Source of the DNA: Odiellus spinosus
Taxonomy: Eukaryota; Arthropoda; Arachnida; Opiliones; Phalangiidae
Length of the DNA: 64,000 bases
Reading direction: 5' to 3'
NCBI GenBank assembly: GCA_963920705.1
Contig: OY987225.1
Coordinates: forward strand, 18,307,492 to 18,371,491
A program made the position numbers and the translations under genes. The notes below the pieces were generated by a model. The model saw only the letters and a list, made by a program, of their open reading frames with translations, did no database searches and was not told the origin of the DNA. Shown here in pieces: positions 1 through 64,000 of the stretch. Numbering within the stretch: the first letter of the stretch is position 1; every line of letters starts with the position of its first letter.

Positions 1-711
1 TGAGTATTGAAGCACAAATTTTTATTTTCAAACTTGCGGCTTTGAACCGAAGACAAGAATTGGAAATATAATATTTTAAGTGCTGTATAGTAAATTGGGA
101 GACTCAAGTCAGACACTTCATTTCAAAATACAATTAAACCTAACAAAAATCCAATTTAATTTTTGAAAGTGGAAATTGTACGATTTAGAAATTATAACAT
201 TTTTGTAGGCCCGTGTGAGTAGTGAATTTTGGGTGTCGGTCACATGTAATTGAAAGTTTTCATGTCGAGTACCTGAATTTCTGTTGGGTAATTTTATTTG
301 CTGGAAAAACAGCAATCAGGTAGTGAAAATCATGATGGGTTCCTATCGGGTAGTGGAAGAAATTACTATTTATTTAAAATAGTAATAAATTAATACTACT
401 AACTGATAGAATAATGATAGTTACATTTTTCAATATTTTGCCCCAACTTAACTACTACGTGCTTAATAGACGTTGCGCACAAGCATCTTATGCAACGCCT
501 TCCAAAGCGTATGGCGTACAGTTGATTCTCGTGGCAGTGGGCGTCTTGTGAAAATATTTTTAACGGTACACCAAACTCGTGTCTGCCATTTTTTTTACGG
601 ATCTGCTCTACATACTCACTGTACAAAGAGTTAAATTTTTTTTAAATTAAGTACACCTATAGATCTTCAATATATTTTAATAACAATTTTATTTAAATAT
701 TGCTTTTTTAG
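1..711 (+). other. NOP58 upstream intron, AT-rich
   Basis: The first recognisable NOP58 exon begins at 712 after a TTTTTTAG acceptor, so this stretch is most simply intron. I looked for the N-terminal exon (about 43 residues in vertebrate NOP58) on the plus strand and did not find it; it probably lies left of the window. Nothing else is supported here. Confidence 0.6.
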
Positions 712-3700
712 GGTCAAATTAAAGCATTTTGAAAAGTTCAAGGACATGCAAGAAGCAGTATCTGGTAAGAATAATAATTTAGATACAAATATTTGAACTT
801 TTTTGTACATTACGAATTGGACATTTCCTTAACGGGAAGGTGAAGAAGAAAATTGAGATTTTTATGTTGATTCTGCTATGAAAAGTAAGACCTGTTTTGC
901 GTAGTAAAACATCTCTCTGAATTGTGAATAAATTTGGAAACATTGATTTTTGCCAGTCAGTTAAAAGTAGAACCTCTGACTAATCGAAAGATTCCCCAGT
1001 TTTGGCTTTGTAAAATCTGTGGCACATTCTTTGAATCATGCAAAATTTTGTTCTTGATTATTGTTTTAATACGCACAAGAGTCTTATTTTTAATAGAATC
1101 TCTTGATTTTTACCATTCCCTTTAAGGGATCATTAAGTTGAGTAATGAGACAATTTTAATCAATTTGGAATGTGAAGATGTGTACAAACTTTCAGGCAAA
1201 CTCGCTATTGGTTTCTAATCATTAAGTTATGATTTGATAACGCTTAACTTTATGGTTTTAGAAAACATATTATTATCCATGGTGTTGAGTAAATAAATTT
1301 ATTTTTCCAAAGATTCTTATGGAAATTTCTTTTAAAAATTACAAGCATGTTAAATTTTTCCCCTTATAGTAACTATTGTTGACATATCAATATGTATAAT
1401 TCACTATCTGTAAGACTATATGTCTAGCTGTCAGGGCCGCTCAAGCTTACAGGCAATGTTAGAAAAATGAGAAAAGCTGATACACAATGTTAAACTTCTT
1501 TTGGAAAAATTGATTGATGCAAACTCCACTTGAGTATAGAAACTCGATTTTTTACTACAAATGCAAACTCAAAGCGCATGAGTTTATATTTCATTTATTT
1601 AATGTGAGACTCAAATCACACACTTCATATCAAACATCAATTAAGTTTGAGAAATCCTAATTTAAAGTCTTGAATTTTTTTTTTTTTTTTTTTTTGAATG
1701 ATGATGATTTACGCCTTAGAAACATCAAATGGTGTATAGTACAGTTCATACACAAAAAAATTTTAAGTGTGCATGAATCTCTGCCTGTTTAGTGAACGAA
1801 CCACTAAACAGCAATTTTGACGATTCATCGATAGTTATATAAATAATAGATCTCTGTTTTAAAACACTTAAATATAATTACCAGATATATTACGAACAAT
1901 GCAATTGTATTTAACAGCAGATGTGTCTCTTAGCTTAATTGTCCCATGCTCTAAGTTTGACTGCCCCAACTTCCTTATGTCATCTCCCATTCCAATTATG
2001 AATTTCCTCCATCCAAAGTAATGAATGACCCGGTTCCTCTCATTCTTCCTGAGCATTCGTCCCAAGCAGGTAATTAGCTAAGCCAGTCTCTCGTTACAAT
2101 TTTAAATCCTAAGCCTAGAAGCTTTATTGATAAAGAGCCACGTACTTGGAAACTGTTAGGGTTTAAAGAAATATAAACTGTTTTTAATATATTAAATAAA
2201 TTTCCGTGAGAATCTTTCAAAAAAAAATTATTTGCATTTTTTTATGCTGCAGGGTTTGGTATTTTAGGGTATCTATACTTAACACAGTCCGTTTAGCTAG
2301 TTGAATGAATAATTGCAAATGCAATTAAGTGATTGCGAGTAATTAGAGTCATTGAAAGATGAATGGCATGATTGATTAGAATAATTAAATATCATGGGTG
2401 AGTGAGAGTAGTAGAAAAGATATTCAGTTAGTAGCTCAATACAGTGTAACTGATGTGGCCTACGCGTTGCAATGCTTATCCTATAACTTCAGGGTAGGAT
2501 AGATCAAAAAACTGTTGCTTCTATGGAGGGATAAAATTGCCATTGATCGCTTTTGGCGTGTATTAAGATAAGGGGTATTAGTGGAAAGCCACTAAGCTAC
2601 AATCTGGTCAAAATGAAGATGGTAGATTTTTGGATAACTCCAGTCACCTTGTGGGGCACAAGATTTTTATCGAGTGGCAGCTCAATCAAATGAGAATAAA
2701 TATAAAAATGAAACAAATATACCCAGAGTACCTATTTGAGAGGATTTGAGAAAGTGGATGACAGAATGGAATCAGCAATTTATTGTGAGTGAAGAAGCAT
2801 TTACAGGCTCATTAAAACATTATTTGTACTTCTATTAAATTAAAAATATCTTGTTACTCATTTTAATAAACTAATAGCAACTATTTACTTGTATTAAATA
2901 CTCCGCACATTTTAATTCCATTTTAGCTTCTGCAGCGCTTATTGAAGGAAAGGTGACAAAAAGTTTCAGAAAAGTACTGAAAAAATTAATTGCTAAAGAG
3001 GCTCATGACTCTTTAGCAGTCGCTGATGCTAAACTTGGAAATGTTTTAAAAGTAGGTGTTGGCACCGTTTACGATGTTGGTCATTTCAGCTGAAATTATG
3101 AACAAAATTATTCTAAATTTGATTTGCTATGTTTTGGTTATTCATAGTGTAGCTACCTAAAACTAAGGAATATAAGCTGAGTACAGCGCTATAGTGTGAT
3201 GTTCGCATCATCTTCACAAAGAGAAAACACTATATATTTGCAGTTTTTTCTCTCAGTCACAAATCATACATTCACTTTGAATGCGCAAAATCAACAGCAG
3301 CATGTCTTCTCAAAGACGCAAAGGAGAAAGGCACCACATTTTTCCTCTTTTAGTTCGTACGTAACATACAAAGCCCTCTTCGAAGTCTCCCTTACCAAAA
3401 ATAGTTGGTCTTAAGAGATCTTGGGGAAGTCTTATGTAGTCTTAAGAGGTCTTGGAGAAGTCTTCATTGTGTCAAGAAGTCTTGTGGAAGTCCCAAGACT
3501 TTTGTAGTGTTCTTGAGGACCTCTTCAGATCGGACTATCTTTTTTCGGTAAGGGCTAGAGAACATGTGGGCTCCTCATTGTTTGGTAGCGTTGCTATAGG
3601 AACTTTACTGTCTTGCTATGCAAGCCATTCCTAGTGAAAACCAAAGTGTACGCACTGTCACGTTCTGTGCCAGTTCTCTTAGACTAGTTTCCCAGTATAG

Positions 3701-4787
3701 CTTTTGAAAAAACTGTCCACTGGCTGTTCGGCTTAGAGTTGTATGTGTGGGGAAATTATTTAACCTAAACAATAACTACAATAGAGCTACACTATGAATA
3801 TCTTTTATTTTTTATTATTTTAAAAACGAAATTGAATTCTTTAGGAAAAATTGGGTGTAAGTTGCGTTTCAAATTCTTCAATTCACGAACTAATGAGATG
3901 CATTCGAAGTCAAATGGAAAACCTAATCTCCAGTCTACCCAAAAAAGAAATGACTGCCATGGCTTTAGGTCTTGCTCACGGTCTTTCTCGCTATAAGTTG
4001 AAATTCAGCCCGGACAAGATCGATACTATGATTATACAAGCTGTGTGTAAGTAACCATAGTGTTCTTATTAGTTCTTTTCAAAATTGAATTATTTCTTCA
4101 TTCATCAAACCAGACTTAAAAAAATTTGAATATTAATTTTTTATACCATGGGTAAACAAAAAAAAAAAATCAAAAAAATTAAGCATAGCCTTCAAAAAAA
4201 TGGTTAAGCCTCGCCTTAATGATGAAATAGTAATTGAGGTTAGTTTTTTTGGGGGTGCGTAACAGTAATTTAGGTAGGTAAGTTACTGGACCGTTAAACT
4301 TTAGTTTAGAAAATAGTAATACAAGTAATAGTGATACAAGAATGTACTGTGGCATTTATAAGGAGTCGGCAAGGGAGATATTGATACGTCAGAGGTTTAT
4401 CTCTCACCTCGGTGTCATCCCCCTTAGGCTTTAGTGAGGGAGTTACAGTATTCGACCTTACAAACACTCCCCCCAGCAAGGTGTTCCCATTTTGCTCTCT
4501 CCCTATAGCGGTGATTTTTCATAACAAACTCAATAGGTACATTTCCTGAATGTTTTACTTTTGCAAACATGTCTTTCGAAAGAGAATCAATAAAAAAATC
4601 ACTTCGTATTCCTCTTCATTCAAAATTGAATAAAAGGACTCGTTTTCAGTCTAGCCTGTTGATTGGATGCGAAATCTTCTGAACATGTTGAATAATTTTT
4701 AATGAATGAACTTCATATAAACAAAGATATTATAAGGCTGAATAGGTTCAACAAGTACTGAGAGAGAAATGGGGAGAGAAGTGAAGT

Positions 4788-4828
<41 letters not shown>

Positions 4829-7800
4829 TGAGAATGGGTGGTCGGATTACTCTGACCGTGCACCTCGACTAGAAGTCCATTGTGCATAAGTGAAGTAGTA
4901 GACGACATCTAATCTCCGAACAAAGTATATAATTTAGTGTATGCCTCGTTAAGGGGTAGATCTTGGGTAGTGTATCTTTTAAGGGGGGTGGTTAATGTGG
5001 TTTAGGTGAAATCTCAAATTCCAAGTTTTCTACCTTTGCCACCAACTCTTTAATTAACTGCAGCCAGTGATGTAATCAAAGTAACATGATATCTGATTGA
5101 TTCATTTGTTTTCGTCACTACCACTGAGGCATTTTTTATTAATTAATAAACTTTTATGTAAAAACTTACTCTGGTATTACCCTAATTGAGTTAATTTTTG
5201 CCTCAGCTTTATTGGATGATTTAGACAAAGAATTGAACAATTACATCATGAGATGTAAAGAATGGTACGGCTGGCATTTCCCAGAATTATCTAAATTAAT
5301 TCCGGACAACCATTTGTACATATCCGTCATCAAGCTGATGAAAATGAGAACCAGTGCCGCCGAATTAGATTTTTCTGATTTGTTACAACCTGACGATGAA
5401 GCCAAATTGAAAGAACTAGCAGAAATATCCATGGGAACTGAAATTTCCGATGATGATATGAATAATATTCTCTACTTGTGTACAGAGGTTAGTTTTTCAT
5501 TGTCTTTGACCTAGGCCATTAACACATAGACTTATCTCATTAATGAGAGAAAAAGAACGAAAAATGATGTTTTAAGTCTAGTGACAGATGTGACTAAAGC
5601 AATAGCTAACAAATCACATGCGTGTCTGACTTAAGGCAGTCTTGAGCCCAAAATTTTAGGTAGGACCATTAAAATTATAGGGATGAAATTATAACCCCTC
5701 TCCTAATGACAGGCAGCCCAGTGGTCCTATAATTCCCATAATATCCTGTGCTTTAAAACCTCTAATATATTATCCTGTATTTTATTGAAATATCTTATAA
5801 AGTGTTAGTTATGGGTTTATTTTTGTAAAATATTTATTATAAGGCATATTTCGCATCCAAAAATTTTGCCACCCCTTCAAGAACTTAAACTTTGCGGATA
5901 AGCAAACCTTACTAGCTTTGGACTATTTTGGCGGAAGCATCCTAAGAGGGCGAGATGATTTAAAAATGGTTTAGAACTGGAAAATAATATTATTTTTGAA
6001 AATACTTCTACTGAAATTTGCACTTAAATGAGGGCGAGATGGTTTAAAAATGGTTTAGAACCGGAAAATAATATTATTTATGAAAATACTTCTGAAATTT
6101 GCACTTAAATGTTTTAAAATATGCATAAAAAGACATCAAATCTCCGGTCTAACTGTAATTTACAGTTTATTATGAAAGTCTAGAAGCACCGGAAAAACTC
6201 AAGAAAATTGAGTTGCTGATGCAAATGAAATATTGCTTAAAACTGACTCCTGAACCAATTTTCTAAAGCATGCGCCATATCTCTCTTTCGTTTCAATGAC
6301 AAACTCTCATTGGCATCAGGAACAATTCTGAAACTTGTTCAAGCCTAGTAGTTTCAAAACTTTTGTAATTAACCACCAATTATAATGAAACCTTTGGAGA
6401 GTTAAAGGGTAAATGAGAACTGTTGTATCACTTTCTTGATTTTACGTTTTTCTGAATCTACGTTATTGAAAACCTAAGAAAAACATCAACTCTTATTTTT
6501 AAGCATCTCCTAAATATGATAGAAAAGGTTTTAAAGATCGGACTTCGTTGACTGCTAAAAAAAAAAATGCATGGAGTCCCTGTGTTTCAATATCCGAGAA
6601 AACCATCCGACCAATAGGTGCAGTTTAGACCTTGTGACCCCAGAGAAACCAGATATCATTTATGTAATGAAGCTAAATACCTTTGATACAGACCAAAACT
6701 GTTCCAAACGATGTTTTCCTTAAATAAAAATACATTAATTCACCAAAATAAATTTATTTTCAAATCACCGACTTCGGCGGTGCTCACTATATTGTAATAT
6801 AAACTATACTCTACACGAGCACACTGGATTTTGCGAGAGCTCCTATTGGTCAGATGTTTTTCTGGGAAATTGAAACACAGGGACTCCATGCTTTTTTTCT
6901 AGCAGACAACGAAGTCCGATCTTTAAAACCTTTTCTATCTTATTAAGGATATGCTTAAAAATAAGAGTTGATATTTTTCTTAGGTTTCGATAACATAGAT
7001 TCAGAAAAACGTAAAATCAATAAAGTGACATCAGTTTTCATTTACCCTTTAATAATTTATTTCTATTTTAAGTCTAAATCTATTAAAAATAACTTGTTTC
7101 CAGAGTATAGAATCCCTTTTAAAGCTATATATATAGAACAGAGATTGTCAAATAGGCTGCTTTCTAGCCTTTGGCTGGCAGACACGAGGGTGACGTTTTT
7201 GTTTGTTGCGTAGTTTAGCTTGTTGGCTGCTAGTTGTTTCTCTCTCAATAATATTGATGATCCTCAAAATTGCCAATGATTATTAGAAGTTCTTACTGAA
7301 TTTTTGATGAATTTCTTCTTTCGTCACTACCTCTGAGGCTTTCATTATAATTTATAAAGACTAACGAAGATTTAAATTCAAACTTATTTCTAGTATAATT
7401 TTTTTCCTTTTTTTCTTAGATTCTTGAAATGAGCAAATACCGCAATCAACTAAGCGAATATCTGAAAAATCGTATGATGGCTGTTGCGCCTAATCTTACC
7501 ATTTTAGTTGGGGAACTTGTTGGTGCTCGTCTCATTTCTCATGCGGGTAAAATATATATATTTTTAATTATACCTGAAGCAAATAGAAAATCAGTGTAAA
7601 TCTCGGGTTCTTACGGTGCAAAACTATACGGGGAATTCTTTAGGAGATCCAGTAGATCATAATCCTTTTCAGGGTGGTATTTAGGCCCAAAAATTTAGAC
7701 TAGATAGACACTTGTGAAAAAGTCACAGCTGCGCTCTCCGCATTGGAAGGATTACAACTGGTTTAAAATGTCCTATTTAAATGAGTTGAAATTTCACTAT

Positions 7801-10628
7801 TTGAATACGCCCTGTATTTTAGTATACATTTAATTCATGGCATTGAACTGCAATTGAGCCAATGATGGATAACAAAGTTTAAACTGAGTAAATGATGTAT
7901 AAATTCTGTTTCGTCACTACCTCTGAGGCTCAATTAGGGTATAAAGTATTTGAAATTTTAGCTATTGAAATGGTTTTGAGATTAATAAATACGCAGGTAG
8001 AGGACCTTATCAAAAAGAAACTTGCCCCATTTTCAGGATCACTCATAAATTTAGCTAAACATCCAGCATCGACGGTTCAAATACTTGGTGCTGAAAAAGC
8101 TCTCTTTAGAGCATTAAAAGCCAAGCATGACACTCCAAAGTACGGTTTAATTTACCACGCAGCTTTGGTTGGGCAATCTAGTGCCAAACTGAAAGGAAAA
8201 GTAAGCTATTAAACTTAATTTTATTTAAAGAGAAAAATGAAGTGATTTTTTTTTTTTATTGTAGCTTTGGCTTAGTAAAATTACAGCGACATGCGCACAA
8301 CATGTTTTTGGATATTTTCAGGGAATTATGCGTACAGCAACGCATGCCGCTAATATTTTATGAAGACATTGGTGGGGAGTCTTTTGATTTTTCAGAGGTT
8401 CTCTGTTTAAAATCGGAATCTTTCCAATTTTTTAACAAAGTTCAGAGACATCGATGTGTAATCCTTCTAACAAGTCTAATGTTTAACTGTATAATTGCTG
8501 AAAAATCACTTCATTTTCCTATTCACCATCTCTTTAAAAGTTGATCTGAAATTAATTTTTTGTTTCATTGTCCTTAATTAGGTGTCTAGAATGTTAGCAG
8601 CCAAATCTTCACTCGCGTGTCGCGTTGACGCTTTAGGTGAAGAAACAAATAATGAACTTGGAATAGAGCATAGAGCTAAACTAGAGAAAAGGATGAAGTT
8701 CCTAGAAGAAGGCGGAGTAAGTTCTTTTTTAACTGAGTATAATAAGGGTATTGTGTAGCTTTAATTGAAATTTTTGGTGAAAGCCAAGGAAATGATCAGA
8801 TTGATATATAGCACAAGCTCATGTACTTCAACTAGAGTCGAGTAATTCAAATTTTTCAATGGAGATTAGCTTTCCCCACTAAACCAAACTCATTTCGGGC
8901 CTCTTCTAATTGAACTTGTGTCATAGACGTGAATTTTCCTTTTTCTTATGTGATTTTATTCATTCCGTTATAAACTTATTGGTTTAATTAGTAAAACTCA
9001 ATGCACAAAACAAAAATTCCCTAAGGGTTTCATGACGTCAGTTTACTTTTCATTTTAGTCTTGCGCCTCACGCCACAGAAAACTCATTTAAAAACATTTA
9101 ATTTGGGATAAATTCTTAAAGAAACATTAAAGCTCAAGAAACTACAAAACGTGACTAGGCTACATGGCTATCACGTCTCTCTTTATGATTTTAGATGAAG
9201 AATCTTTAACGATCTTAGTAATGAATATAAGTTATTTCATCAAAAACATAACTAAACTTAAAAGTAAAACCGACGTCACGAAAGTTACGAAACCCTTGAA
9301 TTTTTTCAATTCCTGAAAAAGTTTGTTTGGCGCAAGTTCAAATGGACAAGGCCTAAAATAAGTAAGACACTCAAGTTACTTGTCTTTTTCAAGTTTCAAA
9401 TGGTCTGTAAAACTCCATAATATTTAATCGCTTAGATTATGAACTAGTGGTGAGGAGATTTCCTATGAAATATGGAAGGCTTTGCTAATTTTTAATGAAA
9501 ATTACATTTTCCCCTTAAGACTAAGATAGCTTGTAAAATTCCATATGATTTTTGGTCTCCCACGCTAATTTTCACTGAAGATTTTTTTCTGCTTAAGAGA
9601 TTAACTAGTCTGTAAAAATTTTAATGCATCCAACGACCAATTTTCAAGACTATACTCATTGCTCAATGAAGATTAAATTAATATCTTAAGGGGTGAAAAG
9701 GTAGTCTCTAAATGTCCATAGTATTTAAGCGTTTAGTTCTTGTTACTATGACACGTGTAAAGGTGATTAGACTTTTATCTGTGGCATTTTGAAGACTGTT
9801 AAATTTAAAAATACACGTTAGTAAATTAATACAAAATGAATGACATTGAAGTACTGGCTACGGTACACCAACTTCTTACATTAAGGACTTTATATATATT
9901 ATTTTTCAGTTTTAGCTTATTTAGTTAACGAACTATTTCCTTTGAAGAATTAACACGTTTTCTGTGGTTTATCTATTAATTAACTTATTCTGAATTTTCA
10001 GACTCGAAGAATTAGTGGAACAGGAAAGGCAAAAGCTAAATGGGAAAAATATGAATCTAAAAGGTGCGTGGAACAATTTTCAACCTTAATCAAAATTAGT
10101 TTTAACTTCAATGAAAATGTAATTTGGCAGTGAAGTATTTGAATACTCGGCTTCTGCCGATTCAACCCTACCGTCATCAAAGAAAAGGAAATTTGATGAA
10201 GAAGAAACGGAAGAAGTAGAGACTAAATCCAAGAAAGTTAAAGTGGAACCGAAAGAAGAGCCTGGAGAAGATGAACCGCAACCCAGTACATCTGAGAAAA
10301 AAAAGAAAAAGAAACGTAAACAGTCGGAATCTGTTGCTGAACCTGAACCACCGCAAGAGGAAGCTGGTGCTGCTGATGAATCTGGTAAGTCTTGTACCTT
10401 TATAGGCTTAAATAGGCCTAATAATTACAAAGCAATATTAAGCAAGAAATCAAATTTAACTTAATCGTAAAGTAGGCTTATAGAAGAACTATGAAGAGTT
10501 TATTTGGCTTATATGTTTAGAATGTGTTTCTACTACCTTTTCTTATTAATTTTTATTGGTTTCCCATAGTTGGTAGCGAAAAAAAGAAAAAGAAGAAGAA
10601 AAAAAAAGCTCCTGTTGAAAGTGATTAG
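712..10628 (+). CDS. NOP58: NOP58, box C/D snoRNP core protein (5' partial, 10 exons)
   Basis: Exons: 712-764, 2927-3051, 3845-4046, 5207-5487, 7420-7546, 8037-8200, 8582-8716, 10002-10063, 10131-10384, 10570-10628. All junctions are GT/AG and phase-compatible, giving 486 residues to the TAG at 10626-10628. The order follows vertebrate NOP58: the VKLKHFEKF start, a coiled-coil region with [16 protein letters not shown], then the Nop domain ([11 protein letters not shown]-like segment in exon 5, [11 protein letters not shown] and [12 protein letters not shown] in exon 6, MLAAK in exon 7), and a Lys-rich KKKKKK tail in the last two exons. NOP58 binds box C/D snoRNAs with NOP56, fibrillarin and 15.5K to guide rRNA 2'-O-methylation in the nucleolus. 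About 43 N-terminal residues are missing (human protein is about 529 aa). Introns 3, 4 and 5 each carry a C/D snoRNA. No internal stop or frameshift is seen, so the gene looks intact. Confidence 0.96.
765..2926 (+). other. NOP58 intron, no recognised element
   Basis: AT-rich intron with a poly-T tract near 1676-1695. I saw no C/D box pair near its 3' end, unlike introns 3-5, and no coding exon. Confidence 0.5.
3389..3554. repeat. Small inverted-repeat element in NOP58 intron 2
   Basis: The stretch starts CCCTTACCAAAAATAG and ends CTATCTTTTTTCGGTAAGGG, so the ends are imperfect inverted repeats. Inside are about three degenerate copies of a roughly 32-bp unit built on TCTTAAGAGGTCTTGG. No clear target duplication flanks it. 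It could be an old MITE; superfamily unknown. Confidence 0.4.
4779..4899 (-). mobile_element. Retroposed short sequence with poly(A) and 12-bp target duplication
   Basis: A 12-bp direct repeat, AAGTGAAGTAGT, occurs at 4779-4790 and 4888-4899. Between the copies lies a run of about 36 T and then about 60 bp of unique sequence. Read on the minus strand this is a short body ending in AATAAA followed by a long A tail, the hallmark of LINE-mediated retroposition of an RNA. The source RNA was not recognised. It lies in NOP58 intron 3, upstream of the first snoRNA. Confidence 0.65.
5063..5130 (+). ncRNA. Box C/D snoRNA, SNORD70-like, copy 1 (NOP58 intron 3)
   Basis: C box GTGATGT (5067-5073, last base off consensus), internal CTGA as D' (5093-5096) and D box CTGA (5124-5127). 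GCC before the C box pairs with GGC after the D box. The guide directly upstream of the D box, TTTTCGTCACTACC plus A, is complementary to the conserved 18S rRNA segment GGTAGTGACGAAAA. The fifth base upstream of the D box pairs with the A of GGTA, which corresponds to human 18S A512, the SNORD70 target. The D box ends 79 nt before the 3' splice site, the usual spacing for intronic C/D snoRNAs. Confidence 0.85.
5723..5850. repeat. Dispersed TCCTATA-rich repeat, copy 1
   Basis: A segment built on CCTATAAT/TATCCTGTATTT/ATTGAAATATC recurs in similar form at about 51990-52085 inside an SLC22 intron. Both are strand-biased and rich in the heptamer TCCTATA or its variants. Boundaries are approximate. 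It is probably a degenerate repeat; no terminal repeats were resolved. Confidence 0.4.
5946..6111. repeat. Tandem duplication of about 84 bp in NOP58 intron 4
   Basis: The unit starting GAGGGCGAGATGATTTAAAA at 5946 is repeated at 6030 with few substitutions and a small deletion. The second copy ends at 6111. Confidence 0.8.
6402..7052. mobile_element. TTAA-flanked MITE with ~220-bp inverted arms
   Basis: TTAA occurs at 6402-6405 and 7049-7052. The 643-bp body between starts AGGGTAAATGAGAACTG and ends with its inverted counterpart. Long imperfect inverted arms (about 6406-6630 and 6840-7048) surround a unique centre. TTAA targets are typical of the piggyBac and Kolobok superfamilies; no transposase is present. 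A related arm lies at about 49700-49855. It sits in NOP58 intron 4 just upstream of the second snoRNA. Confidence 0.75.
7249..7341 (+). ncRNA. Box C/D snoRNA, SNORD70-like, copy 2 (NOP58 intron 4)
   Basis: C box TTGATGA (7254-7260), D' CTGA (7296-7299), C' TTGATGA (7304-7310), D box CTGA (7333-7336): a complete C-D'-C'-D set. The guide TTTCGTCACTACCT (7319-7332) abuts the D box and is complementary to 18S AGGTAGTGACGAAA, again placing the fifth base on the A512 equivalent. The D box lies 83 nt before the exon 5 acceptor. The segment upstream of D' (TTAGAAGTTCTTA) could be a second guide; its target was not recognised. The terminal stem is weak. Confidence 0.88.
7852..7935 (+). ncRNA. Box C/D snoRNA, SNORD70-like, copy 3 (NOP58 intron 5)
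   Basis: A perfect 9-bp terminal stem (AATTGAGCC 7852-7860 with GGCTCAATT 7927-7935) closes C box ATGATGG (7862-7868), D' CTGA (7884-7887), C' ATGATGT (7892-7898) and D box CTGA (7923-7926). The guide TTTCGTCACTACCT (7909-7922) is identical to that of copy 2 and targets the same 18S site. The D' guide region AACAAAGTTTAAA differs from copy 2. The D box lies 110 nt upstream of the exon 6 acceptor. This is the best-formed of the three. Confidence 0.9.
8717..10001 (+). other. NOP58 intron, no recognised element
   Basis: AT-rich intron. I saw no C/D boxes, terminal inverted repeats or coding similarity. Confidence 0.5.
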
Positions 10629-10684
10629 AATTATATCACGCTTAACGAGCTTGTAAAAACTTAAATGAATTTAGAGTTTGAAAA

Positions 10685-10690
10685 AATAAA
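10685..10690 (+). terminator. NOP58 poly(A) signal
   Basis: AATAAA 57 bp after the NOP58 stop codon, in a short AT-rich 3' UTR. Confidence 0.75.
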
Positions 10691-10733
10691 ACATTTTTTA
10701 CATATAAAACTCATTTTTATAGCACACTTATAA

Positions 10734-13627
10734 TACCCTCTTCAGACAAGGCATAATTAACTTGTTTAATCTAGGCCTAGCATTAGGTTGGTCAGTGGAC
10801 GATTAACTGGACGTTGTCAATTAGATGGGCACTTCTATTTAATTAGTTAAGGGAACTATCCTCTCTGCATGGCTGGCCTTGCTGATGAGTAAATCACCTA
10901 ATGTTTTTTGTAGCTGCGTTAACTACTCCTATCAGAGGTTTTCTTAAAACCAAAAATATGTCGAACAGTAAGAAGAGGAGGATTTGCTCGAAGCGTTGAG
11001 CCTAGGCTATAGTAGTAACCACCCTTAGAAGGGTAACTTTATACGCCTTCACAGAATTGCAAACCTACTTGTCTACCAGGCGCAGAACGACATGATAACA
11101 TCAAGACAAATAGCGCCTATACTACTTTAATATGAACTGTTAAAACCTCGAGCAACAAAGGGGTTAGCTTGCGGGAGGGGAGTGAGAAAGCCCGCCGCGA
11201 CGCCATTGATAGTGATAAAAACAGGTGCTACTTCACTGAAGAAAATAGATATAAAGAATGGAAACGTGGTAAAGAGGCGTTTGTTTGCTCTTTTAAACTG
11301 TAAACTAAATCCATCACCATGTGATGTCATCAGAGTGTAAGTCTCTCGGAGAAGGAGAGAGTAAGAGTCCCCTAGACTTTGGTAGTGGTGTCAGGTGATA
11401 CGAGTATAGGTTTGTTGTTCAAACCCCATGGTGAAAAATGTTTAACTCGTCCTTGTACCCCCAGTAAACGCCCTTAAGATAATATAATTCTTCCACGCCA
11501 AGAACTAAATATTTGAAAACCGCGGGCTGGAACTTTTTAGTATTAAGCTATTGTACGAATCCGTGCGGAGTAGGCTTACAATTCTAGCGGAGGCGTAAAA
11601 AGTTACCCCTTCCAAGATTGGATACTACTAGTGAAAATGGCGCTAACAATTTATCTGCTAAATACATCGCTTTCCTATTGGTCACTTTGAAAGTAGACAG
11701 AAATTGTACAGCAGAAATCTATCGATGGTGCGATAAAAATCACAATTTTGAATCAGCAAAAGTACAACTTTTGCGATTAGTTGTACAACAAAAGTTGTAA
11801 CCAGAGTTTTTCAGCAAAAATCCTAGTCTGAATGGGCCTTAAGATGAAAAATTCCTTTTTAAATGGTTTTAAAATCCAAAAAATAAATCCTTTAGTTGAG
11901 AAACTAAACCAAGCAGACGATTGCTATATGTATTTTTCTTATCTCGCATATTTGTAATTTGCCTCTGAATTCCCAATATTCCTATAATATACCACTGAAT
12001 TATTTTTCGTATGAAACAATTCGGGGCATTTCCCTGAATTGTGAATCAATCAAAAATAACTCTTTCAGTCTCAAATCGGAAGTAAAAGTTTGCTTGTTAA
12101 CTAAGGTGAACGTTGTAAACGCGTATGAATCATTTATTTTCTCTAAAACTTGTACATATTGAAGGTTACACATAAATAGTGGCTTTTTTCATTATAAATT
12201 TATATTACACTCAAAGCGCGTAAAAATAGATTTTTATCATTCTAAAGAAATAGTGAAAAAGAATTTAATACTAGCAACACTGATATATAATCCACACGTA
12301 CCATTTCTCATTCAGACTACCGGGATGCGCGCTCACCCTATTTAATTTCTCAGTATACAGGTCATCTTACGACGTTTCGCCGAGTAAAAATAGACTGTCA
12401 CGCCGTAATGAATGTGACAATTTTTCAACTGGAACAACTGACTTTCTACCGATTGTTTTCAAATTTAAATTCGTTATTAATCTTGGGGTAATTGCCATTA
12501 CAAGTGATTATAAGTTGATGTAGTTAGCTAACTCTTTGATATGATAAGAATCCATTGAGTATAGCTAGTTCTTAATTTAAACCATTTTTTTAAAACAAAG
12601 CTCCAATTATTTGTTAGTTCAATATATCAATATTTATCCAGCACTAATAAAAAAAACTTTCAAAGCAGTTCAATGGCCAATCACCAGAGTGTAAACTTTG
12701 GCAACGCTCACAACACAATGTTCTTTACTTTCAAATAGAATTAGTCCAGAAATATACTTAGTGTAAAATGAGTTATGATAGTTATGTAGTTTTTTCTTCA
12801 GTCCAAAAATACATGATAGTATTTTATAATTTACTAGAAATTAAAAATAGTTTGCTACAATTTAGCCTATAATATGTGGTTGCATCAATTAAAGTTAAAA
12901 ATTGAAACTGTTACATGATTGTAATATCAAATTATAGAAGATAATAGATAATAAAGAGAAATCGGCGTTTATGATAGTTTTTAAAATAGTAGCAGACTTA
13001 AAAGTCAAACTAGCAGTTGTACCTTTAACGTATTCTGTTCACAATAGGCGAATTTGAAGAGTTAAAAGTTTATCACTTCGGATTTATCATCCTATTCTTT
13101 TGCTAGAGATGAAGCAAAAACCTGCTGTTTCACCTGTTCGGCTCTGTGGTCTTGTAACTTTTTAAGCTCATGTAGCTAAGTGTTTCAGGATTGGCTATTG
13201 AATTGCTTTTCAAAATTACAAAATCTAGCTTTATTTGGAAGGTGCATTTACGACTATAACTGTGTTTCATCGCTTTTCACGTTAATTTCTACTTGAAAAA
13301 CTACTCTAACCCAAGTTTCCTGGTCCCTTTATATACTGGTCAATAATAAAAAATTGTTACTTTCTTCAAATTTTGACCACTTACATTGGAAACACGGCAT
13401 TAAGCAGATTAAACTACTTTGATCAAGTCTTAGGAACAAATTTAAATACAAAAATTAATCTGTAGAAAGTCATTTTTGCACCCAAAATGGCAACGTGGTC
13501 ATTAAGGAGGCAATAATTCATAAATTGGCTACCTAAAAATGAATGAATGTTTCGAGGACCACCGATTTACAAGAATTTATGTTGAAGAAACAAAAAACCC
13601 CAGAATGTTGTAACGAAGGTAGCCTTT
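10734..13627. other. Convergent intergenic region NOP58 / SOCS
   Basis: This lies between the 3' ends of NOP58 and the SOCS gene. At about 10736-10780 there is a half copy of the TACCCTCTTCAGAC terminal repeat found complete at 57811-58248. A TTTATT at about 13229 (AATAAA on the minus strand) could be the SOCS poly(A) signal. No other gene or RNA was recognised. Confidence 0.45.
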
Positions 13628-16600
13628 TCAAGAAGGTTCCGTTCCAACATTGCTTAGACTAGAAACCACCGAAGGCGCCGCGCTATTTGCCGATGCAGTT
13701 AGGGCTGCCGTTGCCATAGTTGATAGATGTGACAACTCCTCAGAGTAGTAATGCGGCGTGTTAAGGTAATCTCTAAGAGATCTCGGTAACGGTAGAGAAT
13801 CAATCAAATCTCTTCGAACCGACTTTAGGATAACGAATCTAGAAATAAGACATTTTTAAGATTATTCCAAGCCGTAATTTCAAATCAATTTTTTGGTTTT
13901 TAAATATGAGATTTAATTTTTCAGGAACAGTTTATGTAAAATAAAGCAAAAAGCAAGTGTTTTCAGATTGGGAAGGACAGTTTCTCTGGCTGCAAAGTGC
14001 ACGATTCTGCCTATCTTACACTTTATGGAACATATTTTTAAATAATGGTCAAAAATTTATTTTTTATTAGTTTGCAACTAGCGTCAGTTTTGAACCTTTC
14101 AACTGAGTAAAAACCAGATCAAAAGGGGCTCCCCCTTTTTAAGCCTTTCCCTCAGTTTTGAACCTAGCCAAATTTAGATCCACTGTTTTACGCCTTTCCC
14201 TCTGTGATAACCAAGCCAATTGTGGCCCCTCAGATTTAAGAATTTCTTCTTTCCTTCAGTGATAACCAAATCGAATGAGGCGCCCCATATTTAAGCTTAC
14301 CCCTCAGTGATAACCAAATCCCCTAAAATCACCAATGCTACGAGAAATTTTTCTTCATAACTATCATTATCTGGATGGGCCAATAATTTCGTACCTGCAC
14401 ATGTGTTGTAAGGATTGCACTTGTTTAAATCTTGAGACAGGGTGTAAAAGTTGTACTCTCATTGGACCCAATACAGGTCGGCGATGCAGGAAGAATAGAT
14501 ATCTGCCACTTCTTGAATGCTCAACAGCGTTTTCAATGAAATCCACTATCGTGTTACTTCGAAATTTCTGTTGACATCCAAAGCTGAAGTTGCCTGAACG
14601 ATTAAATAAAAGATTTCAAACATTAAGAACAAATTTTCTATAAATTAGACAAAAAAGTTTGTAATAATTGACTTTGATGGTAGTCGATTTAAAATTAAAA
14701 ATTGTTAAAGATGGTAGGCTAAGGTTATGTTCCCTTTAAGGACGCATTACAAATGCTTTATGATGCACCCTCCCCTCACACCTGCATCACTAAGTTTTCC
14801 TCACCCACTAACAGTGTTATATATTTTTTGTTCGTCAAACCAAGGGTAAGCAGATTCTGTCTTGGCACTTGGCTGTTTGGAATCTGGGCCTGATTCCGTT
14901 TTAAGTTTTACTGACAATTGAATAGATGGCACTCACATAAATACTGCCACTTTGCAATTTGTTCTATGTCGAACCCTAAATCGACTCGACTAGTCAATGT
15001 TAGTGTTATTTAAAAGGTATATTATGACCCCTTGTGACTGTTTTCCTTGATATAGTTCAACGATCTCAAACTATATCTAGATTGGTATTTTCAGATCTGT
15101 ATTTTTTACAAATTATCCCTGAACATCTTTGAGCATTTAACTATTTCCCTTTCTTCAGACACATTTGGTACAAACCACTTTTACTAGTACACCAAATTGT
15201 AACAATTTCCAAACTTTTACCAGACCTTTTGTCATAATTTTCAAATATTGACAGACTTTTCTCTGACATTTGGCCATAATTTAAGTTCCCTGTTCTTTTG
15301 GTACAGTTTCAGGATTTGGCCTTACTGTCAGATAAGAATAAATTTGCTTCTTACCATGGTCGTGTTCAATGCGAACGTGTCTAACCCAACCATTCAGCTT
15401 AAAAGTAAGACTGAAAATGTAGTGTTCATCCGAGCTGTCTCGGACCACAAAAGCCCCATCTGGTTCATTAGAGAGCAGTTTTTCAGCCGTCTCGCCGCTG
15501 ATTGGACCCCAATACCAGCCACACTGAAATGAAGAAAATGAACCTTAAAACCTTCACACTCGCGTTAATTAAACGTAAAAGGGATCTTACATCTTTAACT
15601 TTCTCTATGCTAGCGGCATAATCCACGCTTCGCGTTCTGCTATGAGTGCTGATATAATTATCGGATAATGTGGAGAGAGCGCTTAAGGAACTTGAGTCAT
15701 CGTCATCCCTGACGCAAATGGTTGGTTCTTGAAGTAAACCATTTTCATCAACCGGTAGAGGCGGTAAAGCCCTATTGGTGAAAGGACTCGTATTGGGACT
15801 AGGCTTCTCCGCATCATCACCTTCAAAAGCTTCCGACGCAGAAGGTTCCTTGCGCAAGGTTTCAGCAGCTTCAGAGCTGCTGGGTTCAGAAGATGCGGAA
15901 GCTTCCATTTTGTTGTTCGCATAATGTTTTTTTTTCGGAGAGTTCCGTTTCAAACCGAACAAACTCGAAATCGCGACCTTCACGTTAATGGGAAAGCTGT
16001 GTCGGTGGTAGTGCACATCGCCATTACCACCATTTTCTTTACCTTTACTCGTAGCGCATTTCTTTGACTTTCGTGGTCGGAAATAAACCCGAAAAAATTG
16101 GCGACACGGCGACTTTTTCAGCTCATCTTCAGGACTAGACTGTTCCAAATCTTTGCCTTCGTCGCTAAAACGTGATGATGAATTTGCTTTAACTTCTTCT
16201 AGCGTCATGTGAATAGGTTCTGAGTTTAGCTCTTCGGAATCACCCCAACTTTTTATGCATCTTGCGTGTCCATTCGGTTGGCTCGTTATGGGTTTATCTT
16301 CGCATAGCTTGGAAGTAGATTGACTAGAGTTTGCGATACGATGGAAAGCTACGTTTCCTTCATCAGTAGGGTCTCGCGGGCTGCTTGTCATTCTACTTGC
16401 CAGAACATCATTCATACTTTTAGCCCAACTACGAGAAGCGTTGTGACTGAGATTCTCACCAAATTGAGAGTTCACTATGACGGATCCGTTTCTCGAAAAA
16501 ACTGGATCATCAGAGCTGGGGGAAGATATTTCTAAAGACTTGCTACACAACAAAGGCCTGTCTCTCGCTTCAGTTGTTCCATTTTCGCTACGCTCTTTGA

Positions 16601-17552
16601 AAGCTGAGGAATGTTCAGGTTGGACTTCTTGTAAAACATTTTGTCTTCCAGAAGAGACTTCAACGCTTGATTCCACCTCGACGTTATTAGGGCCAATGTT
16701 AATCGTCCCGCAACTGGGTCTAAGCGCTCTTGGTTTAACAACGGTAGTGAAATGAGCCGACGGATCACTTTGAGATCGCAATGATTTGTAAGAAACTGCA
16801 GCACTGAGACTAAGATTAGCGTCGGCTTCACTTTGAGTTTTTTCTCTACGAATTCGAGCCATTCTCGGCGGTCGTATGGGAGGTGCGGCTGATTTCAAAA
16901 CCTCACAATCGCTTAAAGCCACCGACATGGTTGATGGAACGTAGTAAGAGCTTGATGAGCAATCGTCGCTTAAATAGTCTTCAGTAGTGGTAGATATATT
17001 TTCCTCTTTCAAAGTGCTGGGAGAAGTTTCAATGTTATTAGTCGAGAGGTTTGGATTTAGGGTGGTTTCAATGGAGATACTATTATCATTATGTAGGAAA
17101 ATGGACGGGATTTCGCAATTACAATTTTGAAGTTCTATCTCGGAGTGGTTAGATTTACTATTTACACTACGGTCCGTTGCACATTTTAATTTGTCACACT
17201 GCGATGAGCGGCAGTTTTCATTGTTAGGCAAACTACACGGACTACTAGGCCTAGATGGTTCATCCATTTCCAGGCCGATTGGTCCGATATCACCGTTAAA
17301 CCACTCAGGATTTTGAAGGACTTTTTGGTCGCTCGTAAACTTATCAACGGCGTTGTTTTTTCCCTCACTTTCAGAGAGGTTGTTGTAACCTTTGATGTTA
17401 CTTACAGTCATGAAACTGAACTGGACATCGCGTGGTTTTTCTTCTGCCATAGCAATTTTATCACTTTTTGCCAGCGCAGTTATGTAAGGCTCGATTGAGT
17501 GATAAGGCCATTTACCACGTACTAACCTATCAACGCAACATTTACATCTCAT
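13628..17552 (-). CDS. SOCS6/7: SOCS6/SOCS7-type SH2 and SOCS-box adaptor (4 exons)
   Basis: Exons in transcript order: 17552-15591, 15523-15355, 14593-14395, 13838-13628; GT/AG junctions with matching phases give 846 residues. Residues 1-654 (one exon) are Ser/Pro-rich and mostly disordered, with short motifs such as APPIRPPR and RALPPLP that could bind SH3 domains. The SH2 domain starts CGWYWGP at residue 655, with phosphotyrosine-binding Arg about 682 in FVVRDSSD. The SOCS box (about 772-802) begins LQHMCRFVI and has SLPLPRSLRDYL; a 44-residue tail follows. Family members recruit elongin B/C and cullin-5 to ubiquitinate phosphotyrosine receptors and adaptors. The WYWGP and RDSSD signatures fit SOCS6/7 rather than CIS or SOCS1-3. 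The start at 17552 is the first ATG; Met35 is an alternative. Confidence 0.93.
14090..14330. repeat. Degenerate ~50-65 bp tandem repeat in SOCS intron
   Basis: Four to five diverged copies of a unit containing GTGATAACCAAATC, a C-rich patch, ATTTAAG and CTTTCCCTCAG lie between SOCS exons 3 and 4. Confidence 0.6.
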
Positions 17553-18231
17553 TTTTCACATCCAATTTTCCGAAAGAGATAACAACGATTATTCTACCCG
17601 AGTCTAATGCTATTTGTGCTGAATAAAACATTACTCCGAAACCACTTTCAAGAGCCAACATTAACAACAACGGTCTCTTCAAATCAGTTCGTACAATGTA
17701 ATCTTATAAGCGAGATATCCAAAGATATCAAAACATCGTTTCGTACAGCAAGGAGTTAAATTTTATTATGATAATCGAAAATGAACTAGTGAAATAGATG
17801 TTCTTAGTTACACTATTCGACAAAGATTTGGGCTCCTTAGTTCTTTAGTCTTTACTCTTTAGGGCTTAGTCAGGTTTATCGTAAACCCTTGGCCATGATG
17901 CACAAATTAGGCAGCCAAGTCCAACTTGCCAAGGAACTAGGAAGGGCTTTTGGGTCCTCTTTCATTTCGATTTCATCAAAAATTCTGCCAAATCGATGTT
18001 ACATTAGATTAAATTCTTAAGAAGAATAATTACTACTATTAAGTAATTAATTTAACTAAAAAAATTTAAATAGACAAATTAAATCATATTAATGAAAAAT
18101 ATGTCCAAAGACTATATATAGCATTTTCTTCTTGGATAAGTTGGATTGTTAAGGTGGTAAACAGAGTAGTACATAAACTACTATTCGAAGCTACGGTCCA
18201 TTTACTTTTTTTCTTTCCGGTGCCTAACAAG
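17553..18231 (-). other. SOCS upstream region
   Basis: Presumed 5' UTR or promoter of the minus-strand SOCS gene. No TATA box at a convincing distance was seen and no repeat was recognised before the MITE at 18232. Confidence 0.35.
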
Positions 18232-18469
18232 CAGGGACGGACATAAGCACAAGTCACTGGTCATTGTCCGATAAATTTTCCAAATGTCCGATAACTTTTT
18301 ATTTTTAAGAGGGGGTCACTGGACAAATGTCCGTTAAATAAAAAGTACTTTTCAATACAGGAAATGTAGCATTGTCCGGTAATTTTGTTAAATGTCCGAT
18401 AACTTTTGAATTTTAATGGAGGTTACTGGACATTTGTCCAATAAGAAAAATTTCTTATTTCCGTCCCTG
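18232..18469 (+). mobile_element. hAT MITE-1, copy A (238 bp)
   Basis: Ends are CAGGGACGG...CCGTCCCTG. An exact 8-bp duplication CTAACAAG lies at 18224-18231 and 18470-18477, which identifies a hAT-type insertion. The interior carries several TGTCCGATAA-like repeats, as expected of sub-terminal transposase binding sites. No coding capacity. Confidence 0.93.
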
Positions 18470-18486
18470 CTAACAAGTGTAATAAT

Positions 18487-18724
18487 CAGGGACGGAAATA
18501 AGAAATTTTTCTTATTGGACAAATGTCCAGTAACCCCCCCTAAAAATTCAAAAGTTATCGGACATTTAACAAAATTATCGGACAATGCTACATTTCTTGT
18601 ATTGAAAAGTACTTTTTTTTATCGGACATTTGTCCAGTGACCCCCTCTTAAAAATAAAAAGTTATCGGACATTTGGAAAATTTATCGGACAATGACCAGT
18701 GACTTGTGCTTATTTCCGTCCCTG
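18487..18724 (-). mobile_element. hAT MITE-1, copy B (238 bp), inverted
   Basis: Same element in opposite orientation, 17 bp from copy A. The 8-bp duplication GTAATAAT lies at 18479-18486 and 18725-18732, so it inserted into the (TAA)n tail of the adjacent LINE. Copies A and B together form a potential large hairpin. Confidence 0.93.
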
Positions 18725-18957
18725 GTAATAATAATAATAATTATAATAATAATATTTATTTCGCAAATCAAATTGCAGGCGACCACAGAGGCAAGGCCTA
18801 TTAGTGACGGTCACCAGACAACACAGACAAATAACAAAAAAAATACATATACAATTAATCATTAAAAATAATTAGTGAATTCAACAATTAACATATCAAT
18901 TAAGTTAAAATTATTGAGAAATTAGATTAGATTAGACAAAAATTTAGGTAAATTAAA

Positions 18958-19076
18958 TTAAGAATTTAGACGAAGCCAATCATCGAAAAAAAATTTTGAA
19001 ACCGAGGACCGAAATAACGGAATTGAGGACTCGGCGCAATTCTCCCGAATATCCATAGGCAACAAGTTCCAGGACT
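18958..19076 (-). pseudogene. LINE reverse transcriptase C-terminal fragment
   Basis: Minus-strand frame with SWNLLPMDIREN, the typical end of CR1-type RT ORFs (the W..LP.(E/D)IR pattern), ending at a stop near 18958. It is cut off from the rest of the ORF by the IS630-type transposon. Confidence 0.8.
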
Positions 19077-19134
19077 TATAGTTGCCCCAACGAAAGAAGA
19101 ACCCTGAGAAAAAAGTCCGAAATGGGGTCGCCAC

Positions 19135-19374
19135 CAGGGACGGAAATAAGCACAAGTCACTGGTCATTGTCCGATAAATTTTCCAAATGTCCGATAACTT
19201 TTTATTTTTAAGAGGGGGTCACTGGACAAATGTCCGATAAAAAAAAAGTACTTTTCAATACAAGAAATGTAGCATTGTCCGATAATTTTGTTAAATGTCC
19301 GATAACTTTTGAATTTTTAAGGGGGGGTTACTGGACATTTGTCCAATAAGAAAAATTTCTTATTTCCGTCCCTG
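19135..19374 (+). mobile_element. hAT MITE-1, copy C (240 bp), nested in IS630-type TIR
   Basis: CAGGGACGG...CCGTCCCTG ends with the exact 8-bp duplication GTCGCCAC at 19127-19134 and 19375-19382. The opposite terminal repeat of the host transposon (about 21690-21705) preserves the empty site with a single GTCGCCAC equivalent, which proves the insertion. Confidence 0.96.
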
Positions 19375-20028
19375 GTCGCCACCATCGACCCCATAGTTAT
19401 TAATCAACTTGTTTTTCTCTTGCGATGTCTGTCTGCAATATCGTCTGCTAACGAGATTGAGTGGATAAGTTCGGTGTTATAGAACGTCGGCTTTTTGCAG
19501 TGTATATGCTGTTATATTTTGTTTAATGCGATCAAGTATTCTGTATAACTCATAACATAACGAAACAATATTAGAAAGTACACTAGTACTAGTTTTTTTA
19601 TTACGATTAACCTCTGAATTTAAAAACATTGAATATTTAAGGAAAGACACAATTAGTGAAAAAACAAATATAATCAAAAATTAATGTAATTGTCTTAGAA
19701 TTCAAGCACTCTTTGCCCGTTTAGTTCGAATATTCATCGGAGTCTTCGCTGTCATCTTGCATGTTGATAATAAGAGGTTCAATCGCGGTTTCGATGATGG
19801 CATCTTTTTCCCAGTACTCTTCAAGTACCTTTTCAATTTAAAAAATATTCAATTACCCGTGGTTTCGTTTGTTTTTTTAGTTAAGCGGAAGGAACTGCAC
19901 ATTTTAATTAAGAGCACTTTTCTTGTTTAAATTGACTATTTTATCTAAAATAAATATTTAAAACGTTGGACAATTTTATCGCGCATGGTATTAATCAATG
20001 GGAGTGTGCAGCTCATAGTTAGTTAACC

Positions 20029-21352
20029 ATGCCGAAATGTAGTAGAGGCTCAACTATCCATCGCCAGGCACGAATAATTATATCTAATATGGCCACTTAT
20101 TTTGAACGAGAGCGCAACGAAAAACGTGTCTTGCATCCGGTTGAACAGGTTCAAGTTCGCACGGCAGAAGCAACTGGTGTAAGTTGTACAACGGTTAAAA
20201 GGATTCAGAAGGAAGTGAAAGATGCCGAACAGATAGGAAAGTCATACGCCGAGGTTGCCCAGAGTCCCGGGAAGTCTAGAAGCCGTTCATCCCCAGCTTG
20301 AAGCTATTAGACGTCGAGTACATCAATTCTACTTAGACAAAGAGCTCCCCACTGTAGTGAAGTTACTGGAATCCCTTCGACAAGTCGACGATGTGACGCA
20401 AGAAGCCAATTTCAGTGGTGGTCGTGAATCATTACGACAAGTACTTAAAAATCAACTTGGTTTCGAGTATAAAAAGGTCGATAGTCGCAAGCATCTTATG
20501 GAAAGAACTGACGTCGTTTCTCGCCGTCGGCAATTTCTAAAAACTGTAAAAAGGTATCGATTTGAAGGACAACGTTATTTTTATTGACGAGACGTGGGTG
20601 AATGAAAACCATACGGTATCGCAATGTTGGCAGTTGGACGATATATCTGGTCCGAAAGTCCCTTCTGGTAAAGGAAAGAGACTTATTGTACTTCACGCGG
20701 GTTCCTCGAAACGTTTTGTGAAGAATGGACTCTTGATATTCCCATCTAAATCGGGCCTTGCAGACTATCATGCCGACATGAATGCCAAATGCTTCAAAGA
20801 GTGGTTTATAAAACAACTTCTTCCTAACATTGAAAATGCCACCATCTTCATGGACAACGCGTCATATCACTCGGTTATTATTGTAGACAAAGCACCTACC
20901 ACAGCAACTCGTAAAGGCGACATGCAGAAATGGCTCGACGACCAACATTTTCCCTATGACAAAACCTCACTCAAAGCGAAACTCTATGAAATAATTAAAC
21001 TTCACAAGTCAAGAACCCTGAGATACGAAATTGACGAGATTGCTGAAAGTAGAGGTCACAAAGTGGTGAGGCTTCCACCGTACCATGGCCAGTTTAACCC
21101 AATTGAGTTGATATGGGCACAAGTGAAGTTGCCAAGGAGATTTCTGGTTTCAAACTATCGACGGTCAAAGATACGGTCACCGTAAGGGCCATAGAACGTC
21201 TTACACCGGAAAATTGGATCAACGCGATTATGCATGTGGAAAAGGTACTTGAAGAGTACTGGGAAAAAGATCCCATCATCGAAACCGCGATTGAACCTCT
21301 TATTATCAACATGCAAGATGACAGCGAAGACTCCGATGAATATTCGAACTAA
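20029..21352 (+). pseudogene. IS630/Tc1/mariner transposase, frameshifted (long-spaced DDE)
   Basis: Coding similarity runs through four segments in changing frames: 20029 to ~20270 (frame 1), to ~20565 (frame 2), to ~21115 (frame 3), and to the TAA at 21350-21352 (frame 2). The N-terminal part has a helix-turn-helix-like stretch (ATGVSCTTVKRIQKEV). The catalytic triad is visible as IFIDETWVN, IFMDNASYH and FNPIELIW. The spacing between the second Asp and the Glu is 83 residues, far longer than DD34E/D and close to the DD82E group called Sailor. At least three frameshifts mean this copy cannot make transposase. The Asp/Glu-rich end (DDSEDSDEY) lies within the right terminal repeat. Confidence 0.87.
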
Positions 21353-21750
21353 ACGGGCAAAGAGTGCTTGAATTCTAAGACAATTACATTAATTTTTGAT
21401 TATATTTATGTTTTTTCACTAATGGTGTCTTTCCTTAAATATTCAATGTTTTTAAATTCAGAGGTTAATCGTAATAAAAAAACTACTACTGGTGTACTTT
21501 CTAATGTTGTTTCGCTATGATATGAATTATACAGAATACTTGATCGCATTAAACAAAATATAACAGCATATACACTGCAAAAACCCGACGTTCTATAACA
21601 CCGAACTTATCCACTCAATCTCGTTAGCAGACGATATTGCAGACAGACATCGCAAGAGAAAAACAAGTTGATTAATAACTATGGGGTCGATGGTGGCGAC
21701 CCCATTTCGGACGTTTTTCTCAGGGCTCTTCTTTCGTTGGGGCGACTATA

Positions 21751-23085
21751 GCACATCTGATAAAAAACGAATGTTCCAAAGCCAAGCATCTAGCGAACTT
21801 GATGAAGTAAGTTGGGCAAGAATGTCGCGAATTTATGACTGCGTAAGCGGTTACATCGAAAAACGGAGATCGAATCAGGCGTTGAAGAGTAACCACGTCA
21901 CACACATCACGGCGCACCGACAATGGCAAGAGGTGAAGGTCAAGTAGCCGCTTATGGTAGGGAATATGACCCGGCGAATTCGTTTTCGGAGACTTCGTGT
22001 AAAATCTGGTAAAATTGCGCTGAATTCGCTCCAAAGAGGTAACATCTTTCTTCAGATACGGGTTCCAAACCGGAGACGCATACTCGAGAATTGGTAAACA
22101 CATTGACCGATAGAGAGTCAGGGACGCCTTAGTATGTCCTGTAGTCCGGCGAATCAACCCGCATAAGCGTCTGGCGCGATTACCAGCGTAAATGACGTGA
22201 GACGCCCACTTTAAGTCGCTTGAAATAATGACTCCAAGAATCTTCATGGACGAAATACGGGTTAAGGGCTCACCGTCGATATGGTAATGTACTTCGTCCA
22301 GGTTCCGCCGTCTCGTTATAACCATGAAATTGTATTTCTTTATGTTAAGTGAAATGCGATTCGTGTTTCCCCACGCAAAAACTCGATTTATGTTATCTTG
22401 TAGAGTCAAGCTATCCGCCACAGAGCGAATCGCGATAGATATGTAGCTATCATCCGCGTATTGATATAACGAACAGTTAGATGTTAACTCGGATGGCAGG
22501 TCAGACACGAACAGATTGAAAAGCTACGGTCCCAAAATTGAGCCCTGGGGAACACACGGGCAAATAAGAACTGAATTCTCCACGGTAGATAACGCGTTGG
22601 AAGCGGTCACTCAAAAAGTCACGAAGCCAGCGCAAAACGTGTCCATGAACTCCAGCTTTCTCTAGTTTAAAAACCAACCGCTTGTGGCAAACCGAATCAA
22701 ACGCCTTTGACCAGTCAAACGAGACAACGTGAATATCAGGTGGAGTACGCTCGTCGAGAATAGATGACCATTCGTTGAAGGACTTCAAAAGCTGGTGAGT
22801 ACAAGATCTTCCTTCTCTGAACCCAAATTGCGAAATGGGTATGACTGAGTTATTGTCCAGAAAACGATTCAACTTCTCATATATGATCGATTCAAGTAAC
22901 TTGCCAATAATGGAGGTCAGCGAAATGGGGCGGTAATTCTCGAGATTGTTTCGCCTACCAGAGCCCTTAAAAACCGGGATGACATTCGCGAGTTTCCAGC
23001 CCGAATCGAGTGAAGACGTCAATAACGAAAAGTTGAAAAGTTTTACCAACGGGTCTATTATTGCCGCAGCCATTAGTTTCAGCAA
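21751..23085 (-). pseudogene. LINE reverse transcriptase, two frames
   Basis: The minus-strand segments 23085-22501 and 22508-21751 together carry RT motifs: ENYRPISLTS, FREGRSC, DWSKAFDSVCHKRL, then YADDSYI with the catalytic YADD, and the thumb region. The change of frame near 22505 falls where a GxxLGPxLF-type motif should be, so a small indel has disrupted it. The C-terminal end continues at 19076-18958 beyond the inserted transposon. Confidence 0.88.
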
Positions 23086-23093
23086 CCTCGGAG

Positions 23094-25043
23094 TTATACT
23101 ATCGGGTCTGTCGAGGTAACCGAATCCATGGTGAAAGCCTTCCCTGACGATCTCAATAAAGGTAAAGTCAGATCCGGATCAGGTGTCGTGAAGCTCCCAT
23201 AGAAGAAATTACCGAACGCGGATGCTATAGCTGACGGGCAAGACAACGGCCCACCAAGAGTCTCAAACGAGGATGGCGGAGGTATCTGGGACTTGGAACG
23301 GACGAAGCTCCAAAAGCGTTTGGGTTGCGTAGCCAGAGTATCATGTAAACTCGAGACGAAGTGGTCATAAGCGGTACGAGTCTTCCGCCGTAAGGCATTA
23401 CTAAAGTTCTTATATTTCATCCAATCAGTATCTTTAGAGCTTTTTTTGGCCTTGTTGAAGAGAGCACCTTTGACATGGCTTCCGTGTACGAGGTCACCCG
23501 TAATCCAGGGCGAACGCTTTTTACCGCGAAAAGGGATAGAAGGAACGTTATCTTTTACACAGCCCCAAAAGATGTCTAGCCAAAGTTCCCAAGTCTTGTC
23601 AATGTTACCGTTATCGAAAGCAATATCCCACGGAGCGTACCGTAAGGTATCGAGAAAATCAGCTTGAGATATGTCTTTGTAATTAAGTATAGTACGTTGT
23701 ACTCGCTGAACGAAAGGGCGTGGTAGGTTGAGAACGCCAGCAACCGCAGAATGATCCAAACCTGGTAGGTTGTCTATAACTTCAACCTTAGACAAGAAAC
23801 ACTGGTCATTTATGAACACCAAGTCCAAAAAATTTGGCCCACGAGTAGGAGCGGTGACCATCTGTTGGAGCCCGAGACCAAAAACGGTGTCGCAAAAGAG
23901 TTGCTCCACAGCAGATTTCGGATTAGGGTTTGACCAGTCAATGTGCGCGTTAAAATCTCCCATCAATAGGAAAACGTCGTGAGGTGGAAGATTTTCGTGT
24001 AAATTTCCCAGAACGTCACTTAGTTGTAACATGTAATCAAGAGAGGATTTTGGTGGGCGATAGACACAACCAACCACGACGGTACGGTTTTTACAAGTAA
24101 ATTTCGAAAAAACAATTTCAACATGAACTCCGTCCTCGGTGGCCAGTAAGTCGTCAGGAATCTCAACCGGAAGAGGTTGGAGCGAATCATGTATGGCTAA
24201 AAGGACACCCCCTGCACGAGTCGGACGGTCGTTGCGAAACGTAACGTAGTCCGGCGGAAACAGTTCTGAGTCGAGAACCGAAGGGTCAAGCCATGTTTCC
24301 GTAAGTCCGAAAACGTCAAAATTGTCCGAGTTAAAAACACACAAGTCCATGATTCTATTTCGCACGCTACGAACATTGGAAAGAGCAAATGTCACACTTC
24401 TTGAGCGTTTCGCTGATCTTAGTGTTGTATGTGTAACATTCACAATAGTCTCATCTGGTAGCGAAGAATTGTTGAGAGCGAAAAAAGAATCGCTGAAAGC
24501 CGGCAAGGAGCACGTTGGCTCATTTGAAGCGCTATAACGGTGGTATTCATCTCTTTTCATGCTGAGGCATTTTGTATGAAACCACTTCTGGCATAAAGGG
24601 CCTTCGCAAAAAATTCCCATCTGGTTTGTCCTTACCGGTCTACCGCAATGTCCGCAAGGCCAAGTAACGTTAAGAGCAGGTCCAGGGTTAACTTCAACAT
24701 CCCCGCAGGAAGCAAGGCCATTAAAGCGTACGGCGATCAAAGTAGAGGAATCCAAATCCTTGTCAAAGACAACAGTGGAAGGTATTGGTCTAAAACGTCT
24801 GCGAGAGGAAAGGAGATCCACATATTGTGCCGGTGAGAATTCCGAATCGGGAGAGTAGTAGTTCGCGACGTTGCAATCATGTAAACCGGAACTAGGGAAC
24901 GCTATATCATCGATGATGGTAAAAGACGCGCAGATAAGAGCCAAAAACGAGAAAAGCCCAATAAATTGAAATGGAGAACTACGCCCAGTACTGGAATTTG
25001 GCGCCACTAAGCCCGCAACAAAGTTACCAGGCTGCATTTCCAA
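23094..25043 (-). CDS. LINE N-terminal ORF: hydrophobic leader, 2A-like motif, PHD finger, APE endonuclease
   Basis: A 649-codon open frame. Residues 25-45 are hydrophobic (signal or membrane-like). GDVEVNPGP at 114-122 (24678-24704) matches the 2A ribosome-skipping consensus D-V/I-E-x-N-P-G-P. A Cys/His PHD-type finger follows (WPCGHCGRPV... CQKWFHTKC, about 128-160). The APE-type endonuclease shows LTETWLD, MGDFNAHIDW and LPGLDHSAV. The frame ends at TDPIV and the RT resumes in another frame near 23085, so one indel separates the two. The start at 25043 is the first ATG; an earlier start is not excluded. Confidence 0.85.
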   Translation of the reverse strand: MEMQPGNFVAGLVAPNSSTGRSSPFQFIGLFSFLALICASFTIIDDIAFPSSGLHDCNVANYYSPDSEFSPAQYVDLLSSRRRFRPIPSTVVFDKDLDSSTLIAVRFNGLASCGDVEVNPGPALNVTWPCGHCGRPVRTNQMGIFCEGPLCQKWFHTKCLSMKRDEYHRYSASNEPTCSLPAFSDSFFALNNSSLPDETIVNVTHTTLRSAKRSRSVTFALSNVRSVRNRIMDLCVFNSDNFDVFGLTETWLDPSVLDSELFPPDYVTFRNDRPTRAGGVLLAIHDSLQPLPVEIPDDLLATEDGVHVEIVFSKFTCKNRTVVVGCVYRPPKSSLDYMLQLSDVLGNLHENLPPHDVFLLMGDFNAHIDWSNPNPKSAVEQLFCDTVFGLGLQQMVTAPTRGPNFLDLVFINDQCFLSKVEVIDNLPGLDHSAVAGVLNLPRPFVQRVQRTILNYKDISQADFLDTLRYAPWDIAFDNGNIDKTWELWLDIFWGCVKDNVPSIPFRGKKRSPWITGDLVHGSHVKGALFNKAKKSSKDTDWMKYKNFSNALRRKTRTAYDHFVSSLHDTLATQPKRFWSFVRSKSQIPPPSSFETLGGPLSCPSAIASAFGNFFYGSFTTPDPDLTLPLLRSSGKAFTMDSVTSTDPIV

Positions 25044-25374
25044 AAAACCAAACCACTCAGCTAAATTTAGATAAAATTATACAAGAAAATTAACGCTAAC
25101 CCTAAAATTTTGCAAAAATAAAAGCTAAGCCCAATAAGTAGTTTGAAATTGAACTTCAAAAATAGCGCGAGAAAAATTACATGCGACCACGCGCCATGAG
25201 ATTCTAAAATAATTTTGACACCCTCAAGTAATCTTGGTTCTTGGAGGATATTGCAAGTAATAATGGCAGATCTGAAGAGAGTGGACCAAATAACTGCAAG
25301 GTTGGGGAGGGTCCGGAGGGAAAGGCCTCTGATCAGTCAGATCATGAGACCTAGGAGGATGAAGGGGGACCTCT

Positions 25375-25458
25375 GGAGAAGCATAGCCTCCTCGATCACG
25401 CGCTTCGGCTGCGCTCGCGCGCAGCCGAAGCGCGTGATCGAGGAGGCTATGGGAGAAG
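25375..25458. mobile_element. 70-bp perfect palindrome with 7-bp target duplication
   Basis: 33-base arms (25382-25414 and 25419-25451) with a TCGC loop are perfectly complementary. The outer ends read CATAGCC...GGCTATG. GGAGAAG directly flanks both sides (25375-25381 and 25452-25458). The exact 7-bp repeat indicates a discrete insertion. Its first 17 bases, CATAGCCTCCTCGATCA, recur at about 32804. No coding potential. Confidence 0.85.
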
Positions 25459-26481
25459 AAAGCAAGCGTTGCATGAACGGCATACTGAAATGTGCGTGAC
25501 ATAACTATAGACTGCCACCTAACGGAAAACTTTAGAAACTATATTACTATTTTCGTACAGGTTTTTAAACTTTATGAAAAGTTAAATTCTTCTGGCAGCT
25601 AAAATCGCTACGACAATTATCGAAACAGCAATATACCCTCATTTTAATTTGAAATACTATATAGCAGACTAATTTTATTACATATTATATATTTTATTTT
25701 ATATTTCGAGCTTCTTACGCCTATCATATGATGGCGCTACCTACTATGTCCGTCGATTTTGGCTCGGCCGAGTCAGCCATAGATGAATCGCGCAGCTCGT
25801 GTTGGGTGAATACAATTTTCTGTTCCAGAGGCACGAGTATTATATTCCTAGATGTGACTACACAGATTGACTACTGGGATACTGGGAATTGTGCACGCAG
25901 CGGATGGCGATCGGGGAGGGAAATATGAAGGAGAAACTCGCAGCGGATCATCCGCAAAACTCCCTGGTGACAAGAGACCTGCGATTCATACAAGTTATCA
26001 CCTGGACTCTGCCACTGAGACACCAGGCTACGGTATTACTACTCCATGTCGCCCGTTTACTCGGGGTGGAAGTTGGAGCCTTAGACTTGAAGTTTGCAAT
26101 GCGACGATTAAAAAGTTCATTGAAAATCTATTAGTTTATTAGATGGATCATGGAAGACAAAAATACAACACAACTTATTTCTTCTTTCATCATCCATGGT
26201 TTGTCAGTAAGTATTTAAATGATAACTCTCAGGGCAAATCGAGTTTATTAAATAAGACTAAGAGGAAATGAATATAGACATATTCGTGCGTGTCTCTATG
26301 ATTTGGGTTTAAAATATCCATACTTTCCAAAATTACCACCAGGGGCTAAATAAATCCACGCGGAATTCTTGTGTCATGATGCGTTTAATTGAAATTAAGA
26401 GTTTCGTCAACTTTCGTGTCAATTTTCTCGGAAAGGTGTGAGAATAATTTGCGTTAAAATAATGAGTGAAACTTTCATTGT
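25459..26481. other. Intergenic, no recognised gene
   Basis: Short frames are present but none carries a recognisable domain or splice context. I saw no repeat with clear ends. Confidence 0.4.
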
Positions 26482-26539
26482 ATCTCATCAAGAATCCATT
26501 CAGGTTCCATATGGAACCTGAATGGATTCTTGATCTCAT
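26482..26539. mobile_element. 44-bp solo-TIR palindrome with 7-bp target duplication
   Basis: 26489-26532 is a perfect palindrome of 22+22 bases starting CAAGAATCCATTCAGG. The same end sequence terminates the ~300-bp elements at 49154, 51044 and 56247. ATCTCAT flanks it at 26482-26488 and 26533-26539. It therefore consists only of the two terminal repeats joined head to head. Confidence 0.9.
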
Positions 26540-26557
26540 CATGTTTTCTGTCATTAG

Positions 26558-26592
26558 TCGGAATTTTAATTCTAATAGAATTAAAATTCCGA
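26558..26592. repeat. 35-bp inverted repeat (15-bp arms)
   Basis: TCGGAATTTTAATTC, a 5-base loop TAATA, then the exact complement. No flanking direct repeat was found. It is 18 bp from the 26482-26539 insertion. Confidence 0.75.
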
Positions 26593-26770
26593 AAGAGATA
26601 TAATAATTACTAGGTTTACTATATAGGTTTAGATATAATAAATCTAAGGTTATGGTGATTTTAATGGGATTGGGAGAATGTAGGAATGAATCCAGCATTT
26701 GTTTAATAGCGTAAGAGAATTATATATACTATATGTTGATTGACACAAAACATTTCAAAAGCGCTTCACC

Positions 26771-26776
26771 TTTATT
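26771..26776 (-). terminator. Poly(A) signal for cuticle-like gene
   Basis: TTTATT on the plus strand is AATAAA on the minus strand, 73 bp beyond the stop at 26849-26851. Confidence 0.6.
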
Positions 26777-26848
26777 TTATGTTATTTACAAGATCTTTCT
26801 CGTTACAATTTAAAAACCGGTGATGAATCAGAATATCGCGGTATCTTT

Positions 26849-27250
26849 TTAAATAATAATTTGTCCACCAATGATTCCGGCGTGAGCGATAGGGATTCCA
26901 GCGGCGATTGGTACGGCGACACGATGGGCAATGTTGTTGATTTGAGCTTGAGCAGCGGCGACGCGTCCCAAGTAGGCGTCACGGTTTCCTTGAGCGATTC
27001 CAATAGCTCCGTTCAAGTCAGTGACTGTGATACCGTTGGGGCTGGCGACAGCTACTCGGTTGGCGACGTTAACGGCGGCGGCGTGAGCGGCGGAGACGCG
27101 TCCCAAATAGGCGTCGCGTTGGCCTTGAGCGATACCAATGGCACCAGTCAGGTCCGTTGAACCGATGGCAATCGGAGCCGCGGCCAAGCCGAGAGTAGTG
27201 ACTACTCCGGCGCTAGCGTAGGCGGCAAGACCGAGAAAGGTAATAACGAC
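26849..27250 (-). CDS. Secreted Ala-rich repeat protein, cuticle-like (last exon)
   Basis: The coding exon starts after a TTTACAG acceptor (exon begins at 27250) and opens in phase 0 with VVITFLGLAAYASAG, a typical signal-peptide core whose Met must lie in an unlocated upstream exon. The mature part has two tandem units containing TDLTGAIGIAQGQRDAYLGR and TDLNGAIGIAQGNRDAYLGR, each followed by an Ala/Asn-rich segment with N(V/I)A(N/H)RVAV. It ends in a Gly/Ile/Ala-rich stretch. About 133 residues are seen. Small size, a signal split by an early intron, and Ala/Val/Ile repeats resemble arthropod cuticle proteins, but I do not recognise a named Pfam cuticle family. GC content is clearly higher than the surroundings, supporting a functional gene. 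Confidence 0.75.
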   Translation of the reverse strand, partial: VVITFLGLAAYASAGVVTTLGLAAAPIAIGSTDLTGAIGIAQGQRDAYLGRVSAAHAAAVNVANRVAVASPNGITVTDLNGAIGIAQGNRDAYLGRVAAAQAQINNIAHRVAVPIAAGIPIAHAGIIGGQIII

Positions 27251-28667
27251 CTGTAAATAGGAAAAGAAACACTAGTTATTATATAACAAGAGAAAGCGCC
27301 AAACAATTCAGAAACAGTGGGTATCGAATTGAACCCGAAAAAACGAATAGGATTTTTGGATTCAGCAACTGTCTTGAACTAATCGGACAATAGATGCAAG
27401 CAACCTTACGATTTCTCTCTATTATATTTGCCTGAGCAACAACTTTGTTTTGAACCTCATCTTGCAACGCCCCATCCTTCATTATCTATCCTTGTTTTCA
27501 TCATTCATGAGTTTAGTAAAATAAAAAACCTGAATTCAACAAATGTGGACCAAAGGAAATTCAAATTTAGGTGAAATTTTGTTGAATTCGGGTTATTTCA
27601 CTAGGCGTGCTGGTTAAAATCTAAATTGTCATCGCGGGACACTGACTTTTTATGGACTTAACGAACTTGTTCAATTCCGGATATTCATGAACGCAAAGTA
27701 TCATTAGGTTGCAAGGCTTTGCACTAATTTATAATTGTGAGTCCAAGGTTATAATATTTTATTTCAAAAGGTGTGTTATAGTAAAACATCAACTAGACAA
27801 CTACCACACCCTGTACTTTTATATCGCGATGAAATGAACAAGGTCATTTAAAAGGTTTTATAAAAGGAGATAATTGCTCAAATTATTTTCGATTATCTGA
27901 AATAAAAATTATATTGGGCGTTTCATTGGCGAATATAATTAAATCAAGTGCTTTACGTAATGTAATAAGCCTATTTAAAGAAAGAAGAAAATTTCAAATT
28001 TGAAAGACCTTGGAAGATTAGCAGTTCTGGTTTGTACCGCTTCTGTCAAGATTTACAACAAATTATACGATTGGGAGTGAAAATAGCCACTTCATCATAA
28101 TTAGCTTAACTCACTAGTATCAAAAGGGGATAGAAAGTATCCCTTGGACCCTTTTTGCTAGTATAGCGGGGTATAATGTTCTTTAGAGTAAAAAATTTCG
28201 TATACAACTGGTTTTGCTTTTTTAAAGTTTTCGCTAAGACGGGCTGTGAAGCCCATTAATATTTTTACAAATATTAAGATCTAGAAAGCACAGAAGGTAC
28301 ACTGGGAATTCTTAAAAGGTCGCGGGGTGGCAGTGTTCAAACTCGAAATTGTATGAGTGGTTTGAAACCCCTTTGAAACGTTATTTAGTGGCGTCAATCA
28401 TTAGTGACATTATGACGACATTTATTCCGTAACTCGCCGTAATCTCAAATTATAACGGCAAAACCCCTTTAAAGGCCCTATCTGCTCTGAAACTGGCCCC
28501 TTTAAAATGCTCTTCCTTTACTCACGCAGCCTAGCTTTGACTGTTCAATTTATTTTGTACAACGTCGTCTGCTAAGCTAGAAAAGAAGGCGACTTTAAAG
28601 GGGATTTGAAAATCACAGATAGTCCCTTTAAGAAACCTATTAACCTTTAGGTTTATTATTTCATTAT
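27251..28667. other. Upstream region of cuticle-like gene
   Basis: This should contain the small first exon (Met plus a few codons) and the promoter. Several minus-strand ATGs exist but none has a convincing donor, so I do not assign it. Confidence 0.4.
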
Positions 28668-28937
28668 AGCGACGGTCACAGTAGCATTTCTTAATCGATT
28701 AGAAACGGTAAAATCAAATCGATATTCGAGTCGCCAGGAATCGTTTTAAGCGTCTTGTGTTCACACTTTATCTTTATAAGTAGATTTATTGTAGATTTAT
28801 CTATCGGTTGTTTAAACCAAATCAGTATGAAACTGGTTCCCGAAGCAGTTTCGAGAAATTGAATCAAATTGATTCGAGAAAAAAAACGGTTTAACGTTTA
28901 CAAGACTACGAATCCAAGGCGTAGTATAAACGCAGCT
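28668..28937. repeat. Family-X repeat (AGCTRCGGTCACACTAGC ends), copy 1
   Basis: The left end, AGCGACGGTCACAGTAGC, and the right end, matching CTAGTRTGAACGCAGCT, are imperfect inverted repeats. The interior contains AATCGATTTGAAACGGT-like and TTCGAGAAATCGAATCAAA-like segments shared with copies at 36361-36937, 37084-37335 and 57869-58174. It is probably a non-autonomous DNA transposon. Confidence 0.6.
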
Positions 28938-29524
28938 TTTATATAATTGTTCTACTGGCGTTCTGCTCTCTCGTGATTCGCCAGAGACTCGTTAATGACG
29001 AGAAATCTAATTCTCCATAAATCCATGTTAAACTTAATTCCCTAGTAAATTAAAAATATATTTCGAAATTTGTCATTGGTTTGTAAACTTAGAATTAAAA
29101 AGCCTGTTCAGTCTGGCGATAACGGAGTGATCTTTGATATAATCGACGGTAATGAATTTAGTTAAAAAACTATCCTACGCCATTGTCGATCAATTGAAAA
29201 CTTCTATCAAACTGACTAAACCCCATGTCGATCATTTGCAAGCCAATCAATACAATAATAAATAATGATTTTAAAAAACGTAATAATTTACCAAGGAGTT
29301 CATCTCGAGACTTGTTAGGCTTGCAGAGTTAGAATCTTTCAATGAGAATCAAATAGGATATGATGTCGATTATTTGAAACGGCGTCTTTTTATACCTTCC
29401 ATAGCCAAGACCTCCAAAAAATACATAAAATATGGGAAGACCCAGCCCTTCAACGGAATGTTGAAAAGACTTAGCCTTGATTACTCTAAGCCAAATCTTA
29501 TAAACATTTCATTTCATATATATT

Positions 29525-30130
29525 CCGTTTTTTTTTTTTTTTTTTTTTTTTTTTTCACCATTCATAAAAGAAACTAGAAGATTGAAGGGTGACCACAACA
29601 AAATCCCAAAATATTATATTGATTTAAAGTAAAATATAAGAAAATATAGGAGAATTACTCCTGAAATTAAAGGAAAATATAGGAAAATTACTTTTGAAAT
29701 TGTAGGAAAATATAGGAGAATTACTTTTGAAATTGTAGGAAAATATAGGAGAATTTCTTTTGATATAATTGTTGGAAAATATAGGAGAGTTGCTTTTCAT
29801 GAAATTATAGGAAAATATAGGAGAGTTGCTTGTCATGAAATTGTAGGAAAATATAGGAGAATTGCTCCCGACATTAAAGGAAAATATAGAAGAATTGCGC
29901 CTGAAATTAAAGGAAAATATATTAGAATTACTTCTGAAATTGTAGGATAATATAGTAGAATTACTCCTTAAATTAAAGGAAAATATAGAAGAATTATTTC
30001 TGAAATTAAAGGATAATATAGAAGAATTACTTCTGAAATTAAAGGAAAATATAGAAGAATTACTTCTGAAATTAAAGGAAAATATAGAAGAATTACTTCT
30101 GAAATTAAAGGAAAATATAGGTTTCTTAAA
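29525..30130. repeat. 33-bp minisatellite preceded by poly-T
   Basis: After a run of about 26 T near 29529-29555, the array from about 29630 to 30125 repeats GGAAAATATAGAAGAATTAC plus TTCTGAAATTAAA, about 33 bp, some 15 times with substitutions and a few longer units. Because the period is divisible by three, one minus-strand frame (29624-30148) stays open for 174 codons as an 11-residue repeat of the SFNFRSNSSIF type. I do not consider it a gene. The left flank AGGGTGACCACAA at 29588 also ends a repeat at about 54052, so the array may lie inside a hAT-like element. Confidence 0.85.
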
Positions 30131-30494
30131 AGAAGTTATGCTTTTCAAATCAATTTTGATTTAATATCTTCTATCGAGTGAAAACCGCGTTATTCCTCAT
30201 TCTATAACTAAACACAGTGAAGCTGACCCAATTTTAGAAAAAAAATATTCACTTCATTTTTGTAGTTATTGAACGACATCTCTAATAAATATTAACTTCA
30301 TTTTATTGTAGTTTTAAAACCTCAGCTATGGAAACGCGTAAATAGGAAAGAAATCATGAAAACATGGGAAAAATATTTGAAATTATAGAAACCCTGTAGA
30401 AACTTATAGGAACACAATAAAAATGTAGGAAATGTAGTTACCCTGAGGTATATTTTATGGAAATTATAAAAAAAAATATGAAAATAAATAGTCT
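30131..30494. other. Minisatellite flank
   Basis: Degenerate continuation of the ATAGGA-rich repeat and AT-rich sequence; no gene seen. Confidence 0.4.
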
Positions 30495-31066
30495 ATTTCA
30501 AACAGCGTTGCCAGACGTACTATAATTAAAGTACATTTCGATAATTTCAAGAAAAAATTCTGGGCGTACTATAATTTCAACGGCGTACTATATAGTACGC
30601 TTTTTGCGATAATTTGTGCATTTTTCCGATAATTGTGCGATAATTTTTAATTAGTAGATTTTATATCGAAAACTTTAATTTTAGTCAACTTTGTACTTCG
30701 TCACATGGCCCACTCTTAGTATTACTCCTCTCTTAGGGATACACAGCCTACTGCTTTTGTATTTCCATAGAGGCAAAGCGTGTGATAGGCTAGCCCGAGA
30801 GCTCCGAGTTGCCTTGGCAATAGGGATATAAGTTGTGTTTTAACTGCCGCTAGGTTCCCCGCGTGCCACTACCAGTGAAGTTTAGGCTGCTCAAGAGTTT
30901 GTTCATAACAAAATAACATTTTCGTGGGCGACGTCATATATATTTGCATTTGAATTCAAAATTCGCGCCAAAAATATAGCGTACTATAATTTTCTAGAAA
31001 AATCGATAATTATTGGAACCAGGTACTATAATTTTAGACTTTTGATCTGGCAACGCTGATTTCAAA
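30495..31066 (+). mobile_element. hAT MITE-2, copy 1 (556 bp) with 8-bp duplication
   Basis: The element 30503-31058 begins CAGCGTTGCCAGACGTAC and ends TCTGGCAACGCTG. ATTTCAAA occurs at 30495-30502 and 31059-31066, an exact 8-bp duplication. No ORF of interest. Repeated GTACTATAAT motifs lie near both ends. Confidence 0.95.
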
Positions 31067-31104
31067 TTAAGTTGGCATCCCTGCCAACTTAATTTGAAAT
31101 CAGC
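31055..31104. repeat. 50-bp inverted repeat at hAT insertion site
   Basis: GCTGATTTCAAATTAAGTTG and onward forms 23-base arms around TCCC. The left arm spans the hAT MITE-2 right end and its target duplication, so before insertion the target was a shorter palindrome with 19-base arms. Confidence 0.85.
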
Positions 31105-31884
31105 ACGCACAAACACATGTCCCGTTTATCTCTTGAATTCGTTTAACACCAAGTTTTTTGAAGGTGGAGGCTTTAGCCACCGAAAATCTAAATTAGCCAC
31201 CCCAAATTTTTTCAATAAACCAAAATTCAATTGCAATAATTAAATTACATAATTTGGACTATTAAGTTTAATAAGAAACTAGAATTTAAAGTAAATGAAC
31301 ACAAACAATAAGACAAATTGTGGTTATCTTGTTACTGTCGTACCCTAGTCTCACCCTATGCCCTACAGAACAAATCACTCAAGTTTAATGTATTTAGGCT
31401 TTTTTCTAACGAATGGTAACGATTGAGACTTCTGAGTTTTAAATGAAAACTTTTAGTGTATTTTTTATTTTTTTAGTTGTACACGCTAACCCATCCCATT
31501 CGGGCCTTTTAGAGGCAGCTATTACTCAGTGCTATGTGACCCTATAGTGTATTTGTAGTCTAGTAACCTTGCTATGTGACAACACAGGTAAGTACAAGAA
31601 ATTGTCTCGCAACGGGTGGAGATTGGAGTAGCATTCAGGGAGAATCACCCATTATGGTGATCTCTCGGGTAAAGAGACCTGTGGGTCCAACGGTACAACA
31701 GCAAAACTTTGCCTCCGAGACGCCCGATTTCTTTTTCGGTTGAGGTATGTATATCTATCGGCTGCTCACTAATGTTAGAACTACAATTCGTCTTTCACTG
31801 TCGAAAATACGAGAAGTTGAGTTTAAAAATATGGCTAAATTCTTGGTCCATAGATCAACCTCTTAGCAGACGATAAAAGCATCA
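31105..31884. other. Intergenic, nothing recognised
   Basis: No gene, RNA or bounded repeat seen. Confidence 0.4.
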
Positions 31885-32179
31885 GCGCCACCAAGGAGGA
31901 TTAGACATGGAGAAGAAATGTGGGGACGGCGCGGTTCCTACTGCGTCGGCCTAAACTCCCACTCTGGGAGAACGGGGGTAGAGACGTTTCGTGGTAAAAT
32001 GTTGTCGCGTGGGTAAAACGAATCCTTTATGAGACGCGCTAGCTCGCGACCACGTGACAACAGTTTACCTCGAGAATTTCCTATCCCCCCTTTCCACCCG
32101 AGTGGGAGGTTGGCTCTTCTCTCTCTAACTCAACGCAACCCCACATTTCCTCTCCTTGTCTAATCCTCCTTGGCGCCAC
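31885..32179 (+). mobile_element. CA...TG element, CAAGGAGG family, 7-bp duplication, copy 1
   Basis: The 281-bp body 31892-32172 starts CAAGGAGGATTAGACATGGA and ends with the inverse (GTCTAATCCTCCTTG). GCGCCAC flanks both sides (31885-31891, 32173-32179). Interior sub-terminal inverted repeats include CCCACTCTGGGAG and GTGACAACAGTTTACC. Non-coding. Confidence 0.88.
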
Positions 32180-32194
32180 CTAGACTTGTTTCTA

Positions 32195-32779
32195 TCGCGT
32201 ATCAGGCTGGGAAATAAGGATAATTTTTAAACTGGACTTGTGGCCAGTAGAGCCAAGAAGGATCAGATAAGGAGAGGAAAAGTGGGGCTGCGTTGAGTTA
32301 GAGAGAGAAGAGCCAACCTCCCACTCGGGATAGGAAATTTTCGAGGTAAACTGTTGTCACGCTGTCGCTAGCTAGCGCGTCTCATAAAGGATTCGTTTTA
32401 CCCACGTGACAACAATTTACCACGAAGCATCTCTACCCCCGTCTGTCCCCCGTTCTCCCAGAGTGGGAGTTTAGGCCGACGCAGTAGGAGCCGCGCCGTT
32501 CCCACTTTTCCTCTCCTTATCTGATCCTTCTTGGTAGAGCCCAAGCAGTTTAATTAAAAAACTGGACATTGGCCAGTTACAATTTTCACGAGCTTGACAA
32601 TCTGTCATTATGACGTAGGCCTATGACGTAGGCTAAGAAACAAAACTAAATTTTGGAATTAATTAACTGGCCTTGTGGCCAGTAGACCCCCAAGCATTTA
32701 ATTTTTAAACTGGCCCAGCTAATTTTTAAACTGGACTTTTGTCCAGTAAAACCGCCTTATTTCCCAGCCTGTCGCGTAT
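32195..32779 (+). mobile_element. hAT MITE-3 (569 bp including nested element)
   Basis: 32203-32771 starts CAGGCTGGGAAATAAGG and ends CCTTATTTCCCAGCCTG. TCGCGTAT flanks it at 32195-32202 and 32772-32779 exactly. Its ACTGGAC...GTCCAGT motifs resemble those of MITE-1, so the two families may use related transposases. It hosts the nested element at 32254-32533. Confidence 0.93.
32247..32540 (-). mobile_element. CA...TG element, CAAGAAGG variant, 7-bp duplication, copy 2
   Basis: The 280-bp body 32254-32533 is an inverted relative of 31892-32172, starting CAAGAAGGATCAGATAAGG. GTAGAGC lies at 32247-32253 and 32534-32540. It is inserted inside hAT MITE-3, so it is younger than that element. Confidence 0.9.
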
Positions 32780-33285
32780 AGCCGTATACCATAGCCTCCT
32801 CGATCATGTGGATTTATTTGGGAGTCATAGATACATTGGCTTCCCCTATTAACAAGTATATTTTAAATGGTAGACAACAGTTCTTTTTCGTCGGTGTAAT
32901 CTAATAGGCGATTGGTTCACTATGTTTTTAGAATTTGGAGTTAACACAACCAAATGGTGCCAGCCCTCTACGGTCTTACTGTAGGTTTACGAGTACTCTT
33001 TAACGTTAGACGAATAAATTCTTCTTAGTACTGTAGAGAGTGAGCATCGAAAACTAGATCTCAAATGGATACTTAATAGGGCCCCTGGTTTGGGCAGAAA
33101 CTCTTAACGAGGAACATTAACTTGTGGCGAAATCCAGCAAGTAGGGTATTAAGAAAAATAATTTAACGTAACGTCGGAGATATTTGTCCGCTTTAATTCT
33201 ATCGTTCATAATAATTCGAACTGGTCATATCGGTTATTTGCCCTGAACGCAGTCAAAACGCGTGTTTAATTGTTCGCTAGAAATC
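32780..33285. other. Spacer between MITE clusters
   Basis: Contains CATAGCCTCCTCGATCA at about 32804, a one-sided copy of the 25382 palindrome end. No gene seen. Confidence 0.5.
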
Positions 33286-33857
33286 GCTGGAAACAGCGTT
33301 GCCAGACGTACTATAATTATAGTACATTTCGATAATTTCAAGAAAAATTTCTGGGCGTACTATAATTTCAACGGCGTACTATATAGTACGCTTTTTGCGA
33401 TAATTTGTGCATTTTTCCGATAACTGTGCGATAATTTTTAAATGGTAGATTTTATATCGAAAACTTTAATTTTAGTCAACTTTGTACTTCGTCACATGGC
33501 CCACTCTTAGTATTACTCCCCTTTTAGGGATCCACAGCCTACTGCTTTTGTATTTCCGTAGAGGCAAAGCGTGTGATAGGCTAGCCCGAGAGCTCCGAGT
33601 TGCCTTGGCAATAGGGATATAAGTTGTGTTTTAACTGCCGCTAGGTTCCCCGCGTGCCACTACCAGTGAAGTTTAGGCTGCTCAAGAGTTTGTTCATAAC
33701 AAAATAGCATTTTCGTGGGCGACGTCATATATATTTGCATTTGAATTCAAAATTCGCGCCAAAAATATAGTGTACTATAATTTTCTAGAAAAATCGATAA
33801 TTTTTGGAACCAGATACTATAAATTTAGACTTTTGTTCTGGCAACGCTGGCTGGAAA
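33286..33857 (+). mobile_element. hAT MITE-2, copy 2 (556 bp)
   Basis: 33294-33849 is nearly identical to 30503-31058, same orientation and same length. GCTGGAAA at 33286-33293 and 33850-33857 is an exact 8-bp duplication. Confidence 0.95.
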
Positions 33858-36360
33858 TCTGTTGACGGTATGATGAAAAGAAAAATCGGATCGGATTTGT
33901 TGTCGCATTTCGTGGTGTTTAGTTGTTGAAATTAAGTTTAATTAAAGGCGTTAACAATGTATAAACCCACCAGCAAATGTTTTCGGTAAGTTTTTATCTC
34001 TATTTATTGTTTAAATATGAAAATTTAAGTTGAATGGGTCTTACGATGAGAGTAAGCTTAACAATGGCCCAAAGGTGGCATGGCATCGCTAACATAAAAG
34101 CTGCCAAATATTTTGCATGAGAGTTAGTGTAAATTATAATTATAATACAATTGCCAACTACAAAAAATACAAATGCAAGGAATGCCTGAATATGCTATTA
34201 TTCAGAAATCTGTAATGAACGAGAGGGGAAAATGTCCGAAAATTTAAAATATGGGAAGCCTCGTATAACTATAGCCATGTAGCTTACGGCCTCGATGCCC
34301 TTCAATTCGGCCTTATTTTATTAGGGTAGGCCAAAATGGAGACTCCGACGGGAAAATAATTTTATGGAGATTTTGGTAGTATATAGAAAATGGCCTGTAC
34401 GACACGTGATCGATGTGACGAAAGCAATGGTGGGCAAGAGCCGCAAGAAGCTGAATATTTCTAGTGGAGGAGTAAATGATTATATTATAAGGATGAGCTG
34501 GAATCGGGAATGGCCTATCATTGGATGAACGTGTCCGGCTGTCCGCTTCTATTTTAGTTCGTGGGGGTCAGTTACTTGTGCCATTTTACTATACCAAAAC
34601 ACAGTGAGTAAATTAAGACAATCTTTCGGATATCAGTTTTAATTTTTAATGCAGATTGAAATTAGGCTATTTGTATTTTGTAACTTAGCTAATCGCGTAT
34701 AATAATAGGACTATATCTTGAGGTAGCGTACGATCAAATACAACTTAGCTCAAACCGGATGTTAGGGCTAAAGTTAAGCTTAACGCGCGGGAAAAATGTA
34801 TAGGTAACGTGAATTCTCATGTTGATTGCCGTCTTTAGTTTTACAGTGTTTAGGTATTTCAAGTTCAAATTTAATCGTTTTTATATTGTTCCTGTAATTC
34901 ACTTATTTTAACCTAAAACGAGGTAATTGTAAATGCGTGGGCTCGGATTTCATGTCGAGTGAATTCGATTTAAAATATCTGTTTCTATTTCATCTGGCCG
35001 TAAGTGATTACAAATTTAAGTGTTTCAAACTTTGCTTTATTGGATATAATTTTGAGATAAGAATAATTACGCGAAATTTTAATCCATTTATTCACAAATT
35101 TTCCTGTTATCTAAAACCTTTAAATATAGTTTTATCTTTAGCAAAAAATTGACAAAATTACAAAAATAAGTCCTGGTTCTAGGTATTAGTTATATAAATT
35201 TGAATTTGAACGATTTCAACTCGGTTGTTGGGTTATTATTTATTTAGAACCGTAAATTGCGTGGATTTTTACTACGACCTTATATTTACTATTTTAAGAT
35301 TTGTGATTTTATATTTCTAAATTAAATTAAATTATGCTCAACTTGAGACGAGAGTAGCTATCGGGAAACGGCAATTACATTTGCTATCAAATTTCAAAAA
35401 GTAGATCACCTAGGAAGTGGTTGAGACCCTTATTAATATTCGAATTTATTCTATTGGCATGGTTGCCACAGGTCAGGGAAAAGTCAGGGAATTTGAAAAT
35501 GAATAAAAAAAGGCAGGTAATTTTAAGATATTTTGAAAAATCAGGGAATTTAAAGATCTTTCAAGAAGCTAGGAAATTGCAATCATTATCTGCGGAAAAG
35601 ATTCGAAGCTGACCATGTCAGTTGTATAGTTTAGAACAAAGATACGCGAGCAAGAAGTTTGACGACCGCAATTATATATAACATAAAAGGTTAAAAATTG
35701 GGTAGTATTAGCTGAAACGGTCAGGGAAAAGCGTTGGAAATGGTCAGGGAAAAATCAAGGAATTTGAATCTGAAAAAACTGTGGCAACCGTGCGTAAAGA
35801 CCTCAGGTGACCCCGAAATATATATATATATATATAGCCAATAAAAATCTACACAAAGAATAATCATTTTTGTCTGGGTTTTGGTGGTCCTAATTCTGTG
35901 GTCGATCTGGCGACAAGGTGTCATTAAAAAATGCATGTAAAACAATAGAAGTGACATACTTATAGAAGATAAGCTATAATCTTATGGTACAACTTTAATC
36001 AAGAAATTCATATAGTATAACGTTCCGGCCTAAGTTGGATGGTATCAATTGCAGGGCTAAGATACTAAGTTACTATTTCCACTAAAAGCTCGACTAAAAG
36101 TTATTATTTTAGAAAAAGGTTACTATTTTCGTAATTAGACAAGTTAACTATATTTTTTACATCATTCTCGTGGTTTCCATGTGAAACTTGAGCGGAATAA
36201 TATATTTTCTAGCATAATTTGTTTCCCGATGCCACTTACATTTAACGTTGAGTATTACCGAGAATAAATTTTAACTGAAAAATCACTACATTTTGGGCGG
36301 AACTTCTCATTAGCCTTGCCAGAAAAATTGGATGTATAGTGGGTTGCATTCTAAACACCA
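33858..36360. other. Gene-poor AT-rich region
   Basis: About 35460-35790 is a repeat with GGTTGCCACAG/CTGTGGCAACC ends and internal GGTCAGGGAAAAGTCAGGGA motifs, probably a non-autonomous DNA transposon without an obvious target duplication. (TA)n lies at about 35819-35837. I found no coding exon. Confidence 0.45.
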
Positions 36361-36937
36361 TGCTGCGATTATTCTAGGCCTTGGAATCGATTTAATCCGT
36401 TTCAGAAGGTTTCGCGGGAGTCGTGCGAACGAGAAACCATCTTTTCTCGAATCGATTTGATTCGATTTGTCGAAACCGCTTCAGGAACCAGTTTCGCACC
36501 GATTCGGTTTCAACAACCGATAGATGAAGCTACGATCAATCGATTTATGAAAATAATGCGTGAACACGTGACGCTTAAAACGATTACTAGTGATTTGAAT
36601 ATCGGTTTGATTTTACTGTAGCTACGGTCACTTCTTAATCGGTTTGAAACGGTAAAATCAAACCAATATTCAAATCGCCATGAATCGTTTTAAGCGGCAT
36701 CTGTTCACGCATTATCTTTATAAATCAATTTATTGTAGCTTCATCTATCGATTTCTGAAACCGAATCGCTATGAAACTGGTTATGGAAGCGGTTTCGAGA
36801 AATCGAATCAAATCGATTCGAGAAAAGACAGTTTCCTGTTCACACGACTCTAGCGAAACGGTTTAAATCGATTCCAAGAACTAGCATGAACGGGGGTTGT
36901 TTCAATCCGATTAAGAAATGCTAGTGTGACCGAAGCT
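36361..36937. repeat. Family-X repeat, head-to-head double copy
   Basis: The left part (about 36361-36612) is an inverted version of the right part (about 36619-36880). An extra terminal segment ending CTAGTGTGACCGAAGCT follows. The same internal blocks occur at 28668-28937. Confidence 0.6.
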
Positions 36938-37083
36938 AAAGTCAATATATATTATTTCAATTCTAGGATTAAACCGTCCCTGTTTATTAAATTTATTTTA
37001 TAAAATTTGCGCAAAAAGGCTCATTTTTGTTACTATTTATTTACTTTTTGGTTACTATTTTCACTAAAATTAAGGCAAACTTT

Positions 37084-37335
37084 AGCTACGAACCGATTTT
37101 CAAATCGCCAAGAATTGTTTTAAGCGTCATGCGTTCACACATCGTTATAAATCGATTTATTGTAACTTCATCTATCGGTTGATGAAACCTAATCGGTATG
37201 AAATTGGTTCCCGAAGCAGTTTCGAGAAATCGAATCAAATCGATTAGAGAAAAGACGGTTATCCGTTCACACGACTCTAGAGAAACGTTTTGAAACGGTT
37301 TAAATCGAATCCAAGGCCTAGTATGAACGCAGCTT
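37084..37335. repeat. Family-X repeat, copy with left-end deletion
   Basis: It begins AGCTACGAACCGATTTTC, lacking part of the usual left end, and ends GTATGAACGCAGCT. The interior is closely similar to 57869-58174. Confidence 0.65.
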
Positions 37336-37356
37336 TTGAGTATCAACCCTGCAATT

Positions 37357-37660
37357 GGCATTCCTGCCACTATATCTAGCTGACGACATTTCGTTTTGGT
37401 TTACCTTCATTAATCTGATTCTTCGTTCCATAATTTGATTACCTATTCTAAATCTGAATTTCGTTATTTTTTATTGGAAAACAGGTTGCCTGATTCTTAG
37501 CCACAGCTAATCCGGATAATACGCCTGAACTATCTACAGTTTTACTTTGCTTCAATATACATCATTTTTCTACGTCCTGGTTAATTGGATATATACGCCC
37601 GTGCAACGAGAACTTCCAGATCTTCGCGGGTAAGCTAGAGTTTTAGACCTAAAGGTCAAA
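37357..37660. repeat. Diverged noncoding duplication, copy 1
   Basis: Shares an ordered series of blocks with 39441-39775: CATTCCTGCCACTA, TCTTCGTTCCATAATTTG, AACAGGTTGCC, CTAATCCGGAT, CTAC-GTTTTACTTTG, GAACTTCCAGA. No ORF spans it; ends are unclear. Confidence 0.65.
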
Positions 37661-38389
37661 TTTGTTTTCTCTAGTGCTCTCAACTGCGGCCACAGATAGT
37701 AGTCAACAGATAAAACCGTTATTTATTTTAACTGGTTCTAAATTGGATAAACGGGATCTTTTAATCTAACCCCGAGAAAACGATATTCGAAGTAAAGTTC
37801 TTTACATAATGTTTTTATCCATCTTTTAACCGCGCCTTCTACACCAGCCAACCGGGAAACGCTTTTTAAATGAATACTCGCTTAAAGAATGAAATAGAGC
37901 TATTGTAATTGCGCATTATTTCGCAATTAGAATTAAATTTACAGTTATCTGTTTGAGTTTCGGTTAACCATTGGATATCTGCTCTAAAACTAATAATTCG
38001 GATATATAAAAATCAGGTAAAGAGATTGAATAGACAAATGGCCGGCTAATCTGTTTTTATCTGTTAACTTATTCGCGCATTACTGAATACGCGAAACGTA
38101 TAAGAGTTTGTCCTAAATATATAACAGTTGGTAGCACTGGATTTCTTAGTGACTCTGGAGCTTAAATTTAACGTCGGCAGCGACGAAATATATCCTACTT
38201 TTGGGGCTCATAGACCTAGATATAAACTTGGCATTAAATTAACGTAAATTAAATTTAAAATTAATACGAGCCTCTTGGGATTAGTGATAAGGTACTTGTA
38301 GAGTCACCTTTTTCTGTTTTAGTTTTATGTAGGGCTTCCCTCTAATTGTTTTATCAATGGCAGTCTTGAGGATATATATTTTTTAAGGT

Positions 38390-39000
38390 TCAATATAAAA
38401 GTTCATTCTCGCCCTTTCTCATCAAGATTTTCAACCGTCGCTGGATTCTTCAGTGGTCTTTTTGCCGAATAGGTTAATTCCTATTTTCGGTCAGGCGTAG
38501 AACTGTTTAACCGTGGTTTGGGGGTTCGTCCACTAATGGCAGGCGAAGAGTCCGCCGTTTTTGGGCGAAGCGCGGTCGAGGCTAGCTTCCTTGTAATGTT
38601 TCGTGTTCTCAAGGTGACTGCCGCGGGGGATCCGAGAGAAAGGGCGCAACGCTTGAGTTCAATCGATTGCGTGGGAGATTGTACACCTCGAGACTGCCCT
38701 AAGTAGGCCCGCTCATTAGGATACCAAACTAGGGTCGCGACGCGTTGGTCACGGATGACTTGAGCGAGCGGTATCATTTTCTTTTCCAAGTGCTTAATTC
38801 TAGTTCTTCGTGGGACTTAAAAATAACCCCCAAATTGGTCGGGTTTTTTTACTTCCGAGGTCGAGTAGCGTCCCTAACGTGGACGTTGCTCGTAGCGATA
38901 ATTCTAACAATCACCGTCAAATTTGACTTTATGTTGAGGGAACTCGGAAGGTTTTTTTGGCTTCAATAATTAAGTTTACTAACTACACCCTAGATTTAAG
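38390..39000 (+). other. GC-rich island with TATA-like box, unassigned
   Basis: AATATAAAAG at about 38392 is followed by a 500-bp stretch richer in GC and CpG than its neighbours, with TTTGGGGGTTCGTCC at about 38517. The layout could be a promoter with 5' exon or a degraded LTR with primer site. I found no second LTR, splice partner or protein match. Confidence 0.25.
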
Positions 39001-39440
39001 CTTACCAGGCGGCACTACCCAGGTCGCGGTTAGCCCCTTTCGCCTGCATACGTTAGGGTTAATGTGTAAAGTTGACTAACCCTTGAACTCGTGGTCACAT
39101 AATTATGACGGCGGGGTCGAGTAATTAACTAATTCATTTTCGGGGTTAAACGCGTAGATTCGCGCTCAAAATAATCACTATACAAGATATGAAGAAAATG
39201 GACCGTATATCATAGTTTGAAAGGTTGGTATTACATTGTTAATTTTCGTTTTGTTAATTTTCACGTTTTTATCGCTTATCTAATGATGCTTTTATTCTAG
39301 GCTTGTTTTTCTTATTAATTTGAGTTTTCGGGGCTGAAAATAGGAAGATCATCTTCAATTCAAATAAGTTCAAGATTTCACCACGTCCAAAGGTATAAGC
39401 TTCCTGGTATAACTTAAAGGGAGTATAACAATATGGCCCA

Positions 39441-39775
39441 AGTTGTCATTCCTGCCACTACGTCTAGCAAATGTTCACTAAAATCGGTGCTATATATCAG
39501 CAACCGTTAGCAGGCGAATTTCTATATTTGGTTAAATTATACTCCCTTTAATCTGAGTCTTCGTTCCATAATTTGCTTAACTGAAATTTCAAATATAAAC
39601 AGGTTGCCAAGCATTGGTTCCTGAAAGCCCCACTAATCCGGATGATTTGCCTGATTAATCTACTGTTTTACTTTGATTCAATGATCATCATGTTTCCACG
39701 CCATGGCTATATTTAAAGATGATCCTTTAATTCAAGAACTTCCAGACCTTTGTGGGTATTTAACCTAGAATTTTT
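39441..39775. repeat. Diverged noncoding duplication, copy 2
   Basis: Counterpart of 37357-37660 in the same orientation, with insertions (for example the stretch with GTGCTATATATCAGC). Spacing between copies is about 2.1 kb. Confidence 0.65.
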
Positions 39776-40286
39776 TAACTATAGAAATATAAGCCGAGTT
39801 CACTCTAGGGACTTTGCAACCATTTTTAAACGTTTTGGAAAGGTCGAACAAAGAAATTTCCGGTTCACCCATGAATATCTTTCATCAATTAATACAATTA
39901 AAGGGTCACACGCGATTAAATAAAATAAAAAACGACTTCTTATGCTCAAAAGATAGATAGAAAAATACTAGGGTAAGGTCGCCTATTTCTGAAGAAATCC
40001 GAGATCTCGATTTCTATGGAATTTTTAGCGACGAGGTTAAGTATCTAATATCAAGTTTGAATAGTTGCGAACCCGTTGCACTAGTTTTCATCATTCCATG
40101 ACGCGTACTTTTAACGCAAACGCGGTTTTAAAGACGACAGTACCGGCTTTTATTTCTGAACGAACGATTCTAATTCTGAACGCCCCGTTTCCAATTCTGA
40201 ACACCCCCTGCTTCTAAATCTGAACTATCTTATAACCTACAAAACAAATAAAAAAATCCCAAATTTGCAAAAGGAAACATTTGTGC

Positions 40287-42250
40287 AGTCGCCAGCTCAG
40301 TTTTAGTTCCAAATGAAGAAATTCATTTTTTGGCAAGGCAAGCTCTATGGCTTCCCTTTCATTCAATTTTTTCGCTTGTTTTGATAGTGCTTAGAATTTG
40401 CATCACGTTGATTTTGTAGCTTAGACGGTTCTCTTTAAGAATTTAGCAACAATTCAATCCTAGCCTTTAACGATTAGTCGCCAGCTCAGTTTTAGTTAAA
40501 AATGAAGAAATTAATTTTTTGGCAAGTCACACTAGGATCTTCATTTACCCTTTAAAACAATTTTTTTCGATCTTTTTGATGGTGCTTAGAATTTGCACCA
40601 TGCTGATTTTGTAGCGTAGACGGTTCTCTTTATGAATTTAGCCACGATTCAATCCTAGCCTTTAACGATAAGTCGCCAGCTCAGTTTTAGTTCCAAATGA
40701 ACAAATTAATTTTTTTTCAAGGCACCCTTGGCTCTATAGCTTCTCTTTAAATAATTTTTTTTCGCTCGTTTTGATGTGGCTTAGAATTTGCACCACGCGG
40801 ATTTTGTAGCTTAGACAGTTCTCTTTATGAATTTAGCCACGATTAAATCCTAGCCTTTAACGATAAGTCGCCAGCTCAGTTTTAGTTAAAAATGAAGAAA
40901 TTAATTTTTTGGCAAGTCACACTAGGCTCTTCATTTACCCTTTAAATCAATTTTTTTCGATCTTTTTGATGGGGCTTAGAATTTGCACCATGCTGATTTT
41001 GTAGCTTCGACGGTACTCTTTAAGAATTTAGCCACTATTCAATCCTAGCCTTTAACGATAAGTCGCCTGCTCGGTTTTAGTTCCAAATGAAGAAATTTAT
41101 TTTTTTGGCAAGGCACACTAGGCTGTATGGCTTCCCTTTAAATATTTTTTTCACTCGTTTTTATGGTGCTCAGAATTTGCACCACGCTGATTTTATAGCT
41201 TAGACGGTTCTCTTTAAGAATTTAGCCACTATTCAATCCTATTCTTTAACGATAAGTCGCCAGCTCAGTTTTAGTTAAAAATGAAGAAATTAATTTTTTG
41301 GCAAGTCACACTAGGCTCTTCATTTACCCTTTAAAACAATTTTTTTCGATCTTTTTGATGGTGCTTAGAATTTGCACCATGCTGATTTTGTAGCGTAGAC
41401 GGTTCTCTTTATGAATTTAGCCACGATTCAATCCTAGCCTTTAACTATAAGTCGCCAGCTCAGTTTTAGTTCCAAATGAACAAATTAATTTTTTTTCAAG
41501 GCACCCTTGGCTCTATAGCTTCTCTTTAAATAAATTTTTTTCGCTCGTTTTGATGTGGCTTAGAATTTGCACCACGCGGATTTTGTAGCTTAGACAGTTC
41601 TCTTTAAGAACTTAGCCACTATTCAATCCTAGCCTTTAACGATAAGTCGCCAGATCAGTTTTAGTTCCAAATGAAGAAATTAATTTTTTGGCAGGTCACA
41701 CTAGGCTCTTCATTTACCCTTTAAATCAGTCTTTTTCGATCTTTTTGATGGGGCTTAGAATTTGCACCATGCTGATTTTATAGCTTTGACGGTTCTCTTT
41801 CAGAATTTAGCCACTATTCAATCCTAGCCTTTAACGATACGTCGCCAGCTCAGTTTTAGTTAAAAATGAAGAAATTAATTTTTTGGCAAGTCACACTAGG
41901 ATCTTCATTTACCCTTTAAAAAATTTTTTTTCGATCTTTTTGATGGGGCTTAGAATTTGCAACATGCTGATTTTGTAGCTTCGACGGTACTCTTTAAGAA
42001 TTTAGCCACGGTTTAATCCTAGCCTTTAACGTTAAGTCGCCAGCTCGGTTTTAGTTCCAAATGAAGAAATTTATTTTTTTAGCAAGGCACACTAGGCTGT
42101 ATGGCTTCCCTTTTAAATATTTTTTTCACTCGTTTTGATGGGGCTTAGAATTTGCACCACGCTGATTTTATAGCTTTGACGGTTCTCTTTCAGAATTTAG
42201 CCACTATTCAATCCTAGCCTTTAACGATAAGTCGCCAGCTCAGTTTTAGT
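40287..42250 (+). repeat. 195-bp satellite array with higher-order period
   Basis: AGTCGCCAGCTCAGTTTTAG or close variants starts monomers at 40287, 40476, 40671, 40866, 41061, 41255, 41450, 41645, 41840, 42035 and 42230, giving about ten monomers of 194-195 bp (the first is 189). Monomers differ after the start (TTCCAAATGAAG versus TTAAAAATGAAG types). Variants at 40476, 40671 and 40866 recur 779 bp later at 41255, 41450 and 41645, a four-monomer higher-order repeat. The array stops in a T run at 42250. Confidence 0.95.
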
Positions 42251-43777
42251 TTTTTTTTTTGCTCTTTTATCGGGAAAGTCTCTGTCGAGCAACTTCTGGT
42301 TTGACTTCAATTATTAGCCGTTCAATTATCAAATGAAATAACAATGAATACAGAAGTTAATAATTATATCAAGAAGTGTACTACTTCATTGAATTTTCAA
42401 CTTTCACCATGTATTCCATCAAATTTCTTGAGCAGACGAAAGCACTTTTTGCATTGACCAATGAGAGAGAGGAAATGTTGAAAATAGTTCTTTAAGATCA
42501 CGTGGGGCGCCCGTCATACTCGCGCGTCACAGTCTCACAGATGCCATAGTAAACAAGTAAAATGGCGCCCGCGCGTCGCCCGAGACTGAAGGTTTTACGA
42601 TTACCGGATATAAACAATTATATTTTGTAATCCTACATAAATAATCGAATTTTAGTCGCAAATTACATTTTAACCTTTCTCAGTTTCACATTATAAGTTT
42701 TAAATTCAATTTAATACCACGTATTTGTTAGTCCAAAGTCTTTAAGCTCGAATTGGTCTAAGCCTTGGTTAGTTCAGTTGGTGGAAACTTGGATATTAAA
42801 CTATCGCTCTAGACTCCGACGCCGCCCATTACGGCCCGGCTCCTGGCCCGGCGCTACGTTCAACAATATTTTTGGCGCGGCCGCGGTATGGAAAAATCTC
42901 GGCGAGCCGCAGCCGAAACATGGTCATGCCGCTGCCGGGTTTTTTTTTTTTTTTTTTTTCACGGCGTCTGAGTCTATATCGCTCGCAACTTGATCCATTA
43001 ACGGTTACTTAAATAAACCGAGCTCAATTTTAAATTGCGGCTCACCTTCTGTCTCTGCCAAAACAACAATATACAGTGTGATCTTTATTTAAAACCTTCA
43101 GTAACAAAACAAATTCAGCGTGACAACTGTGATTTTATGTTTAACGCATCGACTCAAACAAATGCGGTAATTATTAAAAATATAATTGACACTAATGATT
43201 CATCTACGGATTTTATTTTTGCAAAAATAATCTACTTAATTAAATTTATCGAAAATATTATGCCTATGCCTAGTTTTGATTTGACATCCTCCATAATCTC
43301 CATAAAACAAGTTTTAGAGGAACTGGTTTTTTGGCGCAGTGCCACTCTTTCTCTATGTACCAAGTGAAGCGGCCGTCCAAATCACGTGGGCTTCAAAACC
43401 GCGTTACATTAATATTCGCCTCCGCGCCTAGGGGGGGAGAGCAATGAAAATTTGATGGAGCGGGAAAATTCAAAGCAATACACTTCTTGTTATAATTATT
43501 AATTTCTGATGAATACTGATCATTGATATGTGAAAGAACTTAGTTGTAAAATGAAACAAGATGGTTGGTATCACCACGTAGTTACGCGACGTGACGACTT
43601 GTTTTCTCGGGCATAGTTAAGTTGTTATTTAAAACCGCGGCCAAAGTTACAAGTTGGGCATCACCCACCCGTATACCCACAAAGACTGGTCACTGTTAAA
43701 CCTCCGCGTGAACTAGTACACTCAGGGAGGTAAAAATTCTTTAGTTTCCACTTAACCTTCCCTGTATTGACGAAATC
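42251..43777. other. Region between satellite and copia element
   Basis: Contains a GC-rich block at 42770-42940 ending in about 20 T, whose start resembles a tRNA A box (TAGTTCAGTTGGTGG); it might be a decayed SINE. An open frame at 43035-43367 (110 codons) shows no recognisable domain and I do not call it a gene. Confidence 0.35.
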
Positions 43778-43782
43778 TAAAT

Positions 43783-44020
43783 TGTTAGGAGTTGATACAG
43801 AAATTGACATTTAAATTTGGTGTCACTATCTCGAACTTACAAACAGTGGAGACACCTATATATGTAAAAGATCATTTTAACTATCTAAGACGTAGTTTTT
43901 AGCGAGAGCTTCTCTCTCGTAGTCTCACTCGCGAATAAAATGTAAACAAAGCAAGTTGTCATTAAATCGTCATACACATTCAAATGAATATTTTTTATTG
44001 AAGCGCATTCAAATCTAACA
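43783..44020 (+). repeat. Copia 5' LTR (238 bp)
   Basis: Identical to the 3' LTR except for a 6-bp indel (TAAGAC region near 43885), so insertion is recent. It contains TATATATG near 43857 as a possible TATA box and AATAAAATG near 43936. Confidence 0.97.
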
Positions 44021-44034
44021 GGTTATGGGCCCAG
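44021..44034 (+). promoter_or_regulatory. Copia primer-binding site (half tRNA-iMet)
   Basis: GGTTATGGGCCCAG abuts the 5' LTR and is complementary to the anticodon-arm sequence CTGGGCCCATAACC of initiator tRNA-Met. Priming would use a cleaved tRNA, as known for Drosophila copia. Confidence 0.85.
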
Positions 44035-44339
44035 CACGCTTCCACTGCGCTACGAAAGTAAGAAGGAAAAATATTTAATTCTTTGAATGTAAACATTTGG
44101 TGAAAAATGAGACAAGGTTTAACAAAGACTGACAAGTGAAGTAGGGTCAATCTCAGATAAACAAAGAAGCCGCGAGCATTAATAACAAGGACATGTGATG
44201 AGTCCGAACGAGTTTAGATAAATCTTTGTGAACAAAACTAAAAAGTAAGCCGATCGTATAAAGAAGAAACGATATTCCATCGAAGTAAACCAAAGGGTGT
44301 ACCTTTATGTACGGCTATAAATAAACCTGTAAAGTCAAA

Positions 44340-47300
44340 ATGGGCGACGAATATAAAATTGAGAAACTAAATGCGGACAATTATAGACATTGGTCCATGC
44401 GATCCCAAGGGCTTTTAGAAGCGAAAAGCTGTTGGACTGCGATAGATCCAGGTTACGATCCTACTACCATGACTACAGCGCAAAAGGCTACCGATCATAA
44501 GGCTAAGGCAATTTTCTATATGATAGTTAATAATGAGAGTTAAGACGATATTGCCGAATGCGAAACAGCTAAAGATATCTGGGATACTTTTAAAAGCATC
44601 CATACGGTTTACGACACTTGGCACGGACTGTTACTATTAAAGGATTTCGTAACGACAGAGAAGAAAGAAAATGAATCCATTGGCGATTACCTAACAAGAA
44701 GAAATAGCCTATACAGTGAAACATGCTGGTTTCGAATTTGAAGACGTGGCTTTGGCTGGATTCGCAGTTTTAGGATTACCCAAAGAATTTGAATTCTTGT
44801 CAAGGAGCTTAAAAATAGATAACGACGATTTAAATATGACGAAATTAAAGGCAAAGTTATTGGAGGAAGAAAGAAGATTGAAGTTTTCACAAGAAAAAGA
44901 CAACGAAAGGGAAAGCTCCAGTGACACTAAAGCATTGGCAACGCAAGCGTGTTATAAAGGTAGAAGTCAAGGAGCCTATCGTGGAAGAAATAAAAGAGGT
45001 ACGTTCAGAAAGTACAGTGAAGGCAGCGAAGCATCCGGTACAAACAGAAAGGTTTACCCGAAAGGTCAAACGCCAGATTATTCAGAAAGACGATGTTACA
45101 AATGTTTAGAATTTGGTCATATTGCTGTAGACTGCCCTTATGGTGATAAAGAAAGCAAAAAGAAATCTGAAGAAAATATTACTATCAAAATGCATTCAGC
45201 TGCAAATGCAAAATCAGTCATACATCATCTTGCCTTAAAGGCTACAAGACAGAAAAACAAGGAGGCAAATGCTAATAACATTTGGGTCATGGATAGTGGC
45301 GCAACTGATCACATGACTTCTTGCCGTGATAAATTTGTGTCTTTCTTCGCTTGCGAAACTACCATTGAAGTAGCGGGTGGAGGTAATTTAAAGGGTATAG
45401 GAAGAGGAACTGTACGTATTACACTATCAAAAGAATGTGGAGGGTGGATGTTAACATTACGAGACACCCTATATGTGCCTGACTTAAGAGGCAATCTCCT
45501 ATCTGCATCAAAAATTACTGGACATGGACTTGAGGTTTCATTAAACAAGGAAGCAGCGACAATTACAAATAATGGAACTGTCATTGCTATTGGAAAGAAA
45601 GATGACAGTCTATATCATTTTGAAGAGAAAAATGACCCTTTCGTAAAAACGTTGTTAACCAAAGCAAAAGCAGAGGAGCTATGGCACAAACGTTTAGGTC
45701 ACCTAAACATCGCTGCTGTTCAAGAGCTTGTGAACAAAGACTCAATTACGATAGAGATTGGTGAAGATGAAAATAAAGGTCACTGCGAAGTTTGTATGAA
45801 GGGCAAACTTAGAGCAAAACCTTTTCCAAGAAGAAGCTTAACGAGAGAGACAGAATCTCTAAGACTAATACACTCAGATGTAGTGGGTCCCATAACACCG
45901 ATTTCTAAGGGAGGTAGTAAATATTTCGTCACCTTCATTGATGACTACACAAGATATACGGAAGTCCATATGTTAAAATTAAAGAGTCAAGTGGAAGATA
46001 AATTTGACGAGTACAGACGACGGGTAGAAAACTTTCAAGGCAAGAAAATTATAACATTAAGAAGTGACAACGGGGGCGAGTATTTAGGAAACTCTTTCAA
46101 GACGAAATTGACTGATCTAGGGATTGATAGACAGTTGACTATCCCGGGCACACCGCAGCAAAATGGTGTCGCCGAGAGAGCCAATCAAACAATTATGGAT
46201 ACAGCTCGATGTATGTTGATCGAATCAGGGATGCCAACTTCATTCTGGGCAGATGCTGTAAACACTGCGACATACGTAAGAAATCGTTGCCCAACCAAGG
46301 CAAATGAGGGAGCCACTCCTTTAGAGCTTTGGAAGAAAAAGACTATTAACTTATCACACCTGAGAGTGTTTGGATGTCGAGCATGGGCGGTTAACAAACG
46401 AAGAACAAACAAATTCACTGACAAAGGCATCGCTTGTATTTTCATCGGTTATGACAATCATGCCAAGGCATATAGACTTTGGAATCCAACTACTGATAAT
46501 GTATTTATTAGTCGTGATGTAACGTTTGAGGAAACCATTTTTCCTTTGAAGATTCAGAAACTAGAAACTGCAACCGAAAGTAAAGCGCTCGATGGTACTA
46601 TGTGGTGTACTTTACATGTAGAACATACACCAATGGTCATACCGGAAATTGTTCATCCAGAAGAGACTCATTCCACGAGTGACTCGGAAGCCGACTCTGA
46701 TCAAAATGATGAAAACAAAAGTAGTAGCGATGAAGACTCAGATCATGAGGAGGAGGAGACAGATCGAACTGAAGATGAAGCTGTTCAGGTCGAAAGAAGA
46801 GAAGAAAGCCCAGAGCATCAAGAAGAAAGATCAAGAACAGGTAGACCGCTTAGAAGGCCAAACTGGATGAAGGATTACATTGTCGAAGAAGATAAAGATG
46901 AAGACCCACAATGTCAAACAGCCACGTTGATCAAAAGGAAAGATCCTCTATCTCCAATAGAAGCGATGAACAGGGAAGATAGCGCTAGCTGGAAAGAAGC
47001 CATGCTTGAAGAAACCACTAATCTTTTACGGAATGAAACGTTCGAATTTACGAAACGACCTAAAAAGAAAACCATAAGAAGCAAGTGGATATTTAAAACA
47101 AAATATGATGAACGGGGAAACTTAGCTAGGCATAGAGCTAGATTAGTAGCACTTGGAAATTCCCAACGACCAGGATTAGACTTTGATCAGACGTACTCCC
47201 CAGTAGTTCAAATGAAGACAACTAGAATTTTATTTGGTATTGCTGCGGAAAAGAATTGGTCAGTACACCATTTAGACATCAAAGCGGCGTATCTAAATGC

Positions 47301-48542
47301 AGAAATAGATGAAGATATTTACGTCGAAATACCCGAACATTTCCCTGAACTATGCGAAGAACTAAGAAACTCATTCCCACACATTCCATTAATCTCAAAG
47401 CTAAAGGAAGAAGATAATGTTTTAAAATTAAAGAAGAGTATATACGGAACATTCATTTAGATCAATTCCTTAAATCACAAGGCCTAAAAAGAAGCAGAGC
47501 GTATCCTTGTGTATACTACTGCAAAAACAGAGAATTAATAATCACTACCTATGTAGATGATCTCGTTTTGTATGGAACCGTGGAAGAAATAGAGAAAATG
47601 AAGAGCATTCTGAAAGGTAAATTTGAAGTTAAGGATCTGGGAGAGGCAAGCCACATTTTGTCTATACGAGTAAGAAGACAGAACAATTCAATCATATTGG
47701 ACCAAACTTTATATATTAACGAACTTCTCGAATATATGGGTATGCAAAATTCAAAAAGTGTTGCGACTCCACTTTGTCTGGGCGTGAAATACAAAAGCTG
47801 CGTAGAAGGAGAAGAATTGAGTGAAGAAAAAGCAACATTATATAGACACGCTATTGGTAGCTTGTTGTATTTAACTACACATACAAGACCGGATTTGGCT
47901 TTTTCTGCTGGGTATTTAAGCCAGTTTAACCAGAAACCTTCAAATGAACACTGGACAGGACTACAACATGTATTAAGATATCTGAACGGGACAAAAACCA
48001 TAGCTCTACATTACCAGAAAAGTAAAGGGAAAATGGAAGTTTTTACGGATGCGGATTGGGGTTCCGATGTTGAAGATCGACGTTCATTTAGCGGTTATAT
48101 CATTAAAATAGGAGGAGCAGCAGTTAGTTGGTGTAGCAGAAAACAAAGATGCACTGCACTAAGCACCGTCGAATCAGAGTTTGTCGCCTTAAGCGAATGT
48201 GGAAAAGAATGTACGTGGATTAGACATTTCTTGGAAGAAATATACCAGGGCGAATTCTTAGGAAACGTCATAGTTGTAAACATCGACAATCAGGGGGCGA
48301 TGAAACTGGCCGAAAATCCCACTACATCAGACAGGTCAAAACATATAGACCTACGATATTTCCACATCCGCGATTTAATCGAAGCAAAACAAATACAATT
48401 AAAATACGTGAACTCTGAACTGAATGTAGCCGATCCATTAACCAAAACTATACCTAGTCCAAGAATGCATCAACACCTTCGAAATATGGGGATCATAGAT
48501 CCAGGAGGAGTGTTAGGAGTTGATACAGAAATTGACATTTAA
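44340..48542 (+). pseudogene. Copia gag-pol, broken
   Basis: Gag starts at the ATG 44340 and meets a TAA at 44541-44543; the same frame remains gag-like to about 44710, then continues in another frame. From 44716 to 47460 a 914-codon frame carries the CCHC knuckle (CYKCLEFGHIAVDC), the protease DSGATDH, the HHCC and DDE integrase (HSDVVGP, RSDNGGEY, GVAERANQ) and the first half of RT. At about 47450, after LKKSIYG, a short deletion shifts frame. The rest of RT (YVDDLVLY) and RNase H (FTDADWGSD, STVESEF, ADPLTK) read in frame 3 to the stop at 48540-48542, inside the 3' LTR. Confidence 0.95.
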
Positions 48543-48742
48543 ATTTGGTGTCACTATCTCGAACTTACAAACAGTGGAGACACCTATATATGTAAAAGAT
48601 CATTTTAACTATCGTAGTTTTTAGCGAGAGCTTCTCTCTCGTAGTCTCACTCGCGAATAAAATGTAAACAAAGCAAGTTGTCATTAAATCGTCATACACA
48701 TTCAAATGAATATTTTTTATTGAAGCGCATTCAAATCTAACA
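48511..48742 (+). repeat. Copia 3' LTR (232 bp)
   Basis: Preceded by a purine tract (CAGGAGGAG) as polypurine primer. Lacks the 6 bp present in the 5' LTR. Confidence 0.97.
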
Positions 48743-48837
48743 TAAATATCCATATTCATAAACCAACTTCCAGGGGCTATTTGTACCAGGGGGGTACAAA
48801 TACTATTATGAATTATCACAATAGATGGCGCGCCTAC

Positions 48838-48868
48838 AACTCTCTCTCTCTCTCTCTCTCGCTCTCGT
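48838..48868. repeat. (CT)n microsatellite
   Basis: About 13 CT units with one interruption. Confidence 0.9.
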
Positions 48869-49146
48869 ACCTATCCGTGTATTACACCCCTTGAGTCTAG
48901 AAGCGCGAGGAGGAGGGCTACCGCCTAGTTTGTCTCTCTTGTCATAGCTTAGCCAATCAGAATAGGATCAGAATGGGAACTACGATAGCGACATCTTTTA
49001 ACAGATCGGCGCGTAAAGAGTGTAAGCTATGTGACGTTAGTACATAACGTGATCTTTTATCCCTTTTATCCCTTTTCCAGTTAAATAACTTTAGACCTTT
49101 TAACCAGTATACGGGGAAAAAAATTTGAAATATTTTACTTAACACC

Positions 49147-49463
49147 AAGTTACCAAGAATCCATTCAGGTTCCATAAGAATATGGGGGCATAGGTTTAGC
49201 CTCTGGTACCATCCTCCCAAACTTTGTAACAAGTTCGTCTGCAATTTGTACGGTTAGATCTTTTTTCGGTCGGCTCCATTTTTATTACCCAAAATATTAT
49301 GTCAAGGTCGTTAGTGGCGCGGGTTAATAATAGATTTCAGGAGCGATTTACTTGAAAAATCGATTCGAAGCAGACGAACTTTTGCTACAAAGTTTGGGAG
49401 GATGGTTATTGAATCGCGGCCCTCCCATATTCTTATGGAACCGGAATGGATTCTTGAAGTTAC
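49147..49463 (-). mobile_element. CA...TG element, CAAGAATC family, with 7-bp duplication
   Basis: The body 49154-49456 has ends CAAGAATCCATTCAGGTTCC and the inverse. AAGTTAC flanks both sides. It is an inverted relative of 51044-51360. Confidence 0.9.
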
Positions 49464-49861
49464 TGATTCTACCTTTCTTATAGCAATATTCCATCGCTAG
49501 GAAGTAATAATCATCCCCATAGTTTAATTGATTTTAAAGGAAAACACGCGGCAAAATTAAACAGATTTTACGCTCAAAAGGTTGGTTAATAACACAAACA
49601 GCAACTTCAACTTGTTTTGCTTCGCACTTCAAATAAAATGAGAAATTCAAACACGTGAATGGACACAGGCCCAGAGCTCTCACTATGTCTGCTTTTTCGT
49701 AGCGGACGTCTTAAGTCCCATATTTAAAACGTTTTCTACCATATTTTGGAGACGCGGAAAAATAAGAGTTGATATTTTACTTAGTTTTCGATATCGTAGT
49801 ATCAAGAAAGTAATACACCAGTTTTCGTTTACCCTTAAATTAAAAGGATTAATGATAATGA

Positions 49862-50272
49862 AATTTTAAATTCACCCCCTCCAACCAATCATTTAACGAC
49901 TAACGCGTTGCCTTCTAGTGCTTATACAAAATACTCATGGCATACTCTATGCCACCATAGAGGGTAGAAAGAAGAGGAGTAGAAGGCTTGGCTTTGGCAA
50001 GGCAATTTTAGAGTTCTCGCTTTTTTTGTGTTATTCATTTGAAAAATTTGTCTCTTTACATCCGGTTCATCGCCAATGAACCAATAAGAGCCTCATTGTA
50101 TGATGTAATAGAAAAAGTCGCGCGCATACCGGAAGTTGAGCGAGAATCCTCCAAGCCAAGCCTTCTACTCCTCTTCTTTCTATCCTCTATGATGCCACGA
50201 GTATTTTGTACGCTGAAAGTGAAAGGCAAGGCGTTACACGATTGGTTGTAGGGGGAGTGAAATTTGGATCTA
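49862..50272. repeat. Foldback repeat with ~130-bp arms
   Basis: The left arm (CACCCCCTCCAACCAATC ... GAAGAGGAGTAGAAGGCTTG) is inverted at about 50150-50266 (CCAAGCCTTCTACTCCTCTT ... GATTGGTTGTAGGGGGAGTG). Immediately left (about 49700-49855) is a relative of the TTAA-flanked MITE arm at 6840-7048. Target duplication not resolved. Confidence 0.65.
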
Positions 50273-51043
50273 TTTTGATTTTTAAAATCATTGGGATATC
50301 TTTTCTGAGTGATTATAATTAGTCTTATAATTAGTAGAAGATTTTTCTCTTCACCCTCCTTTAAAGTGAATTAAAACATCGTGTCGAACAATCGTGGTTG
50401 CAATCAATGGTGATTTTGTAACCTACTGAAACAAAGTAAGAGGAATTTTAATAAATTAAGAATACGCGATTATGGCACATAACTATTATATAATTTTAGT
50501 ATAGATTTGTTTAGAATTTTTTGTCGTCTTGACTAGATAACTACAGCGCCGGGCTTTTGATTACTCGTGTCATATTAATCCTGTAATACATAAATTAATT
50601 AATGTACAGGTAATGTTTAATTATATATTTGTAATATAGTACTTTAAAGCTAGAATTCTATTGTCCGGCAACGATTAAATTTCAGTTGTAGATTTCTTAG
50701 CGTAAATTTAATAATCATTTTTTTTAATCTTAACTTCTTGGACAGTAGGGTGAACCTTAATCCATAGAAAATTTTACCACAAGGCCTTATATCAGCTTTA
50801 TAAAATGGGCCTTCAAAAACATCTTTCCTTATGCACACATCAGCCTAGGTTAGGGTGTACGCAATTTTTTATATGAGACGTCGTCTTCTAACGAATATTT
50901 TGATGGAGCCACGGTTTAAAAAAATATGAATTAGCTTACTTCGTAGGCCTTGGCACTTTAGACGCTATTTGTCGTAAAATGAATTTGGCGTTTCGTAGAT
51001 GTAGTTTGCTCTTTTTTTGTTGCTGTGTCATATTCATCTAAAC
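50273..51043. other. Intergenic, nothing recognised
   Basis: AT-rich, no gene or bounded repeat seen. Confidence 0.4.
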
Positions 51044-51360
51044 CAAGAATCCATTCAGGTTCCATAAGAATATGGGAGGGCCGCGATTCAATAACCATCC
51101 TCCCAAACTTTGTAGCAAACGTTCGTCCGCTTCGAATCGATTTTTCAAGTAAATCGCTCCTGACATTATATTATTAACCCGCGCCACTAACGACCTTGAC
51201 ATAATATTTTGGGTAATAAAAATGGAGCCGACCGAAAAAAGATCTAAGCGTACAAATGTTGCGAAAATTGCAGACGAACTTTTGTTACAAAGTTTGGGAG
51301 GATGGTACCAGAGGCTAAAGCTATGCTCCCATATTCTTATGGAACCTGAATGGATTCTTG
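51044..51360 (+). mobile_element. CA...TG element, CAAGAATC family, most complete copy
   Basis: 35-bp inverted repeats starting CAAGAATCCATTCAGGTTCC enclose 317 bp in total. No matching flanking repeat is visible, so it may be old or recombined. From 51222 a short frame starting MEPTEKRSKRTNVAKIADE runs to and through the right end. Confidence 0.85.
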
Positions 51361-51610
51361 GTACAACTGTAGAGTCTCTAGCTTCTTTATTTGAACCTCG
51401 ATTGATTGACTCTTGGCTTTGATTGGCCCTTTGGTAACCTTTAAAAAGTCAAACTAATTGCTAAGCCTAACGAAATTATATTTAATTACCACGAAACAAT
51501 GTAAATATAATCGAGCTGTGTAATTTTCACATAATAGTTGTACAAATTACAAATACTTAAGGATTCGATAGAAAATAATACGTTGCCAGGCAATTGATTT
51601 TGATTTAAAC

Positions 51611-52603
51611 TTACTTTTCACTCTGCAATACCGTATCTGGTAGATGAATGTTTCTTGTCTCGGGTAAAAAGAAAAATATTCCAGCAGTCATCAAAGATAA
51701 ACATCCGTACAGAATTACAGGCAGGATTTTACCGTAATATATAGTCTGTAATCAGGGTAACTTTTACCAATATGAATTTTATGTTTATACCATTACCAAG
51801 CACAAAATTTTATAACCAAAGAACGTCGTGAAATAGAATTACTCAGTGTTGTCCTGATGCCATGATGTCCCGCCCACCCACAGTTTCCCTGTACTCTCTT
51901 ATTTTCTCTTTTGAGATTAGAAAGCTGATAGCATGGATAAGGAGGAGCGGCAACGGGGCAATTGCCTCCTTGGATCAGAGTGTCTATCAGTTGGTCTATA
52001 ATTCCTATATAATCCTATATTATCCTGTATTTCATTGAAATATCCTATGAAGTCCTATAATATTGAGCTAATATTTATTTAATGTCACATTTTTCGATCG
52101 AAAACTTGAATTTCGCGCTTAAGCAGACCACATCACGTCTTCATCATATTAAAGAGTAGATGTACCTCAAAGACTTCATCCATTTTTTGGAAAAATATTT
52201 ATTCATAATAAAAATCTTTCGAGTATAGTAGACTAAAACCACTAACTATAATTTAAAAATGATTCATGCATTGCAATTTCTCTAAACATTTATTTCTGTT
52301 CCTTTAAGGATTTGCATGACCCGAATCAGATAAAGATCCTTTGAAAGGGGGCGAAGCAACCCACATTATTTATAATAAGAGATTATATCAATCGATTAAT
52401 ATAATATGGAGTTATGGTGTACCTTTAGTTTTAAATTACACAGAATCTCGGCAACATATTTCCCTTTTTTTCGAAAAATAATTTATTACTTAGGCTGTAT
52501 ATAAGATATTCCAATCAAAAATTCATCTTGGCTTGATCCCCGAATTAAAATACGCTGGTTATTTCTTAATTTTATGTTCGACGCCACGTTTCTACGGAAT
52601 TTT

Positions 52604-52647
<44 letters not shown>

Positions 52648-55600
52648 AAAAAAATAATAATAAATTCCGTAGAAACGCGGCGTCGAACATAAAAATAAAG
52701 AAATAGCCAGCGTATTTTAATTCGGGGATCGAGCAGAGATGAATTACTTACTAGTACATCGGCAAATGGAGCCAAAATAGCTCCAATGCTCCCCGCTGTC
52801 ATGGCTCCACTGACAGCGACTGTACGAACGTTGGTAGGAAATAATTCTGCCGAAAATATGTAGATAATGACGTAGGCTAATGAGTTTGTAAGATTACCAG
52901 TCATGGCAAAAATTAATTTCAACCAATGCAATTCTACAATATTATTGCGTTCCATTAGATAAAAAATCAAAGTAAATTGTGTTAGATTTATACCTGGAGG
53001 GATTGGTGCGACGAGTAGAAATGCTATTCCAGACACGATGTATGTCAGACATAAGCCTTGTCGTCTCTTTAATGGGAATGACATTTGTAGTTTCAGAAGC
53101 CGATGAAACCCTCCTTTGAAGTCTATTACTCCCGGGCCTTGTCTACCCCTCTCTGTATGGGTTATTCTCAAAAGGCGCGATTCGTACGCCTCCTAATGGT
53201 AGATGTTTTCGGAGCGGGAGTTCGTCGAGCGAATATCTCTAAGCCTTGGAGTTCGTCCAAAAACGTCGTCGTTTGTGGAGAGAGATAATTTCCAATTTTC
53301 CGTAGACAGGGGGGGATGAAGTAGGACCCCTCCGATCTCGTAAAATTGGGAATTTTACCCATACAGAGAGGCGCGCTATATGGAACATTAGAGTAGTAGA
53401 CTTCAAAGGAGGGTTTCATCGGCTTCTGGTAGTTTATATGACAGATTTATTTAAAAACAATAGAAACCCTTGAGTTTATCATGTAATTAAGGAAAATATT
53501 GAACTGAACTCAGGGCGACCACGTTTCCTAACATTTCTCGACAATCTCCTAGGCATCATTAGATTGCATCAGTAGATTATTTTTAAATAATAAAATTCTG
53601 CCTCGCCACTCAAAAAAGATACCACTAATAGAAATAGAGCAAAATTTCCAAAAAAGGGCCCATATTTTAAAATGGCCGTAACCCCTCTCTACTCTATAAG
53701 GCATAAACCAATAGCACATTTAGGAAGAAGACATTCCCTAGATTAATTTAAAATAATAAAATGGACATGAGCCACTCGTTAAAGATTATTCCGCCACGTA
53801 TAGAAGTCGAGCAAAAATCCAGATTGACCCCATTTCTTATATTTAATCATTTTTCATATATTTTCATGTTGCAATTGAATTTGAACCAAATTCCTTTGAA
53901 AAGCGTATGTAATATAACATCCTATTTGAAACCTACATTTTCCAATAATTTCAATAATTTTCTTATTTCTTAAAACATTATTCTTATAAGTTCCTATGAA
54001 TCTATGATAGATTTCCTATATTTTTGGGGTGTTTTTTTGTGGTCACCCTGTGAACTTGAAAGAGGCGGGCAAAACCCCCGCCCCTGCATCGTATTCGTAT
54101 TTAGCGTTCGCTTGTCAGGGAGAGCACAACGATAGATCCCACCACAGGTAAATCATTCTTCAAGTTTACAAAATGATTGGCTTGTGGTTCTGAAAGTTTT
54201 GTTGTCACACTTTTCGCCCGAGGAGAGAGGAAATATCCAAAAACTCTAAACGGTCGAGATACGGAATTCGAAATTGCCCTCTTTAGCGGTTGAGATTGGA
54301 ACTACAGGTGATGCTAATACTGCACTGAACTTTGTAGACGTTTACGGGGGTGAAAATGTATCGACGGAAATGGTTCTCCCCTCTCTCTCTCGTGAAACGA
54401 AGGAGCGTGTCTCGCCCGGGCGTCGCGACTTCGAGTCTTATTTACTCTAGTATGAATATACTGGCCGCCTTTCCGTACAATTTTGGAATACTTAGGGTGA
54501 AACCATGTACTGAGAAAATTGGACACACTTCATCGTCATCCGCAGTATGTCGTCTTATAAACTTGAAGGATTATTCACTTGTGATATCACTAAAGGTTAT
54601 TTCTTTCGATGACAATAATCCTTACATTATTGCCATATCCTTCTAACGTCATAAGTAATTAAAACCTTTAGATAACCAAATGGAGCATCGCATTCCTACG
54701 ATACTTGATCTTCCATGTTTCGTGACTGCAACACTTTTATATACAGGTTTCGGTCGCAAAAACTGCGCGTGGTAGAAAGCTTCTATTTTTCTCTATTGGC
54801 GCCACCGGTTTCTGGTGGCCAAAGAAGAAACTACAATTTTTCTGGTTTGCTTAGAGGCGGTGTATCTCATGGAAAGGGTATTCTAGACGGTAGTGCGCTG
54901 TTATAGTTTTACTAACGAATTTAGATGATACAAACGTTTAACCGGACATTCAGGGCCGCGTACAAATTTGGCTAATTAGAAGTTTTAATTCTCTCGTGTC
55001 AACGTTCATTTTTTTAATAACTATATGATTATGTAAGGAGGAATTTGGTAGTTTTGGGGAATACTAATGTACCTTTAAGTTTCTGACTATGATGTGATAC
55101 AGCAACAGCACGCCCGCATCGGATAGTCCGCCTAAGAACATGTTGAAATATATGGATCCACCTAGTGTCCCTATTGTGATCGCGAAACCGTTACCGACGA
55201 ACACAGTGAAAACGCTGTAACGACAACGACGAAATTAAACGAAGTAAAATCATTCAAACTGAGATTTTTAAGCTATATTTGGCCACGCCCAAAGCTATCA
55301 ACTTCACGGTTTTCGCTTTACATTTTTCGGGTTAAGTGCTTTTTCATTCTGAGTAGGTGGCGAGTTAATTAATACCGCGGCCCTTAATTATTAGCCCACG
55401 ATTTTTTCGTTCAAAAATTGAAGCTGTCTCGTAAGGAAGTTGAATATAGAATCTCTCTCGGACATAATAATATTTATTTCGCAATAAAGTTGCCGGCAAC
55501 CACGAAGGCAAAGCCTATAAAGAGTGGTTGCCAGGCCTGTATAGAATACCAAAAGTCTATCACTTCGTTCCATTAAAGTAAATAACGCCCCGTAGCTTAA

Positions 55601-58600
55601 TAATATCAGTAAAGGGCCAGTTTTCGTCGTAGCCCATCATTTAAAAATAGTGAAAAAAGTCATCATCCCGGTCTGGCTCGAGTGGTTTGGTCGGTAACGT
55701 TCCCACAAGCGCATTTCCTTTTGCACAGTTCCCACAAGCGCATTTCCTTTTGCGCAGTTTTCCATTTCCGCAGTTTTCCATATGTTTTGGGTGTAGTGCT
55801 CATTTTCTAACCGCTAAATTGTTATAAATTTCGCAAGACCTTCCGCTAATAACGATAAAATCTTTGCGTCCTCGGGAATTTAATTTTTTTTTTAAATTCC
55901 ATCGGGGATATTTAAGCAAAGTTTCGAATCCCATTGGGCCGAATCCAAAACTTGCCAAAGTGCGGGTTTTTCAGTCGAATGATATTCGGCGGTTGAATGA
56001 GAAATCGGTCGATGGGTTTCGACTAATTGAAAAATGACCTTATGATACAGGAGCAGTTTTACTGTACCAATAAATCGTAACCCTCGTGTGCTTCGGTCTA
56101 CGAGTTCCAATGGGATTCGGCACAAAGAAGAACTGCGCTTACGGAAAACTGCGGAAATGACAACTGCGCAATTACACAGCGACTGCAGCCGCTAGAGTGT
56201 CTCGAATCAGAATCTGCCGGACATTTATCTCGGCCTTTGGTGATAGCAAGAATTCATGGGAGGGCCGAGATTCAATAACCATCCTCCCAAACTTTGTAGA
56301 AAAAGTTCGTTTGCTTCGAATCGATTTTTCAAGTAAATCGCTCCTGACATCTATTATTAACCCGCGCCACTAACGACCTTGACATAATATTTTGGGTAAT
56401 AAAAATGGAGCCGACCGAAAAAAGATCTAAAGGGCCTTTCACACCAGCCAATCTTTATCTCCAACTAGTTGGTCCAACTAATCGGAGCAATTAGTTGGTC
56501 CAACTCCACCGTTCACACACTTAAAAAAATTTATAAACATTTTCCTTCAATTTTCATGAACATCCAATCATTAAGGGTTAATCTGATGTTATAATTTTCG
56601 CCACTCCCCCCTTTTTTTTTTTTTTTTTGGTACTTTTTAAATAATCGCGGCCGAATTTTTGCGGCTTATTTTTAAAAATTATGCGCGGGCGCCACCTAGC
56701 AGAGATCGAGTGAAGAACTAGAGAGACTCCTGGGTTTCGCTACACAGTTATCGTTTATTTAATTGCACTTGAGGATAAATAGGAGTTTAATTTCACACTT
56801 TAAAGCCTCATTTTCATGGTGGCTTGTAAGCTAAATTTTTACACGCAACACGCGAATATCTAAACGAAACGGATATTTCACGCGGACGCCATAGCTTCAA
56901 GCGCTGCTAAATTACGAGCGAAAAAAATACGCTAGTATTTTCTCCACGCTAGTTTTAGCGTACACGCGACCATGAAAACGGGGCTTTATGTGTTAACGTA
57001 CCTTCAATTTAGAATTAGTTTTCGAATTCATTGCCAATCGGTTCCAGAATAGAGAAAAAGTCAAACGATATGTCCACCAACCAGCCCAATCAAAAAGAAA
57101 ATGGCTACCAATCTATGCCAGAAGACCAGGATTATTTTTATGACCGTAAACTAATTCCTATCACGTGACGGAGAGGCCTCTGATTGGTCAAAGTCTTAAA
57201 GTTGGCGCGACAAGTTGCCATAAAATTGGGTCAGCAACCCAATTTTTTCAGGACAATTTTAATTTTGCCAACTCCACCAATTTTTATTCACACGGAGCAA
57301 CTAGTTGGGGCAATTTGAGTTGCCACAACTAGTTGGAGCTAAAAATTGGCTGGTGTGAAAGGCCCTTAAGCGTACAAAATGTTGCGACGAACTTTTGTTA
57401 CAAAGTTTGGGAGGATGGTACCAGAGGCTAAATCTATGCTCCCATGTTCTTATGGAACCTGAATGGATTCTTGCAAATAGTATTAAGCTATTCTTATGGA
57501 ATAAAGTGATAAACTTCTGATACTTCTACATTCAGTATCTTTGATTATATGAATATGAATGTTTAATTCGTAGATGTTTATAACCATATGGATTTAGTCT
57601 CACAATTAAAATGGTCTTACAAAGTGGCGTAGAGGAGTAAGGCCGTTTTTCTAAGATGCTTATTCGTCAATACTTGCACGAAGGTAGCTTTGTCCGCATT
57701 ATTGTCCTAATAAATTGAAAGGAGCGGAAAATAAACTCTAATCAAAATTATTAAAAAAAAATTGGCATTATACTAATTGGGTTTACATTTAGCTCTCCCG
57801 GCTATTAATACCCTCTTCAGACGAGGAGTAATTAGCTGGTTTAATGATATTTAGCCGAGATTTACATAAGCTATGGTCACTCTAGCATTTCTTAATCGAT
57901 TTGAAACGGTAAAACCAAACCGATATTCAAATCGCCAGGAATTGTTTTAAGCGTCATGCGTTCACACATTATCGTTATAAATCGATTTATTGTAACTTCA
58001 ACTATCGGTTGTTGAAACCGAATCGGTATTAAACTGCATGGTTCCCGAAGCAGTTTCGACAAATCAAATCAAATAGAGACGAGAAAAAAAACGGTTTCCT
58101 GTTCACAGGACTCTAGCGAAACGTTCTGAAACGGTTTAAATAAGTCGATTCCGAGGCCTAGTGTGAACGGGGCTATAGCCTTCTCAGTTCAATTAGCCTC
58201 AGTTAAATATGATTAAACCTCGGTTAATTATGCCTAGTCTGCAGAGGGTATAACGGAGTAAGAAAGCGGTCTCTACACCTCGTATAAGTTAAAAGATTCA
58301 CGGATAAATGTAAACCGAAACTTTCTCGTCTACAACCAAGCTACTCATTGGTGGATATATCGCTGCATAGGCAAAAGCCTCGTTCATACATAGGCCTAAA
58401 TGCGCTTCGTTGCGGTTCGATTTCTATAACTGGTTATCAAACCAACGTGAGAAATCAGTTCGTGTTGGTTCGGGAAGCAGCTTGGCCAAGTCGCTTCGGT
58501 TCAATCCGCTTTGAAAATAACGAGGCGGGGAGACAAATTTGCTGATAAATCTTAAAATAACGCGATTAAAATTATACTTTCTGTCAAAAACTATCAACCA

Positions 58601-61600
58601 ACGAGTTACAAACACGATTTACTAATTAGTTTGAGATAACTATTTAAAAATTTTAAATTCTGGGCATTTTTTAAAACGACCCTAAGCCTTGGCCTAGGTC
58701 GAACCGGGGCGAACGGCCGCGAACCGTCATGTCAGCGTGTGAACCAGGGAAAACGCTTCGAACTGGTTTTGGAACAGATTTTGCCTTCAAGTGTGAACGA
58801 GGCGGGTCGGCTATATAAAATGTATCTCTCTATCTAACACTTGCACAGCCCTTTCCCATTCCTTAGATGGCATTATGCAGCGTTCCTTAAAAGTCTCTAG
58901 TTGTTCAGAGGATTTACAATAGGCCTTATTATAAAATAACCTTGAAAACGGATAAAACAGCCGTTAAAAACCTTCCGTTTGCATTGAAGATGTTCCCTTT
59001 TTCCAAGATTGGTTCAAAGTATAGGATTTTCTATACTTTTGCCAGCCTTGAAACTAACTAAAAGAACCGTTAAATAGAACCCGTTTCTACGGAAGATGTT
59101 GCCTTTTTTCAAGGTTGAGACGAGGTCTGAATTTATGTTATCGTCTATTCACTCGAGAGATAAAATGCCTAAATAGAAATTCGGTCTTATTCAGAACTTT
59201 CCTTAATCCACCTCCTGCTCTTATAGATTTCGAAAACGATTTGTTACAAGAAAGTAACATAGGGAATTTCTGTTGTTTAAGGCAGGGTTCGTTAAAATTC
59301 CCACACAACAAGCGTCCTCTAGCGGCAACCATAGGCTACGATAATCACTAACAAAAACTATCCCGCGTGTCTGCCGTGAATTGGAAAGAAGCCAGATTTA
59401 CGAGCTTGGGATAGACATACACAGTTCTTGATTAAAAAAGAGCGTGATATCAAGGAAATAACTCGTAGAAATATGATATTTAACCACTGACAAACAAGAA
59501 AATCCGTTAATTGTGGATAATCGATTAATTTGAACTAAAATTACTTATAAACAAACTTTAAATGGCTAGACGCATATATTCCTTTTGATAAATTGATTTG
59601 ATTTTTTTCGTGATAACCTTTATATTGACCACTTTCATTTCAAATTAATCGAAAATAGTTATTTTTTATCGCAACTGCGGTACGATTACCATCTATTACT
59701 GACGTTGTTTTTTTAATTTTTAAACTACCTTGTTAAACGTTAAAATTTTAAACAAACGCTGAGCCCAATTTTCTGTTTCACCCTGACCCTATGGATTTTC
59801 CTCTTACCTCGCGCGAAAGCTCTTCAGAAACACAGATTATTCTTAATATGCCTTCTTATAACCTTGTAGTATCATTCCCTAGTGGTCTTCATTAACACTA
59901 GGTTTCTACGCCTAGGGTACTTTCTACGACACGGCAGACGACGCTTATATTTTTTGTTACTTTCTGAAATTTTCTCTCACCGTATTAAGATTCTAAAATT
60001 GACATAAATCAACTAACCTCTTCAATTTTGCTCTTGAGTCCTGTCATGACTTTACCAATATCTTCGATTTTGGTACCATTAACTTTAGCGTGATCCACTT
60101 ATTGATTCTCCGCCCTTTCGTAATGTTTCGAGGCTACTAACCATTTTGTAGATTCTGGAACAAACCTAATTCCACGTTTCCAGCTTATCGTTAGAATATC
60201 ACATTGTCGTTTATTTCCATTTGTCTATTGACTTACCACCAAATACCGAGGAGTAAAGGTAATTGAGCGGGTATTGAGCTAATCCAAGCGAGAGTCCTCC
60301 AACTGGAAACCAACCATGTTAGTCCGGAAAGTATAACGACGCCCAATCCCGAAGTTCCGGAAAAGCTGTACATTAAGTAGTCTCTGTATTTCGGACCAAC
60401 TGCTTCTAAAACTGAAATTAATATAAATGAAGGACTGTAAAAGTTTTATTCAAAGGCGCATGGTTTATCTCTGGATAGATTTTTTTTTCCCCGATTGGTG
60501 ACGTATGTTTCGATTCTGGAACTAATTACCAGTAATATTTATAGGGCCAAAGCAAACGACCTTGGTTTTGGCAGGGTTTGATATTGGCGTGGTGACCTAT
60601 AATGCTTTAAGTACGCATAAAACCCTTAGTAATACAAATGTCAACGGTATACTTACACGAGCATAACAGGGCATTGTGAGCTAAAGCTTGAAAAAATCCA
60701 GTAAGAGCTCTTATGACCAGAAACAATGACGTACTGTTGCACAATGGCACTATGATGGATGTCAGCAATACCAATGCTTGAGCAACCAAAGTGATGGGTT
60801 TTCTACCAAACCTACGCGTCATAATATAATTAAGGTACTTAGGAATATCTCTGTTCAGCTAATTCTATATTTTATCAAAGTCAGCACGCTTCTGGAGCCT
60901 TGGGGGACTTAAGCTTGTATCGGATCGTCATATTTTCTCGATAGGTTTCAAGGCCATTCGAAGGTCTTGCCAAAGTGTCTCTCGCGTTACCGTGGCAACC
61001 GACGTAGGAGACGTTGCCACGGTAACGTGAGAAAGACGAGTCTCCAAAATCGCTGAATGATCCCGCCACCTATAGTGAAAAATTTGCAACTAAATTTCCT
61101 ACTTTGGGAAAAAAATTCTCGCTTGCACTGGCTTTGATAAAATATAAGAGGCGTTGCTTTGTTAATATTTATCATTTAAAATTATTAATCATAATCATAC
61201 TTGTCCGCTATTTGTCCAGCAGGCATGTAAGCGATAAAATTGCCAACTGAATAAACCATATATCCGAAAGATACAGTCCAAGCGCTGTCGCAAACCAAAT
61301 CCCACTGTAATAGTGGTAAGAGTGTAGTTTATGGTATCAAAGTCAAACAAAATGGTCAATAACCTAACCGTAACTTCGAAACTTAATGTAAAACTGTGGA
61401 AAATTGTAAAATAGGTAAATATGAAATGTGTTTTTGACTCGTTCAATTTGTTGATCTAGCAGAATTCGTAACTCTTGTGGTTTAACGTCTAAAAAAACAA
61501 TTCTAGCAAACCATTTTATATATTTACCTATATAAAATTTTTCCATATTTTTTTCTCATCTTTTTTTCTCTAAATGTTTCCACAATTTTTTTCCTTACAA

Positions 61601-61956
61601 ATGCTTTCCAAATATGTTTTTACAAAATTCTTAATTACCTCTTCGATCAAAGACTCCTTATTATCCGAATGATCGTAAATCCAATTAGTGCAATATTTCA
61701 ATTCACTTGACCCATCACTGGCGTTAAAATAACACTGATTGGTAGCATTAGCGTTCTTAAAAATGTTCGTTATATTATCTTTGAACTCCGTATAATTGTC
61801 CAATATGTCTCCATCAGTACAAATATGTTTTCTCGGTTGAACCGAAAAGTAGTAGTTCATTTTCAAGAAACTCCATGATATGGATCTGAATAAAACCACC
61901 ATAAATATACGTTTTTGCAATATACCGAATGGTCCAATCACGTCGGTAACATCCAT
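51611..61956 (-). CDS. SLC22-family organic ion transporter, exon set with an in-frame stop
   Basis: Exons in order: 61956-61639 (start, TM1, extracellular loop), 61304-61201 (WDLVCDSAW signature), 60811-60657 (DKFGRKP loop), 60411-60237, 60165-60018 (PES motif), [one expected exon not found], 55214-55073, 53066-52994, 52933-52752 (AELFPTNVR) and 51745-51611 (LPETRN, stop). Junction phases agree between all adjacent exons listed except across the gap. SLC22 members are plasma-membrane facilitators for organic cations, anions or carnitine with 12 helices; substrate cannot be read here. TAA at 60099-60101 is in frame in the PES exon, and the segment after helix 6 to 7 is missing, so the gene may be a pseudogene or the assembly has errors. 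The 60-nt intron 52934-52993 has no stop and is a multiple of three; retention is possible. Confidence 0.85.
51746..52520 (-). other. SLC22 intron with TCCTATA-rich repeat, copy 2
   Basis: About 51990-52085 repeats the block seen at 5723-5850 (CCTATATTATCCTGTATTTC and ATTGAAATATCCTATGAAG). Nothing else recognised. Confidence 0.45.
52521..52744. repeat. Foldback with ~85-bp arms around a poly-T core
   Basis: The arm from 52521 (ATTCATCTTGG, then GATCCCCGAATTAAAATACG onward) is repeated inverted up to 52744 (..TTAATTCGGGGATC, GAGCAGAGATGAAT). Between them is a T run of more than 30 bases then an A/T-rich linker. It ends 8 bp from SLC22 exon 52752-52933, covering its donor side in the pre-mRNA. 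Confidence 0.85.
53087..53435. mobile_element. CA...TG element (CAGAAGCC ends), 7-bp duplication, next to SLC22 acceptor
   Basis: 335 bp (53094-53428) with 32-bp inverted ends starting CAGAAGCCGATGAAACCCTC. GTAGTTT flanks it at 53087-53093 and 53429-53435. Its near edge is 28 bp upstream of the SLC22 exon starting at 53066, in the branch-point zone. Confidence 0.9.
53436..55072 (-). other. SLC22 intron with repeat remnants
   Basis: About 53975-54052 ends in GTGGTCACCCTG with TCCTATA-type motifs, sharing its terminus with the element edge at 29588. No exon recognised. Confidence 0.4.
55465..55545 (-). mobile_element. LINE 3'-tail fragment
   Basis: ATAATAATATTTATTTCGCA followed by a relative of the 18733-18815 tail (CGGCAACCACGAAGGCAAAG, then TGGTTGCCAGGC). 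It is a severely 5'-truncated copy of the CR1-like element, in the SLC22 intron. Confidence 0.75.
55696..56170. repeat. Inverted-repeat element with TGCGCAGTTTTCC ends
   Basis: TGCGCAGTTTTCCATTTCCG at 55751 is mirrored by GGAAAACTGCGGAAATGACA and ACTGCGCA ending at 56170. Just left, GTTCCCACAAGCGCATTTCC is tandemly repeated twice. No target duplication resolved. Confidence 0.55.
56247..57473 (+). mobile_element. CA...TG element, CAAGAATC family, split by a Harbinger-like MITE
   Basis: It begins CAAGAAT with an internal deletion of the left end and ends GAACCTGAATGGATTCTTG at 57473. The interior matches 51044-51360 on both sides of the 56431-57366 insertion. Confidence 0.85.
56428..57369. mobile_element. 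PIF/Harbinger-like MITE (936 bp), TAA duplication
   Basis: 56431-57366 begins AGGGCCTTTCACACCAGCCA and ends with its inverse; TAA lies directly outside at 56428-56430 and 57367-57369. The empty site GATCTAAGCG is seen in the sister element near 51242. Internal CAACTAGTTGG motifs repeat near both ends. GGGCCTTTCACAC ends with a TAA target are typical of PIF/Harbinger MITEs. Confidence 0.88.
57809..58250. mobile_element. TA-flanked inverted-repeat element hosting a family-X repeat
   Basis: TACCCTCTTCAGACGAGG at the left mirrors GTCTGCAGAGGGTA at the right; TA at both edges suggests a Tc1/mariner-type MITE. Family-X copy 57869-58174 sits inside, flanked by ATA on both sides. Confidence 0.65.
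57869..58174. repeat. Family-X repeat, nested copy
   Basis: Begins AGCTATGGTCACTCTAGC and ends CTAGTGTGAACGGGGCT, with ATA outside both ends. Interior blocks as at 37084-37335. Confidence 0.7.
58377..58803. repeat. Inverted-repeat element with GCCTCGTTCAYAC ends
   Basis: GCCTCGTTCATACATAGGCC at the left and GTGTGAACGAGGC at the right. The ends resemble those of family X and may be a related family. Target duplication not resolved. Confidence 0.5.
58804..60017 (-). other. SLC22 intron, expected exon not located
   Basis: By homology one exon (the loop before helix 7) should lie between 60018 and 55214. I did not find one with proper phase and splice sites. A weak candidate frame at 59138-59332 has FLFRHFISR but no matching donor. 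An imperfect ~114-bp tandem duplication spans about 58955-59124. Confidence 0.4.
60979..61034. repeat. Palindrome with two X-box-like motifs
   Basis: TCTCGCGTTACCGTGGCAAC and GTTGCCACGGTAACGTGAGA form 20-base arms around 13-14 bases. Each arm contains a 14-mer (GTTACCGTGGCAAC) close to the RFX X-box GTTNCCATGGNAAC. It lies in the intron between SLC22 exons 2 and 3. Confidence 0.75.
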
Positions 61957-62775
61957 AATAATGCGAGTTGATTAAATTTAAACCGTTAAGAAAAAAACAT
62001 TCAACTTAACGACCGCAAATTCGTTGTTTAACAGTAGCCAAACCTTATCTAAAACACTACATGGTAGGTATATAAGAATTATCTCTATAGTGGTATTAAC
62101 CCTTTGAAAGGATAACTTTTTACTCCTCCTCAAGAGTTGTAAGCCAACTCTGCGCGGAACAGTACAATAGCGTAATACCAAATAGTTCCAGTCCGCGGTT
62201 TTCAAATATTTAGTTCTTGGCGTGGTTAATTATATTAGCTCAAAGGGAGAATGTAACCTAATAACAAGTGTTTTTTTATCGATTCCTTATCGTTTAAATA
62301 GGCCTAATCCAATAATTTAAAACTTACCCGGAATTAATAGGCTTAGCGGGATTCATGAAGATCCAGAATTGCCTCCGTGTAACGTCGAACGACCAATGAG
62401 AAAAGGCCCATCATTCACGCGAGATCTAGACGAGACTTACAATCGCGTTTGATTGCTCGCCATTTGACTTAAATGATTAGAGGCGCTACTTTTCACCAAA
62501 CAGTTTTTGCAGCAAAAAAAATCGTCTAATCTAGCGATATTAATATTTTACAAAACTAAATTATTTTTTCGTGTATGCAAAATAGCTTATAGAAAATTAG
62601 CCCCCCCCCCCCCCCCGTAGACAGGCGTTTAACTCATGCCGATATTTCGAATAACATTCTAGCTAGCGTGATGACGGCACATCACGTGACTTTAAGTGCT
62701 TCTGACACTTTCGCGGTGGAAGCTGACATTGTCTTCGTCACATTAGTTACGAGCGTGTTTTGGGGATTTTATTGA
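61957..62775 (-). promoter_or_regulatory. SLC22 upstream region
   Basis: Presumed 5' UTR and promoter. It includes a run of 16 C at 62601-62616 (G16 on the SLC22 sense strand). No TATA box at a convincing position. Confidence 0.35.
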
Positions 62776-63210
62776 GCCATAGCAGGGCTCCCCAGGTCCC
62801 TAAAATACCTAAAAACCCCTACTTTTTTTTGAGGTCCCTAAACCACCATAAAATCGTAATTTGGTCCCTAAATCATATTTCTAGAAAATTTGGTTAAAAA
62901 TATCGTCGGCCTATAATATTGAATCCAAATTTTACGCCATGTCGAATTTACTAATTTTAAATTTCCACCTTTTAAAACTGATTAATTCAGGGTGATATAA
63001 TTATCACGAAAAAAATAGGAGAAATTTAAAGTTAGATTTGTAATAAAATATTTTTACAAAAAAACCTACTTTAAAAGTCAGTTTGTGAAAATTAAAGATC
63101 TCATTTCTTCTTAAATTGGTTCCTGTTTGCTCCCTATTTTAAAATTTTTGTTCCTATTTCATCCTATTTCCCTATATCTTTTTTAAATTTTGGTCTGAGC
63201 CCTGCCATAG
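62776..63210. mobile_element. hAT-like or CA...TG repeat with CAGGGCTC ends
   Basis: CAGGGCTCCCC at 62783 mirrors GAGCCCTG ending at 63204. GCCATAG occurs at 62776-62782 and 63204-63210, overlapping the last base, so the duplication is 7 bp, or 8 bp with a mismatch. The interior has TCCCTAAA and TCCTATTT strings. Confidence 0.65.
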
Positions 63211-63847
63211 GTCTGAGTGTCTTTTGATTAATTATAGCTAGGTTCTCCTTTTAATCGAATGCCAAAATCTGAATAATTGTGCCAATTTTTTGCACAATTA
63301 AGAGAAATTTCCAATTGTAGATTCGATAAAAAATATCAATCCATTTTCTTCTTGACTATTCCTTTGAAGTTTACAGAAGTTTGTCAATCGGTATCGATTT
63401 GCACACACACTTTCCAATTAACACCCCCAAGCCTACATCGAGAAAACGTTTTACAAGCCTGACTCTTATTTAACTTAATATCTTGATTTCTTTGACCCCG
63501 TAGATAAAAAAGTTTTATTGCTTTCAAATATGTAATACTGAATTTCTGAAGAAACGGGGGATTTTTTAACTTTCAAAACGAAAAAAAAAAAATCAAAAAA
63601 AAAAATCAAGGGAAGGTTTACTTACAAAACAACACAATAAAAAAACCGGTTGACCTTACGAATTCTCACTTTCTTCTCGAGTGAAGAAAAAAACGGAAAG
63701 GTGGAGGAGAGGGGGAAGAATTATGATGTCATGGGATCTTAGAGGCGTTCATACAATATCGGAGAAACCCAGGTTTATTTTGCGAAGCCAGATTTTCTCC
63801 ACGAGAGCGTTAATAAATATCTTCGGGTGTAGTTCGCGTGCCATAAG
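63211..63847 (+). promoter_or_regulatory. Upstream region of ABC transporter gene
   Basis: Poly-A rich stretch near 63580-63605 and CpG-containing sequence just before the ATG; no defined promoter motif identified. Confidence 0.35.
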
Positions 63848-63954
63848 ATGGATTTAGCCGTGAAACTTCGAAATGTGTCTTATTCGTACGATAAAGGAAA
63901 AAATGCTAAGAAAATCCTGGATGGTATTGACGTAACAGTTCCCGCCGGTGTCAT
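63848..63954 (+). CDS. ABC transporter, ABCH-like, first coding exon
   Basis: The ATG at 63848 opens 35 codons plus 2 bases before the donor GTAAGT at 63955. The peptide runs MDLAVKLRNVSYSYDKG, then KKILDGIDVTVPAGV, matching the start of an ABC ATPase domain just ahead of the Walker A (YGLLGPSGCGKTT) that should open exon 2. The VPAGV(I)YG wording fits the ABCH subfamily of arthropods (half transporters with the nucleotide-binding domain first, linked in insects to cuticular lipid barrier function). Walker motifs lie outside the window, so subfamily is inferred from about 35 residues; ABCG is the alternative. Confidence 0.75.
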
Positions 63955-64000
63955 GTAAGTCAATGACTTGATATTTTTCTTCAATTATTCGTGTAATTCA
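63955..64000 (+). other. ABC transporter intron 1 start
   Basis: GTAAGT donor and the first bases of the intron. Confidence 0.7.

Follow-up and report, generated by a model that had tools for sequence, protein, structure and literature searches.

The NOP58 host gene and its introns

Our analysis of the 64-kb window, i.e. the whole stretch of Odiellus spinosus DNA that was analysed, revealed a gene for the C/D snoRNP core protein NOP58, and this gene carries three SNORD70-like box C/D elements (copies 1 to 3) in three consecutive introns (table 1). When joined across the three host introns, all of which are GT..AG introns, the exons stay in one frame and encode NOP58, and the joined exons match the Nop domain of Pfam (PF01798) with an E value of 1.6e-70. 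Among the best 120 of 7994 protein matches, identities ranged from 62 to 75% over 79-100% of the query; the matches with a name were NOP58/nop5 and the remainder unnamed or hypothetical proteins with a Nop domain, and scorpion, mites, ticks, molluscs, fishes and others were among the sources of NOP58 matches in this set. All three copies lie inside NOP58 introns, as had been noted in a first-pass annotation of this DNA, and are encoded on the sense strand of the gene. This location is usual for SNORD70 in vertebrates and is not strictly defining for the family.

Table 1. Positions of the NOP58 gene, its three host introns and the SNORD70 copies within the window.
Feature	Position	Strand	Details
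NOP58 host gene	2928..10628	+	exon translations, protein matches, Pfam Nop; start and stop approximate, exons identified only from about 2928; exon ends approximate outside the three host introns
NOP58 intron with copy 1	4047..5206	+	GTAAGT...CAG; copy 1 end to 3' splice site 76 nt
NOP58 intron with copy 2	5488..7419	+	GTTAGT...TAG; copy 2 end to 3' splice site 80 nt
NOP58 intron with copy 3	7547..8036	+	GTAAAA...CAG; copy 3 end to 3' splice site 101 nt
SNORD70 copy 1	5063..5130	+	box core with 3-bp inner terminal stem GCC/GGC
Copy 1 boxes	C 5067-5073; D' 5093-5096; C' about 5097-5103; guide 5110-5122; D 5124-5127	+	C GTGATGT; C' weak
SNORD70 copy 2	7272..7339	+	3-bp inner stem
Copy 2 boxes	C 7276-7282; D' 7296-7299; C' 7304-7310; guide 7319-7331; D 7333-7336	+	C ATGATTA; C' TTGATGA
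SNORD70 copy 3	7852..7935	+	9-bp terminal stem 7852-7860/7927-7935
Copy 3 boxes	C 7862-7868; D' 7884-7887; C' 7892-7898; guide 7909-7921; D 7923-7926	+	C ATGATGG; C' ATGATGT

The intron that hosts copy 2 additionally contains an inverted repeat (6402-7052) whose two arms measure 220 and 214 bp (6402-6621 and 6839-7052) at 90% identity and which looks like a small non-autonomous transposon, and an 84-bp unit duplicated in tandem (5946-6111). Elsewhere in the window we observed a tandem array of about 10 copies of a 195-bp unit (40287-42251) and a 33-bp tandem repeat of about 14 copies (29640-30121), in which one putatively coding minus-strand frame is open for 178 codons and repeats an FSFNFRSNSSI-like motif. 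Judged by eye from their translations, two long open frames resemble a non-LTR retrotransposon reverse transcriptase (21723-25076, minus strand) and a Copia-like polyprotein (44695-48539, plus strand). Two more minus-strand frames gave no Pfam match at E 0.001, namely one of 690 codons (15486-17555) and one of 140 codons (26852-27271) with a repeated GAIGIAQG.RDAYLGRV motif; the latter might, as a guess, encode a secreted or cuticle-type protein.

Box structure of the three copies

The three copies have in common TTTCGTCACTACC, followed by one A or T and the D box CTGA. The first-pass annotation had located CTGA at 5124, 7333 and 7923, and these positions are exact. It had also described CGTCACTACC as directly preceding CTGA, which needs correction since one base intervenes (an A in copy 1 and a T in the other two copies), and the string without this spacer gives 0 matches even when two mismatches are allowed. 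The 64-kb window contains exactly three instances of CGTCACTACCNCTGA, all on the plus strand (at 5113, 7322 and 7912), and the copy count of three refers to this window. With up to three mismatches there are 9 matches in the window against 1.76 expected, and 9 was reached in 0 of 100 shuffles.

In copy 3, boxes C and D are joined by the perfect 9-bp stem that had been annotated before, i.e. by the terminal stem that characterizes box C/D snoRNAs. Copies 1 and 2 have an exact D box and only 3 bp of inner stem each, and the C box of copy 2 deviates from RTGATGA at the second G. For copy 1 an outer stem of 8 bp is possible (5050-5057/5139-5146), in a fold that is no better than those of shuffled sequences. 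Complete C'/D' pairs had been claimed for two copies and can indeed be read in copies 2 and 3, while in copy 1 a D' box is present and C' is poor. Folding gives no clear support for the copies: energies are unremarkable for copy 1 (z -0.10) and copy 3 (z -0.89), and for copy 2 (z -2.37, with 7 of 200 shuffles as good) the minimum-energy fold pairs through box D. A script that looked through eight NOP58 introns for C/D pairs joined by at least 4 stem pairs returned none, which is uninformative because the three known copies likewise escaped its C-box pattern and stem limit.

Assignment to SNORD70

The proposed SNORD70 identity was borne out by a covariance-model search of Rfam over 8.2 kb (2500-10700, E up to 5), in which the SNORD70 family (RF00575, gathering score 50) matched all three copies over its full length. 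Copy 3 (7849-7938) scored 52.0 bits (E 3.4e-6), copy 1 (5054-5139) 38.3 bits (E 0.0034) and copy 2 (7266-7348) 34.7 bits (E 0.021), so that the gathering score was reached in one copy out of three. That copies 1 and 2 remain under the curated threshold counts against reading all three as SNORD70. Altogether the region gave 15 Rfam matches, comprising the three to SNORD70, 11 to other C/D families over the same three places and one to Alpha_RBS. The other C/D families, among them snoR17, snoR21, snoZ101 and SNORD11B, overlap the three copies as weak matches, each scoring under its own gathering threshold and lower than SNORD70 there, and were rejected; in the printed alignment snoR17 also shares the GUCACUACC-CUGAGGCA stretch. 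The Alpha_RBS match was likewise discarded, being under its gathering score and not a snoRNA.

Predicted 18S target of the box D guide

As target we used a stand-in for the O. spinosus 18S, namely contig L001 (PIVK01000085.1), the one match in a scan of genome contigs, whose record title is that of a Rhodospirillales MAG. Of its 5283 nt, 937 match eukaryotic SSU rRNA, and the 18S part begins at 4347. The guides of copies 1 to 3 each form a perfect Watson-Crick duplex of 14 bp with this fragment, in which the snoRNA strand is GGTAGTGACGAAAA for copy 1 and AGGTAGTGACGAAA for copies 2 and 3. None of 300 shuffled guides per copy equalled this duplex, and the next best strict duplex at any other CTGA site on either strand of the window was 10 bp long. 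Because of the one-base spacer before CTGA, the fifth nucleotide upstream of box D is placed opposite an 18S A, and this is the same A in all three copies. The earlier assignment of the D+5 position to the equivalent of human A512 therefore held for every copy on the stand-in fragment, and the A512 equivalent as predicted target of all copies is supported. Viral contigs gave no match when scanned for an 18S segment, for a 28S segment or for the snoRNA.

For the numbering of this site we take HBII-234 to be SNORD70. The equivalence to human A512 rests on a published mapping, the accessible part of which groups G509, A512 and C517 as positions whose modifying guides have overlapping sites, and names snoRD11, snoRD56 and snoRD70 (PMC5612246). 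A table in the accessible part of a chicken study lists A445 as the 18S site of U16 and A473 as that of HBII-234 (PMC2653536); with the human U16 site taken as A484 (snoRD16 region, PMC5612246), the offset is 39 and A473 therefore corresponds to position 512. Our searches on Drosophila returned no passage on the A512-equivalent site.

Divergence of the copies and placement in the introns

It had been suggested that one guide was kept while the remaining sequence, including the D' guides, diverged, and the pairwise comparisons agree with this. The guide is identical at 13/13 positions in all three pairs of copies and the eight positions that follow it at 7/8, 7/8 and 8/8, against 18/33, 21/36 and 22/36 (about 55-61%) between C box and guide. 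In BLAST comparisons among the three host introns, each pair yielded a single match with E below 1e-4; it measures 56-73 nt, lies over the snoRNA and, between copies 1 and 2, extends about 20 nt beyond the snoRNA 3' end, while all remaining matches were at most 27 nt long with E of at least 0.07. The duplications are therefore either old or copied little flanking sequence. Distances of 76-101 nt, as measured to the 3' splice site, fit where intronic C/D snoRNAs usually lie according to the available part of PMC8162545. Computed post hoc and singly, the chance of a random placement this near the splice site is 0.07, 0.04 and 0.25 for copies 1, 2 and 3, and the distance of copy 3 taken alone is unremarkable.

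These data bear on the view that copy 3 only, or perhaps copy 1 as well, is a working snoRNA, and that the remaining duplicates, be it copy 2 alone or copies 1 and 2 together, are in decay and retained the guide by chance. The two Rfam scores below 50, the ATGATTA C box of copy 2 and the short inner stems of both copies would fit such decay. However, neutral decay is not expected to leave the guide and the positions next to it nearly untouched in bodies of such low identity; moreover, C' of copy 2 matches the consensus, and copies 1 and 2 are the ones that end 76-80 nt from the 3' splice site. We regard decay of one or two copies as unlikely.

D' guides and possible second targets

It is also conceivable that the copies were retained since their D' guides gained differing second targets, which would make them subfunctionalised double guides. 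The D' regions do differ among the copies, two of which have complete C'/D' pairs, and there are precedents: the accessible section 13 of PMC2653536 describes two H/ACA snoRNAs whose sequence variation might give new guiding functions, and a Drosophila preprint, in the portion available, reports closely similar snoRNA isoforms that are predicted to differ in target (PMC13228274). However, a duplex scan of the D' guides over the whole of L001 with shuffled-guide controls argues against this, as 94% and 90% of shuffled guides did as well as the best duplexes of copies 1 and 2, respectively, which were thus not beyond chance. The best duplex of copy 3, with 11 pairs including 2 G-U, was equalled by 7.7% of shuffles, but it lies at 1822 of the L001 reverse complement and hence outside the 18S part. 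For each copy the three top D' matches all fall in stretches of L001 without an Rfam match. Alignment of the D' guides to 18S thus gave no support for a second target within the 937 nt of surrogate sequence, about half of an 18S, and we consider retention through new second targets improbable. That the gene carries three divergent copies of one guide because of unusual selection in this lineage, be it on the dosage of the modification or on a splicing-coupled feedback on NOP58, and that at least one D' region gained a lineage-specific second target, is very improbable.

The first-pass annotation had left the choice between redundant dosage and newly acquired second targets. Redundancy, with the guide under selection, stands as the best reading, and the part concerning new D' targets found no support in the surrogate 18S. 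We are highly confident that the elements are three paralogous SNORD70 box C/D genes which arose by duplication within NOP58, each most likely guiding methylation of the A512 equivalent and redundant with respect to the guide. Intragenic duplication inside NOP58 would have produced the three copies, each of which would most likely be spliced out with its intron and then trimmed. The trimmed copies would assemble with fibrillarin, NOP56, NOP58 and 15.5K and would direct 2'-O-methylation of the 18S A through the 14-bp duplex at box D. The rest of their sequence would drift.

Comparison with known SNORD70 systems

The chicken offers the closest parallel, as described in the accessible part of PMC2653536: GGgCD13, the homolog of HBII-234 with target 18S-A-473, is present as 2 isoforms in introns 3 and 6 of NOP5/58, and the same gene hosts HBII-95/snoRD11B twice, in introns 8 and 9. 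Section 13 of that source attributes almost all chicken snoRNA paralogues to intragenic duplication and notes that many vary extensively with their guide regions kept. Snord70 and RF00575 annotations also appear beside Nop58, presumably that of mouse judging from the gene spelling, in the available case study of a software paper (PMC4682413). The O. spinosus copies thus resemble vertebrate SNORD70/HBII-234, as far as these sources describe it, in guide, box arrangement, predicted 18S target, NOP58 host and presence of more than one intronic copy, and since chicken has two, multiple copies in NOP58 are unsurprising. They differ from the vertebrate snoRNAs in that three copies occupy consecutive introns of an invertebrate gene, in that the D' regions differ and in that two copies fall below the Rfam threshold. 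If the copies had different D' targets they would offer an attractive natural series in which to follow how snoRNAs diverge; nothing here shows such targets. Among the titles and abstract openings listed in a literature search, which mostly did not extend to subscription papers, none described an invertebrate NOP58 with three copies. The three-copy case is an ordinary and slightly expanded instance of a known process, the new detail being a third SNORD70 copy in NOP58, in an invertebrate. This extends the linkage of SNORD70 with NOP58 to an invertebrate and is a small addition to snoRNA annotation.
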